DNA of 64,000 bases from positions 1-64,000 of the forward strand of contig JAPUJT010000017.1 of assembly GCA_027296055.1 (NCBI GenBank), written 5' to 3'. The notes under the pieces are model-generated. The model saw nothing but the letters and a program-made list of their open reading frames with translations. It did not search any database and had not been told where the DNA came from. Both the position numbers and the translations under genes were made by a program. Every line of letters begins with the position of its first letter. Within the stretch, counting starts at the first letter, position 1. Source of the DNA: Planctomycetota bacterium (GTDB lineage Bacteria > Planctomycetota > JAPUJT01). Shown in pieces: positions 1 through 64,000 of this stretch.

Positions 1-395
1 GCGACGATCTTGTCAAGGTAGGCCTTCACGACAAACTCGTTCGTCTTCCCATCCCATCGGATCTCCGCTACCTCGATCTCGACTCGGCCGAGGGAATTCA
101 TAGCTGCGCGGTACGAGAGGATGCCGAAGATCAGAAACCCCACGAGGAACGAAACCCACACGAGACGGCCCCACCAACTCGGCCGTTCGAAGCTCTTCAC
201 CCTTCCCAGGAGGTGAATGCCCAGGGAAGGCACCGCGGCGGTGATGCCGCCGATAAGGACCTGCGCGGTGAGGTAACCTGTCAAGCCCAGTCGGAAGGCC
301 TCGACGGGCAACAACAAATCCGTCAAGTTGAAAAAGTCCTTAGCGGTCGCGGTGTAGAAATAGAGGAGGAGGACTTGGCTGGCCATGCTCGTCAT
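1..395 (-). CDS. membrane protein, partial (runs off the left edge)
   Basis: Manual minus-strand translation MTSMASQVLLLYFYTATAKDFFNLTDLLLPVEAFRLGLTGYLTAQVLIGG...YLDKIVA is open to the window edge and has hydrophobic segments. Confidence 0.6.
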   Translation of the reverse strand, partial: MTSMASQVLLLYFYTATAKDFFNLTDLLLPVEAFRLGLTGYLTAQVLIGGITAAVPSLGIHLLGRVKSFERPSWWGRLVWVSFLVGFLIFGILSYRAAMNSLGRVEIEVAEIRWDGKTNEFVVKAYLDKIV

Positions 396-1063
396 TGAGG
401 CGCGGGTCTTCTTCGAAGCGCGCTCCTGCTCGGCCCCCTCGGGTGCCAGCGGGGCCGGATCCACGTGGGGCGCCTCGGAATCGAATTCCGGAGAAGTCTC
501 GCGAGCTTCTTTCCAGCTCATCCGGCGTCTCTCCGTTGTGCCTGAGTGCGGCCGAATTCCGCGGGACGGGGCTTCCTGATCGGCCCCCGCCCGCCGCTGC
601 GCATGTGGTAGGTGCGGGGCTCACCGTACACTCTACCCAAGAGCCATCAGGATCAGCAAGGAGGACATCTATCCATGAACACGCCCGCCCACGTGGTCCC
701 TGATACCTTCGGCCTCCGACGCGACGAGTGACGCCCCGCAGCCATGCTAGACTCGCGAGGAGGCCACCTGGTCCGTCTGTGGCTCTGGGCTCATCGCTCG
801 CATGTTTCCTGGCGAATTCTCCTGACGTAAGCGTCTGTACCATCGACTGTTATAGATGGGCCGATTGGCCTAACTAGGCCGGTTCACCGCTCGAGTGTCG
901 CTACAACCCGTTCCGTGGAGGCGAAATGCCACTCAATCGCCCCTTTGGCACCTGCATGGTGGACATCTCCATATTTTAGTGGGTTACCCGTGGTATTCTT
1001 GACCTAGTGGCAAGTACAGGCCAAATGGGCCATTAGAAGCGAGAGTGAAACGTATGTGGTGGT

Positions 1064-1630
1064 ATGAGGCATGCGAGAGTGAGGGAGAGCATGGCGGTCG
1101 GCACTGTGTCTGAGAGCAATCTTTTCCCTGCCTTCACCAAGGAGACTGCCGCGTATTATGGCAGCCACGGTGGCATTCAGAGCGGCAAGGTTCGGCGGGC
1201 GAAGGGGGAGCTTCGTCGGCAAGAGGAGAGGCGAATACGTCTGCTCAAGAAGCCACGGTTGCAACCGCAGCGGGACCCGAAGACCCAGCAATTCATCAAG
1301 GGGCCGGGCGTGTATCCGTCACCGCCGAATGGTCTAAGGCCGACAACGGTTCGTGACGTGCACGGTGAGGTTGTCGGGTGGAGACCGTGGGAAGAATTTG
1401 CCGAACAAGAGGATCGCCGCAAGGGGAAGTGGGATACTCCCGAACCATCAGAGCCATCCGAGCCACCCGCGGTGCCAGTACCGGAGAAGAGGCGGACGTA
1501 CACGATTCGCAGGACCGCGATAGGTCCACTTGATTCCACAGGCCACCAGCATCGCGGGACCTGGCCACCGCCGAGGGACATGATCGAGGAGCTTGAGCGG
1601 CGGGGTTATGACGTGGTCCTTCTTCCCTGA
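1064..1630 (+). CDS. hypothetical protein, basic N-terminus and proline-rich
   Basis: 188-aa ORF in a plausible position; no family recognised. Confidence 0.45.
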   Translation: MRHARVRESMAVGTVSESNLFPAFTKETAAYYGSHGGIQSGKVRRAKGELRRQEERRIRLLKKPRLQPQRDPKTQQFIKGPGVYPSPPNGLRPTTVRDVHGEVVGWRPWEEFAEQEDRRKGKWDTPEPSEPSEPPAVPVPEKRRTYTIRRTAIGPLDSTGHQHRGTWPPPRDMIEELERRGYDVVLLP

Positions 1631-1804
1631 CTGCCACCGCGCATCTCCAGGTTGGTCGACATTTCCGCTGAGATTCCTACCCACTTCAGACTCCCCTTTC
1701 CGTCACCCCGCTGTGATAAAATAAAGCGTTAGTAGAACTTTCTCGGTCGAGTAACGGAGAACGACATGCGACGGCACTCGAAGACCTTTAACTAGGAACA
1801 GCTC

Positions 1805-2641
1805 ATGCTTTCATTCCTCAGAAATCGGCAACAGCAAGGACTGAATCCCGCGACGCGTGGCACTACGCACTACGAGATTCTACCGCTCACCGCGTTCGAG
1901 CCTGTGACGATTCCGATGAACGATGGACAGGTGATTTTGACACGCTCGGTGGGCAATCCCGCGGGAACGACATTCGGGACGAATATTGGGGGTCTTCTTC
2001 TTGGCAACAATCTGTTCGTCGACCCGCAGTCTTCTGGCGCGTCGGAGAATCTCCTGCTTCCTCTCGAGGAGCATTGCGTCGGACTGATCCTGTGGATCAC
2101 GAATACCGGCGGTGAAGGTATCGCCGTGCAGAACGATTCGGGTGGGGCGCTCGGCACGATTCCATCAAACGGGTTCGGGACAGCTCTCTGTGACGGAACG
2201 ACCTGGCAACTGGACCTAACTGACGGGCAGACACTCGTCGCGAACACTCAGTTGACGAATGCTCAGATGCTCTTGGTCGCAGGGACGCCAGTCACTTTGG
2301 TTCCGGCTCCCGGAGCTAACAGGGGGACCATCATTCACAAAGTTTACCTTGTGTGTGATTCCTCCGGTGGAGCCTATACGGCAGGCGCTGCCGATGACCT
2401 TGAGGTTCAGTATGCCGGTGGGGTGAACATCTCTGCGGATATTGAGACTTCTGGGTTCATCGATACGGGAGGCGTGGAGAGGCGGACGTACGGTGTTCTC
2501 GATAGCGAGGTTATCGTGACGCCGAACGTTGCGGTGGAAATCTTCAACAACGGTGGCGGCGAATTTGGAGGTGGAAACGCGGCGAATACTCTCAGTGTCC
2601 GTGTCTGGTACAGCACCGTAGATACCGTTCCCTTCTCGTAG
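1805..2641 (+). CDS. hypothetical protein, possibly a phage-like structural (virion) protein
   Basis: 278 aa, Gly/Thr/Asn-rich beta-type composition, C-terminus NTLSVRVWYSTVDTVPFS; no signal peptide. Confidence 0.5.
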   Translation: MLSFLRNRQQQGLNPATRGTTHYEILPLTAFEPVTIPMNDGQVILTRSVGNPAGTTFGTNIGGLLLGNNLFVDPQSSGASENLLLPLEEHCVGLILWITNTGGEGIAVQNDSGGALGTIPSNGFGTALCDGTTWQLDLTDGQTLVANTQLTNAQMLLVAGTPVTLVPAPGANRGTIIHKVYLVCDSSGGAYTAGAADDLEVQYAGGVNISADIETSGFIDTGGVERRTYGVLDSEVIVTPNVAVEIFNNGGGEFGGGNAANTLSVRVWYSTVDTVPFS

Positions 2642-3022
2642 GCCCGAGTAGTGCGATTGAATTACCTGGCGTTGATGATTCGTCGGCCTTCCCTAACTCC
2701 AAAAAGATGAACGCGGCGAGGCTTTCTTGGGTTCCCGGAGCCCTCATTCCGCCGCTGGCGGAAAGCTGTCGAGAGCCAGGCGGATGATGTCCCCAGCGAC
2801 TTGGGGCTGCCCATGCCCCCGTGCACCGAGGAGCATACGGGCGTTCGCCTGGGCGGAATGGCCGGTTTTGGGTGATCGATGACAGCGGGTTAGGGGTGCG
2901 GAAGTGCAGGCGATCCTAGCCTAGTACCCCCCTGCCAAGACCTAGATCAGAATTTTGGGATGGGGACGGATGGTGAAAGGTCGTCAGCCTGATGGGAAAA
3001 CTGCGATACAACGTCTGCCATG

Positions 3023-3430
3023 TCAGCGACTCTTTTCCGATTGTCCGACGAAATCAAGAGCCTGCTTCTTGGTAAGCACGGAATACCTACAGGGAGTCGT
3101 CCCATAGCACGCCCACTGTTCCCAAAAAACCTCGTCCGTCAGATCGTCCCAGGTCCAGTACAACAATGCACCGTTCTGATCGAATACGTACACTGTGCGA
3201 CCGTCGTTCGGCCACCTATACCCAGTGTTGGCGGTAATGAAAACCCTTCCATCATGAGTGTGGAGTTGAATCTCGCGCGGGTCCGGTTGCCATTCAAGAA
3301 AAGTCTGGAGCGAAACAACCGATGAGGGAGGTACATCCTGCCTGACCCAATACACGAATGTCGCACACGTCCCCAGCAGAACAACAGAGAACGCCAAGAT
3401 GAGTAGCCGCGCGGCATTTCTCACATTCAC
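3023..3430 (-). CDS. small membrane-anchored protein
   Basis: 135 aa, N-terminal TM (AARLLILAFSVVLLGTCATFVYWV). Confidence 0.55.
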   Translation of the reverse strand: MNVRNAARLLILAFSVVLLGTCATFVYWVRQDVPPSSVVSLQTFLEWQPDPREIQLHTHDGRVFITANTGYRWPNDGRTVYVFDQNGALLYWTWDDLTDEVFWEQWACYGTTPCRYSVLTKKQALDFVGQSEKSR

Positions 3431-3492
3431 TAACCTAGGTCAAACACCAAGATTCCGATGTCCCCCCTGTGCGCCGCCTTTCACCATCTAGA

Positions 3493-4707
3493 TCATACTG
3501 ACCCTCCCCACCGCTCGTGGCCGGTTTTGAGTGACCGATGACACAGCCGCTCGACTCCCATAGCCAAGAGGTAGGCCGTAGCAAGTGCAATTATCAGATC
3601 GATGAGGAACTCGACAGGCATGAAACCGTAGTCGCGATAGACGCTGCCGGGCACTATCTTGCTGCCGATGAAGATGAATGGGAATCCCTTCACGACCCCC
3701 TGTACGGCCCCACCACTATAATCTGAGTACAGGTGGCTCCCACTGTCCTTCTGCGGAATGGTACAGAGCGTCACCCATAGCCAGAGTATCGCGAACATCA
3801 ATAGAATGGCTGGGAACCGAGGGAGAAACTTCGGCCATCGGAATCTGATGCTCAGCCATCGGAATCTGATGCTCAGCATCCATCGTAGCACCCGCCGAAA
3901 TCTTAGACTCAGCACCGCCCATTTTTGCACCGGCCGGTCAGTACCCCACGCGAGAACCCAGCCTACGACCACAGCCAACAGAAGGTCCACGAGATACGGG
4001 GTGAGTCGAAACCCGGTGTAGACGGGGTCGGGTCCCCACCACATTGCGTAGAAGGGCAGCGGAAATCCATGCCCGATCCAACCTGACGCGAGCTTGGTTC
4101 TAGGCCCTAGGTAATATGTGCCCCGAAAGTACGTGCAGAGCACAGCCCAGACAACTAGCACTGCAGGCATGAGAAGGATAGCGGGGTATCGAGGCAGGAA
4201 TCCAGCCCATCGGGATCTCGTAGGCGGCTGCCAAAGGATCACCCTGGAGAACGCCAACACCACGACCGCGGCAGTGGTTATCGGAATTGGGGCACCATAA
4301 GTCGCGAGCCCAGCGTAAATTACTAGAAGCCCAGCGATGAGACCCACCGAGAGGGCAAATCCTACTACGTTCACCCACCTCAACACCTTCGCTCTGTGAC
4401 TCCCCACCTCTCCTAGAGAGCGGCGCGCCCCAATCGAGAACCAGAGAGGGCTGAGCAGACCCATCCCAAGGAGAACACTCGACTCCCGATAATCGATAGC
4501 CCAAACAATCAACCCCCGAATAGCGGTCGGGTCCGCACCCCGCCAATGACCGAACACCACGAGAGCTTGCGCCGCGGTCCCGATGACACCGCTCATGACG
4601 TAGCGGAGCGAGAGAGGCGCTTTGAGCCGGATGTAGACGGCCTGGGGCAAAGAGAGGAAAACAACGAAGAGAACTATCAAGCAGATGCCAGCCACTTCTA
4701 GGTCCAT
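3493..4707 (-). CDS. polytopic membrane protein with internal domain duplication
   Basis: 404 aa; two similar blocks RWAGFLPRYPAILLMPAVLVVWAVLCT... and RWPKFLPRFPAILLMFAILWLWVTLCT... Confidence 0.65.
   Translation of the reverse strand: MDLEVAGICLIVLFVVFLSLPQAVYIRLKAPLSLRYVMSGVIGTAAQALVVFGHWRGADPTAIRGLIVWAIDYRESSVLLGMGLLSPLWFSIGARRSLGEVGSHRAKVLRWVNVVGFALSVGLIAGLLVIYAGLATYGAPIPITTAAVVVLAFSRVILWQPPTRSRWAGFLPRYPAILLMPAVLVVWAVLCTYFRGTYYLGPRTKLASGWIGHGFPLPFYAMWWGPDPVYTGFRLTPYLVDLLLAVVVGWVLAWGTDRPVQKWAVLSLRFRRVLRWMLSIRFRWLSIRFRWPKFLPRFPAILLMFAILWLWVTLCTIPQKDSGSHLYSDYSGGAVQGVVKGFPFIFIGSKIVPGSVYRDYGFMPVEFLIDLIIALATAYLLAMGVERLCHRSLKTGHERWGGSV
3834..3875. repeat. two perfect 21-bp tandem copies of gccatcggaatctgatgctca
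   Basis: Direct reading at 3834-3854 and 3855-3875; encodes repeated LSIRFRW. Confidence 0.9.
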
Positions 4708-4963
4708 GAGCCCAGTCTACCAAGCAGGTATCAGCCCCTCCAGCGGACAGGGCGACGTTTGGTTTGGCCGGGGAGCGACAACACAGGGAAACAGCGGGGG
4801 AAGGGCAGATTGAAAGTCGGACGCCCCGCCTATGGGAATGCGAGCCAATGACAAGGAATCCAGCGCCTCCCAGTCAACCCTCCTCGACATGCCCGAATAT
4901 CTCTCGCTAGAATGAGGGGTGTCAGAGGCTCCGTAGTATCATGACGTCCGCAGACTTTCCAAA

Positions 4964-5881
4964 GTGACACCTCCAGCAGATCAGCCGAGAATGCGCCCAA
5001 GCGTGTGGCTCTTCATGCTCGTCATGGGTGGAATGTGCCTCCTCGTGGTTGGAGATAGTCACGCTTGGTTTCTCGACCTGCTTGCAACAGGAACGCTGCA
5101 TAACCTGACCTACTTCCTTGCGTGGGCGATTGTCGGCGCGGTGTACGGCCTCCTGGCCTCATTCATGTGGCTTCGGTGGGCGCGTCAGCTTGGCCGGGTA
5201 AGGCGAGTTCTGGGGATGTGTCTTCTCGTGGCACTGATGATGGCAGGCAGCCAAGTGGCAGCTCGCAGGGTCATGCATCCACTCAACCTGTTCATCGCCA
5301 ACTGTGAATGGGACCAGGATTCTCAGGAGTTCGAAGTTAGCCTCGCATCCACCAGCCAAGCTTTCGCCCAGGCACGGAGACGAGGGAACCTGCAAGTCAT
5401 CGTTTCAGTTGAGGGGCTTTGGTGGAGCCCATCGGAAATGAAATCACCGCAACCGCTCCAGGCAAATGAGGTGGAAGAGTTCGCCGTCGGCGCGCCGGTC
5501 CTTCTGGGTAACCGTCAAGCAATCCCCCACCCGCCGGACGGGTTCGTCGGCGTGCCTTGGCATGTTGGTGAATTCGACGTGCCTTGGAAGCCGAGGGTTT
5601 TCGGGTCTCGTTGGGCCTATATTGCTCGGGTGAGCGCCGCGATTGTGAATCGAGATGGAAAGAGAGTGGGTGGGGAATTGACCCGTTACCGCGTGGGGGA
5701 TAGCTTCCCCCCGCGCGGATGGGATTCAGCCGATCCCCATCGGTCTCGCATAGACGCGTTCATGACTGAAGGGGGAGACTGGCTGATGGACCCTGATCGA
5801 AACCGGGCTCCATTTCAGTTCCGGCCACCGCCGCTGCAGGGTGTCGTCCGCGAGGACGTTCGAGTCAACCCGAGAAAGTAG
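4964..5881 (+). CDS. membrane protein with soluble C-terminal domain
   Basis: 305 aa, N-terminal TMs followed by a hydrophilic domain. Confidence 0.55.
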   Translation: MTPPADQPRMRPSVWLFMLVMGGMCLLVVGDSHAWFLDLLATGTLHNLTYFLAWAIVGAVYGLLASFMWLRWARQLGRVRRVLGMCLLVALMMAGSQVAARRVMHPLNLFIANCEWDQDSQEFEVSLASTSQAFAQARRRGNLQVIVSVEGLWWSPSEMKSPQPLQANEVEEFAVGAPVLLGNRQAIPHPPDGFVGVPWHVGEFDVPWKPRVFGSRWAYIARVSAAIVNRDGKRVGGELTRYRVGDSFPPRGWDSADPHRSRIDAFMTEGGDWLMDPDRNRAPFQFRPPPLQGVVREDVRVNPRK

Positions 5882-6222
5882 TGGCTTCGTAGCGGTGGGC
5901 TCGATGAGAGAAGCCCGCGACCCCGAGCCGAACGGAACCAGCCTTGGTGTGTTGACTCGGGGCCGCGAACACACTATTCAATTGTCTGGCATGGAGATCA
6001 ATGGAAGCGCCAGATGACCATGTCGCCCGCGCTCGCCCCGGCGACGAAAACGCGCTCGCAATCATCCAAGCTGAGGGCCCAGCCACCGGCGCTATTGAGG
6101 ACTGTCCTACTTTCCGTGCATAGGCGTGTATGTTGGAATTCGCCACAGCCTGAAGACAATGAATCCGGGTGCTGTATGCGACTCCGTGAACGAGCGTGCA
6201 TGTTGAAACCGTGAAGGCCGAT

Positions 6223-6582
6223 CTAGCTTGGGATTTCGGCCTTATTTCTCTCTCGAGTCGATGTTGTAAGACGGTCCATCTCGGCCCAGCGCCTATCACG
6301 GGCTCCTCTAACGGCACGGAAGACGATGAAGAGCACGATAGTTATTGGTATCCACGCGAAGCCAGCAATGAGCACGAAGACTATAGCCACCTTCTCGTCA
6401 CCAGTGACGCGTGTGACGCGTGCGAGTAGGACGACCTCGTCACGAGTGACGAGTACGAGTGCGCCGACAAGTCTCCCAATGAACGAGCCAATGAACGAGC
6501 CAAGAAAGTAGGCCAAGACTAAATCGATGGCCCTTCCATTAAAACGTTGTGATGGGAACCGCTCTAGCTCATGGGCTTCCAT
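6223..6582 (-). CDS. small membrane protein
   Basis: 119 aa with TM segments and GSFIGSFIG short repeat. Confidence 0.4.
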   Translation of the reverse strand: MEAHELERFPSQRFNGRAIDLVLAYFLGSFIGSFIGRLVGALVLVTRDEVVLLARVTRVTGDEKVAIVFVLIAGFAWIPITIVLFIVFRAVRGARDRRWAEMDRLTTSTRERNKAEIPS

Positions 6583-7086
6583 CCCTCAACCCTCCAGACG
6601 TAAAAGCGCCACCCATTCGGTCTTCGGAACCTGTAGATCGTCCATGACCCGCTAGGCCCCGGCCCAATTCAACGTTCGGGACACGGGGTAATGTAAGCCC
6701 TGGGGCGCTGCACATCTAGCAAGCCGAGGCTCTACCTCTTTGCGGGGGAATCACTCACATGGCCCGACGGGGTAAGGGCCAACAGAGTCAGACTGGCAGC
6801 GTACACCGCGTGCCTGGTGAGCGGGGACATGGCGACCTCCATCTTGAGCAGATGAGTTGGTAATGGGACTCTCGAGCGGCCCGGATGGTAGGCGGGGCCG
6901 GGGGCCGGGGTCAAGGCCGGGCGAAGCCAGGGGGCCAGGGGCATCGTTTCGCTTGGGACGGGCGCTATGCTATCCCGGATCCGATCCCATTTCCGTTTAT
7001 CCTCGGAAAGAGGCCTAGAGGATCCGCTCTGGGCCTCCTCTCATTCTAGGGAGAAACTTGTCGCCCCTGCCACATCTCCCCAAATT

Positions 7087-7767
7087 CTAATCCTCCTGAC
7101 GGAACGACTCCTGGGATGTGAGTATCGTTGTTCCCCAGTTACTCTTTGTCTCTAAATAGATCTCATAGAAAACGCTAGCTCGGATACTTTCCTCACTGGT
7201 GTTCGCAAGGATTTCGTCGCAAAAACGATAGTCATCCGCACTCCCATCGACAGCCCGCATGACTGCATTGTGATAATCACTCCCCGGGTCGAACTCCACT
7301 CTCGAAGGAAGAAGCAACTCCGCAAAGATGTTCAGTTGTGCCGTATAGAAATGGAGGAGAATGTACATTCTTGTGATCAGCGCCTCCGCCTCTGGCGACA
7401 ACTTGACGGATGGCGGTTCCTGGAGGCTATTCTTGATGGACTCCGAGAAGTCCGTAAATACCTTGGCGAATCGGTCGAGAGCGGCATCGTCCTTCTTTGG
7501 ACGTTCTGTCGCAAACTTGGTGAGTCGATCGAGCTGTCTTCCGGTGATCTTCTGCAACGCATCGGTCTGCGTCTCGATTTTCGTAAGTGAGTTGGAGACG
7601 CGAGACTCCGTTTTCCGTCCAGTGAGATAGAAGACAAGGGCTAGTGCGATCGCTACGAACCCAAGAATGACCGAAACGACACTTGCGATTATGCTCCATA
7701 CCGGCAACGCTGAAACAACCTGGGCAGAATCTTGCAGCACTATAGTACCTCCTTCTTTTCCCCTCAC
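7087..7767 (-). CDS. single-TM coiled-coil-type protein
   Basis: 226 aa: TM (WSIIASVVSVILGFVAIALALVFYL) followed by a helical region TKIETQTDALQKITGRQLDRLTK. Confidence 0.55.
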   Translation of the reverse strand: MRGKEGGTIVLQDSAQVVSALPVWSIIASVVSVILGFVAIALALVFYLTGRKTESRVSNSLTKIETQTDALQKITGRQLDRLTKFATERPKKDDAALDRFAKVFTDFSESIKNSLQEPPSVKLSPEAEALITRMYILLHFYTAQLNIFAELLLPSRVEFDPGSDYHNAVMRAVDGSADDYRFCDEILANTSEESIRASVFYEIYLETKSNWGTTILTSQESFRQED

Positions 7768-7930
7768 GACCCCGGGGACATCGGGCTGCTGTAGCTTCTC
7801 GGCTCCGCATTCCGGTTCAGGGCCATCCTGGTCGACCCAAGATGCGGGCCCTTCCTCTTGGCATGAGAGAGGACGGCCTTACGATTCGCGCCATACGCTA
7901 GAGCAGATCCTCGAGGCGGCGTAGGCGACG

Positions 7931-8677
7931 CTAGCTGGTCCTCCGCCTGGCTGCTTCCCCGCCCCCCTCTCCAACGGGCTTCGGTGGTTCTGGTTGATTC
8001 GTAGGTTCTGCCTCGCGAGCTTGATCAAGCGAGGCGAAGGTCGGTGCGAGTTCATGAAAGTGAGAGACGTCTCGGACGACAGATAGCCCGGGTAGTTCAC
8101 CGCCCGTGGCTCGATTGGGGACATATGCAGAAACGACTCCTACCAGGATGACGGGTGCGCCCTCTTCGGGAGCTAGGAAAAATGCTGGCCCTCCACTGAC
8201 ACCATTGATCGCCACACCGTCTACTAGGTAAGCGCTCTGCCTTTCGAGCCAGGCACTCACTCTCCCTGAAAAAAAGCAGAGGTTGGCGGATGATACTGCC
8301 GGAAAACCAAGCCACGCTAGTTCATTCCCCACCTTAAAATACTTGTCTTTCGGAGCCAGAGTCAGTGGGCTCGAAGGGAGTGGAAGCTGCCCACGGTCGA
8401 AAATGATGGCAGCCGTGTCACGAATTGTATCGAGAAGCACAGCACGTGCGTCGCGCCGAATCACAATTGAGTTGCCAGACCCCTCATGGTCTATGCGGAT
8501 GGGCTCCTCCCAGTAGTGAGCGTGGTCAACAACGTGTGCGGCAGTCGCCACTCCACAGATGTTGCTATTACTGGTGTTCGAGATTAGAAATCCAGTCCCG
8601 GAATTACTCGGAGTCGAGATCCGAACAATGTGTGGCCGTAGATGCTCTACAGCCTGTGGCCAATTGGTCTCTGGCAT
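7931..8677 (-). CDS. trypsin-like serine protease, cytosolic type
   Basis: GTGFLIS, AAHVVDH (His), DTAAIIFD (Asp), GVSGGPAF (Ser); intact S1-like triad; no signal peptide. Confidence 0.75.
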   Translation of the reverse strand: MPETNWPQAVEHLRPHIVRISTPSNSGTGFLISNTSNSNICGVATAAHVVDHAHYWEEPIRIDHEGSGNSIVIRRDARAVLLDTIRDTAAIIFDRGQLPLPSSPLTLAPKDKYFKVGNELAWLGFPAVSSANLCFFSGRVSAWLERQSAYLVDGVAINGVSGGPAFFLAPEEGAPVILVGVVSAYVPNRATGGELPGLSVVRDVSHFHELAPTFASLDQAREAEPTNQPEPPKPVGEGGGEAARRRTS

Positions 8678-8933
8678 GTATTATGTCCTCTCTTGTCGCT
8701 CTCAATGTCTGCCTAATCTAGCATCCTGGGACAGAGGTCATGATGTCCCACCTCCTCCGCCGATTCAACCCCCCGCACCTGGGCTCTCCTCCACCCCCGT
8801 GTCGACATCCCGCTTCCGTAGCTGACCCTCGACGCGATGGGAATGGTCTAGGGTCCCCCGCCCGTGTCACGACAAGGTGGGCCGCTCAGGTCGTATGGGG
8901 AGTTCGTGGCGGATCTTGTAGACCCGGAGTGGC

Positions 8934-10067
8934 GTGGGACCCTATACTGCGGCAGGTCCCGGTCGAGATACTGCTATGAATCGATTCTGGCGTTTCCATA
9001 TCAGTGGCAACAGGCGGCTTCTGACAGCCGTTATCATCGGCGTCTCCGCCTTGCCCTTATCACAATGTCGCCGCGCCCCCTATCAGCCGGACCCCAGGCG
9101 AACACAGACGACCCCGGCATCCGAGGAGGATCGAATTCTCGGTAGAATGGAGGCCATCCAGGCCGAGATCCCTAGGCTGACTCCCCACCTCTCAAGCCGA
9201 TGGAGACGCGCCCGGACGATCTCGGCGCGACGAATTTACGCCCTGCAAGTGGAATACGTAAACCTGGAGCGCAACGCCCTGCAAGTGGAATACTTAAACC
9301 TGGAGCGCAAGTGGGATCTAAAGCGTGTCCGAAAGGCCCTGGACGCCCGCGATAGAGCGGTTGCAGAACAAGAGGAACCCCAGCGAGGAGACAATTCTGA
9401 GTGGGATCAGCTCCGCCAGAGTGAGAACGAGATCTTCGCACGTCGGGATCAGATCGATGATGAACTGTTGAGGACACTCCTAGACTTGAGGGCCCACGCA
9501 CAGCCCAGAATCGGGGAGGTCGGTGAACGCCTGCTTGTAATCTGGGCCGAGGGGGAGGCCATTCGGGAGATGCGAGAGGAGCTATGGGAGATACAGATGA
9601 AACGGCTTATGCGGAGAGTGCAGGTTAAACCTCTGCCTCCCCCTCGACTTCACTGGATACCGTACACGGATGGTAAGGCATATCGTCAAGGACAGGAGCC
9701 GCATACGGAACTGCCACCGGAGGACCAGGTCGATGAACGCCTCAAGGAGATCAACGAATTCGTCAAAGAGATCGACGGTGAGGCTAAAAGGGCCATCCAA
9801 GACTTGAGCACTGACGCAGATCCAACGGCTCAGGCTGCAGGGAAAAAGATGCTTGCACTCGCGGCGGAGTCGGATGCTCTTTCGAAAAGGCATGATGTGA
9901 TCTCGGCCAGGAGGGCGGAGGAGCAGAAGCGGCTCTGGCGGGATCTAGCCGACGGAGAGATCTCCTTGAAAGAGCTGGAGGCGAGGCTCAAGGAGATCGG
10001 GCCACTGTGGGACGTGGTCATCCTGCGCTCGGTTTTGGCCGGTCGATCCCGAACTCGCGGGCGATGA
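8934..10067 (+). CDS. lipoprotein-like, helical/coiled-coil protein
   Basis: 377 aa; true start probably MNRFWRF; hydrophobic stretch ending LPLSQC; charged helical body. Confidence 0.55.
   Translation: MGPYTAAGPGRDTAMNRFWRFHISGNRRLLTAVIIGVSALPLSQCRRAPYQPDPRRTQTTPASEEDRILGRMEAIQAEIPRLTPHLSSRWRRARTISARRIYALQVEYVNLERNALQVEYLNLERKWDLKRVRKALDARDRAVAEQEEPQRGDNSEWDQLRQSENEIFARRDQIDDELLRTLLDLRAHAQPRIGEVGERLLVIWAEGEAIREMREELWEIQMKRLMRRVQVKPLPPPRLHWIPYTDGKAYRQGQEPHTELPPEDQVDERLKEINEFVKEIDGEAKRAIQDLSTDADPTAQAAGKKMLALAAESDALSKRHDVISARRAEEQKRLWRDLADGEISLKELEARLKEIGPLWDVVILRSVLAGRSRTRGR
9238..9309. repeat. 36-bp in-frame tandem duplication
   Basis: acgccctgcaagtggaatac(g/t)taaacctggagcgca twice with one mismatch; encodes ALQVEY(V/L)NLERN. 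Confidence 0.9.
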
Positions 10068-10371
10068 GATCCGCCACGGTCTGAATCTCCGCCTCGCCGG
10101 TAATCATCCCTGAGTCGTGGTGTTGACTGAGGAGGCGGGCGAAGTCCTCAGAGTTGGCATCTCGCCACTGGATGATGATCCTCTGCTCCCCTGGGTTCAG
10201 GTCCACCTCGCCCTTGAGGATGCCCAATATGATCGGCTTGGCCTCCCGGAGCCTGGCCAGGGTGCCAGGGTCCAGGACACCAGCAGGCCCCCGGTAGGTG
10301 ACGGCCTCCCCCTTGAGGGTGAAGGTCACCCCCCGGCCCCGCAGCTCCAAGAAGAGGTCGACGGCGGTCAT
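10018..10371 (-). CDS. TubC N-terminal docking-like domain protein
   Basis: MTAVDLFLELRGRGVTFTLKGEAVTYRGPAGVLDPGTLARLREAKPIILGIL matches the TubC_N pattern often found next to MGE helicase/primase genes. Confidence 0.55.
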   Translation of the reverse strand: MTAVDLFLELRGRGVTFTLKGEAVTYRGPAGVLDPGTLARLREAKPIILGILKGEVDLNPGEQRIIIQWRDANSEDFARLLSQHHDSGMITGEAEIQTVADLIAREFGIDRPKPSAG

Positions 10372-11993
10372 AGCTGCCCCTCCACTTCAAGCTGTTCTGG
10401 TGGCTGTTCCGCGGTGTCATCGGGAACAGGGCGCGGAACAGGGCTATCTTCAACCTCGTCAACGGGTTGCGCTTGCCTGTTCTGCTGTTCTTCCCCTAGG
10501 GGTGAGGAGGGAGAACAGGGGGGTGATTCCGAGGTCTCTTCCTCGCCCGAGAGGAGGCTCGTCTCGGCTGGCGGAGCCTCCTCTTTGGCCTTCGAAGCCT
10601 CCGCCTTGGCCTTCTCGTCGTGCCTAGATTTCAGTTCATACTTCCCCTCTTTCTCCTTCACCAGAACCTTCACGAGAACCTTGTTCTCAACCATCATCAG
10701 GAGGTGCTTTCTTATCGTTGGCCGCGCCGGTTTCCTTCCCTCCAGGAAGTAATCGAGCGCAGTCCAGACACCCTTCGGCGTCATGGCCCCACGTTCCTTG
10801 ATCGCATCGATAATGGCTGCATCTACGGTGACTTGCTGGGTTTGGCTGGCCTCGCCGTCAAGGCTGTACGTCCGAGTGGGGAAGTTGAACTTGAGGGTGT
10901 AGTCCTTCTCTTCGACGCCACGACCCTGGACGTTGAGTGTTGTTCCCCCATCTGAGCGACCGAGATGGAGAATCATGTCAGACGCACCCGCCAGGGCTTG
11001 GCTTCCGAGGGGAGCATGGATTGGGTCCCCCTCTTTCGCTTTCTTCCCCGAGTGGTGTATCAGCACGACAGCCAGGTGGTGGCGATCGCCAACGCGCTTG
11101 AGTGCTGTCAGGTCGCCGTAGATCGTCTCGTAATCTTTGCGGTCCATATTGGGGGAGGAGACTCTCCCGTAGCAGTCAATGACGACGAGCTTCGCCTGGG
11201 GATGATTGTGTATCCAGCCCTCAAGCACATCGGGGAGTCCCCGGTTTATGGGTGGGACGTCTAGCGTGATCAGTCCGATTCGAAGCCCCACCGCACGCGG
11301 GATGCCCCCGTCCTCCGTGGACATCGCCTCGAAGTCAGTCTTGATCGTCGCTTCCGGGTCCTCCAGGCTGACGAGAAGCACGTCGCCTTTCTCTACGTCC
11401 TCCCCGAGTGCTACACCCCCCCGCGCCACAGCGAGGGAGACGCCGCGCATTAGTGTGCTCTTTCCCTTCTTCGGATCGGCCGTGATGAGGGTAAGTCCTT
11501 CGCGGATGAAGTTGGGAACGATCCATTGAATCGGGGGGGGCGGGTTCTGGATCACCTCCTGTAGTGTGCGAATCTTGGGGCGGTGCTTCATCCGGGAGAG
11601 ACGCATACCAAGCCGGATCGTCTGTTCCTCTGTGTCGTAGAACTTCGCGAGCCGGGCAACAACAGCGTCCTCCCTGTCCTTTACGTCACGTTGGTTGTTC
11701 GACTGGCGGAAGTCAAAATCACCACCGCTCTCATCGTCTAGGCGATCTTTGGAGGGATTGAGGAGGGCTTTGGAGCTGCTACCAATTTCGGACAAGAGGT
11801 CTGCATCCGACGCGGTCGCTTTCGCCTTCCCTCCCGTTTCCGACTGGTCCGCGTGTGGCTCCTTGCCGTTTCTCCCCGCTTCGTCGTCAAGATGGAAAGG
11901 GACGGTCCCTTCCTTGCTGAAGTCTGCGGCAGACAAGTCCCCATCGCGCTGGAAGTCGCCCAGATCCTTCGCCTTCTGTTCAGAGTCTTTCAA
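10368..11993 (-). CDS. RepA-like AAA_25 family ATPase/helicase
   Basis: Walker A ADPKKGKSTLM, Walker B LVVIDCYG, LIHHSGK motif; overlaps neighbours by 4 bp. Confidence 0.8.
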   Translation of the reverse strand: MKDSEQKAKDLGDFQRDGDLSAADFSKEGTVPFHLDDEAGRNGKEPHADQSETGGKAKATASDADLLSEIGSSSKALLNPSKDRLDDESGGDFDFRQSNNQRDVKDREDAVVARLAKFYDTEEQTIRLGMRLSRMKHRPKIRTLQEVIQNPPPPIQWIVPNFIREGLTLITADPKKGKSTLMRGVSLAVARGGVALGEDVEKGDVLLVSLEDPEATIKTDFEAMSTEDGGIPRAVGLRIGLITLDVPPINRGLPDVLEGWIHNHPQAKLVVIDCYGRVSSPNMDRKDYETIYGDLTALKRVGDRHHLAVVLIHHSGKKAKEGDPIHAPLGSQALAGASDMILHLGRSDGGTTLNVQGRGVEEKDYTLKFNFPTRTYSLDGEASQTQQVTVDAAIIDAIKERGAMTPKGVWTALDYFLEGRKPARPTIRKHLLMMVENKVLVKVLVKEKEGKYELKSRHDEKAKAEASKAKEEAPPAETSLLSGEEETSESPPCSPSSPLGEEQQNRQAQPVDEVEDSPVPRPVPDDTAEQPPEQLEVEGQL

Positions 11994-13000
11994 AGTCCTG
12001 CCCCTTCGCTTACGAGTTTCCTGATTTGGCGAATGTCACTACAGCGGTCGCGGAGACTTCCCGAAATGAGGTCTCGATACCGTCTGCCCGTCATGTCGGG
12101 ATCGGTGCCGATGATGATGCTGGTGTCGGTTGGAACGCGTGCTGCGATCTCGCGGGTCCAACTCCCCGACACGATGCCGATGACCGCGGGCGCGTTCTGA
12201 TTGGCGTCGGAGAATTTCGTTGCAGTTGCGAGAAAATCTATCGAACCTTCGACGATTATCAGGCCCACGTCGCGAACATAGTCGGCAGCGTCCGATTCGT
12301 CTGTGAGGGTCTCACCGGAGAGCATCAAACGAGCGAGCGAATCCGCCAAGATCAACCCGCTCACCGCATGGCCTGTGGGCGATAATTCCTTCAGCGCCCC
12401 GACTTCGAGACGACGGCCGCGCAGGCTACGGGTTCTTCCCTCTACGTCGGCCATCGGCACGATGAGCCGGGCGCCCATAGCCACCCACGAACCGCCACGA
12501 GTTACAGCCCACGGCGGCAACTCGATATCGACAGGCAAGACTCTGGCGAGATCGAGAGTCTCAACCATGGACGGATCGATCTTCCGTTCTTCCTGTAACC
12601 AGCGTGATACAGCTGGGTCGTCACAGACCGGGCGACATAATTCCCAGAGCGCCTTCACTTCCTCGGCTGGCGGATACTCTGGTGGCGGAGCGGGTGTGCG
12701 GCGGTATGGCCTGGGTGCAGGGGTGGCGAAGTCGGTCGTTGTGATGCCGATGAGCTTCGCTAGGTGAATTTCATTTCCGCGAAGTGCGCAGGCTCTACAG
12801 ATAAAGAGTCCCATTTCAGAATTCGCTGGCTCCGGGGTGAAGTGGATTGAGGGGTGTAGGTCCGGATGGTCCGGTGCGAGGCAATGGAAGACAACAGACT
12901 TTCCTCGCCACCGACCGTTGTAGTCGCTCATCAATATCGCAACGATTCTCTCGGCTAGAGCTGTCATAAAATCCCCACCGTCCGTTCGATGGCCATCCAC
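11990..13000 (-). CDS. DNA primase-like protein (CHC2 zinc finger plus Toprim)
   Basis: N-terminal C-H-C-C zinc-finger spacing (FHCLAPDH...FICRACALRG) and Toprim IIVEGSIDFLA...IIIGTDPDMTG. Confidence 0.8.
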   Translation of the reverse strand: MDGHRTDGGDFMTALAERIVAILMSDYNGRWRGKSVVFHCLAPDHPDLHPSIHFTPEPANSEMGLFICRACALRGNEIHLAKLIGITTTDFATPAPRPYRRTPAPPPEYPPAEEVKALWELCRPVCDDPAVSRWLQEERKIDPSMVETLDLARVLPVDIELPPWAVTRGGSWVAMGARLIVPMADVEGRTRSLRGRRLEVGALKELSPTGHAVSGLILADSLARLMLSGETLTDESDAADYVRDVGLIIVEGSIDFLATATKFSDANQNAPAVIGIVSGSWTREIAARVPTDTSIIIGTDPDMTGRRYRDLISGSLRDRCSDIRQIRKLVSEGAGL

Positions 13001-13230
13001 AAAGCCGATTCGACCTCGATGTCTCTCAGGTTCAGGCCAAGGAAATCTCGGAGCTTGTAAACTCGGAAGCGCGTTGAGTCTGGATCGAAACCGGACTCTA
13101 GGAGGGATATCGCCCTGTCATGGAGAATCGTCATGCTGGCCGCGGTTCTTCCGCTAGTCATGGCGGTTTCCCTGGCAATGTTATCTCTTGCGATAAGTTT
13201 GATTGTTCGGTAGGATTCGATTGTCGTCAC
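12964..13230 (-). CDS. hypothetical protein
   Basis: 88 aa, overlaps the primase start; consistent operon order. Confidence 0.45.
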   Translation of the reverse strand: MTTIESYRTIKLIARDNIARETAMTSGRTAASMTILHDRAISLLESGFDPDSTRFRVYKLRDFLGLNLRDIEVESALWMAIERTVGIL

Positions 13231-13270
13231 TCCGTTGGCGGGGGCTCCACACCCCCGTTAGATATTCAGA

Positions 13271-13615
13271 TCAGCCCATGCGGGTTTGTTTCCTGCGTGG
13301 GCTGGTTGCTTTTTTGGCACTACGCTGAGGCTGTTCGTTCAGGAAGTCGATATGCCGTGGATCGGCGGTCGGGAGTGATGCCGATTCGCCAGCGGCGTGA
13401 TGGGATGTGTCTGGCGCAAGGCTAGGCGCCAAGCTCGGTTCGACTCGCTGTTCTTCGAGCCATCTCCCAAAGTCGCGAGCCAGTAGAGCGCGACGTTTTC
13501 CGAGTTTGAACGTAAGGCTCTGTAGGCCAGGATGGCGACTGAGGAAAAGACGAAGCGAGGACTTCTTGAGCTTCAGTGCGTCACAAATATCTTGGGTGAA
13601 CAATATCTCGTTCAT
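13271..13615 (-). CDS. small DNA-binding (HTH-like) protein
   Basis: 114 aa, MNEILFTQDICDALKLKKSSLRLFLSRHPG; overlaps upstream ORF by 4 bp. Confidence 0.45.
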   Translation of the reverse strand: MNEILFTQDICDALKLKKSSLRLFLSRHPGLQSLTFKLGKRRALLARDFGRWLEEQRVEPSLAPSLAPDTSHHAAGESASLPTADPRHIDFLNEQPQRSAKKATSPRRKQTRMG

Positions 13616-13887
13616 GCTTCAACTTGGGTGGTGGTCTTCTCCACCAGACGGGATACGTCGGCCTCCCATACACGCAGCCTAAGTCGTCTGTAGGGATTCT
13701 TTCCCTTCTCACTCACAGCGACTCCGCGCAGTTTCCCTAGAAGGATCAGATTCTCGATCCCCTGAATATCAGTACGCAGTCTTTTGGCGGCGTCCTTTGG
13801 GGTCAAAAGGCGCAGCTCCTCGGACTGTCTCGGCATGAAGGTTCTCCTTTCGTCGTAAGCCTCGACTCTGGCCAGATTTTGCCGCAT
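13612..13887 (-). CDS. excisionase/MerR-like HTH protein
   Basis: LLTPKDAAKRLRTDIQGIENLILLGKLRG...RVWEADVSRLVE. Confidence 0.5.
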   Translation of the reverse strand: MRQNLARVEAYDERRTFMPRQSEELRLLTPKDAAKRLRTDIQGIENLILLGKLRGVAVSEKGKNPYRRLRLRVWEADVSRLVEKTTTQVEA

Positions 13888-14010
13888 TCCTTAGATCGCG
13901 GGTTGGTCCAGCTTTTATGGCAGCGAAAAGCTGGACCACTGGCTTTGTCGTATGTGGCGACTATTGGCGGGGATATGTTGGTGTGTTGGTCGCGGTGGGC
14001 AGAATGCGGG

Positions 14011-15627
14011 CTAGTCAGCCTGGTCGTCTTCTGGGTCGGAATCAGCGCGGTCGACTACAATTAGAGGCTGCCTATGCTCTTGGATTTTCCTCTTGCTCGC
14101 AGCCTCGATCCGTTTCTTGATTTCCTCTTCCGATTTGCTTTCCTCTTCCGATTCGCTTTCTTCCTTCTTGGTTTCCGATGAGGGTCCGGGGCATAGCTCA
14201 TTTGCGATCCAGCCCTCGCTGTACTCTCCGGTCATATATCTGGGGTCAGCGCGGTACTCGGATGCCATATTCTCGTTTGATTCCCGGCCGACAAGGCGGT
14301 ACGGCCAGTCCGTTCCGAAACCGTAATGCTCCCATGTCTTCTTGAATCTCCCAAGGCAGGACGCATCAGTACCGCCGAAGCGTTTTTCCTCAATTACGTA
14401 GTCATGGATCTGCAATGCTCGTTCCCTTATCCGGCGAGCCCGTTCACTGCCATTGAGCACGTAGAAATGGGAAAGGGGGCCGTACTTTTCCAGCACTTCA
14501 CGAAGAGCTGCCACATACTTGAGTTGTACTTTCCATCTTCGAGTAGTTTTCTCTTCAGGGCCGTCCACCTTCTTCTGGATTTCCCTGATGTGGCTATCGT
14601 AGAACTCCTCCATTGCCCTCTTGAAATCTGTCAGGCTAAGTCTCCAGTCAAGCGCGATCGTAATGTGGCTTTGTGTTCTGAGCGTAGGAACGTGGACCGC
14701 AACTCCGTCTTGCTTCGGGGCGTCGGCCTCGAACGCGCTGATCATCTTTTGGATGCTAGCTTCCCGTTCATCGTCCCTTCTCTGCTGTTTTTCAATCTTG
14801 CGAAAGCGATCATTCAGCTTCTCATCGTACTCTTCCTTTTCGCGAGCGTACTTCGCCATCTCTGGAGAGTGCTCATCCTGGGTGCATCCCGGAGGTGGCG
14901 TGGGCTCTATTGGACGGGGGTCTAGCATGGGTTCGTCTGGGCGCGGCCCAACTATGGCTATTGCATCGTCGCGATTACGGCGGCAGGCAATGGCTTTTGC
15001 AACGATAGCCCAAGATTCAACGGGGAGCGTCATCGTCTCTGACGGGTCCCCGGTCCACGCCTCCGCAACGGATGGTTGCTCTCCAGGTACGTCGGGTGGA
15101 AGAGCATGGGCGGTGGGGCCGTGGTCGAAGAGGTCGAAGACTCCCATGCCTGATTCGAGCGCCTTGGGGTCTAGCGCGAAGAGAATCGGCCGGACATGGG
15201 ATAGGGTGATTGGAAAAGTCTCGGGGCCTTGAGGCAATGGGCAGGGTATCTGCGGGTTGGTGTGGATGATCGGCTCCACACCTTCATTGGCCAGCAACCA
15301 ATCGCTACAGACGTTTGGACTCAACAGAAACGGCAGGAATCCGTACTCGAGTGCCAACAGATCGGATCGGGGCTCATTGATTTGGTACAGGGTGGCGTTG
15401 TCCATGAATGGCTCCCAGACTGCCCGGTATCTGGGATTTATACAGAGCGCCTCCCAGTAGACCGCCTGCATGTAATGGTGGGGTTTGGCTTTTGCGAGTC
15501 TCTTGCTTGGAGACTTCTTAGGCTTCCGCGGCGTGGACTTCTTGGCGTGGACTGTCCGAGGTTTGCGACTGGTCGACTTCTTCTTTGTTCCGCGCGCCGT
15601 AGATTTATGGGATGATTTCCGTTCCAT
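14011..15627 (-). CDS. hypothetical protein with Lys/Ser/Pro-rich histone-H1-like N-terminus and acidic C-terminus
   Basis: 538 aa; KSTARGTKKKSTSRKPRTVHAKKSTPRKPKKSPSKRLAKAKP...EESESEEESKSEEE. Confidence 0.6.
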   Translation of the reverse strand: MERKSSHKSTARGTKKKSTSRKPRTVHAKKSTPRKPKKSPSKRLAKAKPHHYMQAVYWEALCINPRYRAVWEPFMDNATLYQINEPRSDLLALEYGFLPFLLSPNVCSDWLLANEGVEPIIHTNPQIPCPLPQGPETFPITLSHVRPILFALDPKALESGMGVFDLFDHGPTAHALPPDVPGEQPSVAEAWTGDPSETMTLPVESWAIVAKAIACRRNRDDAIAIVGPRPDEPMLDPRPIEPTPPPGCTQDEHSPEMAKYAREKEEYDEKLNDRFRKIEKQQRRDDEREASIQKMISAFEADAPKQDGVAVHVPTLRTQSHITIALDWRLSLTDFKRAMEEFYDSHIREIQKKVDGPEEKTTRRWKVQLKYVAALREVLEKYGPLSHFYVLNGSERARRIRERALQIHDYVIEEKRFGGTDASCLGRFKKTWEHYGFGTDWPYRLVGRESNENMASEYRADPRYMTGEYSEGWIANELCPGPSSETKKEESESEEESKSEEEIKKRIEAASKRKIQEHRQPLIVVDRADSDPEDDQAD

Positions 15628-15932
15628 CGTGGCGTCTCACGGTGGTTGCAGCTCGGCTCCCCCGCCAGGGGGCCGGGCTTTCTTTTTAGCTGCCGGCTCT
15701 ATGCTTGGGCAAGCCGGTGAACTCTTGACTCGCTCCTGATTCCGATCCTTCTGATATTCTCCGTGATCGGCAAAAAGCCATCAACGGCGGGCCATTCCAT
15801 AACCGCAGGACTGTCAGGCCGGCTACACGAACGGCTACACTAAATCGATTCCAATCGCTGCACAATGTATGCGCAATGGATCGTGCCGAACGATCCAACT
15901 CCTTGGCCATATTGCCGTTATCGCTATTTCCT

Positions 15933-16008
15933 TGGCACGGCAGGCGGGGCTCGAACCCGCACCTTCTGGTTTTGGAGACCAGCGCTCTGCCTCTCGAGCT
16001 CCTGCCGT
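15933..16008 (-). tRNA. tRNA-Trp(CCA)
   Basis: Hand-folded: ACGGCAG/CTGCCGT acceptor, loop CTCCAAA, T-loop TTCGAGC, encoded CCA; position 8 is G. Confidence 0.85.
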
Positions 16009-16054
16009 ATGCCCTGGGTATCCCACCCCCCGGGAGACCCGAGCTCCGTGTCTC

Positions 16055-16131
16055 TGGCCCGACAGACGGGACTCGAACCCGCACGCTCCGGAGCGACAGT
16101 CCGGCGCTCTGGCCAATTGAGCTACTGCCGG
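16055..16131 (-). tRNA. tRNA-Asp(GTC)
   Basis: CCGGCAG/CTGTCGG acceptor, loop CTGTCGC, TTCGAGT, CCA. Confidence 0.9.
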
Positions 16132-16133
16132 TT

Positions 16134-16212
16134 TGGTGCGGGGAGTGGGGGTCGAACCCACAAATTCTCCACGCACTCAGCGTGGCGGCTTTTCCAGTTT
16201 GCCCATCCCCGC
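16134..16212 (-). tRNA. tRNA-Leu(GAG), short variable loop
   Basis: GCGGGGA/TCCCCGC acceptor, loop CTGAGTG, 7-nt variable loop AGAATTT, TTCGACC, A73, CCA. Confidence 0.8.
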
Positions 16213-16214
16213 AT

Positions 16215-16290
16215 TGGTGCGGCGGGTGGGACTCGAACCCACACAATTCAGCTTAAGAGGCTGGTGCCCCACCCGTTGGGCGACCGCCGC
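16215..16290 (-). tRNA. tRNA-Lys(CTT)
   Basis: GCGGCGG/CCGCCGC acceptor, loop CTCTTAA, TTCGAGT, CCA. Confidence 0.9.
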
Positions 16291-16293
16291 ATC

Positions 16294-16342
16294 GCCTCGG
16301 AATCGAACCGCGCTGGTGCCTCGCCGCGCTCGGCTTCGAGGC
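16294..16342 (-). other. tRNA-like remnant (TTCGATT loop inside a 6-bp closing stem)
   Basis: gcctcg (16294-16299) / cgaggc (16337-16342) enclosing GCGCGGTTCGATTCC; no complete cloverleaf. Confidence 0.35.
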
Positions 16343-16353
16343 CTCCACAACAG

Positions 16354-16428
16354 TGGAGCACCCGGCGGGATTCGAACCCGCGTAGACGGATTTGCAGTCC
16401 GTCGCCTCACCGCTCGGTCCACGGGTGC
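16354..16428 (-). tRNA. tRNA-Cys(GCA)
   Basis: GCACCCG/CGGGTGC acceptor, loop CTGCAAA, TTCGAAT, CCA. Confidence 0.9.
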
Positions 16429-16474
16429 ATCAATCATCACTCCGCGACTCTGGCGGGGCTCCGCGTCTCTGGGG

Positions 16475-16544
16475 TGGTGCGGTGGGTACTGCCCCCACTT
16501 TCTCCGGTTCACAGCCGGACGCATTACTTTTATGCTACGCCCAC
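16475..16544 (-). tRNA. aberrant tRNA-His(GTG), possibly a pseudogene
   Basis: Anticodon arm TCCGG-CTGTGAA-CCGGA and CCA present; T-loop reads GGCAGTA and the 3' acceptor strand is shortened (CGC-A-CCA). Confidence 0.6.
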
Positions 16545-16559
16545 CATGGATCTCTCCGG

Positions 16560-16619
16560 TCCGGCTCCCGAGAATCGAAGCCGACGCCTCTCGGTGATCG
16601 GCCGTGCCCTTGGAGCCGG
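16560..16619 (-). other. 60-nt D-armless tRNA-like element
   Basis: Perfect 7-bp acceptor CCGGCTC/GAGCCGG, A73, T-loop TTCGATT, 3-bp anticodon-like arm CGG-CCGATCA-CCG; no D arm. Confidence 0.4.
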
Positions 16620-16628
16620 CGCTTACCT

Positions 16629-16704
16629 TGGCGCGGCGGGTGGGAGTCGAACCCACACTCTGCGGCTTAGAAGGCCGCTGCTCTTCCAGTTGAGCTACCG
16701 CCGT
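16629..16704 (-). tRNA. tRNA-Arg(TCT)
   Basis: Loop CTTCTAA, TTCGACT, CCA; A1/C72 mismatch. Confidence 0.85.
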
Positions 16705-16706
16705 TC

Positions 16707-16791
16707 TGGCGGAAGGCCTGGGATTCGAACCCAGATGGCCAGAGGCCGGCGGTTTTCGAGACCGCTGCGTTACCAGTTACGCTAACCTTCC
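16707..16791 (-). tRNA. tRNA-Ser(CGA)
   Basis: Loop CTCGAAA, long variable arm, TTCGAAT, G73 CCA. Confidence 0.9.
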
Positions 16792-16810
16792 CTTGGCCGT
16801 GCACGGCTAA

Positions 16811-16883
16811 TGCGGCGAGCGGGATTCGAACCCACACAGTTCGGATTAAAAATCCGATGCCCGACTCGTTGGGCGACCGCCGC
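16811..16883 (-). tRNA. tRNA-Lys(TTT)
   Basis: GCGGCGG/TCGCCGC acceptor, loop TTTTTAA, TTCGAAT; CCA not encoded. Confidence 0.9.
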
Positions 16884-16897
16884 TTCGTTCGTTTCGG

Positions 16898-16970
16898 CGA
16901 GGCAGGGAGGGGTCGAACCTCCACCACCGGTTTCGGAGACCGGTCATCCTTTCCGTTAGACGACTGCCTC
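16898..16970 (-). tRNA. tRNA-Arg(CCG)
   Basis: GAGGCAG/CTGCCTC acceptor, loop CTCCGAA, TTCGACC; CCA not encoded. Confidence 0.9.
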
Positions 16971-16972
16971 GT

Positions 16973-17048
16973 TGGTGGGGCAGAGAGGATTCAAACCTCT
17001 ATCTGTCGGTTCGTAGCCGACGAATCCTGTTCGTTAGACGACTGCCCC
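16973..17048 (-). tRNA. tRNA-Arg(ACG)
   Basis: GGGGCAG/CTGCCCC acceptor, loop CTACGAA, T-loop TTTGAAT, CCA. Confidence 0.9.
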
Positions 17049-17049
17049 T

Positions 17050-17124
17050 TGGTTGGCCCGCCAGGATTCGCACCTGGATTTCGCGGTTCAAAGCCGCGCT
17101 TCTTGCCTATTAGATGACAGGCCA
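17050..17124 (-). tRNA. tRNA-Gln(TTG)
   Basis: TGGCCTG/CGGGCCA acceptor (U1-A72), loop CTTTGAA, T-loop TGCGAAT, CCA. Confidence 0.88.
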
Positions 17125-17130
17125 TCTGTC

Positions 17131-17206
17131 TGGCTGGCCCCCCAGGGCTCGAACCTGGACTCTTCCGCTTAACAGGCGGACGCTCTACCCATTGAGCTAG
17201 AGGCCA
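17131..17206 (-). tRNA. tRNA-Asn(GTT)
   Basis: TGGCCTC/GGGGCCA acceptor, loop CTGTTAA, TTCGAGC, G73 CCA. Confidence 0.88.
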
Positions 17207-17207
17207 A

Positions 17208-17291
17208 TGGCGGAGAGGGTGGGATTCGAACCCACAGAGCTTTCGCTCACCCGGCTAGCAACCGGGCTCCTTGCCGTTCGGTCACCTCTCC
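17208..17291 (-). tRNA. tRNA-Ser(GCT)
   Basis: GGAGAGG/CCTCTCC acceptor, loop TTGCTAG, long variable arm, TTCGAAT, CCA. Confidence 0.9.
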
Positions 17292-17293
17292 CT

Positions 17294-17367
17294 TGGAGCA
17301 CCGACCGGGAATCGAACCCGGATCACCGGCATGGCAAGCCGGCGCTCTTCCACTGAGCTACCGGTGC
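17294..17367 (-). tRNA. tRNA-Gly(GCC)
   Basis: GCACCGG/TCGGTGC acceptor, loop TTGCCAT, TTCGATT, CCA. Confidence 0.92.
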
Positions 17368-17378
17368 GTCCGATACAC

Positions 17379-17450
17379 TGGCAGGGCCACCGGGAATCGA
17401 ACCGCTGCTCCCCTCGGGTCTGAGCCCGAGGCTCAGCCTCGGGGTCGAAG
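17379..17450 (-). other. tRNA 3'-half (GGTTCGATTCCCGGTGGCCCTGCCA) attached to a GC-rich palindromic stretch; tRNA remnant
   Basis: Canonical T-loop, 3' T-stem, acceptor strand TGGCCCT, G73 and CCA, but no complementary AGGGCCA 5' acceptor; upstream is CCCCGAGGCTGAGCCTCGGGCTCAGACCCGAGGGG. Confidence 0.55.
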
Positions 17451-17527
17451 ACAGGGCAAAATTCGACCAGGCCAGCCATGAGCGAGAGGGGGAAGCACTC
17501 GGTAGATTGCTTCCCCGTCGAGTCGAA

Positions 17528-17603
17528 TGGTGGTGACGGCTGGAGTCGAACCAGCAACGCCGCGGCTTTTCGGGCCACCGCTCTTCCGTTGAGCTACGTC
17601 ACC
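17528..17603 (-). tRNA. tRNA-Phe(GAA), C33 variant
   Basis: GGTGACG/CGTCACC acceptor, loop CCGAAAA, TTCGACT, A73 CCA. Confidence 0.85.
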
Positions 17604-17643
17604 TCTGAGCTGATCCACCGTTTTCCCATCGCATCTACCCCGG

Positions 17644-17674
17644 CCCGGGGACGGGCGCGAAGCCCGTCCCCGGG
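17644..17674. other. perfect 13-bp GC-rich hairpin (cccggggacgggc-gcgaa-gcccgtccccggg)
   Basis: Direct reading; immediately upstream of the tRNA array in minus-strand sense. Confidence 0.85.
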
Positions 17675-17778
17675 GTGGATACAGTGGTGTCGCCGCCTCT
17701 TCACTAGAGCAGTTTCACCACTCGGTCAGCGAGGCCCTTCTCCCCGAGAATCACGCTCAGGTTGGCGTCATCAGCAAT

Positions 17779-17816
17779 AAAAAAAGCCTTCCGGGGTTAA
17801 CGCCCCGGAAGGCTTC
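17779..17816 (-). terminator. Rho-independent terminator (minus strand)
   Basis: AAGCCTTCCGGGG...CCCCGGAAGGCTTTTTTT read on the minus strand. Confidence 0.85.
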
Positions 17817-18116
17817 ATGGAAAATCTACCAAGAATTGAAACCTTCCCTAGGGCGAACCCTCCTTGTCGAAGCCGCGCGATTCGGCGCTCCGAGGGATGG
17901 GATTTGACCAATCCGATCCCGCGGGCGTACCGGTGGCGACCTCGACCCCACCTATAGCAAGCATGGGGAGCCGCCTCGCTGGCTCGGTATGTCGTCTTGT
18001 CAGCGACTGTCTTTGCAACATTGGTCCGTACCCCTAGAACAGTTTCGTTGCCTCTACGATACTCTACCTTAGACGCACATGCATTCGAAATCTTTCGCTT
18101 TTTATTTTGGCGGTCA

Positions 18117-20042
18117 TTATTCCTCGACCACCGACTCTGGAGTCCGGGCAAGATGCTCGTCGAGGAACTTGACGATCGCCGAGTAACCGCGCTCCTGATT
18201 TTCCTTCTTCACGAAGCCGTGCCCTTCATCTTCGAACACCACGTAGGAGACCGGCACACCGTTCTTGCGGACCGCCTCCACGATCTCGTCCGACTCGATC
18301 TTGAGCACGCGTGGATCGTTGGCGCCCTGCAGCACCATCAAGGGCTTCTTGATCCTCTCGGAATGAAAGAGGGGAGACTTCGCCTTGAAGAACTCCTCAT
18401 CGTCGAAGTCGCCCATCTCCTTCTCGAGGTAGGCTCGGCGCGAGGCCCACCAGGGCGGAATGCTCTGAACGGTGCGATGCCAGTTGGATATGCCGAAGAG
18501 ATCGATCCCCACCTCGAAGGCATCCGGCCGAAACGTGAGGGCGGCCAGGGTCATATAACCCCCATAGCTCCCGCCGATGATGCCGATTCGATCTTTGTCG
18601 ACATACTCCAGGTCCCCGAGCATCTTCTTGCTGGCCACGACGTCATCCAGGTCCGCTTCCCCGTGTTTCCTGTCGTCGAGGTGAAAGAACGTCTTGCCGT
18701 AGCCGCTGCTGCCTCGATTGTTGATCGCGTAGATGACGTAGCCGCGGTTACAGAGCAGCTGGAGCAGGGCGCTGTACCCGATGCGGCTCTGTCCGCCAGG
18801 TCCGCCGTGCACCATCACGAGCGCGGGCACGGGACGATCCGGAGAGGCCTGATGAGGCTTGTAGAGAATGCCCGGTATCTCCACGCCATCGTACGAATCA
18901 AACCGTACCACCTCCCCCTCCACCAGGTCGGTCGGCTCGATGCTCCGGTTGAGGGACTGGGTGAGTTGCAGTGGTGATGTCTCGCCCATCTCGTAATAGA
19001 AAAGGTCGCGCGGCATACGGCTGCTGCTCATGTAGAAGGCCATGTGCTTCTCGTCCCGGGATAGACCAACGGAGGTGATGTCGGCCCCGGGGAGAGACGG
19101 CAGATCCACTCGTTCCATCGTCGCGGCATCGTAGAGCCGCAGTTCGGTCGAGGCATCGTTGTTGATGCCGACGACCATGTACTTTCCCTTCTTGGAGAAG
19201 TAGGCGTACGAGACGTCCCAGTCGACCTTCAGAACCTGTTCGACACCACCCTCCTCGAGCCCGTGGCGCACCAGGTACTTGAACTCGTCGTTCTTGTCCG
19301 TGAGATAGTAGAGATGCTTGCCGTCGGGGCTGAAGGTCTGGGGAGAGTTCTGCGCCGCCTCGGGATCGTCCGTGATGAGCGTCATCTCACCCTTGTCGCG
19401 ATCGAAGAGGTAGATATCGCTGTCGGCGTTCGTGACCGTCTTGGAGAGGGCCAACGTCCGTTTGTCTGGCGATATCGCGCTGAAGTTATATCCCTCCTCG
19501 TTCTTGTAGATCATCTCGCGTTTGTAGGTCTTGACGTCGTACTCGTAGGCGTCGAAGAATCGCTCGTCACGTTCGTTGGTGCCCACGAAGAACGACTTGT
19601 CGTCCTGAGCCCATCCATAGAATGATGCCTTGAGGGTCTCACCTGGTGTGAGGTCGGTGGCCGTTCCATCTGCCTCGCGAACGTAGAGGTGGTTCAGCTC
19701 GTTGCCGCCCCTGTCGCTGGTATAGAGGAATCTCTCATCTGTGGGGAAATAGGCGACGGCAAAGATCGAATCGTCCTTCGAGTCGGTTAGTCGTTCCGGC
19801 TCACCTCCGTGAGTGGAGATGGCATAGGCGTTGTATATCCCCGTTGCGTTGCTGCTCACCAGAAGCTTGGTATTGTCGGGAGAGAACGAGCTGCCCGAGA
19901 AGGTGGTCGTGCCCAGAAAGTCCTGGATCGTGTACCGCTTCACATCGCGGATCTGAGCGCGGTTTTGAGCGCAGCCGAAGGTGGATGCCGCCAGGATCGA
20001 GAACAGGACGATCGTGGATCTTGCGAGTGTACCCTTGGTCAT
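18117..20042 (-). CDS. S9 family prolyl oligopeptidase-like peptidase, lipoprotein
   Basis: Beta-propeller repeats, GIIGGSYGGYMT nucleophile, GPGGQS, DEGHGF catalytic His region, signal/lipobox AASTFGC. Confidence 0.9.
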   Translation of the reverse strand: MTKGTLARSTIVLFSILAASTFGCAQNRAQIRDVKRYTIQDFLGTTTFSGSSFSPDNTKLLVSSNATGIYNAYAISTHGGEPERLTDSKDDSIFAVAYFPTDERFLYTSDRGGNELNHLYVREADGTATDLTPGETLKASFYGWAQDDKSFFVGTNERDERFFDAYEYDVKTYKREMIYKNEEGYNFSAISPDKRTLALSKTVTNADSDIYLFDRDKGEMTLITDDPEAAQNSPQTFSPDGKHLYYLTDKNDEFKYLVRHGLEEGGVEQVLKVDWDVSYAYFSKKGKYMVVGINNDASTELRLYDAATMERVDLPSLPGADITSVGLSRDEKHMAFYMSSSRMPRDLFYYEMGETSPLQLTQSLNRSIEPTDLVEGEVVRFDSYDGVEIPGILYKPHQASPDRPVPALVMVHGGPGGQSRIGYSALLQLLCNRGYVIYAINNRGSSGYGKTFFHLDDRKHGEADLDDVVASKKMLGDLEYVDKDRIGIIGGSYGGYMTLAALTFRPDAFEVGIDLFGISNWHRTVQSIPPWWASRRAYLEKEMGDFDDEEFFKAKSPLFHSERIKKPLMVLQGANDPRVLKIESDEIVEAVRKNGVPVSYVVFEDEGHGFVKKENQERGYSAIVKFLDEHLARTPESVVEE

Positions 20043-20258
20043 GGGACTCCCCCCTTGTATGTCCTTGCTGGACTGACCGGATGTGAGAGCGATGGAACTC
20101 GTAGTGTACCACTATTGTGAAAGAAGGGTCCAGGGCATGGGCATCCGACTCCAGACGGCGCGGTTCAGGTTGACGAGCTTGATTATGCGGGTAAGATTGA
20201 CGAGGAATGATTGCGTAAGCTGTCCTATCCGGCACGACCCACTGAGGAGGAACTCGAG

Positions 20259-21266
20259 ATGAGGAAGGTCGTCTTTCTATCCGCCTTGGCCGCGCTTCTC
20301 TGTCTTGCACCCCCTTTGATGGCCCAGGAGGAACTGGTCGGAAAGGACGCCAGTGATTTCACTGTTGGAGACATGCTCTTCGACGGTGATGTGCTGGCCA
20401 GGAACTTCGAGGATAGCCGGGGAGAGGTCATCCTCATCAAGTACTGGGGCCTGAAGTGCGGTCCGTGTCTGGCCTCGATGCCGAAGGTCCAGAAGTTATG
20501 GACCGACTACAAGGACAAGGGCCTGCACATCTTCCACGTCGAGAGCCAGAATCATACCCCGGAGGAGATCCAGGGCTACTGTGAGAAGAAAGGCTATGAC
20601 TTTCCACAGACCTTGAGGAGCGGGGCAACCGACTTCACGGGCTATCCCGGGGGCAACGGTCTTCCGTACGCCTTCCTCGTCGGGGTCGACGGCAAGGTGA
20701 TCTGGCAGGGACGTCAAGGCTACGAGCAGGTCATCGCCGCGGAGATCAAGAAGGTCCGCTATGCCGGGTTGGGCAAGACGGAGATTGCTCCGGATCTCAA
20801 GAAGTCGGCGAAGCTCTTCTCGATCCGGAAGTACTCCGGTGCGATCAAGGAAGCCCGGAAGAGACTCGAGGCTGCCAAATCTGAGGGAGGTGATGCGGCC
20901 GCCATCCCGGATGCCGAGTACATCATCGAACGGGCCAACCGTGTCGGAGAGCGGATGATGGACTCCGCCGAGACGGCGAAAGAGGACCGGGAGTACGGTC
21001 GGGCGATCGGGACACTCAAAAGGATCTTGAAACAATTCAAGGGACTTCCGATAGCCGAGGAAGCCGAGGTGGAAATTGCCCGACTCAAGCAAGACCGCGA
21101 AGTCAAGAAACAGCTTCGCGCGGAGAAGAACCTGGCGGCGCTGATGCAGGCGATCAAGAAGGCCCCCACCAAGGAGAAGCAGGCGGCCATGCTCCGGGCC
21201 TTCGCCAAGAAGTTCGATGGTATGAAGGCGGCCGAGAAGGCTCTCAGTAGGGCCGAGAATCTGTAG
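20259..21266 (+). CDS. TlpA/redoxin-family thioredoxin-like protein with helical C-terminus
   Basis: Signal peptide; IKYWGLKCGPCLASMPKVQKLW redox motif; RBS gaggagg before ATG. Confidence 0.85.
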   Translation: MRKVVFLSALAALLCLAPPLMAQEELVGKDASDFTVGDMLFDGDVLARNFEDSRGEVILIKYWGLKCGPCLASMPKVQKLWTDYKDKGLHIFHVESQNHTPEEIQGYCEKKGYDFPQTLRSGATDFTGYPGGNGLPYAFLVGVDGKVIWQGRQGYEQVIAAEIKKVRYAGLGKTEIAPDLKKSAKLFSIRKYSGAIKEARKRLEAAKSEGGDAAAIPDAEYIIERANRVGERMMDSAETAKEDREYGRAIGTLKRILKQFKGLPIAEEAEVEIARLKQDREVKKQLRAEKNLAALMQAIKKAPTKEKQAAMLRAFAKKFDGMKAAEKALSRAENL

Positions 21267-21295
21267 AAGGATCCCACATCCGGACCGATCACGAA

Positions 21296-21330
21296 GCAAG
21301 GCCTCGGGGCTCGCCCCGAGGCCTTTTTCA
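21296..21330 (+). terminator. Rho-independent terminator
   Basis: aaggcctcggggctcgccccgaggccttttt. Confidence 0.85.
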
Positions 21331-21346
21331 TGTCTAGGTCATCGGA

Positions 21347-21688
21347 TCAAGAGAGTCGGAGAATCTTCTTCATCTCTTCGAGGGTCTGGTTCCAGTCTCC
21401 CTCGAACCGGAGCGCTTTGTCATCGATGTAGATATCCGCTGCTGGCTTGTAGGCGACGACCTTGTCGTAGGCCAGCCCGTTCGCCTGCAACCAATCACTC
21501 ACCTTTTCCATCCGCTTCTCGACGAGGTCGCCCCAGATCTTCGGATTGAACCTCGAGGAGAGCACGTAGATCTCGTGGCCCGAATCCTTGAGCAGCTTCA
21601 GCACTTCCCTTGCATGGGGCGCGACCGTCTCGTCGCGCATGCAGAGCGTGTCGTCGAAATCTACGCAGATTCTCTTCGATTCTCCCAT
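21347..21688 (-). CDS. HAD-superfamily phosphatase-like small protein
   Basis: ICVDFDDTLC motif I, LSSRFNP, DIYIDDKAL. Confidence 0.75.
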   Translation of the reverse strand: MGESKRICVDFDDTLCMRDETVAPHAREVLKLLKDSGHEIYVLSSRFNPKIWGDLVEKRMEKVSDWLQANGLAYDKVVAYKPAADIYIDDKALRFEGDWNQTLEEMKKILRLS

Positions 21689-21706
21689 CCGTGCAGCGCT
21701 CCGGCC

Positions 21707-22558
21707 TCAGATCTCGCTCACCTCGAGAAAGTAGGAGCTCCTCGAGCAGTTGATCGGGTAGATGCGAATGAAGTAGTTACCCGAGGGGATGATCGCGTCG
21801 AACAGGAGCCCGGAGGCGATCACGTTCAAGCTTGAATCCAGCAACTCCGCGGCGAGTGAATTGATCGGGCCGAGCGAGATGATCAAGATCTCGATGTCCG
21901 CCGTGCCACCCAGGCGAAAGCAGAACCAGTCCTCGTTGAGGCCGTCGTGGAGCGTAAGCCCGGGGACCGAGATCACCCCGAAGCGAGGGTCGGCGAGAGG
22001 GGTGCACATCGAGGGATCGTCGTCGGGCTCGTTCGCGTCGGGAATCCCCGCAGGGACAGTCGCCACGGCGGAGATTGCCAGCGAGTAATTGTTGAGCGTC
22101 TGGGTGGGACTGAACACCCGCACGTGGAACGTGCCGCAGGTGACGGTCGTCATCAGGTCTGGACCGGTCGGTTGGGCTTGGCCCAGGGCCAGGACCGTCC
22201 CCACCGAATCCTGAAGCTCCAGCTGGATGTCTCCCATGGCCGGATCGAAAGTCGCCGTCGCCGTCAGATCGGAAGGAAGACCCACCGTGAAGCAGTAGTA
22301 GTCCTGGTCGGTCAGCGAGTGCAAGGTGAGCATCGTCTCGGAGAAGTCGAGCACCACCGGCGAGCAGCTTGTCCTGTTCTCGTTCGGCTCGTGAATGTCG
22401 CCCGTGACGGGCACCCCGCTGTTTCCTGACGAGCCGGAGCTCTTGTTGCATGCGACGAGAATCAGGAGCATCGAGATGATGCCCAGCATCCGCAACGAGC
22501 GATCGTTCAAGACAATTCCCCTTCTTTCCTTCGTCCTTCGATGTGAGGCGAGGCTCAC
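21707..22558 (-). CDS. lipoprotein with two PPC-like (pre-peptidase C-terminal) domains
   Basis: LLILVACNKSS lipobox; repeated DEDWYCF/DQDYYCF-type motifs. Confidence 0.65.
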   Translation of the reverse strand: MSLASHRRTKERRGIVLNDRSLRMLGIISMLLILVACNKSSGSSGNSGVPVTGDIHEPNENRTSCSPVVLDFSETMLTLHSLTDQDYYCFTVGLPSDLTATATFDPAMGDIQLELQDSVGTVLALGQAQPTGPDLMTTVTCGTFHVRVFSPTQTLNNYSLAISAVATVPAGIPDANEPDDDPSMCTPLADPRFGVISVPGLTLHDGLNEDWFCFRLGGTADIEILIISLGPINSLAAELLDSSLNVIASGLLFDAIIPSGNYFIRIYPINCSRSSYFLEVSEI

Positions 22559-22773
22559 TCCACCACCCGATCGTATCGGAAGAGACGGAAGTGGGTCAAG
22601 GCCTCTTGCTCAGTGTGGCCTTCGCCTGATTGCGAGGTTGCCCCCGAAGCAATTCTTGCTAGTCTTAGGGTACGGGCCACAGGCCCGAGAGGGTCGGATC
22701 TCCGATCTGAGTGAATCATCTAAAAGTCGGACGGGGTGCGGCGTGCGGCATGGAGACCGCTCTGGAGGTACCC

Positions 22774-24573
22774 ATGGGTATTCGACGTCCGATACTCACC
22801 GGTTGGATCATCTTCGCCACCATCGCTCTCGTCGCCATCGGGCCGGCCTGCAACAAGAGTAGCGGCCGCAGGTCCAAGACAATCCTTCCCCTGGCGATCA
22901 CGACCACGACCCTGCCCGACGGGGAGCGAGGGCTTGCCTATTCGGCCACGATACAAGGAACAGGTGGCCTGGCTCCCTATACCTGGACGATCTCGGCCGG
23001 AGCCCTGCCTCCACCGCTCACCCTGGACGCGTCCTCCGGAGTCATCTCGGGGACTCCGAGCGCCACGGGGATCCATGACATCACGGTGGACCTCACCGAC
23101 GGCCAGTTCGTTCCCGTCACCGTGTCGGCGTCCTACCGGATCCTGGTCTACGGCCCATCCGGCTCGAACACTCCGCCGACCGTCGGCCTGGCGGGCGTAT
23201 TGGGCACGCAGAGGAACCTGGTGGATCTCTCCTACAAACTGATCGATGCGGACAGCGACCCGGCGACCATCACGGTGGATTTTTCCAGCGACTCGGGAAC
23301 CACCTGGTCGCCAGCCACGGAGGGACCCGGCGGGGACGGGACCGCTGTTGTCCGGCCCGTCAGGACCTTCCTACATCTATCAATGGGATTCCACGGCGGA
23401 CCTCGGCATCGTCCGGCTCGACACGGTGCGGATACGGATCACGCCTTTCGATCTGGTGGTGGGCACCGCCGATGAGACCGCGGACTTCACCGTGGACAAC
23501 ACCCCGAATCAGCCCGTTTTCACCATGGGTCCCTCGATGGTGCAGGGACGGATCAGACATACCGCCACCCTGCTGGCCAGCGGCTTCGTCCTGATCGCCG
23601 GCGGCACGGACTCGACCAACACCGTCCTGCAGACGGCGGAGGTTTTCGATCCGATCGGGAACACGTTCCTGCTCGTCCCGACTCCCATGGTCGAGCCGAG
23701 GGCGAAGCACTCGGCGGTCCGGATGCCGGACGATCGGGTCCTGATTGCGGGAGGGGTGGACGCTTCGTTCTTCGAGCACACCTCGGCCGAGGTCTTCGAT
23801 CCCGTGACAGGGGATTTTCAGGCGGTGGGTTCGATGCCGGATTTCCGGGCGAACCACACGGCGACAAGCAGCTCGACGGGAGTCTATATCCTCGGAGGCG
23901 ATTTCCTCTCGGGCTTCGTCCCGGTCCACTACGACGACGGCCTCGAGTTCGATCCGTTGTCGGATCTATTCATCAGCCCTGCGCTGGGACCGCTCGTGGA
24001 GAAGAGAAGTGAGCACCGCGCCCACGAGCTATCCAACGGACGTATCCTTCTCGTGGGCGGTGGCGAAGGGACCAACCTCAGCGTCGAGGAGTTCGACCCG
24101 GTCACGGGGATGGGGATCCAGCTCTCGATCTCGGCCGGCGGGGATCAGGCCATTGGCCACGACTCGGCGCTTCTGCAGGACGGAACGGTCCTCATCCTGG
24201 GCGGCCTGGCGGGGAGAGAACTCATATCGATCAACTGGGCGTACGATCAAGCCTTCGTCTACGACGCGACGGGCCCCGTAGGGTCACGGTTTACGGACGT
24301 GGGTCCGATGAACCACTCGAGACGGTGGCACTCCGCGACGATCATGAACGGTGGACGAGTTGCCATCGTCGCGGCGAGGACATCAACTTCAACCTGGTGG
24401 GTGAGGCGTCGCTGTACGATCCAGCCGTCCCGACGTTCCTGACGGCCGATCTCATGATCTTCCCGAGATACCGGCACGTCTCCGTCCTGCTCCAGGACGG
24501 TCGAATCCTGATCACGGGAGGGACCGCCGACGGCACCAACGTCATCTCTGTCGCTGAGTTCTTCGGGCTTTAG
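22774..24573 (+). pseudogene. kelch-repeat lipoprotein with Ig-like putative domain, split by two apparent frameshifts
   Basis: ORFs 22711-23475, 23246-24442 and 24325-24573 are consecutive pieces of one kelch protein (repeated ATLLASGFVLIAGGTDSTNTVLQTAEVFDP-type units). Confidence 0.75.
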
Positions 24574-25109
24574 ACTGCCGGGGATTCGCGGGCCTGCTTG
24601 ATCAGTTCCGAAATCTGGCCCCGGTGGTAGTTCTCGTGCTCGGCCAGGTGGTAGAGGATCCACTCGTAGCTGACCTCGTACTCTTCTGTCTTCCTGGTCG
24701 AGTATAGATCCTCCGATGACATCTTCCTCACGTGGTCGACGAGGATCGCCCGCGTCTTGCCGAGCCGATCGAGATGCTCGTCCGGGGAGATGCCCTTCAC
24801 AGGCCAGAGGCGACCCTCTTCATTCCGATACTCGAAGGGCAGTAGTGCACGAACTTCTGCCGGGAACTCGGCCTGGAGGATGTCCTCGTAGAGCCAGGCC
24901 ATGTCCGTGGCCGCAATGTGATAGAGAAGCGTCCCGACCGTGTTGGTCGAACAGGAAGGCCGGAAGTCGAGAAGGTCCGCGGAGACGCCGTCGACCGTCG
25001 AGAAGAGCTTCCGATGGGCATCTTCGAGCACCCAGAGCCATCGGCCGACGTCGAAACCGCGACCATCCGCCGGTCGGACGAGAAGACTCCGGAATTCAGG
25101 CGCTACCAT
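24570..25109 (-). CDS. DinB-superfamily protein
   Basis: VGTLLYHIAATDMAWLYEDI...LYHLAEHENYHRGQISELIKQ. Confidence 0.75.
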   Translation of the reverse strand: MVAPEFRSLLVRPADGRGFDVGRWLWVLEDAHRKLFSTVDGVSADLLDFRPSCSTNTVGTLLYHIAATDMAWLYEDILQAEFPAEVRALLPFEYRNEEGRLWPVKGISPDEHLDRLGKTRAILVDHVRKMSSEDLYSTRKTEEYEVSYEWILYHLAEHENYHRGQISELIKQARESPAV

Positions 25110-25114
25110 ATCGC

Positions 25115-26086
25115 TTACTTTTCTTCTTCTTCCTCATCCTCATCGTCCTCGTCCGACTCTTCCTCCTCCTCCGATTCGGGCTCTTCCATCTCTCCCTCTT
25201 CGTCGCCGTCGTCCTCGGCGTCGGCTTCTTCCTTCTCGGGGACCTTCGCCGCCTTCGCCTGCTCAGCGATCTCGAGGACATCCTCGATCGATCGGAGTAT
25301 CGTCGCTGACGCCGAGCGATTCGATCCGGCGCCCATGATGATGCTGAGGAAGCCCATCGCCATCGCCGAGTCGGGTCCCCCGCCCCCCGCCGCCTGCTTC
25401 ATGACGAAGAGACCTAGTGGCTGACCGGCCGAATCGAAGGCGAGACTGCCCAGAGATCCGGAAGACGCCTCGCCGTCGCAGATATAGAACGTCCGCGGTC
25501 CCTTCACGATGGCCTTGACCGTTCCGAGCGAGAGAGCCGGCACGCGATTCTGCAGCCGCCCCAGCCGGCTGAGGACGAAGATTTCCTCGAGCATCTCGAT
25601 GGGCTCAGTCCGGGGCTTGAGGTCGATCCAATCGAACTTTTTGTCTGTGTCCCGGGGCCGGATGAACGCGAGGTCGAGATCCGCATCCTTCAGCACGACA
25701 TCCGCCTCGAACTCGGTCCCATCCTCCAGGACGATGAGAGTCTCCTTCACGACGGAATCCAAGTCCCCACCGGGGAACATGCCGCCCATGCCACCCAGAA
25801 GGGCCTTGATCATGGTGGTGGGATCGAGCTCGGAGGCCGAGACGACCGTGAGACCCGAAGGATCGATGACGGTGCCGACCACCTCGATCTCCTGCTCTTC
25901 GTCCCCGCCGCCCATCGGTCCTCCTTTGATGGAGACGACCAGCTCGACGGTGACGACCGCCTTCGAGGATTTCGCTGCGAGCGCACGGGCCGTGGCGCGT
26001 ATATCGCCTTCGGCGCGTGCTTCTCCGGGGGCCCCGGAGAGTGCCAGGGCCGCCGCCACGGCGGCGATGGTAGAAATGAGCTTCAT
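25115..26086 (-). CDS. HtrA/trypsin-fold pseudoprotease with highly acidic C-terminal tail
   Basis: Signal peptide; trypsin-fold pattern with His and Ser motifs degenerate (VVSASEL, GSLGSLAF); tail EEEGEMEEPESEEEEESDEDDEDEEEEEK. Confidence 0.65.
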   Translation of the reverse strand: MKLISTIAAVAAALALSGAPGEARAEGDIRATARALAAKSSKAVVTVELVVSIKGGPMGGGDEEQEIEVVGTVIDPSGLTVVSASELDPTTMIKALLGGMGGMFPGGDLDSVVKETLIVLEDGTEFEADVVLKDADLDLAFIRPRDTDKKFDWIDLKPRTEPIEMLEEIFVLSRLGRLQNRVPALSLGTVKAIVKGPRTFYICDGEASSGSLGSLAFDSAGQPLGLFVMKQAAGGGGPDSAMAMGFLSIIMGAGSNRSASATILRSIEDVLEIAEQAKAAKVPEKEEADAEDDGDEEGEMEEPESEEEEESDEDDEDEEEEEK

Positions 26087-26114
26087 GTCGATTCCTCCCT
26101 TCCGTTCTGGATGA

Positions 26115-28241
26115 CTATTTTGGCTTATCCTCGCCCGGTTTCTCCGGCCAGCCGGGCTCCAGCTCGAGGAAAGACGTGCTGATCCCCCTCTTGACGAGGA
26201 TGGAGACATGCCTCGGCCTATCCGTGTGCAGGCGCTTCAGCTCCTTTTTCAGAGACTTGACGTCGGTGACCGGACGCCCCTCCACCGCCTGGATGATATG
26301 ATTCCTCGAGAGCCTGCCCATGGACGCCCACCCACCCGGTTGGACCTGGGTGACGAGCGCTCCCGTCTCCTCCTTCCCGAGGCGGAACCTGATCCGATCG
26401 AAATACGAAATGTCTCGGACCTTGAACTCCAGCACGACGTCCTCGTGGACCTTCAGCTCACGCACCGGCTTCGGTGTCTCGGAGAGCACGGACGCCACCT
26501 TCATCTTCTCTCCGCCGCGGATCACCCTGAATTCGGCAGTCGAGCCAATCTTGTAGGCGCGGATCATCGTCTCGAAGACTTCGGCATCGTAGGTCTCGGA
26601 CGCCTCGATCTTCTGGCCGTCGATGTGGGTGAGGATGTCCCCCACCTTGAATCCCGCCTTTTCTACCTCGCTGTCCGGATAGATCTGGGTGAGCCGGACC
26701 CCCTTCGTTCGCTTGAGGCCGAGCGCCTTGGCGAGCTTCTTGGACAGGACCTGCGTCGCCGCGGCAAACCAGGCCTTGCGAACCTCCGGGGTGGGATCCT
26801 GGGATTTCTTGATGCCGACCTCGACGAGGGTCATGAGACGTTTGGAGCGGCGATCGTAGGTAACAATCGTCGGGACGGGAGACTTCCTGTCCTCGATGAT
26901 TCTGGCGGTAAGTTCGACGAAGGCCTCCAGCGACTCGACCGGCTCGCCCCCGACTTTGACGATCACGTCTCCGCCCGAGAGCGATGGCTCGGCCTTGTCG
27001 GCCGGACCTCCTGCCCGGACGCTGCCGACGATGACGCCTTTCTTGTCCGGCCGTCGCATCCTCTTCGCCGCCATGGTGGTCACCTGGCGGACGGTGAGGC
27101 CCCATTCGACCGACTCGACCTCTTTCCCACGGGCGTCGTCACGCGCCTCTGGCATGATCGTCACCGTGATACTTTCCGTCTCCGCCCCGGGTCTACCGAT
27201 CTCCAGCGTGACCGGTTCCTGGAGATGGAGCGCCAGCAGCCGGGCGTTGAAGGCCGGCAGCTCTTCACGGAATTTCACGGTGATCTGCTCGCCGTTGACG
27301 GTGTGGACCACGTCGCCCGGCCGGACCCCCGCCTTCTCGGCTGGCGATCCGGGCACCACTCCCGAGACGAGGACGCCTCCTCCGACGGCGTCCTTGAGAA
27401 GCGGCTGATACACCGCGCCGAACCAGGGTCGACGGATCTTCCCGTGCTCGATGAGCTCGTCCACGATATCGCGAACGAGATCGGACGGGATCGCACCGGA
27501 CATCGAGCCGCCAATGAATCCGCCGAGTGCAATCTCGTTGATCCCGACGATCTCCCCTTTGAGGTTCACCAGCGGTCCCCCGGAGTTCCCCGGCTGGATC
27601 TGGGCGTCGTGGCCGATCCATTTGACGAGCGAGCCCACGTCCTCCCCGTCGATGTAAAAGCCTCCTATGAATCGCCGCGACATGATCAGGTCGATATTGG
27701 ATACGATCCCCTTCGTCACCGATTGGGAGAGGGCGAGCGGACAGCCCATCGCCAGCACCGGGTCGCCGACCTTGAGCGTGCTGGAGCTGCCGAACCGAGC
27801 CACGGGCAGCGGCGGGGCGTCCTTCTTGCGGGAGGTGAGGTCGAGCTTCAGGACCGAGATATCCGAGAGCGGGTCGGTGCCGATCAGAGTCGCGTCCAGT
27901 TCCTCGCGACTCGATAGGACGCACTTGAGCTTCTTTGCCTTTCCCGCCACGTGGTGGTTGGTGACGACGTAACCCTCCGGACCGATGATCGCTCCGGACC
28001 CCACCGCCTCGAACTTCCGTTCACGACCGCCGTAGTGCGTGATCGTGAGGACTTTGATCTGGACGAGGGCCGGATACACGCTGTCGATCGCCCGCGAAAC
28101 CTCGGGGCTGGGCCGCACGTTTTCGTCCGATTGCGCGGCGTCCCGGATGTACAGGGCAGGATCGGGTGCGAGGCACGACGACAGCGCCGCCAAAGCGACC
28201 AAAACCGCAGCATCAAGAGAGTGAGAGACGAACTGCTTCAT
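26115..28241 (-). CDS. HtrA/DegP-like serine protease with multiple PDZ domains, lipoprotein
   Basis: VVTNHHVAG, SDISVLKLD, QPGNSGGPLVN triad motifs; several PDZ segments; lipobox LAALSSC. Confidence 0.88.
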   Translation of the reverse strand: MKQFVSHSLDAAVLVALAALSSCLAPDPALYIRDAAQSDENVRPSPEVSRAIDSVYPALVQIKVLTITHYGGRERKFEAVGSGAIIGPEGYVVTNHHVAGKAKKLKCVLSSREELDATLIGTDPLSDISVLKLDLTSRKKDAPPLPVARFGSSSTLKVGDPVLAMGCPLALSQSVTKGIVSNIDLIMSRRFIGGFYIDGEDVGSLVKWIGHDAQIQPGNSGGPLVNLKGEIVGINEIALGGFIGGSMSGAIPSDLVRDIVDELIEHGKIRRPWFGAVYQPLLKDAVGGGVLVSGVVPGSPAEKAGVRPGDVVHTVNGEQITVKFREELPAFNARLLALHLQEPVTLEIGRPGAETESITVTIMPEARDDARGKEVESVEWGLTVRQVTTMAAKRMRRPDKKGVIVGSVRAGGPADKAEPSLSGGDVIVKVGGEPVESLEAFVELTARIIEDRKSPVPTIVTYDRRSKRLMTLVEVGIKKSQDPTPEVRKAWFAAATQVLSKKLAKALGLKRTKGVRLTQIYPDSEVEKAGFKVGDILTHIDGQKIEASETYDAEVFETMIRAYKIGSTAEFRVIRGGEKMKVASVLSETPKPVRELKVHEDVVLEFKVRDISYFDRIRFRLGKEETGALVTQVQPGGWASMGRLSRNHIIQAVEGRPVTDVKSLKKELKRLHTDRPRHVSILVKRGISTSFLELEPGWPEKPGEDKPK

Positions 28242-28371
28242 GGCTTCGCTATTCCTTTCGGTGGCTCTCGTGCCCGATCCAGGCGGCTGGGAATCGGACA
28301 TCATCCTTGCTGAACAATACTCAGAATAGGTGGATTGTAACGATTCTCGCCCCAGATCCGAAAGGGTTTGA

Positions 28372-28758
28372 TTAACCTTGAAATCCCCTCCGAACGGCGG
28401 GCAGGAGCAGGAGAATAATGAGGAGGACGCTCGTCCCTGTCCCGATCATCAGATACCAGAGCGAGCCGACGGAGAGTCCGAACATAGGCCACCAGGCCCA
28501 GGGGCGCCCCAGCGCGAACGCCGCGGTCACTCCAAGCCAGACGATTCCATAGACGACGAAGATGCACTTCATCAGGGTCGACCGAGGCTCGATCCCCACA
28601 GCGGAGACCAGGTGGGACCAGGGCCCCAGCTTGCCGGCCCACTCACCTGTCTTGGGCGTGACGTAGTCGCCTGAAGTGAGCGCTCTCAGCCCATCGAACG
28701 TCATCCAACCGGCCTCGGTCACGGCGAGGAGGACGATGATCCACTTGAGCCAGGGCAT
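28372..28758 (-). CDS. small polytopic membrane protein
   Basis: 128 aa with 3-4 hydrophobic segments. Confidence 0.6.
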   Translation of the reverse strand: MPWLKWIIVLLAVTEAGWMTFDGLRALTSGDYVTPKTGEWAGKLGPWSHLVSAVGIEPRSTLMKCIFVVYGIVWLGVTAAFALGRPWAWWPMFGLSVGSLWYLMIGTGTSVLLIILLLLPAVRRGFQG

Positions 28759-28794
28759 GAGGGCCTCCTACCCGGAGTCGCGCTCCCGCACCCC

Positions 28795-29307
28795 TTACGG
28801 TTTCTGTGTCGCCATGGGCTGGATGGAATCGCCGACCTTGATGGCTCCCTGCTTGCGGACTCGCGCGTACCAACCTCTGCGATTCAGCATCGACTTCAGG
28901 AACGATGGGCCCTTCTCACGGCCGATGTACGGAAGCCCGTAAAGATTCGAGCAGGGAGCTGCCTCCTCCGTGATCTCGATCTCGGTCTGACCGATCCGAA
29001 ACTTTCTTCCGGCGTAGAAGTCTGTGTAGGAGATGCCCCGTGTCGTCAGGTTCTCGCCAAGATGTCCCGGCTCGACGGGCCAGCCTTCATCCTTCAGGGC
29101 CTGGATCGTCTCCACGGGCAGGAGCAGCAGAGCCATGTGTGGCGCATCCTGCTTCTTCTCGTGTCGGTACCGGTTGAAGTCGCCGCGGAGCCCGCTCGTC
29201 GTGAGGATCGCCTCTGGCACGGGCTCCTTGGGCAAGCCCCGTGCCCCGGCCCTCTCCGGCTTCAAGCTTATCTGGTGAATCGTGGCTTGCATGTTTCCAC
29301 TAATCAT
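28795..29307 (-). CDS. MOSC-domain protein
   Basis: GLRGDFNRYRH..., PGHLGENLTTRGI, APCSNLYGLPYIGREKGP. Confidence 0.8.
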   Translation of the reverse strand: MISGNMQATIHQISLKPERAGARGLPKEPVPEAILTTSGLRGDFNRYRHEKKQDAPHMALLLLPVETIQALKDEGWPVEPGHLGENLTTRGISYTDFYAGRKFRIGQTEIEITEEAAPCSNLYGLPYIGREKGPSFLKSMLNRRGWYARVRKQGAIKVGDSIQPMATQKP

Positions 29308-29417
29308 CGGGACGTGGAGACGCTACCATATCGGCCAATCGTTCGCACATGCATTCCCGCGGGGTCCGAGGAATTCGCTTCGGCCGTGGCGGGCTTGAAA
29401 TAGAGGGAGGGTCCACG

Positions 29418-30008
29418 ATGTTGAACATACGTCTATCGGTCCTCGTCACGATCATCGCCGTCGCGTTCACGCTCGGCCTCGCCGGCGCGACCGCTCTTCA
29501 GGAAGGAGAGGGCCCCGGGAAGGACGGCAAGGGCGACGACTCCGGCGGCATGGCGCTCCCCGCTCCCGTGGCAGATCCCGAGCTGGGAAAGCTCGTCGGG
29601 AGCTGGGAATGGGACGGGGAGATCATGCATCCCCAGACGCGGGCCTGGACCCCGCTGAAAGGCAAGGAGGAGTGGAAGTGGGGCCTCAACGGGCAGTTTC
29701 TGCTCCTGGAAGTCGAGGTGGCGGATGCCTTCGGCCCGGGCAAGCCGATGGTGGGTCTCTGGGTCGTTCGACCGGCGGGAGACGGAAAATACAAGGCCTG
29801 GTGGTTCGACGTGCTCGGAACCGTGGAGGTCTCCGACGGGGAGCTGAAGGATGGGAAGATCACCTTCATCGGAACCAGCAGGTGGGGCAAGAGCCGCGCC
29901 AGCTTCACGATCAGTGACGACGGGACGTACGAGTCCAACTCCGACATGCTGGGCCCGGACGGCAAGTGGATCCCCCACATGAAGGCCAAGGCCCGGAAGG
30001 TCGAGTAG
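29418..30008 (+). CDS. DUF1579-like secreted protein
   Basis: Signal peptide; LVGSWEWDGEIMHP...GKEEWKWGLNGQFLLLEVE pattern. Confidence 0.65.
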   Translation: MLNIRLSVLVTIIAVAFTLGLAGATALQEGEGPGKDGKGDDSGGMALPAPVADPELGKLVGSWEWDGEIMHPQTRAWTPLKGKEEWKWGLNGQFLLLEVEVADAFGPGKPMVGLWVVRPAGDGKYKAWWFDVLGTVEVSDGELKDGKITFIGTSRWGKSRASFTISDDGTYESNSDMLGPDGKWIPHMKAKARKVE

Positions 30009-30026
30009 GCCCGCCCTGTCCCACCG

Positions 30027-31742
30027 TCAGGACCCCTGCCGCTCGTCCTCGAGGAAGTAGTTGTAGTCCTCGAACTCCTCCGCGTGGATGATCTCGGAGG
30101 CGTGGGCGGGGCTCTCCGCATGATAGAGCTGGCGCTGAATGTTGCGATCGGAGCCGATCGATCGGGCTAGGGCCGCGAGCACCTCGAGATGCTGCGCCCG
30201 CTGTGCTTCGGGGGTCGCCAGCAGGACCATGCAGTGCACCGGCACCCCGTCGGGCGTGTCGAAGCGAAGCCCCCGATGGCTGATCCCGATCACGCCGTAC
30301 ATCTTCTCACCCTCCTCGATGATCCCGTGAGGGATCGCAAGGCCCTCACCGATGCAGGTCGAGGCCTGCTCCTCGCGATCGAGTACCGACTTCTTCAGCT
30401 TCTCCCGGTCGATGCTGAGGTGATGCGAGCTGATCAGGAGATCGACCAGCTTCTCGATCCCCTCTTCCTTCGTCTCGACGTCGAAGTCGGTGATGATGTT
30501 CTCCTCGTGGATGAAGTCGATCAGGCGCGGGCGGTCCTTGCCCACCTCCCCCGCGCGGTGGAGGGCCATGCGGGTGAGGATGGGGCCCAGGATCTCGTTG
30601 GCGATCACGACGGTGAGGCCGGCGGCGAGGAAGATCTGGCGGATCGGATCCAGGCGGTGGTCCTCCTCCACGAGCAGCATCAGGCCGACGGCGAGACCGG
30701 CCTGCGGCACGAGGGCGAGACCCAGGTTCTGTGCCACACGGACAGGCGCTTTTGCCAGGGTCATGGCGATCCGCGCCCCGCCGACCTTCAAGACAAGCCG
30801 CGTCCCGAACATCAGTATGGCGAGGAGGCCACCGCTCACTACATAGTGGAAGTCGAGCTCCATCCCCGCCATGGTGAAGAACACGGCGAAGAAGGCGTAC
30901 TCGAAGTCCGCGAAGACGACGTGGCCGACCTCCCCGCGGTCGGGCGTGCCATTGGCCAGGGTCACGCCGAGAAAGAGGCAGGCGAGGAGCGAGGAGAAGC
31001 CTACGTAGTCGGCGAGGCCCGCGGTGAGAAGGATCGCAATCAGGGAGAAGGTGGCCAGGCGGTCCGGCCGGACCACGTGCTTCGTCGTGAAGATCAGGAG
31101 CCATCCGGTGGCCCCGCCAATCGCCGCCGAGACGATCAGGAGCCGGAGCGGGGCTACGAGAGTCATGGCCAGGGAATAGCCAGCCTCCGGATCCATCCGA
31201 GCGGCCATGCTCGCCCCGGCGGCATGGTGGGCCATGGCGAAGATGCAGATGCAGCCGATGTTGTTCAGGGCGACCGCAGCCATGAGGGTCTTGACGAACA
31301 ATCCCTTCGAGCGGGTCTCCCGCACGATGGCGACGATCGTCGCCGGGGCGGTCGAGATGCAGAGGGCGGCGAGGAGGACGGAGAGTTCCCACGTGGTCCC
31401 GGGCACGAAGACCAGCGACAGTGTCACGAGGCAGGGGAGAAGGGTGATCTCGAAGAGCAGCAGGATCGAGAGCCGTTTGAACGCGTTCCTCAGCCTGCGG
31501 AAGTTGAGGTGGTCGCCGATGGTGACGGCGATAAGGCCGAGGGCGAAGTGCGTGATCGGCGTCAGCTCCTGCATCGTTTCGCGCGTGAAGATGTCGAGGA
31601 CAGAATGACCGAGGAGGATTCCGATGACGATCTGGCCGGTGACGGCGGGGAGCCGCAGACGCCGGGCGAGGGCCCCGGACAGGACCCCCGCGACGAGCAC
31701 GACGGCAAGGGCCAGCAAGGGGCTCGCGCCGGTCAGGTGCAT
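30027..31742 (-). CDS. cation:proton antiporter (CPA2-like) fused to PTS EIIA-like domain
   Basis: Polytopic N-terminal transporter; C-terminal TCIGEGLAIPHGIIEEGEKMYGVIGIS EIIA signature. Confidence 0.85.
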   Translation of the reverse strand: MHLTGASPLLALAVVLVAGVLSGALARRLRLPAVTGQIVIGILLGHSVLDIFTRETMQELTPITHFALGLIAVTIGDHLNFRRLRNAFKRLSILLLFEITLLPCLVTLSLVFVPGTTWELSVLLAALCISTAPATIVAIVRETRSKGLFVKTLMAAVALNNIGCICIFAMAHHAAGASMAARMDPEAGYSLAMTLVAPLRLLIVSAAIGGATGWLLIFTTKHVVRPDRLATFSLIAILLTAGLADYVGFSSLLACLFLGVTLANGTPDRGEVGHVVFADFEYAFFAVFFTMAGMELDFHYVVSGGLLAILMFGTRLVLKVGGARIAMTLAKAPVRVAQNLGLALVPQAGLAVGLMLLVEEDHRLDPIRQIFLAAGLTVVIANEILGPILTRMALHRAGEVGKDRPRLIDFIHEENIITDFDVETKEEGIEKLVDLLISSHHLSIDREKLKKSVLDREEQASTCIGEGLAIPHGIIEEGEKMYGVIGISHRGLRFDTPDGVPVHCMVLLATPEAQRAQHLEVLAALARSIGSDRNIQRQLYHAESPAHASEIIHAEEFEDYNYFLEDERQGS

Positions 31743-31845
31743 GGGACGTCACCTCGGTGGTGGGTCGTAAGCGGCCTGAAGGCTCCTCCTTCGAATCCGC
31801 TGAAACGGTCGGGAGGGATGATTGCTGGTGAAAGGCGCGCAGAGG

Positions 31846-32919
31846 TCAGATCGCCGACCTCCGCCCGTAGGTAACGGCATGGACGGGCGTGATATCGAAC
31901 GAGCCGACCCCCTCGAAACCACACGTCTCCAGTAATTCGACGAAGGCTCGAGTCGGCATCAGCTGATCGTCGATCTGGGCCTCGAAGAACTGAATGCCAC
32001 TCATGATTCTCGCCGGCACTGTGCGGCAGTCTCCGGTCGAGTCCGGGAAAGGAAAGTCGGAGATCACGAAGAAGCCTCCGGGCCGCAGGGCCCGACGGAC
32101 GTTCTCGGTTGTCTTCGTGATGTCGCGACACTCGTGCATGGAAATGTTGATGAGAACGACGTCGGAGGATTCCGGCTGATCGAGATCCTCGAGGGCGGTC
32201 TCGACGAATGTGATTCGATCCTCGAGCCCGGCCTCGCTCACCCGTTGCGCAGCGAGCTCGAGCGAGTGACGATCTCCATCGACGCCGATGAATCGAGCCT
32301 CCGGATAGGTCCTGGCCATACGGACGATGCCCCGCCCCGCCCCACAGCAGAGCACCATGATGCGCGGGCTCTGCTTCAGGACGTCGGAGAGCTCGGGGAC
32401 GCGTTCGAGACCACCCTGAAGTAGCCGGGCGTAGAACGGGCCTCCCGTCCCGCTGACTCCTTGGATGAACTCCGGGCTGCATTGGTCCCACCACATGTGC
32501 TCCCCCGAGGCGAGGCTCTTCGCGAACGAGTCGAAAATCTCGGGTTGGAGGAGAACATTGGGGAGCCCGCCTACGTAGGCCGGGGATTCCTCGTCGAGAA
32601 GTAATTCCGCCATGTGCGGGGCGAGGACAAAGGTCTGCCCCGCGGGATTCTGGAATCGCCGGGTTTGAGGGTCGTAACCCTCCCGATCCAGCTTCTGCCG
32701 AAGGTCGATGAGCTCGGAGGCGTACGCTCCTCGACACCACACCGATACGTAAAATGGATCCAGGCCGAGGTTCTCGGCCAGGGCCGCGGCGCTGATCCCC
32801 TCCGGGCTCTTCTCCATCTCGCGGAGCAGCCCGGATCGCAATCCAACGTCAAGCACCCGGACGCCGACGTACCCTGCAATCTGCGTGAGAACCTTCCCTG
32901 CCTGCTCTTTGATATCCAC
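31846..32919 (-). CDS. O-methyltransferase-like SAM-dependent methyltransferase
   Basis: IMVLCCGAGRGIVRMARTYPEARFIGVDGD, DVVLINISMHECRD; GTG start assumed at 32919. Confidence 0.75.
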   Translation of the reverse strand: MDIKEQAGKVLTQIAGYVGVRVLDVGLRSGLLREMEKSPEGISAAALAENLGLDPFYVSVWCRGAYASELIDLRQKLDREGYDPQTRRFQNPAGQTFVLAPHMAELLLDEESPAYVGGLPNVLLQPEIFDSFAKSLASGEHMWWDQCSPEFIQGVSGTGGPFYARLLQGGLERVPELSDVLKQSPRIMVLCCGAGRGIVRMARTYPEARFIGVDGDRHSLELAAQRVSEAGLEDRITFVETALEDLDQPESSDVVLINISMHECRDITKTTENVRRALRPGGFFVISDFPFPDSTGDCRTVPARIMSGIQFFEAQIDDQLMPTRAFVELLETCGFEGVGSFDITPVHAVTYGRRSAI

Positions 32920-32956
32920 GGGTGTATTTCCTTGCAGTTCTCGACGTGCAGCGCGA

Positions 32957-33991
32957 CTACGCTCTTCGCAAGATCGCTCCGGACGCGAATCCGGCCCCGA
33001 ACGCGACATCGACGATGAGCCTGTCCTCCGTTCGCGCCCGGGTCTCGTCGTACCCGATCGGGATGGAAGCTGCGGAGGTGTTGCCATACTTGGCGATACC
33101 CTCCGTGTAGACCTTTTCGATCGGGATTTCCAGAGCGTCGGCGACCGCTCGGATGATCCTCACATTGGCCTGGTGCGGGTACACATAATCGATTTCGGGA
33201 AGATCGATCTTCTTGTTCGGGTGCATGTTGTTGTGTTTTCGCAGCACTTCCTTGATGTTGCGGGTCATCGTTCTGACGGCCACCGGGAAAATCTTCTTGC
33301 CATCCATGTGCAGATACGGGCGAGCGGTTGTCTCCGACGGGGAGAATTCGAACGGGTCCGAGCTCTTCCCCTGCTGGCCGAGGACATCGTCCGAGTAGAG
33401 GAGGTGGCCGTACTTGCCATCCGCTTCCGTATGGATCGAAAGAATCTCGCTACTCTTGGAGACTCCCATGACAACGGCCCCCGCACCGTCACCGAGCAGG
33501 ACGCACGTGTTCCGATCCTTCCAGTTGGTGACCAGGGACAGGCCATCAACCCCGACGATGAGGGACGTCAGCTCTCGCCCATAGAGCGCCCTCTCCGCCA
33601 GGATCTTGTTGTGGGCGTCTTCGACGGCATAGACAAATCCGGCACAGCCGGCCGAGACGTCCGAAGCAGAGCAGGACTCGATTCCGAGTTCTTTCTGAAC
33701 CTGGGTGGCCAGACTGGGGAATCGCATCCAGGTGTTGACGGCAACCCGTATGTCCAGGATCTCCCCTGGCAGGACGGACGCATCTTTCAGGGCTCGCTCG
33801 GCCGCCTTCAGCGCCATTCCGAGGACGGTCTCATCCTGGCCCATGATCCTTCGCGTCCGGACCCCGGTTCTACGCTGGATCCAATCATCGCTCGTATCCA
33901 CGACTTTCTCGAGGTCCGCGTTGGTCAGGACTCGCGATGGGGTGTAGGAGCCAAACCCGAGATAGCCGATCTTGTGCGAGACCATGGGCAC
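32957..33991 (-). CDS. beta-ketoacyl-ACP synthase III (FabH)-like
   Basis: IGYLGFGSYTPSRVLTNADLEKVVDTSDDWIQRRTGVRTRRI, DVSAGCAGFVYA, YPHQANVRI, YGNTSAASIP. Confidence 0.9.
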   Translation of the reverse strand: MPMVSHKIGYLGFGSYTPSRVLTNADLEKVVDTSDDWIQRRTGVRTRRIMGQDETVLGMALKAAERALKDASVLPGEILDIRVAVNTWMRFPSLATQVQKELGIESCSASDVSAGCAGFVYAVEDAHNKILAERALYGRELTSLIVGVDGLSLVTNWKDRNTCVLLGDGAGAVVMGVSKSSEILSIHTEADGKYGHLLYSDDVLGQQGKSSDPFEFSPSETTARPYLHMDGKKIFPVAVRTMTRNIKEVLRKHNNMHPNKKIDLPEIDYVYPHQANVRIIRAVADALEIPIEKVYTEGIAKYGNTSAASIPIGYDETRARTEDRLIVDVAFGAGFASGAILRRA

Positions 33992-34381
33992 TGTTCCTGG
34001 GACGGAATCCTCCCTGCTCGTCGCTCCGGTCTCCCCTGTCTCCCCATCTGTAGCTGGGTCACGGTGATCGGGAAAGGCGCAGCACAGATGGGAGTCTGAT
34101 CCGGGGGCAATACAGGTAGGACTATATCCCCGGCTCGGAGGGCCTGCAAGGGGGGCCTACCCGCGTTCCTGCGCGCCCTATCCCTACCCGGGGGGTCTCT
34201 CATTCAAATTGAAACCAGTTTCCTGGGCATGGTAAACTACTCGCCTTCGGTCTCAGGGATTAACAAACCGGACTCTCTCGCTATAAGATCCTGGAATCGA
34301 GGATCACTCGGCCTGATCAAACACCTGGTCCATGAGGTCCTCTCCGGAGGCCCTTCCTGGCAACCGCGCTGAAGGAGAAAC

Positions 34382-35743
34382 ATGTCGAGCAGTCTTGGGA
34401 CTGAATCCCGCCCCCTCCGCGTCGCCATCATCGGGAGCGGTCCGAGCGGCTTCTATGCGGCCGAATCACTTCTCGGTTCCGACCTCACCGTGAAGGTTGA
34501 TATGTTCGAAAAACTGCCGCCGCCGTTCGGGCTGGTGCGATACGGCGTGGCTCCGGATCATCAAAAAATCAAAGGAGTCACGCGCGTTTACGAGAAGGTG
34601 GGGGACAGGGAGGGATTCGACTACTTCGGAAACGTGAATATCGGCCAAGATCTGTCGATGGAAGAGATGAAGACCCACTACGATGCCCTCATCTTCGCTT
34701 GCGGAGCCCAGACGGACCGGCGCCTGGAGATCCCAGGGATCGATCTACCCGGCAGCCACACGGCCACCGAGTTCGTCGCCTGGTACAACGGCCATCCCGA
34801 GTTTCAGGACCGAGAGTTCGATCTCTCCCAGGAGGTGGCCTTCGTCATCGGCCAGGGGAACGTGGCGATGGATGTCACACGCATCCTGGCGAAGACGACT
34901 GACGAGCTGAAGAACACGGACATCACCCCCCGTGCCCTCGAAGCCCTGGCAGAGAGCAAGGTCAAGGAGATCCACCTCGTCGGCCGCCGGGGCCCCGCAC
35001 AGACTGCCTTCACCCCGCCTGAAATCAGGGAGTTCGGCGATCTCGAGGCGTGTGATCCGATCGTCCGACCCGAGGACCTCGAGCTCAACGACGCCAGCAA
35101 GGCGGAGCTGGCTGACCGCAAGTTCAGCTCGAAGAAGAAAAACTACGAGATCCTCAAGGGCTACGCGGAAAGGCCGGCCGGCGAGAAGCCCAGGAAATTC
35201 ATCGTCCACTTCTTCCGTAGCCCGATAGAGCTCGTCGGGGACGGCAGGATCGAGACGGTGATCCTGGAGAAGAACCGTCTCGAGGGGGAGCCGGGCAAAC
35301 AGAAGGCCCGGGGGACCGGCGAGACCGTGGAGATCCGGGGCGGCCTGTTCTTCCGGAGCGTCGGCTATCGCGGTGTTCCAATCCAGGGCGTTCCGTTTCA
35401 CGATGCCTGGGGAGTGTTTCCCAACGAGGACGGAAGGATCGAAGGCGCTCCGGGATTTTATGCGGTGGGATGGATAAAGAGAGGACCGAGCGGAGTGATC
35501 GGAACGAACAAGCCCGACAGCCACGCCACCGTCCAGTCGCTACTCGCCGACGTTCCCGAACTCGAGCCGTGCCCCGACCCGGACCCGGAGGCGGTCCGGA
35601 ACATCTTGACCCGGAAGGGAATCCATATAGTCAGCTTTCCGGATTGGAGAAAAATCGACGCCGCCGAAGTCGAGAACGGGAAGAGGCTCGGAAAGCCACG
35701 AGAGAAGTTCGTGACCGTCGAGGAGATGCTGGCAGTCTTGTGA
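34382..35743 (+). CDS. ferredoxin--NADP reductase (adrenodoxin reductase/FprA type)
   Basis: [60 protein letters not shown]. Confidence 0.92.
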
Positions 35744-36459
35744 AGGCTGAATTGAACGAGCCGGCAGAGAAGAAGAGCGAGAACGAAACGGCAATCCAGA
35801 AGACCCGGACCCTGACGGCCAGGTTTCGTCTGGCCGTGTACCTGCTGACCGGGCTCGCCGCGGTCGGCCTCTGGTGCTGGTTCAAGACTCTCCGACTGGA
35901 GATCGTTGGCGAGGAGCACGACCCCTTCAAGCATGGCAAGGGTCCGGTAATCTACACTACATGGCACCGGAGTTTTCTCTTCGGGGTCTATTTCCTGCGG
36001 GGACGGAGAGGCTACACGATGGCCTCACGGAGCAAGGACGGTGAGTGGGCAGCCGGCCTGGTCCAACGGTTTGGAAACAGGACGGTTCGAGGCTCGAGCT
36101 CTCGCCGGGGCGGGCCGGCGCTTCACGGACTCATCGAGAAGCTGAAAGAGGGTAGCTCCGGCAGCCTGGTCACCGACGCGCCACTGGGTCCGGCGCGAAA
36201 GAGCAAACCGGGCATTCTCCTCTGCGCCCAGAAGAGCGGCGTACCCATTCTGCCGATGCAGTTCGCGGCGAAATGGTGCGTCCGCCTCAATTCCTGGGAT
36301 CGCACCATACTGCCGTTGCCGTTCTCTCGGTTCGTCGTCAAGTTCGCCGAGCCGTTCGAAGTGGATCCGGATCTGGAGAAGGAGGAGTTCGATCGCCGTC
36401 TCGGCGAGCTTGATGTGGTGCTGAACCAGCTTACGGACGAGGTGGACGCTTACTTCTGA
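35740..36459 (+). CDS. lysophospholipid acyltransferase (DUF374-like)
   Basis: GTG start overlaps preceding stop; [46 protein letters not shown]. Confidence 0.8.
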
Positions 36460-36472
36460 GAGGAGAGGTCGA

Positions 36473-37234
36473 TCAGCCCCGATGAACCGGCTCGGTGGCT
36501 TCGTAGATGTTCCCGCGCCAGGTGAAGGCTCGCGTAGAACTCGAATCGCGCCTCTTGTTCAGGTGGATGAACGGCTCCGCCCCCTCCAGGACCCTTTCTC
36601 CTTCTTCCTTCGACAGAGGGAAGTCGACGCTCACCTTCTCTTCGAGCCTTCCGAAGTTGGCTCTGGCGACCTTCATGATCTTGTCTTCGTCGGCCAGACC
36701 CACAGCGACCGGGAAATAGAGCCTCCCGCCTTCCGCCATGTAGGCTCCCGCCTGTTCCAGCAACTGGACGGTGGTCTCCGTCCCGTCGATGCCGCCCGTC
36801 GGTATCGATGAGGGATACCACCCGAGCATTCTTGCGGGTCTCTCCGAGATCCCCGAGACGTCAGCCATCACTACATTCGCCAGGAGTCCCGATGGAATCG
36901 GATCGAGGAGGCTGCCGTTGTAGATCTCGATTCTGTCCCCGACCTCGTTTAGCTCCGCGTTCATTTTCAGTCGCTCGCACTGCTCGAGGATGATCTCGAC
37001 GGCGTGTACCCGTTTGCACGGCTGCTTGGCCGCCCAGATCGCCAGAGGGCCGACGCCGGAACCGATGTCGAAGACGACGTCGCCTTCTCTGATCTCCATG
37101 GCCTTGGTGAAGAGGCGTGTGGTCGCGTTGGGCCTGAACAGTTCAGGAGACTCGTACAACTGTATCGTGCAGCCCTTGAGCTTGAAGTCCTGGATCGTGC
37201 CCTTCACACCCTTGTCATTCTCCATGGAATTCAC
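36473..37234 (-). CDS. class I SAM-dependent methyltransferase
   Basis: DVVFDIGSGVGPLAIWAAKQPCKRVHAVEI. Confidence 0.75.
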   Translation of the reverse strand: MNSMENDKGVKGTIQDFKLKGCTIQLYESPELFRPNATTRLFTKAMEIREGDVVFDIGSGVGPLAIWAAKQPCKRVHAVEIILEQCERLKMNAELNEVGDRIEIYNGSLLDPIPSGLLANVVMADVSGISERPARMLGWYPSSIPTGGIDGTETTVQLLEQAGAYMAEGGRLYFPVAVGLADEDKIMKVARANFGRLEEKVSVDFPLSKEEGERVLEGAEPFIHLNKRRDSSSTRAFTWRGNIYEATEPVHRG

Positions 37235-37463
37235 GGTTTCTCATGCACAGATACTAAGCTCTTTGCATCGAATGAGCAACGGACCATTTTTCAGGGGGCA
37301 TTCCCCTGGCCGCCCACGGGGGCACGTGCCTGGGTCGCCTCCACCCGATGACCCTCGAGCGAAGAAGCGCACAGACGCAGAGATTGTAGGGGTTGCTCGT
37401 CCTTGCGGCAACGCTGTTGACGAAGATTCGGTCGGAGCGACGCGAGGGACTCGCGCCCGGTTC

Positions 37464-38705
37464 TTATGGCCGACTGCGTCGCCCCCGGCCAGGCGAGAAT
37501 CTGCCGTAAGAAACGGCACGTCGCGGTCGTTGAGTCGGGGACCGATGCTGGGGAGGACGGGAAGCGCCATTCGCCGGAACCGAGGGGGCGCCGGCGCGTA
37601 TGATCCCATGCGGGACCTGGCGCTGCGGGATCCGCGTGCCGATCACCCGCTCCACGGCCGCCAGTTCCTTGCGTTCCGCGATCGAGCAGAACGTGATCGC
37701 TGAGCCCTTGGCACCGGCACGCGCCGTCCGGCCGATCCGATGCACGTAGCACTCCGGCACGTTGGGCAGGTCGAAGTTGACGACGTGCGTGATGTCGTCG
37801 ACGTCGATGCCGCGCGACGCGATGTCCGTGGCGACGAGCACCCTGCATGCCCCGCGCTTGAAGCTGGCGAGCGCTCTCTCTCTCGCCGATTGACCCTTGT
37901 TTCCATGGATCGCGTTGGCGCGTATGCTATTGCGGTTCAGGTACTCGGCAAGCTTGTTCGCTCCGCGCTTCGTTCTCGTGAAGATGAGGACGCGCTGCAG
38001 AGCCGTGTCCTGGAGCAGCCGCGCCAGGAGCACGAACTTCTCGCGCTTCTCCACGCGGTATAGCGATTGCGAGATCGTCTCGACTGTCGTCGCGGGGGGC
38101 GCCACTTCCACGCGGATCGGACGGTACAGAATGTCGCGCGCGAGCGTCGTGATGTCGTGAGGAAGGGTCGCCGAGAAGAACAACGTCTGTCGCTTCCGCG
38201 GCAGTGATGAAATGATGCGACGCACATCATGGATGAAACCCATATCGAGCATACGATCCGCCTCGTCCAGGACCAGAATCTCCACGCGGTTCAGGCGGGC
38301 AATCTTTTGCTGCATCAGATCGATCAACCGGCCGGGAGTCGCCACGAGTACGTCGACGCCCTTGCGTAGCGCACGGACTTGCCGCTGCTGGCTAACGCCG
38401 CCGAACATCGTCGTGCACCGTACGGCCGTATGACGGCCGTACCGGGTGAAGCTGTCGCCGATCTGGGACGTGAGCTCGCGGGTGGGTGAGAGCACGAGCA
38501 CTCGGACTCTTCCCGGCTCCGGCGCCCTTGTCTTCAGGAGGCGCTGCAGGATCGGGAGCGCGAACGCCGCCGTCTTGCCGGTGCCGGTCTGCGCGCAGCC
38601 GAGAATGTCACGCCCCTCGAGGACATGAAGTATCGTCTTCTGCTGGATTGGCGTGGGGCGGTCATAGCCCTCCTCGCGCACCGCTCGCAGTAGGGGACTT
38701 ATCAA
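37464..38705 (-). CDS. DEAD-box RNA helicase
   Basis: PTPIQQKTI, AQTGTGKTAAF, PTRELTSQ, LDEADRML, FSATLP, HRIGRTARAG. Confidence 0.95.
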   Translation of the reverse strand: MISPLLRAVREEGYDRPTPIQQKTILHVLEGRDILGCAQTGTGKTAAFALPILQRLLKTRAPEPGRVRVLVLSPTRELTSQIGDSFTRYGRHTAVRCTTMFGGVSQQRQVRALRKGVDVLVATPGRLIDLMQQKIARLNRVEILVLDEADRMLDMGFIHDVRRIISSLPRKRQTLFFSATLPHDITTLARDILYRPIRVEVAPPATTVETISQSLYRVEKREKFVLLARLLQDTALQRVLIFTRTKRGANKLAEYLNRNSIRANAIHGNKGQSARERALASFKRGACRVLVATDIASRGIDVDDITHVVNFDLPNVPECYVHRIGRTARAGAKGSAITFCSIAERKELAAVERVIGTRIPQRQVPHGIIRAGAPSVPANGASRPPQHRSPTQRPRRAVSYGRFSPGRGRRSRP

Positions 38706-38975
38706 AGTGAGGTCTTCGAAATTAATAATGTTCAGACGCCTCCAACCTGGGAGAGTGAGAAAAACACGGGTCGGTTTTGTTCGGAATTGCAGGCTTGGTG
38801 GGTCAGCGGCAACCGAAGTAGACTTCCCGAAACGGCTCGTATCTTAACCGAACCCCCGGGGCATTGCAAGATTCATGCCCCGCGGGGTGAATTCCAGGAT
38901 CCTCACTTGGACAGGGAACAGGAGGCATTCCCCTCTGATGCTCTCGATCGCCCTCGGAGGCTTCATCGGGTCCGG

Positions 38976-41483
38976 CTACTCGAAGCGGATGTCGTCAAGG
39001 GCGATCTGCTGGCCTGCGCCTGGCGTGCCGGCGAAGTCGAAGAGAAACTGCACCGAGACGAGGTCGTCCAGATCGACGCCGGTGAAGTTCGAGAGGTCCA
39101 CCTGCACCTCCACGAACCGATCGTAGACCTGGTTGCCGCCCCCCATGTAGTCGGGGAGATAGGTGGTCGTCGGCGCCAGGCGGTCGAACAGAGTGACGGA
39201 GGAGGTCTGGCCCGAGCCGTCCTCCAGCATCACCTCGAGAGTCGCCCAGTCGAAGCCGGTGAGGCTCGTCTGCATGATCCGGAAGATGAAACGCCTCCGG
39301 TTCGAGAGGACCGTATTCGGCGGGATCGTCGTGGTGTAGTTTGCCGAAGCCGCGTTGAAGGAGATGATGCTGTTCTTTATCCCCACAGTCGTGATGGCGC
39401 CGCAGGCTCCCCAGCAGTCTGGAGGATAGACCTTTGCCTCCGACCGGGTCCCGCCAGTAAGAGAGTTGCTCCCGCCCAGGGCGTTGGTGGCGCTCGTGGC
39501 GTCCTGGAAGTCATCGACGAGGACCGACTGCGAGACACCTCGTAGGGAAGTCACGCCGATCTCGTCCGACCCGGCGCTCTCGTTGCCGTAGAGGAATCCT
39601 TCGAGACTGAGATCGAGATTGCCCCACCGCTTCAGGAAGGCGATGACCTGGTTCGCCACGCGGGTCTGTTCCTCAACCCGCGTGATGTAGGGCGGACCTG
39701 GGTAACAGGGAAAGAACACGTCGTCGGGGTGGGGCGCGTCGCTGATCCGGGCATGGTTGCCGCCGTAGAGTGTCACCGATGTCATCGGACCCGTGGCCCG
39801 CTCGATGAAATGGTCACTGATCGGATAGACCAGGTCCGAGTCCATCTCCGCGGCGATGATCAGACTCGGCAGACGTGGCATCGCCGCCGGGACGTCGAAC
39901 CGGGGAGGGGTTGCCGGAGGGATGACCCTGGTGAAGCAGCGGAGATCGTAGGCCATGAAGTAGACGACGCCGGCGATCTGGTAGTTGAGCCCCTGGACGT
40001 GGGCGCCATGAGTCGCTCCCCCACCTCGTGAATGGCCGCTCATGAAAACCCGCTCCTCGTCGATCTTTCCCTCGAAGAGGTCGGCCACCGTCTTGCTCCG
40101 CTGGACCATGTGATCCATGACCCCCTTCATGAACGCCCCGCCCGACTGCATCCCGGCGTCGGCCCCTGAGCCGTCGTAGAAGGCGCTGGGGGGGGGGCAG
40201 AGGGGTGCCTGAAAGGAGACGCAGTCCTGCACGGAGACACAGATGAAATTGTATGACGCGATGTGGGACAGCATGTCGTCGTACTCGTTGAAGTGGAATC
40301 CCCGACCGTGGTGGAGGATGAACATCGGCAGGGGGGTCGTGATCGTCTCGGGGTCCGGCGAGTAGATCGTGATCGCCGTGTTGTAAACCATGTTGTCGAA
40401 GGTGCTCGTGAAGCCAATGACGTTGTCGGAGTAGGTCATGACCGCCAAGGGCCCGAGGCCCTTGAAGTCCTGACCGGCGAGGATCTCCGTCTCGGCGACA
40501 GAGAAGACCGCCAGAGCGCACCGGATCGGGGTCGCAAAGAAAGGCGCCGTCATCGCCCAAAGGGTGAACTCCGAATTCGCCGGCGCCGTTGGATTGCCCG
40601 TGATGTCTCCGGTGGCGCCATCGAGGGCGAGTCCTGCGGGTAGGGTTCCGGAAAGAATGCCCCAGGCGGTCGCTCCGGGGACGGCGTAGGCGACGCCGTC
40701 GGAATAGTCGAGCCCGACACAGCCCGTCTTGAGAGCGACGAAGGGGCCCGGTTCGTTCTGAAGGATGAATGAGGAGATCGTCAGGGGCACCGTCGCCTCG
40801 GAAGTGGAGCCCTCGACGATACCCTTCAGTTCGTAACCGGCCTCGACGGTGATCGGTGTCAGCGAGACCTGGACCATCGACGTCCCCCCGAACGGGGTGT
40901 TTCCGGACTGGACCACCAGCAGGCTCGAGAGGTCCGTGAGTGTCCACTGCAGCGCCCCGCCGACGGCGAACGGGATGGAGTTGAATTCAGTGAGGGTGAA
41001 ATCGACCGGTGGGATGGGATCTCCGGGACCGATCGTTCCGAGGTCAGCTGGATTAGGTCCGACGTTGACCACGAACTCGATGGGATTGGTGACTACAGGA
41101 TCGCTCCTCGCGGAGGTCGCCTCGATTTGCAATGCCCCGATGTCGTCATACGCGAGGCCTCCGAAGACCTCGTTGGTCGTCGATACGGGGAGCACGAGGG
41201 TTCCGAAGAGTGCTCCCGAGCCGTTCGCGACTGCGAGGGTCACGTCCAGGGGTGAGCCGGGAGCGACGGGAGCCCCCGTCGAGCGATCGGTGATCTGGAT
41301 CTCTACAGCGAAGGTCTCGTTCACCACCGTCCCGTCGGGGGGAAGAGTCACGAAGACAATCACGTATGGCTTCGTCTTCTTCTTGCTGCTGCTCTTTTTG
41401 CTGCAGGTGATCCCGGAGAGGATCAGAAGCAGAGCGACGAGGAGGAGAGCGGTTGTCTTGGCCCAGTTTTTTTGTGGCTTCAT
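38976..41483 (-). CDS. secreted lipoprotein with alpha/beta-hydrolase (esterase-like) domain
   Basis: Lipobox ILSGITC; FILHHGRGF and MSGHSRGGGATHG nucleophile elbow. Confidence 0.7.
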   Translation of the reverse strand: MKPQKNWAKTTALLLVALLLILSGITCSKKSSSKKKTKPYVIVFVTLPPDGTVVNETFAVEIQITDRSTGAPVAPGSPLDVTLAVANGSGALFGTLVLPVSTTNEVFGGLAYDDIGALQIEATSARSDPVVTNPIEFVVNVGPNPADLGTIGPGDPIPPVDFTLTEFNSIPFAVGGALQWTLTDLSSLLVVQSGNTPFGGTSMVQVSLTPITVEAGYELKGIVEGSTSEATVPLTISSFILQNEPGPFVALKTGCVGLDYSDGVAYAVPGATAWGILSGTLPAGLALDGATGDITGNPTAPANSEFTLWAMTAPFFATPIRCALAVFSVAETEILAGQDFKGLGPLAVMTYSDNVIGFTSTFDNMVYNTAITIYSPDPETITTPLPMFILHHGRGFHFNEYDDMLSHIASYNFICVSVQDCVSFQAPLCPPPSAFYDGSGADAGMQSGGAFMKGVMDHMVQRSKTVADLFEGKIDEERVFMSGHSRGGGATHGAHVQGLNYQIAGVVYFMAYDLRCFTRVIPPATPPRFDVPAAMPRLPSLIIAAEMDSDLVYPISDHFIERATGPMTSVTLYGGNHARISDAPHPDDVFFPCYPGPPYITRVEEQTRVANQVIAFLKRWGNLDLSLEGFLYGNESAGSDEIGVTSLRGVSQSVLVDDFQDATSATNALGGSNSLTGGTRSEAKVYPPDCWGACGAITTVGIKNSIISFNAASANYTTTIPPNTVLSNRRRFIFRIMQTSLTGFDWATLEVMLEDGSGQTSSVTLFDRLAPTTTYLPDYMGGGNQVYDRFVEVQVDLSNFTGVDLDDLVSVQFLFDFAGTPGAGQQIALDDIRFE

Positions 41484-41487
41484 ATTC

Positions 41488-42060
41488 TTACTCCGGAACC
41501 TCCAGGTACCACTCGCCCGAAATCTTCAAGATCCGGATCTCCGCCATTCCGACGGAGGGACCGGCCTCGAAGGAGGCGAGGGCCAATTGGCCATCGTCAT
41601 CGCTGATCTGGACGCCCCCATCGTCGAGGAGCTGCCCAAGATTCGTCCAGCTGGCGCGGGGCGCCCGCATGAGGAAAGTGCGCCACGCCCAGGCCTGATC
41701 GACTTTCGTCAACCGGGGCGTGCTTGCGAACTTGTCGACGGTCCGGCAGAGGAACGAGAGGTCCTCCCTTCCCACCCCATCGATGATGCTGCGGAGCAGC
41801 ATCTCGGGCGTGGAGCGGTCCGGAGTTACGTCAGATTCCGCCACCAGGGGCGAAGCTTCCCCCAGCGGCTGAAGATTCTCGCTGAAGTCGACGCCTCGTG
41901 CCTCGGCCGGGGCGCCGCCTCCGCCCCCCGAGCAAGATACCAGCAGAAAACCGGCCCCTGCCAGGGCAGGCAACCATGCGCACATTGCGCTCATTCCGAG
42001 CCCTCTGATGAATCGCATCATGATCTTCCACCCCCTTGGCCCTTTGGATTGAGGCTGCAT
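41488..42060 (-). CDS. hypothetical lipoprotein
   Basis: Signal/lipobox GFLLVSC. Confidence 0.6.
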   Translation of the reverse strand: MQPQSKGPRGWKIMMRFIRGLGMSAMCAWLPALAGAGFLLVSCSGGGGGAPAEARGVDFSENLQPLGEASPLVAESDVTPDRSTPEMLLRSIIDGVGREDLSFLCRTVDKFASTPRLTKVDQAWAWRTFLMRAPRASWTNLGQLLDDGGVQISDDDGQLALASFEAGPSVGMAEIRILKISGEWYLEVPE

Positions 42061-42104
42061 TATACTATTGGACGACCCAGGAGCCGCAAGACCCTTCGAG
42101 CCGG

Positions 42105-42566
42105 CTAGTTGCTCGAAATCACAATGTCTACTTCGCAGTCGAGTACGTGTAGCAGGTTGAGGATTTGATCCACGGACTTTCGGTAGTTCTTCTGGTCAAG
42201 AAGTCGATAGAACTGCGCCGCTGAAGTGCCCAACCGACGAATCAGCTCTCGTTTGGACAGCGGACTTTCTTTGACGCGCCTCTGGGCTTCAATCGTCAGC
42301 TTGTATAGAAGCATGTCCCGTAGATAGCGCGGATCCTGATTGTACTCGAGAATCTGTTCAACATGGACAGTTCCTTCCTTGCCGGACTCCAGGATGTATG
42401 TAAATCCTTCGTTTGCCAGGTCTTTGTCCACGAAAACTCGAGCCACGGGATCCTTCTTTGAAGGCTGGGGATCCGTCCTCGCGTAGGGTATCGGAAGCGT
42501 CCGATTGGAGAACTTGACTTCGAAGGATTTCTTCCGGTTGTTGTGAGAGACCCTTCGTATCTTCAT
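42105..42566 (-). CDS. DUF2442-like N-terminus fused to XRE-like HTH
   Basis: SFEVKFSNRTLPIPYA...SKRELIRRLGTSAAQFYRLLDQKN. Confidence 0.6.
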   Translation of the reverse strand: MKIRRVSHNNRKKSFEVKFSNRTLPIPYARTDPQPSKKDPVARVFVDKDLANEGFTYILESGKEGTVHVEQILEYNQDPRYLRDMLLYKLTIEAQRRVKESPLSKRELIRRLGTSAAQFYRLLDQKNYRKSVDQILNLLHVLDCEVDIVISSN

Positions 42567-42865
42567 AGCAGATCCTCAGAGTCAAGCTCCGCGATGAGTT
42601 TCAAAACCCTTCGCGAGGCCTCGCCCTTCATGGGAGACATATTCTCCAGGTCCCACTTGACCACTAGCTTTCTGTCGCGGTAGACATGCACGTGACGAGG
42701 TGCATGATCGCCAATCCAGGTGAAGAAGATGTAGCCGCCTCGCCGAATCTTGGGCACAGAGAAACGATACCACACGTGGTAACGGTTGTCAAGATCAGTT
42801 TCTGGTGTGGTATAACTCCTCGGCAGGAGGAAGAGCTCTCGTCGGAGTTCCTTGATGTCTGCCAT
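42563..42865 (-). CDS. DUF4160-family protein
   Basis: YIFFTWIGDHAPRHVHVYRDRKLVVKWDLE; 4-bp overlap with downstream HTH gene. Confidence 0.7.
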   Translation of the reverse strand: MADIKELRRELFLLPRSYTTPETDLDNRYHVWYRFSVPKIRRGGYIFFTWIGDHAPRHVHVYRDRKLVVKWDLENMSPMKGEASRRVLKLIAELDSEDLL

Positions 42866-42939
42866 CGGGTGTAATCGATTCGCGGGATCGCTCTTATCCT
42901 GTGAGAGAGATTGCGTTTCTGACGGCGAAGGATAGCCGA

Positions 42940-43395
42940 GTGCTGAAGATCTTCATCGACGCCGATGCCTGCCCGGTCAAGCGGGAGGTCTACCGCGTGG
43001 CCGAGCGCCATGGGCTCGAAGTCACCTTGGTGTCGAACATGTCGATGTGGACTCCGCAGGAGGAGTGGATCCACCTGGAGGTTGTGGACGGGCAGTTCGA
43101 TGCGGCGGATGACTGGATCGTCGAGCACGTGGCCGGGAACGACATCGTGATTTCCGCAGACATCCCCCTCGCATCCCGGTGCTTGAAGAAGGGCGCTCTG
43201 GTGCTAGGTCCGACGGGTCGAGCCTTCACCGAGGATAGCATCGGCGATGCCCTGGCGACCCGGGAGATCATGTCCCACCTCCGAGATATGGGGACCGTGA
43301 CCGGGGGGCCCGCTCCCTTCGGAAAGATGGATCGCTCGCGGTTCCTGCAGAGTCTCGAGGAGATGATTCAGTCTGTCCGGAGGGGAGCCTCGTAA
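42940..43395 (+). CDS. YaiI/YqxD (DUF188) family protein
   Basis: IFIDADACPVKREVYRVAERH...VISADIPLASRCLKKGA. Confidence 0.85.
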   Translation: MLKIFIDADACPVKREVYRVAERHGLEVTLVSNMSMWTPQEEWIHLEVVDGQFDAADDWIVEHVAGNDIVISADIPLASRCLKKGALVLGPTGRAFTEDSIGDALATREIMSHLRDMGTVTGGPAPFGKMDRSRFLQSLEEMIQSVRRGAS

Positions 43396-44099
43396 TTCGG
43401 CGTGCACGTGGCCACGAAAATAGCGTCCTCTTGCTCCTGATCAATGAGTTCATTCCACCAGGCCACGGTCTCGCACCGGGCGTCGGGAAAGACTTGCCGG
43501 AGATTCTCGAGGAACACTTCATCCTCCCGGCTCGACCAGACGGCCAGGACCCCTCCGGGGGCTAGCCAGTCACGGGTCTTCCGGAGTCCCTCCGCGGAGT
43601 AGAAGGTCTTGCTCCCCTGGTCCAGTCGCTCCCCGGGATTGTGATCTACATCTATAAGGATGAGATCCCAGAGGTCGCCGGGAGGGGAAGCGAGATTGCC
43701 GTAGATATCCCCCTTCACGAGGCGCATCCGGGAGTCGCCGCGAAGCTGTCCGGCCAGGGGGATGAGCCCCCGCTCCAACCAGCCGATCACCTCGGGTAGA
43801 AGCTCCACCACCTCCAGGTCGGCCACTTTTCCCGACTCGAGGGCCGCCGCGGCGGTGTACCCGAGTCCCAGCCCCCCCACCAGGCACCGGAGTTCGGATC
43901 CCCCGTGAAGTTTCACGGCCAGGCTCGCGAGGGCGCCTTCCGAGATCGTGTTGTAGCTGCTCATGAGGAACTCGTTGTCCAGGGTGACCTCGGTGACCAT
44001 GGTCCCTGGCCGGGAGAGGAGCTCCCGACGCCGAAGGCAGAGGAGTCCGATCGGCGTCTCGCAATGATCGAGGATCTCGAGCGCCCCGGGTCGACTCAC
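43368..44099 (-). CDS. spermidine-synthase-like methyltransferase-fold protein
   Basis: VGGLGLGYTAAAALE, VEVVELLPEVIGWLERG, DLILIDVDHNPG. Confidence 0.75.
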   Translation of the reverse strand: MSRPGALEILDHCETPIGLLCLRRRELLSRPGTMVTEVTLDNEFLMSSYNTISEGALASLAVKLHGGSELRCLVGGLGLGYTAAAALESGKVADLEVVELLPEVIGWLERGLIPLAGQLRGDSRMRLVKGDIYGNLASPPGDLWDLILIDVDHNPGERLDQGSKTFYSAEGLRKTRDWLAPGGVLAVWSSREDEVFLENLRQVFPDARCETVAWWNELIDQEQEDAIFVATCTPNYEAPLRTD

Positions 44100-44137
44100 C
44101 GCGATCCTTTCTCGTGTGGCCGGTAGATGAAGCCAGG

Positions 44138-45634
44138 TCAGCTCGTCGGCAGGTTCCCGGTCAGCTTGTCGAACTCCGTCCGCATCGCGGGGACCCTGCG
44201 CTCGGCGATCTCATCGAGGCGATCGATGTGGACCTGGCGTGTCTTCGGGACTCGCTCGAGGCCCAGGGTCTCGATGGTGGCCCGCGTCCGGTCTCGCACT
44301 CCGGCCCAGAGGGCCCTCAGGTCGGCCTCGTCTCCCACCGCGAGCTCCCGTTTGTGCACGCGCTCGAAGATCCCCGTCAGGCCCTCCGTCACCTCCTCCC
44401 GGGTTCGGGCGATCGCCCGGTCGCCGAGGAGCTTGAGCGCCACGACCAGGATCCCCCCCACGGCGATCTGGCCGACAATCCACTGCCAGTAGTCCCTGCC
44501 GAGGAACACTCCGGCCAGCGTCGCCGATCCGAGGAAGGCGAGGGGGATGAGGACGAGGGCCGACCGCCAGGCGATCGTCGTCCGCTTGAAGGTGGTCCGG
44601 GCCGCGTTGAGGACCATGGCATGGGTCCGGAGGCGGCGGGCCTGGTCATGGAGGCGGGTCAGGATGTTGTCCACCCGGCGGTGGGGGGCGCGCCGGATCT
44701 CCTGGATGACCTCCTCCCGGGCCTGGTCGAAGCCGTCGAGGGGGAGAGCGTCCACGCGCCGGGTCCACGGCCCCGGCACATACATGGTGTGAATCCGGGG
44801 CACGTCCTTCCGGGGGATCGCCTTGGCGAGGTTCCAGCAGAGGGCCCCGTAGGCCTTGCTGAAGTCGTGAATCGACTCGAGGCAGTCTACCTTGTTCAGG
44901 GTGTAGATTACTTTGTGGTCGAGGCCCGCGAGGACCGCGGTGAGGACCGTGAGCGTCTCCCCGGTCGTTCCGGGCTTCTCCGGGTCGAAGAGGAGGAGTA
45001 CCACGTCCGCCTGCTCGGCGAACCAGCGGACGACCTCGACAAAGTCGTACCCACGGCCGATGTCCGCTTGCGCCGAGTCGATCATCCCCGGCGAGTCCAC
45101 CAGGGTGAGGCGCTTCAAGATCGGCGCGGTCCGGACCTTGAGCTTCAGATGGCCCACGAGCGTGGGCCCGAACTGCTCCAGGTCCGCAAACCCCATTTCG
45201 GGATTTCCGATCAGGGCAGCGCCATCCTTCTCGTCGTCCCCGGGCCCGGAGGTGATGATGGTGAAGCCGTCGTCGGTGGGAGCCACTCCTGTCGCCTGGA
45301 CGTCCTGCTCGAGGAGGAAGTTGATCAGCGTTGATTTTCCGGAGGAGTGGTTGCCTATCACCAGGACCAGGGGACGACCCCGCCGGGCCCCGGGATCCGG
45401 CAGCCGGTCGAACATGAGTCGCTGGGCCAGAGGGTCGACCGCCTCCTCGTAGATGGCCTTGACCCGCCGGGCCCCGTCCTGCAGGGCCTCCTCGATCCGG
45501 CGGTCATCGGTTTCGAGGGGAGGCGCCGTCCCGAGACGATCCTTCCCGGTCGGGGTCTCGTGAATTTTCCCATGGTGGGCCGCGTCCGGCGAACCGGCGC
45601 CCGCGGCGGTCTTGCCTTCGCCTGCCATGAACAC
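44138..45634 (-). CDS. dynamin/EHD-like GTPase
   Basis: VIGNHSSGKSTLINFLL (G1), LVDSPGM (G3), TLNKVDCL (G4); C-terminal hydrophobic segments. Confidence 0.8.
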   Translation of the reverse strand: MFMAGEGKTAAGAGSPDAAHHGKIHETPTGKDRLGTAPPLETDDRRIEEALQDGARRVKAIYEEAVDPLAQRLMFDRLPDPGARRGRPLVLVIGNHSSGKSTLINFLLEQDVQATGVAPTDDGFTIITSGPGDDEKDGAALIGNPEMGFADLEQFGPTLVGHLKLKVRTAPILKRLTLVDSPGMIDSAQADIGRGYDFVEVVRWFAEQADVVLLLFDPEKPGTTGETLTVLTAVLAGLDHKVIYTLNKVDCLESIHDFSKAYGALCWNLAKAIPRKDVPRIHTMYVPGPWTRRVDALPLDGFDQAREEVIQEIRRAPHRRVDNILTRLHDQARRLRTHAMVLNAARTTFKRTTIAWRSALVLIPLAFLGSATLAGVFLGRDYWQWIVGQIAVGGILVVALKLLGDRAIARTREEVTEGLTGIFERVHKRELAVGDEADLRALWAGVRDRTRATIETLGLERVPKTRQVHIDRLDEIAERRVPAMRTEFDKLTGNLPTS

Positions 45635-45676
45635 ATCTTCTCAGCGTTCGCTTCGCAGGTCAAGCCACCGTGGTTT

Positions 45677-47380
45677 TCAGCGGCCGGATCTCTCCAGTGC
45701 TATCTGCTTGAGCGCCTTCAGGTCGAGTTTTCCCGAGCCGAGGACGGGCAATTCGTCCACTTCGTAGAAACCATCGGCCGCGGGAATGAAGAGATTGGGC
45801 AATCCGGCTTCGCTCAGGCCCTTGCGCAGTTCATCGGGCGTCTGATCCAGCTTGCTGTGGATGACGATCAGCCGCTCGCCCCTCTTGACATCGGGGATCG
45901 CCGTGACGACCGCCTTTGGACCCTCTTCCTCGGAAGCGCCGATCAGTTTGTTCAGCTCTTCCTCGATCTTGATGTGGGGGACCATCTCCCCACCGATCTT
46001 CGAAAAGCGGCTCTCGCGTCCGGTGATGTAAATGAATCCGTCTTCGTCGAGCATTGCCACGTCACCGGTGACATACCAGCCGTCCCGGATCACCTCCGAC
46101 GTCAGATCGTCGCGCCCCAGATAGCCCTTCATCACGTTCGGCCCGGTGATCATCAGCATTCCGGACCGACCAGCGCCGAGCTCCTCTCCGGATTCCAGGT
46201 CGACGATCTTCGCCCTCACGTCGTGAACGGGTCGCCCCACCGATCCCTCCTTCGCATTCACCTGATCCGAATCCGGGGAGCGGCTGCGTGGAATGTTGAC
46301 CGAAACCAGCGGCGACAATTCGGTCGCACCGTAGCCTTCGACCGGTCGCACTCCGAACTTCTCTTGAAAGGCGTCCGACAGTTCTTTGGGCAGCTTCTCG
46401 GCTCCCGCCACGACCACGTCGAGGGTGGCAAATTGCGACTTCTCGCATCGCCGCAGGTAGTTTCGCAAGAACGTCGGTGTGGACAGCAGGATCGTGCCGC
46501 CGTGTCTTTCACACAATTTGCCGATCTGTCGGGCATCGGTCGGATTGAAGTGGTAGGCGCCTTGTACGTCGGTCGCCATGACGGTCCAGAGCGTGACCGA
46601 GTAGCCGAGCGAATGAAAGAACGGCAGGATCCCCATCATGACGTCCTGCGACGTCAGCTTGACGACCTGGTCGATGGCATCGACTTGCGAAGCGATATTC
46701 GCGTGAGTCAGCATGACGCCCTTGGGAGTCCCGGTCGAACCCGAGGTGAAGATCACGGTCAAGACGTCGGTGCTCGGAGTCCGTGCCTGCCCCAAGGAGC
46801 GCGCCAGAATGCCCGCCGGCATGGCATAAGCACCGAGTGCCGATACCAGTTTGTCGGACAACCTGAGGTTCGGGCGCAGGTCCTCGAGGTGAACGATCTC
46901 GGTGTTCAGGTCAAAACTCATCTTTTCCATGAACTTCTGGCTGGTAAGCACGTGCCGGATGCCGGCCTGCTCTATGCATGTGTTGAGGACGTCCGATGAC
47001 ATGGTGTAATTCAGATTCACGGCAACCCGGCCATCGAGTGCCAGGGCCATGTTGCCTACCACGCCGCCCACCGACGGAGGCAGCAGGAGGCCAACATGAG
47101 ATTCCCCGGAGCCCAGCACATGTCGCCGCAACAGCCGACGCAGAATCAAGGTTCGCATCAACAGCGCCCGGCCGGTCAATTCCGCCCCGGTCGCGTCCGC
47201 CACCTTGGTGCCGCGGCGCTGCTTACAGTTGCGAATGAAATCCATTACCAGTTGAGCAGATTGTTGGGGACGTTGTTGCATGGCCCTCGCTCCCGGTGCC
47301 TCGACCGACCCACGTACGTAAAGCACATCCTCCTTGTGAGTCAAGGGGGCCGATGAGGGAATCGAATCAGGGTAGGGCAA
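45677..47380 (-). CDS. AMP-binding acyl-CoA/acyl-ACP synthetase
   Basis: VIFTSGSTGTPKGVMLTHAN, EGYGATELSP, GWYVTGDVAMLDEDGFIYITGRESRFSKIGGEMV. Confidence 0.9.
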   Translation of the reverse strand: MPYPDSIPSSAPLTHKEDVLYVRGSVEAPGARAMQQRPQQSAQLVMDFIRNCKQRRGTKVADATGAELTGRALLMRTLILRRLLRRHVLGSGESHVGLLLPPSVGGVVGNMALALDGRVAVNLNYTMSSDVLNTCIEQAGIRHVLTSQKFMEKMSFDLNTEIVHLEDLRPNLRLSDKLVSALGAYAMPAGILARSLGQARTPSTDVLTVIFTSGSTGTPKGVMLTHANIASQVDAIDQVVKLTSQDVMMGILPFFHSLGYSVTLWTVMATDVQGAYHFNPTDARQIGKLCERHGGTILLSTPTFLRNYLRRCEKSQFATLDVVVAGAEKLPKELSDAFQEKFGVRPVEGYGATELSPLVSVNIPRSRSPDSDQVNAKEGSVGRPVHDVRAKIVDLESGEELGAGRSGMLMITGPNVMKGYLGRDDLTSEVIRDGWYVTGDVAMLDEDGFIYITGRESRFSKIGGEMVPHIKIEEELNKLIGASEEEGPKAVVTAIPDVKRGERLIVIHSKLDQTPDELRKGLSEAGLPNLFIPAADGFYEVDELPVLGSGKLDLKALKQIALERSGR

Positions 47381-47412
47381 GTCGCAGGACGGATCGTATA
47401 CCGCGGGACGAG

Positions 47413-49971
47413 TTACAGCGGGCCAAGATGCCGGAAGGCGATGAGGGCCATGGCCGTGCCGTAGTGAGGGCCATTGATTGGATTGTCGATGTAGCTCCCA
47501 TCATCCGATCGGGCGCCGAGAATCTGTTCCAGCAGGGCCCGCTTGAAACGTCCTCTTTCTCCTTTCGGCAACACCTTGCTAGCGGCCGCCGCATAGGCGT
47601 AGTCGAGCATCAGGTAGTGAGACCCCTGACCATCGGGACCTGTGTGCATCAGAGTCTTCCGATGCAGCGCGGCATAGCTCTTTCTGTGGTCCAGGAAGAT
47701 GTTGAGCGTTTTTCGGATCAGATTGAGATCGCCACCCCCCGCCCGAAAGAGGGCCAAGGAACAGAGGGGACCCCGGCCGGCCGCCCCGGGTCGGGCTGTC
47801 CCGCGGGGGCGGTCCTCCTGACCGAAAAAGAGCATGTACTCGAAGGTTCCGTTCGAGTTGTACATGCGCTCCAGGCACTTCCTAGCCCTTTCGATCATCT
47901 CTTCCGGCACGGGAATCCCTGCGTCCCTGGTCTCGAGCAGGGCGATCAGTTCAAGCGCGGTGACGAAACTGATCGACTGATTGGCGGGATTGTCCGCGTT
48001 ATCGAGATCCGTGGTCAAGTAGTAGCTCCAACCTCCGCCCTCGTTCTGTTTCACCTGAAGCTCCGAAATGTGCCACTCCATCACAGGCCGGAGCTTCTCA
48101 CGTTCGATGAGCCCCTCGCGGATGCAGTCTGCGAAGAACCAGAGGGCGTAGGCATTGCTGTAGATCGAGTAATCCATGAAATGTGCCTTCTTCTCTGCGC
48201 TCTTCTCCTTCTGGCACGCATCCAGCACGAAATCGACGGCCCGCTTCACTGCTTCCTTCGCTCCAGGCACATGACGATATTGCAGAAGGGCTTGACCGCA
48301 GATCGCCGTGATCGCCGTGGTGAAGGCGTGTGGTTCCTTGGCCGAAAACCGACCCACTTCTGCTGGGCTGATCCAGGAACCGTTCGACCGCTGTCGACTC
48401 AAGATGTACTGCAGCGCGTCCCGCTCTGCTTCCTGCGCCTTGGAGCGCTTCAGCTTCTCGGGTTCGGCGGTTCGGCAAACGGCCAGGATTTCTTCGGGGG
48501 GCCAATCGAGCCTTTGACCCTCGCCGATGGAGAACCTGGTAGACTTCAGGGCTGCTGCTGCCCGCCAGGCCCAGGGACTCTCTTCGTGTAATTCGATGAG
48601 ATTCCGCCACACGGATTCCGCCTCTTCCGTTCCCGAACGGCGCAACCGGCAGGCGCCCAGCCAGTACAATGCCTCGGGCGCCTTTGCGCTGTCGGGATAG
48701 TCGTCGGTGAAACGGGTCAGCTTGTCCTGGGCATCCGAAAAACGGCCCATCCTCAGAAGAACGACTGATTCTTCCACGGATAGGTCGGCTCGGGCTTCTC
48801 CCTCTTCCGCTTTCCGACATTCTTCCAGCGCCGCCAGGGCCTCCACTCCCATACGCAGCCGACGCATGAGCGACGCCCGGAGTCGATGCTCCCTTGCCGT
48901 GAGCGGAGACTCCAGAATCTTGCCAGCCTCGTCGTACTCCCCTCTTCGCAAATGCCATTCAGCCAGATCGGCCCCCTTCAGCCTGCGGGGAACGGATTTG
49001 CCGGTGAACTTCGGGAATTTCGCCAAGGTCTCCACAAGAAAGATGTGAAGGGCTGTCGTTTCCATACCAAATGTATCGCCCACCACGTTGCCTTTCGGAG
49101 TGACGAGAAGCAGGGACGTGCCAAGAGTGAACGGCCCCATGCCGTAGGAGTCCTGTGATGTGAAGGGCGCCTCCATACCTTGCTCGAATCGCAGCGCCAC
49201 GTATCGCTCGCGCACCAGGTCAACGATGTAGGGATCCATGAACGCGCCGGAACTGACCTCGTCAGAGATGCTGAAGCCTCTCATGAGCCGGGCGTAGACC
49301 AGGACAAGCTTCTTCTCCTTGCGCGCCCGCCTTGAAGCATCCTCCCAGTGGCTCGACCAATCGATCTCGGTGCCGCATTTCGCAGCGAGTGTGAGGAGTC
49401 TCCGCTCCTCCTTGAGTTCCGGAGAAATGGCCGAGACCTTGAAGGAGTTCCAAACCCCTCGAAAAGTCGGCGCATAGGAATCGAATTTCCCTATGGGCGC
49501 ATGAGATTGCAGGTGGTAGACCATTTCGTTTTCAATGACATAGCAGAGATGAACACGGAAGACCTGGTTGGAGGCCTTCATCTCGAGAATCATGCCGGGG
49601 GCGCTCTTGCCGCGCACCTTGAAACTCCCCTTCCTCATCTCGAGGTACTCCGGTTTGGTACGGATGTCCTTCAGGAGTTTGTCGCGTACACTCCTTGCAT
49701 CGGTTGGTGCGACAAGGAGTTTTGCGCGGATCGTAACTTGTGCCAGGCCGGCCGCCGATTCGGGCTGGATAACCAGCGTGAGCATCCCGTCCGCTGGATT
49801 CAGACTTTCCTGGAAGGTCCAGGATGCATCGGGACGCTTGATGGTGAAACCGTGTGATTCACTGACGTAGGTGAGATCATCCGGCGAGGCCTCCGCACGA
49901 CAGAGGCGAGCCGGAGCCGGCATGGCCAGCAGGAAGATCACGGAAGCGATCGAGAACAGTCGCGGTGCCAC
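47413..49971 (-). CDS. secreted multidomain protein: thioredoxin-like, TPR-like and alpha/alpha-toroid (prenyltransferase-like) regions
   Basis: Signal peptide; WEDASRRARKEKKLVLVYARL; helical repeats; LQYILSRQRSNGSWISP / QNEGGGWSYYLTTD toroid motifs. Confidence 0.65.
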   Translation of the reverse strand: MAPRLFSIASVIFLLAMPAPARLCRAEASPDDLTYVSESHGFTIKRPDASWTFQESLNPADGMLTLVIQPESAAGLAQVTIRAKLLVAPTDARSVRDKLLKDIRTKPEYLEMRKGSFKVRGKSAPGMILEMKASNQVFRVHLCYVIENEMVYHLQSHAPIGKFDSYAPTFRGVWNSFKVSAISPELKEERRLLTLAAKCGTEIDWSSHWEDASRRARKEKKLVLVYARLMRGFSISDEVSSGAFMDPYIVDLVRERYVALRFEQGMEAPFTSQDSYGMGPFTLGTSLLLVTPKGNVVGDTFGMETTALHIFLVETLAKFPKFTGKSVPRRLKGADLAEWHLRRGEYDEAGKILESPLTAREHRLRASLMRRLRMGVEALAALEECRKAEEGEARADLSVEESVVLLRMGRFSDAQDKLTRFTDDYPDSAKAPEALYWLGACRLRRSGTEEAESVWRNLIELHEESPWAWRAAAALKSTRFSIGEGQRLDWPPEEILAVCRTAEPEKLKRSKAQEAERDALQYILSRQRSNGSWISPAEVGRFSAKEPHAFTTAITAICGQALLQYRHVPGAKEAVKRAVDFVLDACQKEKSAEKKAHFMDYSIYSNAYALWFFADCIREGLIEREKLRPVMEWHISELQVKQNEGGGWSYYLTTDLDNADNPANQSISFVTALELIALLETRDAGIPVPEEMIERARKCLERMYNSNGTFEYMLFFGQEDRPRGTARPGAAGRGPLCSLALFRAGGGDLNLIRKTLNIFLDHRKSYAALHRKTLMHTGPDGQGSHYLMLDYAYAAAASKVLPKGERGRFKRALLEQILGARSDDGSYIDNPINGPHYGTAMALIAFRHLGPL

Positions 49972-50166
49972 GGGGGATTTCCTTTCACAGGTGAGCGGTT
50001 CGAGACAGCTTCTTCCCTTCTGCGAAAGACAATGTTACCTCGGGAAGAAGCGCTGAGAAACAGATCCCGAAATCCCGGAGTCGTGCTACGTGAGGGCCGT
50101 TCTCGGGATGTGTCTCTCGGAGTCCTGTGATAGGAGCATGCCGGGATCGGCGCTGAAGCGGCGCCG

Positions 50167-51826
50167 CTAGCGGAGAGCGACCGTGTGGACTAGGCACGCC
50201 GAGATAGCGGCCACCCCGGTTAGAAAACCCGTGGGGTCCGATGGGTCGACCACTCGTACCGGGGTGAAGCTCGCCGTCGTCGTCCCGTCGCCAACCTGGC
50301 CGCTGAAGTTGCCACCCCACGCGCGGACGGTGCCGTCGCGAAGCAGCGCCACCGTGTGAAAGTAGCCTGCCGCGACCGTGATCCCTCCGGTGAGGAGGCC
50401 CGTGGGGTCGGAAGGGTCGACCACCCGCACCGGGGTGGGGGTAGCGAACAACGAGGTCGTCCCGTTTCCAAGCTGGCCGTTCTCGTTGTAACCCCAGGCC
50501 CGGAGGAGGCCGTCGTCTCGCACTGCCACTGTGTGGCCATTGCCCGCGGCGACCGCGGTCACCTCGGTGAGGAAACCCGTAGGGTCGAAGGGGTAGATCA
50601 CCTGCACCGGGGTGGAGCTCACCGCCGTCGTCCCGTCGCCAAGCTGGCCGCCCCAGTTGGAACCCCACGCCCGAACGGTGCCGTCACCGAGTAGCGCCAC
50701 CGAGTGGAAGAGGCCCGCCGCGACCGCGGTCACCCCGGTGAGGAGGCCCGTGGGGTCTGAAGGGTCGACCACTTGCACAGGAGTGGGGGTAGCGAAGGGC
50801 GAGGTCGTCCCGTCTCCAAGCTGACCAGCGTTGTTGGAACCCCAGGCCCGGACGGTGCCGTCGCCAAGCAGCGCCACCGTGTAGGACGCGCCTGCTGCGA
50901 CTGCAGTCACCCCGGTGAGGAAACCCGTGGGGTCCGAAGGGTCGATCACTTGCGCGGGAGTCGATCTGCTCGTCGTCGTCCCATCGCCAAGCTGACCCCA
51001 CGAGTTCCAACCCCACCCCCGGAGGGTGCCGTCGCCGAGCAGCGCCATCGTGTGGCCCCCCCCCCGCTGCGACCGCGGTCGCCCCGGTGAGGAGGCCCGT
51101 TGGGTCCGATGGGTCGATCACCTGCACGGGGGTGGAGCTGCACACCCCAACCCCTCCCGTCCCGTCGCCAAGCTGGCCAGAGAAGTTGTCACCCCACGCC
51201 CGGAGGGTGCCATTGCCGAGCACCGCCACTGTGTGGTACCCGCCCGCCGCGATCGCGGTCACCCTGGTGAGGAGACCCGTGGGGTCCGAAGGGTCGACCA
51301 CCTGCGCAGGAGTCGAGCTGCTCGTCGTCGTCCCATCGCCAAGCTGGCCCTTGCCGTTGACACCCCAAGCGCGGACGGTGCCGGCCACTTCCACGGAGTG
51401 GGTGATGGTGTCCATCGCGCCCTTGCCGTCGTCGACGAGGAAGGTGATCTCGATATCGCCCACTCGAGCGGCGGTTCCCGCGAAGAAAAGGTCCTGCGGC
51501 GAGGTGCCCGTCGTCATGGAAGGAATGGTCGTGAACCCCGCCTGCGACGCGGTCAGGGATCCGCCCGTCACCGAAGCGGTGAAGGTAAGCGTATCGGTCG
51601 CGCTGGCATCGGTCGCCATCACGCTGAAGTCGAGGGAATCACCGAGATTGATCGTCGTCGTGTAACCGGGAGAGGTCCCGCCGACCGTCCCGGGGCCCGT
51701 GGGAGCGCCGATGATCGGAGCAACGTTCTTCGCCCTGTTCGAGCCATCGTCCTTGCAGGCGCCGGCTGTCGCGGCGAACGCCAGCGCTAGCAGAACGACC
51801 TGAGCTGTCCTGAACTTGCGATCCAT
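50167..51826 (-). pseudogene. RCC1-repeat lipoprotein interrupted at a G10 homopolymer (possibly phase-variable)
   Basis: ORFs 51826-50684 and 51048-50167 are two frames of one protein; switch at C10 (+ strand) near 51056-51065. Confidence 0.8.
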
Positions 51827-51861
51827 TCGATCACCTCGGATTCGACGGCCAAGCGGCGCCG

Positions 51862-54528
51862 CTAGCGGGCTGCCACCGCGTGGCTATGGCCCGCCGCGAT
51901 CGAGCGCACGCCGATGAGGAGGCCCGTGGGGTCCGAGGGATCGACCACGCGCACCGGGGTGGATCTGTCCGTGAACGTCCCGTCGCCAAGCTGGCCGTAC
52001 TCGTTGTAACCCCACCCCCGGACGGTGTCGTCGCCAAGCAGCGCCACCGTGAAGTAGCAGCCCGCCGCGACCGCGGTCACCCGGGTGAGGAAAGCGGTAG
52101 GGTCCGAAGGATCGACCACCTGGACCGGGGTGCGGACGTCTACCGTCGTTCCGTCTCCAAGCTGGCCGTACAAGTTATGCCCCCACGCTCGGACGGTACC
52201 GTCGCCAAGCAGTGCCACCGTGTGGAGTCCGAGCGCCGCGACCGCGGTCACCCCGGTGAGGAGGCCCGTGGAGTCCGATGGGTCGACCACCTGCACTGGG
52301 GTGAAGCTGTCCGTGATCGTCCCGTCGCCAAGCATTCCGTAGTAGTTGTAACCCCACGCCCGGAGGGTGCCGTCGCCAAGAAGCGCCACCGTGTGGGTTG
52401 CCCCCGCCGCGACCGCGGTCACCCCGGTGAGAAAACCGGTGGGATCAGAAGGGTCGACCACCTGCACTGGGGTGAAGCTGTCCGTGATCGTCCCGTCGCC
52501 AAGCACACCGTAGTAGTTGTAGCCCCACGCCCGGACGGTGCCATCCCCAAGCAGCGCCACCGTTTGGTGCCAGCCTACCGCCACCGCGGAGACGCTGGTG
52601 AGGAAACCCGTGGGGTCAGAACGATCGACCACCTGCACCGGGACGAGGCTGTGAGCGATTGTCCCGTCGCCGAGCTGGCCGGACGAATTATGCCCCCACG
52701 ACCGGACGGTGCCGTCGCCGAGCAGCGCTGCAGTGTGGTATATGCCCGCCGCGACCCCGGTCACGCCGGAGAGGAGGCCCGTGGGGTCGAAAGGATCGAC
52801 CACCGGCACCGGGGTGAGGGTGTTCGTGGTCGTTCCGTGGCCAAGCTGTCCGAACTCGTTGTACCCCCACGTTCGGAGGGTGCCGTCGCCAAGCAGCGCC
52901 ACCGTGTGGTAGAAGCCCGCCGCCACGACGGTCCCTCCAGTGAGGAAGACCATGGGGTCCAAGGGGTCGAACACCTGCACCGCGCCGGATCTGTTCGTTG
53001 CCGTCGCGTCTCCAAGCTGGCCCTGGTGATTGTTACCCCACGCCCGGACCGGGCTGGGCGGCAACACGTGTACGGTGTGGGTGATGGTGTCCATCGCGCC
53101 CTTGCCGTCGTCCACGAGGAAGGTGATCTCGATATTGCCCTCTCGAGCGGCCGCTCCCGAGAATGAAAGACTCTGCGGGGAGGCGCCCGTCGTCATGGAA
53201 GGGAAGGTCGTGAAGCCAGCCTGCGTCTCCGTCAGCGACCCACCGGTGACTGAAGCCGTGAAGGTGAGCGTATCGACTGCGTTGGCATCGGTCGCCATCA
53301 CGCTGAAGTCGAGGGAATCACCGGGATTGATCACGGTCGAGGAGGTGGGACTCCAGCCCTCCCGGACTGCTCCCGGGCCGGTAGGAGTGCCGATCCGTGG
53401 AGTCGAGTTGATTGTGATCGTATGCGTAATGGTGTCCATTGAGCCCTTGCCGTCGTCGACGTGGAACGTGATCTCGATATCGCCCTCGTAAGCGGCAGTT
53501 CCTGCGAATGAAAGGATCTGCGGGGAGGCGCCCGTCGTCATGGAAGGGAAGGTCGTGAACCCCGCCCACGCCTCGGTCAGGGAGCCGCCGGTCACAGACG
53601 CCGTGAAGTTGAGCGTATCGGTCATGTTGACATCGGTGGCCGTCATGCCGAAGTCGAGGGAATCACCGAGATTGACCAGGGTGGTGTAGGTGGGATGCGT
53701 TCCCCGGACTGTCCCGGGCCCGGTGGGAGGGCCGATCTGTGTGGCCGCGTTGATGGTGATCGTGTGGGTGATCGTGGCCCTTGCGCCCCGGGGATCTTCC
53801 ACGCTGAAGGAAATCTCGATGTCGCCTGCCAGAGCAGAAGTGCCGACATAGGTCAGCGTCTGCGGGGAGGTGCCCGTCGTGATGGAAGGGAAATTCGTAA
53901 ACCCCGCCTGCGTCTCGGTCAGGGACCCGCCGGTCACCAAGGCCGTGAAGGTGAGCGTATCGGCCGTGTTGGCATCGGTCGACATCACGCTGAAGTCGAG
54001 GGAATCACCGAGGTTGATCAGGGCGGTGTAGGTGGGATCCATCCCCCAGGCTGTCCCGGGGCCCGTGGGAGCGGCGATCTGTGGGGCCACGCTTATCGTG
54101 ATTGTATGCGTGATGGCGTCCGCCGCTCCCCGGAGATCTTCCACGCTGAAGGAAATCTCGATGTCGCCCCCCACAGCCGCGGTGCCGAAATAAATCAGCG
54201 ACTGCGGGGAGATGCCCGTCGTCGTGGAAGGAAAGGTGGTGAACCCCGCCTGCGCCGCGGTCAGGGAACCGCCCGTCACGGCCGCGGTGAAGTCGACCGC
54301 ATCACCCGAATTGGAATCGGTTGCGGTCACGGCGAAAGTGAGGGGGTCGCCGAGATTGATCGTCGTCGCGTAGTCGGGAGTTGTTCCGCCGACCGTCCCG
54401 GGGCCCGTGGGTGTGCCGATGGCCGGCGGAACGTTGGCCTCCATGTTTCCGGTCCCGCAAGCGACGACAGTCGCGGTGAAAGCCAGGGCTAGCAGAACCA
54501 CCCGAGCTGTTCTGAATTTGCGAACCAT
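51862..54528 (-). CDS. RCC1-repeat lipoprotein with multiple Ig/cadherin-like repeats
   Basis: 888 aa; four DTLTFTASVTGGSLTETQAGFTTFPSMTTGASPQ-type repeats then HTVALLGDGTVRAWG repeats. Confidence 0.85.
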   Translation of the reverse strand: MVRKFRTARVVLLALAFTATVVACGTGNMEANVPPAIGTPTGPGTVGGTTPDYATTINLGDPLTFAVTATDSNSGDAVDFTAAVTGGSLTAAQAGFTTFPSTTTGISPQSLIYFGTAAVGGDIEISFSVEDLRGAADAITHTITISVAPQIAAPTGPGTAWGMDPTYTALINLGDSLDFSVMSTDANTADTLTFTALVTGGSLTETQAGFTNFPSITTGTSPQTLTYVGTSALAGDIEISFSVEDPRGARATITHTITINAATQIGPPTGPGTVRGTHPTYTTLVNLGDSLDFGMTATDVNMTDTLNFTASVTGGSLTEAWAGFTTFPSMTTGASPQILSFAGTAAYEGDIEITFHVDDGKGSMDTITHTITINSTPRIGTPTGPGAVREGWSPTSSTVINPGDSLDFSVMATDANAVDTLTFTASVTGGSLTETQAGFTTFPSMTTGASPQSLSFSGAAAREGNIEITFLVDDGKGAMDTITHTVHVLPPSPVRAWGNNHQGQLGDATATNRSGAVQVFDPLDPMVFLTGGTVVAAGFYHTVALLGDGTLRTWGYNEFGQLGHGTTTNTLTPVPVVDPFDPTGLLSGVTGVAAGIYHTAALLGDGTVRSWGHNSSGQLGDGTIAHSLVPVQVVDRSDPTGFLTSVSAVAVGWHQTVALLGDGTVRAWGYNYYGVLGDGTITDSFTPVQVVDPSDPTGFLTGVTAVAAGATHTVALLGDGTLRAWGYNYYGMLGDGTITDSFTPVQVVDPSDSTGLLTGVTAVAALGLHTVALLGDGTVRAWGHNLYGQLGDGTTVDVRTPVQVVDPSDPTAFLTRVTAVAAGCYFTVALLGDDTVRGWGYNEYGQLGDGTFTDRSTPVRVVDPSDPTGLLIGVRSIAAGHSHAVAAR

Positions 54529-54557
54529 ACGATCACCTTGAAATTGACGGTCCGGCG

Positions 54558-55913
54558 CTATCGGAGCGCCACCGCGTGGAACTCGCCCGGCGCGACCGCG
54601 GCCACCCCGGTGAGGAAACCCGTGGGGTCTGAAGGGTCGACCACCTGCACCGGGGTGGAGCTGAAGTCAGAGTTCGACCCGCCGCCAAGCAAGCCGCCGC
54701 TGTTATATCCCCACGCCCGGAGAGTGCTGTCGGCAAGCAGCGCAACCGTGTGGTACCCGAGCGTCGCGACCGCGGTCACGCCGGTGAGGAGGCCCGTGGG
54801 ATCCGAAGGGTCCACGACCTGCACCGGGATAGAACTTTCCACTGTGGTCCCATCGCCAAGCTGCCCGTCTCCGTTCGAACCCCACGCCCGGACGGTTCCG
54901 TCGCCAAGTAGGGCCACCGTGTGGGCCGCGCCCGCAGCGACCGCGATCACCCCGGTGAGGAAACCCGTGGGGTCCCCGGGGTCGACCACCCGCACCGGGG
55001 ACGAGCTGTCTACCGTCGTCCTGTCGCCAAGCAGTCCGCCTGCGCCCCACGCGCGGACGGTGCCATCGCCAAGCACCGCCACCGTGTGGACGCCGCCCGT
55101 CGCGACCCAGATCACTCCGGAGAGGAAACCCGTCGGGTCCGAAGGGTCGACCACCTGCACCGGCGTGGAGCTATCCGTGAACATCCCGTCGCCAAGCTGG
55201 CCGTAGAAGTTATTGCCCCACGCCCGCAGGGTGTCGTCACCGAGCAGCGCCACCGTGTGGCGGAAGCCCGGCGCGATCGCGGTGACACCGGTGAGCAGAC
55301 CCATCGTGTCCGAAGGGTCGACCACCTGCACCGGCGTGGAGCTGTTCGTGATTGTCCCGTCGCCAAGCTGGCCATAGAAGTTGTCGCCCCAGGCCCGGAG
55401 AGTGCCGTCCCCAAGCACTGCCACCGTGTGGGACCAGCCCCCCGCGACCGCGGTCACCCCGGTGAGGAGGCCCGTGGAGTCCGAGGGGTCTACGACCTGC
55501 ACCGGGGTGGAGCTGTCCATGAACGTATCGCCGCCAAGCTGGCCATAGAAGTTGTCACCCCACGCTCGGAGGGTGCCGTCGCCAAGCAGGGCCACCGTGT
55601 GGACCCTGCCCGCCGCGACGGCGGTCGCTCCGGTGAGGAGGCCCATGGGGTCCGAGGAGTCAACAACCTGAACGGGGGTGAAGCTGTCCATGAACGTCCC
55701 GTCGCCAAGCTGGCCATTGAAGTTTCCGCCCCACGCCCGGGCGGTGCCGTATGGCGGCGGTGTGCTCCCGCGTCCTTCCCCTCCGGAGCATGCGCCGAGA
55801 CAGGCCGCGAGAGCAGTGACGAGCGCCGCTCGGACGCACACTCCTGCCGTCCGGATCATGGCTCGCCCTTCTCCGGATATAGAAATGCCACTCGATCGAA
55901 ATGGTGAATACAA
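54558..55913 (-). CDS. RCC1-repeat secreted lipoprotein
   Basis: 451 aa; LAACLGAC lipobox; RCC1 repeats. Confidence 0.85.
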   Translation of the reverse strand: MYSPFRSSGISISGEGRAMIRTAGVCVRAALVTALAACLGACSGGEGRGSTPPPYGTARAWGGNFNGQLGDGTFMDSFTPVQVVDSSDPMGLLTGATAVAAGRVHTVALLGDGTLRAWGDNFYGQLGGDTFMDSSTPVQVVDPSDSTGLLTGVTAVAGGWSHTVAVLGDGTLRAWGDNFYGQLGDGTITNSSTPVQVVDPSDTMGLLTGVTAIAPGFRHTVALLGDDTLRAWGNNFYGQLGDGMFTDSSTPVQVVDPSDPTGFLSGVIWVATGGVHTVAVLGDGTVRAWGAGGLLGDRTTVDSSSPVRVVDPGDPTGFLTGVIAVAAGAAHTVALLGDGTVRAWGSNGDGQLGDGTTVESSIPVQVVDPSDPTGLLTGVTAVATLGYHTVALLADSTLRAWGYNSGGLLGGGSNSDFSSTPVQVVDPSDPTGFLTGVAAVAPGEFHAVALR

Positions 55914-56200
55914 AGGCGTGTCCTACCTTGTCCGGGTCACAAATCCATCGGAAATGAGCAAGACCCCCCAGAGACCCGGAAGCGAGGAACGCAAATGGGC
56001 GTCCAATGAGGCTGGATACCCATAGGTCCTTATAGGAAGCGGGGTTAAGGCTGGAGTGATCTTGGGAGGGATCGGATGGACCTCTCGGAAGTGACACACA
56101 ACGTCACTTGCGAGCCGTGCGCGAGACAATTATTGGTGCTCTTCACCTGGACCCATCTCCCGTGTCCAGGTCCTACCTCGGTCGAAGTGTTTTGCCGGCA

Positions 56201-57706
56201 CTATGGCCCGGAGTCGCCGCCGGGATCGGGATGAAACTTCAGGAAAGTATCGACCATCCCCTCGAGGATTCGTGCTCTCAGTTCGCGGGTCATCAACGAG
56301 CCGTGATTCTTGCCAGGATGGATTCCGACCGTCGCATCCAGCGGAAGCTCGCTCAGCGATTTCTCGAGAAGAATCGTCGCCCCTTCGAGATAGAAAGTAT
56401 CCATGTCTCCCATGTAGACGTGGAGTTTCCCCTTCAGATCGGATCGCAGTTCCTTCCAGTTGTTCTCGAGAATCATTCGAATGTCGTATCTCTTCCAGTC
56501 CCCGGCTACTTCCGGGTCGAGCTCTCCGGTCTTGCGGTCCCATAACATCATCGGTTCTCCGTCTTTACCTTTCGGACTGAAGACCGCTTCGAAACTCTGT
56601 AATTGACCTCCGTGTCCCAGAACCCATTCCATCGATGAAAAATCGTCGCACCAGATCATGACGCGACCTCCGGATCGAGCCACCGGTCGCCGTTTGCCTT
56701 CGCTATCGACGAACATGTTGTCTTCGGGATCGTAAATGTTGGTTGTCTGAAAGGCGCGAAAATCAACGGGGTCGGGTGCTGTGCTCCACGTTCCGGCAAA
56801 GTGCTCGGGATAGGTCGTCATCAGCCACAGACTGCTCCAGCCTCCCGACGAGTGACCGGTGAGGAATCGTGAGGTCGAATTGGCGATGCTGCGGAACTGT
56901 TCGTCGAACGCGGGAATGAGCTCTTTGATCAACGACTCTCCCACCGGGCCGTTGTTCGCCGAGTCCGCAAAGACGTGATGGCCCTGTCCGCAGGAGGGGT
57001 CGAGGGTTATCCGGAAGAACTCGACACCTTGCTTGTTGTCCTCTTTGACCGGCTTGACGCCCCGCGAGAAGTGCCTTCCGCCGAATCCCGGAATTCTGTA
57101 AATGGCTGGATACCGTCGATCGGGTTCGTCGTAGTAGCTGGCGGGTAATCGAACGGACCCCTGGACGAAGACATCCCGTCCGTGAAAATCGCTGAGCAGT
57201 TTCGATTTGACTCGTACCAGCTTGAGCCACTTCGATTCCTGAAACTCTCGTTCCTTGACGAGTTTATCGATCTGGAAGACGGTCTTCTCTCCGGCCTTCA
57301 AGGTGACCACCTTGCTGTAGCCATTGCCTGCACCGGTTCCGACAGTAGGGACGTACGGATTGAATCGCATCACCGCCTGGGCGCGATAGCCGTCGAGATC
57401 CAGCTTCGAGAGAGGTTCCGGAAATGAGAGGATGCTATCTTCGTCTGACTCGTCGAAGGTCACGGTTTGAAAGGGTTTCAGATTCTTGACGTCTCTCGCG
57501 ACTAACGGCGGAGGATTGAACCAGCCGGGACCGAAGCGCGGGTCTCTGTTATTCTTGGAAAAGAAAACGTAAACCCTGCCGGTGAACGGTTCGCTATGTA
57601 CTTCGGAGTTGAACGTGACTTCGAATCGCCAGCCTGCCATCGCAGGGGAGGAAGGCACAAGAAGCAATAGTGAGAAGAGCGCGATCCGACGACAGGCGTT
57701 CCGCAT
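56201..57706 (-). CDS. secreted putative esterase (alpha/beta hydrolase)
   Basis: Signal peptide; SRFLTGHSSGGWSSLWLMTTYP, HPGKNHGSLM. Confidence 0.8.
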   Translation of the reverse strand: MRNACRRIALFSLLLLVPSSPAMAGWRFEVTFNSEVHSEPFTGRVYVFFSKNNRDPRFGPGWFNPPPLVARDVKNLKPFQTVTFDESDEDSILSFPEPLSKLDLDGYRAQAVMRFNPYVPTVGTGAGNGYSKVVTLKAGEKTVFQIDKLVKEREFQESKWLKLVRVKSKLLSDFHGRDVFVQGSVRLPASYYDEPDRRYPAIYRIPGFGGRHFSRGVKPVKEDNKQGVEFFRITLDPSCGQGHHVFADSANNGPVGESLIKELIPAFDEQFRSIANSTSRFLTGHSSGGWSSLWLMTTYPEHFAGTWSTAPDPVDFRAFQTTNIYDPEDNMFVDSEGKRRPVARSGGRVMIWCDDFSSMEWVLGHGGQLQSFEAVFSPKGKDGEPMMLWDRKTGELDPEVAGDWKRYDIRMILENNWKELRSDLKGKLHVYMGDMDTFYLEGATILLEKSLSELPLDATVGIHPGKNHGSLMTRELRARILEGMVDTFLKFHPDPGGDSGP

Positions 57707-57935
57707 CAGGTTTCCCTCTTATGATGAGGAAGTGTCTTCGAGAAGTAGAAAGCGAGATCGTTCACTCCATGTTAGAACGGTCCATCTCGAAAAGCAATCA
57801 AGTGGCCTGCGCCCCGGGCCGTCGAATCGCTTGATGTTGACCCCGGGTCCATGCTACCGATGGCAGCCGGGTTGTCGGTGCGGAGTCTGCTTCCCGGCAC
57901 ACGCATTCTAGGCACATATCTGGAGATCTCTCGCC

Positions 57936-60437
57936 ATGTCACACATGTCGCGATCGATTCCTGAGTCGGCGATTCCCGGAGTGGGTAGAGGAGTTCTCGT
58001 CGTGATGGCGCTCCTGGCGGCTGGATGGTTCCTGGCGTCAGGTCCGGTCCTGGCAGGTGAGGACGCCGCCTCCAGGACTGGATACCGTGTTCCGCCCAAA
58101 TCCATCGCGGACCTTATAGACGCGCCGCCGACTCCGGGCGTCAGCATCGGTCCACATGGAAAGCTGATGCTGATCATGCATCGTCCGAGTCTCGCTCCTA
58201 TCTCCGAGATCGCCCAACCGGAGTTTCGGTTGGCGGGCATTCGAATCAATCCGCGCACCAACGCACGGGCCAGGCGGTCGCATTTCACGAAACTCAGCAT
58301 CAAGAGTATCTCGGACCGAAGCGAAAAGAACGTGAGCGGATTGCCGCCCGAAGCCCGGATTCAAAATGTCCGATGGTCTCCGGATGGTAATCGGATCGCC
58401 TTCACGGTGGCGCAGCGTAGCGGCGTTGAACTCTGGACGGCCGAAGTACGGAATGGAATGGCCAGACGACTGACGAAGGCGGTGTTGAACACCGTGTACG
58501 GTTCGGCGTTCCAATGGTCGCCGGACAGCCAATCGATCATCTGCCGGATCATCCCGAGCGATCGTGGTTCTGCGCCGGCGAAGCCGGATGTACCTTCCGG
58601 ACCGACGATCCGGGAGAGCAGCGGTCGAAAGGCCCCGGCGCGAACCTATCAGGACCTCCTCGAGAACGCCCACGATGAGGATCTGTTTGATCATTATCTT
58701 CAGAGCCGTGTGGTGAGGGTCTCGGTCGACGGCAAGATCAAGCCCATGGGCTCGCCCGGTGTGATCACCAGAGCACTGCCGTCGCCGGATGGCCGCTTCA
58801 TTCTTGTAGAAACGATTCATCGACCTTATTCGTATCTGGTACCCCTTTCGCGCTTCCCGCGGCGGATCGAGGTATGGAGCCCCGATGGCAAGGTCATGCA
58901 CCTCGTCGCCGATCTACCGCTGCGTGAGGAGATTCCGATCGGCCGCGGTGCTGTGGCCACCGGGCCACGATCCGTCGACTGGCGGAACGACGCGTCGGCG
59001 ACACTCTACTGGGTCGAGGCTCAGGATGGCGGCGATCCGCGCAAGGAGGCCGACGTCCGCGATCGCGTTTACGTCCTCGATGCGCCGTTCGACGGCGATC
59101 CGGTGGAACTCCTGTCGCTCGGTCTGCGATACAGCGGAATGACCTGGGGATCGGAGAATCTGGCGCTTGCCTGGGAGTGGTGGTGGAAGAGCCGAAAGAT
59201 TCGCACGTGGATCGTCAACCCGTCCAAACCCGGCTCGCAGCTCGAAGTGCTCTTCGATCGCTCCTTCGAGGATCGCTACAACGACCCGGGAAGCCCTATG
59301 CTGACGGAAACCGAATCGGGTCGAAGTGTCTTGCTCACCGCCGACGGCGGCAAGACGCTCTTCTTGAGGGGATCGGGAGCTTCGCCGGAGGGAGATCGTC
59401 CATTTCTGGATCGGCTCGATCTGGCCTCCAGGGAGACAGTGAGGTTATGGAGATCGGAGGCGCCGAGCTACGAGTCCGTGGCGGAGATTCTCGATCCAGT
59501 TGCGCTCAAGGTGCTGATACGCCGCGAGTCGAAGACCGAGCCACCGAACTACTTTTCCCGCAATCTGGACTCCGATCGTCTCGATCCGATCACGAAGTTC
59601 CCTCACCCGGCGCCGCAGCTCAGGGGTGTACAGAAAGAGCTCATCCGCTACGAGCGCGCCGATGGCGTCAAGCTGACAGCGACGCTCTACCTGCCGCCGA
59701 ACTACACGACCGCCGACGGGCCGTTGCCCATGCTCATGTGGGCGTACCCGCGGGAGTTCAAGAGCGCGAAGTCGGCCAGTCAGGTAAGGGGCTCGCCGCA
59801 TCGTTTCGTCCGGACAAGTTCGCACTCGCCTTTGCTCTGGCTCGTGCACGGCTACGCGGTGCTCGACGCTCCGTCGATGCCGATCATCGGTGAGGGGGAC
59901 GAGGAGCCGAATGACACCTACGTGAAGCAGCTCGTGGCCAGCGCGCAAGCAGCCGTGGACGAGGTAGTTCGGCGTGGCGTGGCCGATCCGGATCGCATTG
60001 CCATCGGCGGGCACTCGTACGGTGCGTTCATGACGGCGAATCTACTCGCCCACAGTGACTTGTATCGTGCGGGGATTGCGCGTAGCGGCGCCTACAACAG
60101 GACCTTGACGCCGTTCGGCTTTCAGGCGGAGGAGCGCACCTTCTGGGAAGCACCGGAAGTGTACTTTGCCATGTCGCCGTTCATGCACGCACAAAAGGTC
60201 AACGAGCCGATTCTCATGATTCACGGAGAGGCCGACAACAACTCCGGCACGTTCCCGATGCAGAGCAAGCGCTTCTATAACGCATTGAAGGGCCACGGAG
60301 CCATTGCGAGGCTGGTGATGCTGCCGCACGAGAGTCATGGCTATCGGGCGCGAGAATCGGTGATGCACATGGCGGCCGAGATGAGCGACTGGCTGGACAA
60401 GTACGTCAAGAATACTCCGCCAAGGAGTAGCGAATAG
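57936..60437 (+). CDS. S9 family peptidase
   Basis: RIAIGGHSYGAFMTANLLAHS; EPILMIHGEADNNSG; LPHESHGYRARE. Confidence 0.88.
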   Translation: MSHMSRSIPESAIPGVGRGVLVVMALLAAGWFLASGPVLAGEDAASRTGYRVPPKSIADLIDAPPTPGVSIGPHGKLMLIMHRPSLAPISEIAQPEFRLAGIRINPRTNARARRSHFTKLSIKSISDRSEKNVSGLPPEARIQNVRWSPDGNRIAFTVAQRSGVELWTAEVRNGMARRLTKAVLNTVYGSAFQWSPDSQSIICRIIPSDRGSAPAKPDVPSGPTIRESSGRKAPARTYQDLLENAHDEDLFDHYLQSRVVRVSVDGKIKPMGSPGVITRALPSPDGRFILVETIHRPYSYLVPLSRFPRRIEVWSPDGKVMHLVADLPLREEIPIGRGAVATGPRSVDWRNDASATLYWVEAQDGGDPRKEADVRDRVYVLDAPFDGDPVELLSLGLRYSGMTWGSENLALAWEWWWKSRKIRTWIVNPSKPGSQLEVLFDRSFEDRYNDPGSPMLTETESGRSVLLTADGGKTLFLRGSGASPEGDRPFLDRLDLASRETVRLWRSEAPSYESVAEILDPVALKVLIRRESKTEPPNYFSRNLDSDRLDPITKFPHPAPQLRGVQKELIRYERADGVKLTATLYLPPNYTTADGPLPMLMWAYPREFKSAKSASQVRGSPHRFVRTSSHSPLLWLVHGYAVLDAPSMPIIGEGDEEPNDTYVKQLVASAQAAVDEVVRRGVADPDRIAIGGHSYGAFMTANLLAHSDLYRAGIARSGAYNRTLTPFGFQAEERTFWEAPEVYFAMSPFMHAQKVNEPILMIHGEADNNSGTFPMQSKRFYNALKGHGAIARLVMLPHESHGYRARESVMHMAAEMSDWLDKYVKNTPPRSSE

Positions 60438-60456
60438 GCGATTGCCGTGGTCGAGA

Positions 60457-61152
60457 TCAAGCGGATCGCTTTTTCTTGCGCTTGGCTCTTTGAGCCTTCG
60501 CATTCTTGATGTAGGGGATCGCGTCGGGGGTCTTGCAGCTCGTGTCCCCGTGATCTACCTCGACCTTTCCGATGCGCCGGGCCGCCGCGAAGGCCTTCTT
60601 CTCGAGGGCCGGATTGCGCATTCCGATCGAGATCAGGGCCATGTTCATCGCGTGCCTCACGCGGTTCTTGCGCTTGTGGATTCCTTTCTCGATCGTCTTC
60701 AGGTGGCCGTCGAGGTACGTATTGGTGAGGTCCTGGTCGCTCATCGCAATGACGGCCAGGCAGACCCAGCCGGCCTGCCCGATCCATTCGCTCTTCGACT
60801 TGATCCACTTCTCGGCCGCCTTTTTCGCGTGTGGAGTCTGAGAGGCGAGATAGCGGGAGAAGCAATCGGTCACCATGTAGTTGTCGAGATCTTTCGCCCA
60901 TCCGTCGAGATCCTTGAGCGTCATGCTCTCGGGGTCGCCGACCATCGTGGCGAGAAAGCGGCCATCGAGATTCCCCGTGCGCCATAACTGCCGGGCGAGC
61001 TTGTCATCCGTCCCGATCTTCTTCTTCAGCTTGTTCAAATCTCCGAAGCTCACGCCGAAGAAGTTGTCAGCGAACCCGTGTCGGCTGAAGACCTTCCGGT
61101 TCTGGGCGGTTCCCAGCAACTCGAGCTTCTTCATCAACTCTTTGATCTTCAT
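60457..61152 (-). CDS. DNA alkylation repair (HEAT-like) protein
   Basis: GVSFGDLNKLKKKIGTDDKLARQLWRTGNLDGRFLATMV...WIKSKSEWIGQAGW. Confidence 0.8.
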   Translation of the reverse strand: MKIKELMKKLELLGTAQNRKVFSRHGFADNFFGVSFGDLNKLKKKIGTDDKLARQLWRTGNLDGRFLATMVGDPESMTLKDLDGWAKDLDNYMVTDCFSRYLASQTPHAKKAAEKWIKSKSEWIGQAGWVCLAVIAMSDQDLTNTYLDGHLKTIEKGIHKRKNRVRHAMNMALISIGMRNPALEKKAFAAARRIGKVEVDHGDTSCKTPDAIPYIKNAKAQRAKRKKKRSA

Positions 61153-61250
61153 GTTGGCACTCTCCTTCGAACAGCGCCCCAGGTCCTGATAGCAAAACGT
61201 CTACGTTCTGGCGCCGCAGTCGCAACTCCGCTCGGAACCAGAGCGTGTGG

Positions 61251-63842
61251 TTACTGGGATGTCCTTACCGCGAAAGCACCCGGCATGAGGACGGCATCTG
61301 AATGGAGGCCATCGGTAACAGAGATGTAAATCAGTGCCTCCTCCGTCTTGTCCAGATCCTTCACATCTACCAGAAATTCTTCTCGTGCGGCGTCCAGGGA
61401 AGCCACGGGCTGCCAGGTCGCACCCTTGTCCGGACTGTACTGGATATAGACGCGCAAGGTTTCCTGGTCGAAGTCTATCGCCGACCACCGGATGAACGGC
61501 CCATTTCCCTGATCCGTTTCCCAGACATCACCTGGCTTGGGTGCCAGCAGCTTGATGGAGGGCGCGTTCGCAGATGCCGTCCTCTCGAGAGTGATGGGCT
61601 CCTGGCCGCTGGTGATGGTGAAGGTCGTGAGCTGTGGTTCCCAAGGGGCTACCACCACGAAGGTCCGGCCCTCTGGCGACTCCTGTTCTGGAGGGGAGAC
61701 GCGTGCGCGGAATGGAATCTGTTGAAGCACGAGACCATTGGGGTCGTACATGGTCAGCAGCAAGTCTCCCGGCACATTGGAAAACACCGATGACAAGACC
61801 GGCTTACGCAATACGTGAAAAGATTCGATCAATCCTTCAGGGGTGATGATGCCGGAAAGAATGAGCGCTTCAGAGCGCATTCCGCCCTCTCCCCCTGGCT
61901 GGCCGCCGGCGCCGCCGCCTGCTCTGCACCGAGGATTCGAAGAGGTTATAGCGGTGTCCGCCGGAGCAGGTCCCCAGAACCGGTTGACCGGATCCAGGAC
62001 GGTACATTCCTCCAGAAACCGGGCGATCCGATGGTAATTTATATCCGATGTCCAGCGGGAACTGACGATACCACCCCACTTCGGCAAGTTGTCGCCGGCG
62101 CCATACGACATGAAGTCGTGCATCGTGTTCGTATCGCCTGCGGTACACGCGGGAAACAAGTCCGCCAGCGATCCGCGGCATGGAGGTATCGGCCCCATGT
62201 TCCAGGTCCCCCAGTCGGTGATGAGGTCGGCGCCCTCCGAGCCCGGGGCAAGGTCCATGATGAGGCCGAAAACACCATCGTTGTAACCGAGCCCTTCGTC
62301 GACGGTCCCGATGTTGCCGTGCAGATAGGGCCAGTCTTCATAGCCGCCATTCTCACCGTGAAGGTTCGTCACATGGTTGAGTCCGATGGTGTGGCCGATT
62401 TCATGGGGCGCGTCGAAGACATTCGCCACGAAGGCGTGTGACGTATGATAGAAGCCAAGTGCGGCGCAGTCAGACGGGGTCGCACCGAGAAAATAAACGT
62501 TGGTCCAGTAGGCCGTGGAGAACTCCCTCTCGGATTCCGTGGTCAGATCTTCAAATGCCGCCGCAATCGCGGTAAGAAAAGTGGCACAATTATCGAAACC
62601 TGTATCGACTCCGAATGGGATGGGGAAACGCCGGGTGCGAATGTCACGGACCGGATATATGTCCTCGAGATATCCTTCCATGAAAGATCGCGCCGGTTCG
62701 GCAGGGGGCGGGGCACCTGCTCCCGAGGCGGCCCCTATCCCATGGATGCGCACGAAGTTGACGCCAATCGTGTGAGATACTTCAAAAGGGATCTCAATCG
62801 TTGCCAGCCGCTCCGTGGCAACGCCCTCCCTCTCCTCCGAGAGTGCGAGCAGTGCCCTGGAGGCGTTGACCAGCACCGGACCGGGAATGACAAAGTCCAG
62901 GGAATCATCGACCACGGCACGTCGAAGGACGACGGAGCGTCGAACAACCTCGTCTGTAGTTCCGAACAATCTGGGCGCTATGAGGGTTCCCCCGCCTACC
63001 GTGTTTTCTCCGATAAGAACCTTGCGTCGACTCGTGCCGTCACGATAGAAGATCTCCACGGAGAGGATCGTATCGAGAAAGACGTAGGCCCTGGTGGCGT
63101 GAAAATAGAAGCGAATCCCGGTATTGCGACCGCTCAGGATCGGGAGTTTCTTCTCCGGTAGGGCCATGAGACCCGTGTCCGGCCTGCTCAGGCCGGGGCC
63201 ATGCGGCTGTGTCACGCGCCCCATCACCCCCTGACTGACTTCATAGGCGGCCAGAACCACGCGTGCCCCCGGCACGCGAACGGGATCGATCGGCACGGGA
63301 TCATGCAGCGACTCGATCACGAGGTTGTCGATGATCATGAGATCAAAGCAACCCGCAGGGGGACGAGCGACGATTCGGGTGATATCGGGTTCGCCCACCG
63401 AAGCGCGCAGAGTGATATCGGTGTAGTGTAGGGGGGGAGGGAAGGGAGGACCCCCCGCGCGACTGACTCTGAAGACGAAGGAGTCGACTTCGGTGGTCCC
63501 GTTGAAGGCCTGTACGGAGTAGCGTCTCAGATGCCGGTTGATCACGCGCATTCGCACATCGCGCACACCCATGGCTGCGGAAAACTCCATCTCGAGAGCC
63601 GCGCAGCCTCGGCCTCGTGGCCCGGCTTGCTGCAAGACCTGTGTGCTCAGGAACTCGTCTCGCTCGATCGTCGGTCGCGACGGAAACCGGACGCCGAGAG
63701 AGGTGTACAGGTTGGTTGCTTCGGCGCCGGGAACAGCACCCGGAAGACTGCTGCTCTCGAAATCGATATTTTGCGTGGCTGCCAGCGCATAGGAAACAAC
63801 AAGAAACGCGGCGAAGACGAATGCGATCCTCAACGTACGCAT
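61251..63842 (-). CDS. secreted metzincin-type metalloprotease-like protein
   Basis: Signal peptide MRTLRIAFVFAAFLVVSYALA; zinc motif HEIGHTIGLNH. Confidence 0.75.
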   Translation of the reverse strand: MRTLRIAFVFAAFLVVSYALAATQNIDFESSSLPGAVPGAEATNLYTSLGVRFPSRPTIERDEFLSTQVLQQAGPRGRGCAALEMEFSAAMGVRDVRMRVINRHLRRYSVQAFNGTTEVDSFVFRVSRAGGPPFPPPLHYTDITLRASVGEPDITRIVARPPAGCFDLMIIDNLVIESLHDPVPIDPVRVPGARVVLAAYEVSQGVMGRVTQPHGPGLSRPDTGLMALPEKKLPILSGRNTGIRFYFHATRAYVFLDTILSVEIFYRDGTSRRKVLIGENTVGGGTLIAPRLFGTTDEVVRRSVVLRRAVVDDSLDFVIPGPVLVNASRALLALSEEREGVATERLATIEIPFEVSHTIGVNFVRIHGIGAASGAGAPPPAEPARSFMEGYLEDIYPVRDIRTRRFPIPFGVDTGFDNCATFLTAIAAAFEDLTTESEREFSTAYWTNVYFLGATPSDCAALGFYHTSHAFVANVFDAPHEIGHTIGLNHVTNLHGENGGYEDWPYLHGNIGTVDEGLGYNDGVFGLIMDLAPGSEGADLITDWGTWNMGPIPPCRGSLADLFPACTAGDTNTMHDFMSYGAGDNLPKWGGIVSSRWTSDINYHRIARFLEECTVLDPVNRFWGPAPADTAITSSNPRCRAGGGAGGQPGGEGGMRSEALILSGIITPEGLIESFHVLRKPVLSSVFSNVPGDLLLTMYDPNGLVLQQIPFRARVSPPEQESPEGRTFVVVAPWEPQLTTFTITSGQEPITLERTASANAPSIKLLAPKPGDVWETDQGNGPFIRWSAIDFDQETLRVYIQYSPDKGATWQPVASLDAAREEFLVDVKDLDKTEEALIYISVTDGLHSDAVLMPGAFAVRTSQ

Positions 63843-63852
63843 GAGTATCTCC

Positions 63853-64000
63853 TCACGTAATTTCCAGTAGCTCGACGTCAAAGACGAGCGTTCCGGCCGG
63901 AGCGCCGGGTCGGGGATTCTCCCCGTAGGCCAGGTTGGCGGGGATCCAGAAGCGCCGCTTCTCTCCCACCACCATCAGTTGCAGACCCTCGGTCCAGCCC
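63853..64000 (-). CDS. FKBP-type peptidyl-prolyl isomerase, partial
   Basis: Manual translation GWTEGLQLMVVGEKRRFWIPANLAYGENPRPGAPAGTLVFDVELLEIT-stop. Confidence 0.88.
   Translation of the reverse strand, partial: GWTEGLQLMVVGEKRRFWIPANLAYGENPRPGAPAGTLVFDVELLEIT

Follow-up and report, generated by a model that had tools for sequence, protein, structure and literature searches.

ICEAfe1 of Acidithiobacillus ferrooxidans holds a large redundant tRNA array inside an ICE. The tRNA array units of mycobacteria, present in chromosomes, plasmids and phages (PMC5966550, PMC12803027), comprise at least 20 tRNAs at a density of at least two per kb, with redundant anticodons and low identity to the dispersed set, and some of them, like that of a Mycolicibacterium alvei plasmid, include tRNA-Leu genes with a short variable arm. 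The trn operon of Nostoc/Anabaena PCC 7120, carried by the plasmid pCC7120delta (PMC10272220), is a redundant second set of 24 genes (as called by ARAGORN) on one strand; it has a known regulator, TrcR, is repressed in normal growth and is induced under translational stress by translation-targeting antibiotics, survival being favoured. Phage tRNA clusters, such as that of Stenotrophomonas phage Moby, also gather numerous redundant and divergent tRNAs, and there are reports that phage tRNAs escape defences that cleave tRNA (eLife 2023 PMC10264068; PMC11555353).

A locus sharing traits with each of these systems is found in a Planctomycetota assembly of 206 contigs and 5.26 Mb (91.7% complete, 5.6% contaminated). 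The phylum was taken from rplA, whose nearest named relatives come from Planctomycetota MAGs with 59-60% identity. The window analysed here is the 64,000-nucleotide stretch C79:1-64000, and its positions 15933-17603 hold 16 tRNA genes in 1.67 kb. ARAGORN called 14 of them, every one on the minus strand, and RF00005, at a cut-off of 29 bits, recovered the same 14 plus a tRNA-Gln and a weakly scoring tRNA-His, so that the count, identities and coordinates of the original prediction were right. In minus-strand order, beginning with the flanking gene, the features are:

18117..20042, minus strand: flanking S9 peptidase (profile match)
17528..17603, minus strand: tRNA-Phe(GAA), first gene of the array (ARAGORN; RF00005 58 bits)
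17379..17530, minus strand: spacer behind tRNA-Phe, ending in a truncated tRNA 3' half at 17379-17410 (DNA comparison)
17294..17367, minus strand: tRNA-Gly(GCC) (ARAGORN)
17208..17291, minus strand: tRNA-Ser(GCT) (ARAGORN)
17131..17206, minus strand: tRNA-Asn(GTT) (ARAGORN)
17053..17124, minus strand: tRNA-Gln(TTG) (RF00005 51 bits and sequence)
16973..17048, minus strand: tRNA-Arg(ACG) (ARAGORN)
16896..16970, minus strand: tRNA-Arg(CCG) (ARAGORN)
16811..16883, minus strand: tRNA-Lys(TTT) (ARAGORN)
16707..16791, minus strand: tRNA-Ser(CGA) (ARAGORN)
16629..16704, minus strand: tRNA-Arg(TCT) (ARAGORN)
16474..16543, minus strand: degenerate tRNA-His(GTG), T-loop lost, possible pseudogene (RF00005 33 bits and sequence)
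16354..16428, minus strand: tRNA-Cys(GCA) (ARAGORN)
16215..16290, minus strand: tRNA-Lys(CTT) (ARAGORN)
16134..16212, minus strand: tRNA-Leu(GAG), short 7-nt variable loop (ARAGORN)
16055..16131, minus strand: tRNA-Asp(GTC) (ARAGORN)
15933..16008, minus strand: tRNA-Trp(CCA), integration target of the element (ARAGORN and direct repeat)
15929..15983, minus strand: attL, 55-nt direct repeat (96%) with attR (DNA comparison)

The anticodon of the tRNA-Gln, a gene not called by ARAGORN, was read by eye as TTG. The tRNA-His, likewise not called by that program, has a degenerate, non-canonical T-loop and is probably in decay. All window tRNAs but this one, 15 of 16, have an intact cloverleaf. Between the array genes lie truncated tRNA-like fragments, at least three in number and recognized by eye, at ~16291-16349, ~16558-16620 and ~17379-17410. 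They would be signs of gene loss inside the array and, together with the degenerate tRNA-His, indicate an array that is partly decayed.

A terminator at 17816-17783 parts the S9 peptidase gene from the array, and no recognizable sigma-70 promoter stands upstream of tRNA-Phe, although host promoters may differ from that consensus. The 79 nt directly behind tRNA-Phe (17452-17530), a terminator-like hairpin among them, share 91% identity with C181:25405-25483, directly behind the tmRNA, and this sequence has only these two copies in the genome. Readings of the C181 match as another array or as an attachment site were rejected, as it is the 3' flank of the tmRNA; the shared flank is possibly what an older recombination event at ssrA left behind.

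The array does not end at tRNA-Trp. When the genome was searched at the DNA level with the array as query, a 51-bp stretch at C78:12271-12321 matched the 3' end region of this gene with 98% identity, and directly behind it come five tRNAs in the same sense: Glu(CTC), Pro(CGG), Val(TAC), Thr(CGT), and Met(CAT). Since the reverse complement of window positions 1-122 is identical to C78:1-122, both contigs overlap exactly at their ends and the intervening DNA can be read from end to end as an element of 28.1 kb, bordered on either side by a copy of the 3' half of tRNA-Trp; the two copies form a direct repeat of 55 bp (96%), with attR at C78:12271-12324 (DNA comparison). Immediately before attR lies a gene for a 397-aa tyrosine recombinase (L017:10954-12147, PF00589). 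When the flanks are joined in silico, a single intact tRNA-Trp results, with tRNA-Glu directly next to it and the array contiguous. Its order is Phe-Gly-Ser-Asn-Gln-Arg-Arg-Lys-Ser-Arg-His-Cys-Lys-Leu-Asp-Trp, then the insertion, then Glu-Pro-Val-Thr-Met, and other genes follow beyond.

Without the element, the array thus comprises 16 genes from the window and five from C78, 21 in ~2.1 kb or ~10 per kb (19 by ARAGORN alone, 21 with the Gln and His found through Rfam). In the 19 ARAGORN-called genes (14 in the window and five on C78), 98.7% of the stem pairs are standard, which excludes a chance origin of the calls. The supposed lack of Met applies to the window half, which has no elongator-type Met, and not to the C78 half, where Met(CAT) is the last gene. 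Because tRNAs are found outside both attL and attR, the array is one unit of at least 21 genes that is older than the insertion. The tRNA 3' direct repeat at both ends and the integrase next to one of them are the hallmarks of integrative elements that use a tyrosine recombinase to target a tRNA gene, and, as read from the sequence, the anatomy is that of an ordinary element of this kind whose target gene has array genes on both sides.

The window and C78 each hold part of the element. The features of the window part are:

1..15932, no strand assigned: left part of the element, the rest being C78:1-12321 through the 122-bp overlap (overlap and direct repeat)
14011..15627, minus strand: 538-aa ORF, no family match (ORF list, profile scans)
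13612..13887, minus strand: HTH_17, weakly excisionase-like protein (Pfam 0.007; PHROG excisionase 0.0016)
11990..13000, minus strand: Toprim primase-like protein (profile scans)
10368..11993, minus strand: AAA_25 RepA/DnaB-like ATPase (Pfam 1.9e-22; PHROGs)
10018..10371, minus strand: TubC_N-domain protein (Pfam 8.1e-6)
7931..8677, minus strand: trypsin-like peptidase, element cargo (Pfam Trypsin_2 5.2e-9)

These genes follow one another inward from attL and give way to proteins without assignment. The C78 part encodes related membrane proteins, a HipA-like kinase and a DUF3037 protein, an ArdC-N-like anti-restriction protein, clamp-loader-like proteins, and recombinases, among them a second tyrosine recombinase of 200 aa (9623-10225). 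The genes for the HipA-like kinase and the DUF3037 protein adjoin each other (L017:4752-6503) and may constitute an accessory pair, of the toxin-antitoxin or defence kind. Several related membrane proteins, encoded in both parts (window 3493-4707 and L017:773-3693) and perhaps also just beyond the element (L017:12914-13303), carry a LPRFPAILLVPAVL-like motif that recurs among them; those that were scanned had no match in Pfam. No relaxase or type IV secretion genes were found among the element ORFs scanned with Pfam and PHROGs (some small ORFs left out), and no PHROG match to phage structural genes (capsid, portal, terminase, tail) in the ORFs scanned, although distant proteins could escape such a scan. 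The GC content of the element is 57.6-57.7%, versus 61.8% for the flank and 60-62% in the flanking genes.

No relatives of this element were found, either by its integrase among genome contigs or by its AAA_25 protein among viral contigs. Within the genome itself, 26 integrase matches were listed, several of them pairs of ~235-aa and ~400-aa proteins; short tyrosine recombinases of ~235 aa recur on C78, C186, C31, C97, C45, and C47, several with a ~400-aa partner. The like build of several such pairs makes it probable that related elements of one integrative-element family are repeated in the genome. At C97:28107-28171, next to a PF00589 integrase, 45 nt match the 5' end region of the housekeeping tRNA-Trp at 98% identity, and a second element may target tRNA-Trp there too.

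With at least 20 contiguous genes, at least two tRNAs per kb, and redundant anticodons below 90% identity, the array is to be classed, by the published definition (PMC5966550), as a tRNA array unit, a kind already known. The description of a dense and redundant array, of a type known from plasmids, ICEs, and phages, abutting a mobile element with a replication module was therefore accurate. Unlike the mycobacterial units, this one belongs to a planctomycete, lies within a chromosomal contig and is interrupted by an integrative element; moreover, no protein genes stand between the window tRNAs and no HNH endonuclease was seen. It differs from the trn operon of Nostoc in that the latter is plasmid-borne, with its own known regulator and induction. 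As in ICEAfe1, a large redundant array is tied to an integrative element, but here the element is inside the array, and there the reverse. In contrast to phage Moby, whose tRNA-Leu has a longer variable arm (12 nt), no phage structural genes accompany this array in the ORFs scanned, and its best phage matches are short (10% or less of the query), with 72-74% identity.

All 21 array anticodons are also found among the 42 dispersed tRNAs of the genome, which represent 40 distinct anticodons, and the identity between array and dispersed genes of the same anticodon is 58-83%. Two possibilities were rejected on these grounds: a recent duplication of host tRNAs, given that the top same-anticodon identity is 83%, and a role as the host's main tRNA set, given that each anticodon has a dispersed copy. 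The dispersed set shows 96.0% standard stem pairs, against the 98.7% of the array. Changes in the anticodon loop were examined as a sign of nuclease escape and rejected, since the ~18 differences from the dispersed copies at 76 non-anticodon loop positions do not exceed the overall divergence.

The explanation that we regard as probable, well short of certain, is that a chromosomal array of at least 21 genes, a reserve tRNA set kept by selection, was invaded at tRNA-Trp by a 28.1-kb element that owns the replication module. The tyrosine-recombinase element recombined at the anticodon-to-3' part of the array tRNA-Trp, rebuilding an intact tRNA-Trp at its left end and moving the last five tRNAs 28 kb off. 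This structural part can be read off the sequence. The functional part draws on the trn operon of Nostoc: by that analogy, the array would be a redundant, structurally divergent second set, held by selection for conditions of tRNA-pool damage or translation inhibition, and the element would use it as a landing site only. Against a reserve set speak the partial decay of the array, the lack of a recognizable sigma-70 promoter before tRNA-Phe, and the insertion itself, which probably cuts the last five tRNAs off from the promoter of the array; an operon under strong selection should resist such an event. Transcription of the displaced tRNAs may now come from the integrase side.

The main rival, in our estimate unlikely though to be taken seriously, is that the array arrived long ago on a different mobile element, be it a phage, a plasmid or an ICE, and persists in the chromosome as a functionless relic undergoing decay. 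Its low identity to the housekeeping tRNAs, the degenerate tRNA-His and tRNA fragments, and the existence of plasmids and phages with similar arrays agree with such an origin, as does the distribution of arrays in Planctomycetota, which is patchy over genera. Of 395 Planctomycetota genomes, 43 contain a match to a pattern of three T-loops spaced like those of neighbouring tRNAs. The figure is rough, because the pattern takes in the ordinary Thr-Tyr-Gly-Thr cluster beside tuf and misses many array genes (the array of the window itself gives only one match). ARAGORN, applied to 20 of the matched places, found 11-32 tRNAs in 13 of them, and genomes with an array hold 57-78 tRNAs, versus 37-46 in those without.

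Against the relic stand the intact cloverleaves of all but one of the window tRNAs and the well-paired stems of the array, together with a comparison made in other Planctomycetota rather than in the lineage of this array. The arrays of the sister pair G207/G385 are syntenic and have conserved flanks; their tRNAs are 96% identical and their spacers 67%, which amounts to purifying selection. Another pair from one genus (G116/G147) likewise has common flanking genes, and across the genera of family f47 the array order appears collinear by eye, with flanking genes not conserved within ~8 kb. For the flanks of the window array, no genome with the same order was found among relatives, only one distant paralogous match. 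The original prediction had taken as its refutation the same array in chromosomes lacking the replication module and serving there as the main host set; comparable arrays do exist in chromosomes without this module, while the array is a redundant second set and not the main one.

Codon usage was compared over 5,905 element codons and 9,069 flanking codons. It is improbable that the array boosts the tRNA supply for host-preferred codons in fast growth: its anticodons chiefly match the GC-ending codons favoured by the flanking genes, as this would require, but Ala, Ile, and Tyr are missing, each species has one copy, and the array tRNAs are divergent rather than copies of major isoacceptors. Compensation by the array for the codon bias of the element, which had also been proposed, is not supported either. 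The codons over-used by the element (GTT, CTA, ATA, CCA, CTT, and ACT) mostly lack matching anticodons in the array, and codons served by the array rise less in the element than the others (mean log2 ratio 0.09 versus 0.42, p = 0.057), so that codon compensation was rejected on these counts.

The link drawn between array and replication module does not hold either, since the module belongs to the inserted element, with its tRNA-Trp direct repeats, the integrase at the far boundary, and five tRNAs beyond; their relation is that of insert and target. That the array is cargo of this element, supplying its own tRNAs or resisting host tRNA nucleases, is hardly credible despite their adjacency on the same strand and the arrays that plasmids, ICEs, and phages do carry, for the array lies on the outer sides of attL and attR rather than between them and continues past the far one, the codons over-used by the element are mostly unserved, and in 13 other Planctomycetota array genomes no PF00589 integrase was found near the array on its contig among the matches listed.

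The most surprising by-product of the analysis is that tRNA-Leu genes lacking a long variable arm recur in the arrays of three phyla. The array tRNA-Leu has a variable region of 7 nt, versus 15-17 nt in the four dispersed tRNA-Leu. In other planctomycete clusters, this region is 5 nt in 18 of 27 tRNA-Leu, while the Ser and Tyr tRNAs retain at least 12 nt. All four tRNA-Leu of the Nostoc trn array have variable loops of 5-6 nt, and two of three are short-armed in the M. alvei plasmid array. Thus, in Planctomycetota, Nostoc, and Mycolicibacterium, array-borne short tRNA-Leu have 5-7 nt against the usual 13-17. Besides the window copy, such genes are found at L082, L083, L086, L087, L089, L090, L097, L183, and L184. 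As seen by eye, many of them share across phyla the D-arm GTAGCCCAA..GG.AGAGGC, which the window copy lacks. No paper describing short-arm tRNA-Leu in arrays was found in the open-licence literature.

A tentative conjecture, possible but doubtful, is that these arrays form a second tRNA set shared horizontally across Planctomycetota, Cyanobacteria, and Actinomycetota, marked by the short-arm tRNA-Leu, often with GTAGCCCAA..GG.AGAGGC, and kept because its altered tRNA bodies would escape nucleases that attack normal tRNAs; the window copy would be a member turned integration site. The short-arm tRNA-Leu provides a sequence marker with which both the shared origin and the nuclease escape can be tested.

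A literature search for tRNA array units in Planctomycetota found no report of them. They are common in this phylum, and in one sister pair they prove to be chromosomal, inherited, and under selection. Moreover, the invaded array indicates that mobile elements found next to tRNA arrays can be parasites of those arrays instead of their carriers, a point that bears on claims that such arrays are mobile-element cargo.

Follow-up and report, generated by a model that had tools for sequence, protein, structure and literature searches.

What explains a single locus in which many tRNA genes carry unusual bases at near-invariant positions? In elongator tRNAs, the elbow pairs G18-Psi55 and G19-C56 and the U8-A14 pair are regarded as near-universal. 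The window, a stretch of 64,000 nucleotides from a Planctomycetota bacterium, contains a dense run of tRNA genes in which a sequence-only reading saw deviations from these rules, and for which it considered relaxed or altered selection, with decoys, nuclease-resistant tRNAs or decaying genes as examples. With the Rfam model, 16 tRNA genes are found on the minus strand between 15933 and 17603, and their covariance-model scores, which that reading had named as a check, range from 33 to 68 bits and all exceed the gathering cutoff. ARAGORN reports 14 genes and misses His and Gln. The array and its probable remnants are arranged as follows.

15933-16008, minus strand: tRNA-Trp (CCA), last array gene in the window; G8 with G14
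16055-16131, minus strand: tRNA-Asp (GTC), free of deviations
16134-16212, minus strand: tRNA-Leu (GAG), long variable arm gone (7 nt), A73 retained
16215-16290, minus strand: tRNA-Lys (CTT)
16291-16353, minus strand: probable tRNA remnant, T-arm-like GGTTCGATTCC at ~16299-16309; no complete tRNA and no match at E<=1 with tRNA model R1
16354-16428, minus strand: tRNA-Cys (GCA)
16474-16543, minus strand: tRNA-His-like (GTG), 33 bits, poor acceptor, damaged or very divergent; T-loop GGCAGTA (G54, G55, G58), D-loop AAAAGTA (A18 G19)
16547-16628, minus strand: probable tRNA remnant, T-arm-like piece at ~16570-16581
16629-16704, minus strand: tRNA-Arg (TCT), A1/C72 mismatch
16707-16791, minus strand: tRNA-Ser (CGA), long variable arm retained (14 nt)
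16811-16883, minus strand: tRNA-Lys (TTT), no encoded CCA (TTA follows)
16896-16970, minus strand: tRNA-Arg (CCG), no encoded CCA (CCG follows)
16973-17048, minus strand: tRNA-Arg (ACG), U56 with A19, the 19-56 pair being retained as A-U
17053-17124, minus strand: tRNA-Gln (TTG), G55; D-loop AATAGGCA, which leaves position 18 ambiguous between A18G19 and G18G19
17131-17206, minus strand: tRNA-Asn (GTT)
17208-17291, minus strand: tRNA-Ser (GCT), long variable arm retained (14 nt)
17294-17367, minus strand: tRNA-Gly (GCC)
17380-17450, minus strand: probable tRNA remnant, T-arm-like GGTTCGATTCCCGG and then a GGCCCTGCCA end; T-arm pattern matched
17528-17603, minus strand: tRNA-Phe (GAA), first gene of the array; C33

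The odd bases are present as the sequence-only reading had described them: G8 in Trp, C33 in Phe, G55 in Gln (T-loop TGCGAAT), U56 in Arg-ACG (TTTGAAT), A1 opposite C72 in Arg-TCT, the T-loop and poor acceptor of His, and the missing CCA of Lys-TTT and Arg-CCG in an array where 13 of the 16 genes encode CCA. For His, an alternative acceptor is possible (TGGTGGG/CGCACCA, 6 of 7 pairs, starting at ~16546), after which would come C73 but no clean CCA. Two features go beyond that reading, namely the window Leu without its long variable arm and the changed tertiary partner that accompanies most of the odd bases. A search for a sigma-70 promoter upstream of the array on the minus strand, which is uninformative for this phylum, found none. 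Beside the Phe gene, a 104-bp stretch (17452-17555) is 88% identical to C181:25380-25483, near the chromosomal Leu-CAG gene.

The repeat, the contig orientation and the isotypes described below indicate that a 21-gene array appears to have been split by an integrative element of ~28 kb in tRNA-Trp. A second small tRNA cluster, C78:12252-12735, consists of a 3' piece of Trp followed by Glu, Pro, Val, Thr and Met, isotypes that are absent from the window array. A 51-base repeat links the 3' end of the window Trp (15933-15983) to C78:12271-12321 with 98% identity and is the putative core of the attachment site, while the first 122 bases of contigs C79 and C78 are identical and in opposite orientation. 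A tyrosine integrase (PF00589, E=1.6e-30) at C78:10954-12147 ends ~120 bases before the Trp piece, which is the arrangement expected of an integrative element at a tRNA gene, an integrase adjoining a direct repeat of a tRNA 3' end. Within the window, the element would comprise the following features.

1-15983, no strand assigned: putative window part of the ~28-kb integrative element in tRNA-Trp; remainder and integrase on C78, by an inferred join
10368-11993, minus strand: element gene for an AAA_25 / DnaB-like helicase
11990-13000, minus strand: element gene for a Toprim primase-like protein
13612-13887, minus strand: element gene with a weak match to excisionase (E=0.0016)

No phage structural genes were found among the element proteins scanned. 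A 538-aa protein next to the attachment site (14011-15627, minus strand) has no Pfam or NCBIfam match and only a marginal PHROG match. The 6.2-kb contig C46 has the same 122 bases, is 94% identical to window 1-598 over C46:1-598, and represents either a second copy of the element or a strain variant. Since it shares the 122-base end, the assembly graph branches there and the C78-C79 join carries a caveat. Rejoined, the gene order would be Phe, Gly, Ser, Asn, Gln, Arg, Arg, Lys, Ser, Arg, His, Cys, Lys, Leu, Asp and Trp, continued on C78 by Glu, Pro, Val, Thr and Met. At C97:28107-28171 (L019:608-672), a ~48-nt 5' piece of a canonical tRNA-Trp is possibly the scar of another integration.

The deviant bases are concentrated in the array. 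At positions 8, 33, 54, 55, 56 and 58, 6 of the 20 alignable array tRNAs deviate, compared with none of 34 elsewhere in the genome (Fisher p=0.0015). The C78 part contributes Glu (C33) and Val (C33, G55), and C33, an anticodon-loop position, is accordingly found in Phe, Glu and Val. In the relative G055, 7 of 20 array tRNAs deviate versus 1 of the 29 best-scoring chromosomal tRNAs, a comparison set that is biased toward canonical members through its choice by score.

One explanation for this concentration is decay: a horizontally acquired tRNA cluster that is no longer under selection would accumulate random substitutions at invariant positions. This corresponds to the published reading of 'degenerate tRNA gene clusters' in Planctomycetes (PMC4807772). 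It agrees with the redundancy of the array, in which nearly every member has a canonical gene of the same anticodon elsewhere in the genome, and with its damaged members, which are the 33-bit His, Arg-TCT with its A1/C72 mismatch and three remnants with T-arm-like pieces. The stems argue against it. Set against their same-anticodon chromosomal counterparts, array tRNAs average 64% identity, and among 381 stem pairs compared in this way, 204 are the same, 149 are changed on both sides, 21 are changed on one side and 7 are broken. The pairing fraction over 20 array tRNAs is 0.99 in the acceptor, 0.98 in the anticodon, 1.00 in the T and 0.94 in the D stem, as detected with models that reward pairing and therefore under-count badly decayed copies. 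Cloverleaf stems are maintained in all but His, the discriminator bases fit the isotype almost throughout, and the elbow contacts 18-55 and 19-56 are either maintained or compensated, with Gln being ambiguous. Compensated pairs are seen in Arg-ACG (U56/A19), Trp (G8/G14) and the Val of C78 (G55/A18), and the damaged His has A18 together with G55.

The same swaps recur in related bacteria. Arrays were identified in 18 other genomes of the phylum by a three-T-arm pattern, and 409 of their tRNAs aligned well to a model built from the chromosomal tRNAs of the genome studied here; the comparison is one within the phylum and not one of orthologous arrays from close relatives. Position 55 is U in 374 of these tRNAs, G in 30, C in 5 and A in none, position 33 is U in 367, C in 39 and G in 3, and position 8 is U in 369, A in 17, G in 15 and C in 8, while position 58 is A in 407 of 409. 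Positions 8 and 14 covary strongly: 14 deviates in 31 of 40 tRNAs with a deviant 8 versus 18 of 349 others (Fisher p=2.9e-25), mainly as G8/G14, A8/U14 and C8/G14. The D-loop GG is lost in 25 of 32 G55 tRNAs and in 6 of 353 others (p=1.8e-27), with positions 18 and 19 assigned by D-loop motif rather than by structure, and with GG contained in 7 of the 32 bacterial G55 cases, including the Gln of this array. Collapsing the data to one entry per family and anticodon leaves the link intact (p=1.1e-15). G55 covaries with the replacement of G18G19 by 'AG', and changes at position 56 are mostly paired with a matching base at 19 (A-U, U-A, C-G).

These substitutions are not random, because random decay would favour U-to-C at position 55, whereas U-to-G dominates in the relatives' arrays and A58 is nearly invariant. 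The arrays of distant families are, moreover, near-complete and nearly non-redundant sets of anticodons (in G109, for instance, 35 distinct anticodon strings among 36 matches), which speaks against decay. The absence of CCA is also rejected as a sign of decay. CCA encoding varies by lineage, with whole arrays in relatives lacking it, and the genome contains two genes of the PolyA_pol/CCA-adding family, so that the two missing CCAs mean little. With stems 94 to 100% paired, matching discriminators and tertiary covariation, random decay is rejected for most members; it is already largely contradicted as a general explanation and must be considered improbable. Of the possibilities raised by the sequence-only reading, altered selection is thus supported, and decay is unsupported for most members, although His and three spacers do look damaged. 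Judged by sequence, most deviations are compensated, and the array looks like a set of tRNAs that still work in a reshaped form, not like one of decaying genes.

Viral arrays carry the same swaps. A scan of IMG/VR for arrays with at least one G55 T-arm yielded 872 distinct tRNAs, selected on position 55 and not on the D-loop, in which 87 of 88 G55 tRNAs are without GG (85 of these 87 have AG), versus 37 of 779 U55 tRNAs (p=2e-88). In a second viral scan that did not require G55, all four G55 tRNAs are without GG (p=1e-6). Swaps between positions 54 and 58 are also present, as reversed A-U pairs (32 cases) and as G-G (5 cases), and the window His shares G54 and G58. A short variable loop is equally seen in many viral Leu tRNAs, and in the arrays of many bacterial genomes 5-7 nt replace the long arm of Leu, with A73 in every well-aligned case. 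The initial observation on this locus is therefore right and more general than first described, as related bacteria and viral tRNA arrays show the same swaps.

This recurrence also bears on a technical explanation, in which consensus errors or foreign contig fragments would have produced the odd bases. The assembly is fragmented (5.26 Mb in 206 contigs, 5.6% contamination), and one contig end is common to C79, C78 and the variant contig C46. Errors of assembly or binning would not, however, yield compensated pairs. The pattern is shared by other genomes of the phylum and by two viral samples, and the window contig runs on for 46 kb into cellular genes. An artefact is hence scarcely credible.

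Loss of the Psi55 synthase was considered as the cause of G55. TruB (PF01509) is present in 14 of 14 control genomes, and searches of this genome and of several highly complete relatives did not find it. Its distribution across the phylum is patchy, though, and several G55-rich genomes have it, so that its loss was rejected as the cause. C33 remains unexplained: it has no compensating partner, a single chromosomal tRNA-Val in one relative also has it, and in the relatives' arrays it is somewhat commoner where the anticodon contains two or three G/C (p=0.004).

The array is best understood, and probably so, as an accessory and redundant backup set of tRNAs comparable to those of phages and integrative elements, kept for fold, anticodon and discriminator and released from the consensus constraint. 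The array is a dense second tRNA set with nearly one gene per anticodon. Selection would retain the tRNA fold, the anticodon and the discriminator base of its members, which would be freed from the sequence consensus of the host housekeeping tRNAs. They could then cross to alternative tertiary pairs, such as A18-G55, A19-U56 (elsewhere U19-A56 or C19-G56), G8/G14 and A8/U14, and acquire further changes, including a class-I-like Leu and sometimes C33. When transcribed, the array would presumably be matured and its tRNAs charged by the host synthetases, to serve as a backup tRNA pool, and the changed elbow and anticodon-loop bases may lower recognition by tRNA nucleases and some modification enzymes. 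The ~28-kb element would have split this particular array in tRNA-Trp at a later stage, and a few members would have decayed.

A related proposal places the tRNA-like RNAs outside translation, where they would act as decoys or sponges that occupy host nucleases or modification enzymes. It draws on the fact that positions 8 and 55 are sites of modification-enzyme action. A decoy, though, would need neither a gene for each anticodon nor discriminators matched to the synthetases nor CCA ends, and it would have no need to lose exactly the bases that such enzymes read; this proposal is very improbable.

The neutral alternative deserves more weight and is a serious possibility, if short of an even chance. 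Here, the array tRNAs are functional and evolve faster under weaker constraint, owing to low expression and redundancy, and compensation restores the fold without any escape. Covariation, intact stems and discriminators are then explained without an enemy, G55 is independent of the presence or absence of the TruB gene, and the mild enrichment of C33 in GC-rich anticodons could reflect tuning of decoding strength. Recurrence of the same swap in many viral and bacterial arrays, together with its absence from 63 chromosomal tRNAs examined, speaks against neutrality without being decisive. A further idea is tentative and rather doubtful. It holds that the tRNAs of viral and mobile arrays might be an evolutionary class of their own, selected for shape, anticodon and discriminator, with a repeated shift to an alternative elbow (A18-G55; A-U, U-A or C-G at 19-56; reversed A-U at 54-58) and core (8-14), because host tRNA-directed enzymes would recognise the consensus bases of elbow and core; the arrays would then be backup tRNA sets that systems attacking tRNAs can no longer read. 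Escape from an enemy and drift with compensation are hard to separate from sequence alone. The question whether such arrays are backup tRNAs escaping tRNA nucleases becomes directly testable. In the accessory arrays studied, elbow and core pairs have been swapped with compensation many times, and these arrays offer, as a natural experiment on a large scale, a way to tell the tRNA positions that matter for the fold from those that matter for recognition.

Bacteria, phages and plasmids are all known to carry tRNA arrays, and the portion of PMC5966550 drawn on here uses the definition of an array unit by Tran et al. 2016, with at least 20 tRNA genes and at least 2 tRNAs per kb. The window array resembles such units in its dense tandem tRNAs, its chromosome-redundant isotypes and its link to a mobile element. 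Its density (16 genes in 1.67 kb) lies within the definition, while its number of genes is 16 in the window alone and reaches 21 only if the C78 cluster is its continuation, by an inferred join. That portion of PMC5966550 treats number and synteny of array units rather than tertiary covariation. A search for close phage or plasmid relatives of the array turned up nothing but scattered matches that span no more than 12% of its length.

The locus most likely belongs to the same class as the planctomycete 'degenerate tRNA gene clusters', whose tRNAs are described as partially degraded (PMC4807772). The array of one relative includes an Ile-UAU that is CCA-ended and non-deviant, in agreement with that description. 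The PSCyt2 family, which points to Planctomycetes as the likely phylum, is present in 17 of 30 relatives, with up to 58 copies, though not in this genome. In contrast to it, most members here are intact and compensated, and only His and three remnants are degraded. The published picture of degraded planctomycete arrays is called into question by the compensation, and the covariation argues against the label 'degenerate'.

The trn operon of Anabaena PCC 7120, with 26 tRNAs, stays silent until translation inhibitors induce it (PMC10272220). It is likewise an accessory and redundant array and may, by analogy, offer a model for regulation and use, but it resides on a megaplasmid, unlike the window array. 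Phage tRNAs have been proposed to evade host anticodon nucleases (PMC10264068, PMC11555353). These are also accessory sets with changed anticodon-loop bases, and the A18-G55 and 19-56 swaps are found in viral arrays too; the array described here, however, lies in a bacterial chromosome, and both papers are concerned with the anticodon loop or with tRNA dosage rather than with the elbow. Natural non-canonical tRNAs (tRNA-Pyl, mitochondrial tRNAs; PMC7609411) miss G18G19 or TPsiC and have G8 or reduced arms, whereas single pairs are swapped here within an otherwise standard cloverleaf. The term 'A18' is absent from that review, and 'G55' from a review of T-loop nucleotides (PMC7912444), which is not proof that the swap is unpublished.

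No general conserved flanking protein that would explain the arrays was found, and the apparent shared ORF pairs L220/L206 and L204/L205 were dismissed as, by appearance, at least partly wrong-frame translations. Inside the tRNA arrays of several relatives, a conserved family of 270-aa proteins is encoded, which is marked by the motifs LCGHDERHWFVA, RQGEWFFxP and HxDHxT and matches nothing in Pfam, NCBIfam or PDB. No member was found in the genome studied here. Members are located at L219:6980-7789 and L210:5347-6177, in the arrays of G204 and G340, as well as on L253 and L254, and 16 of the 20 genomes with the family also have the array pattern (p=2e-9).
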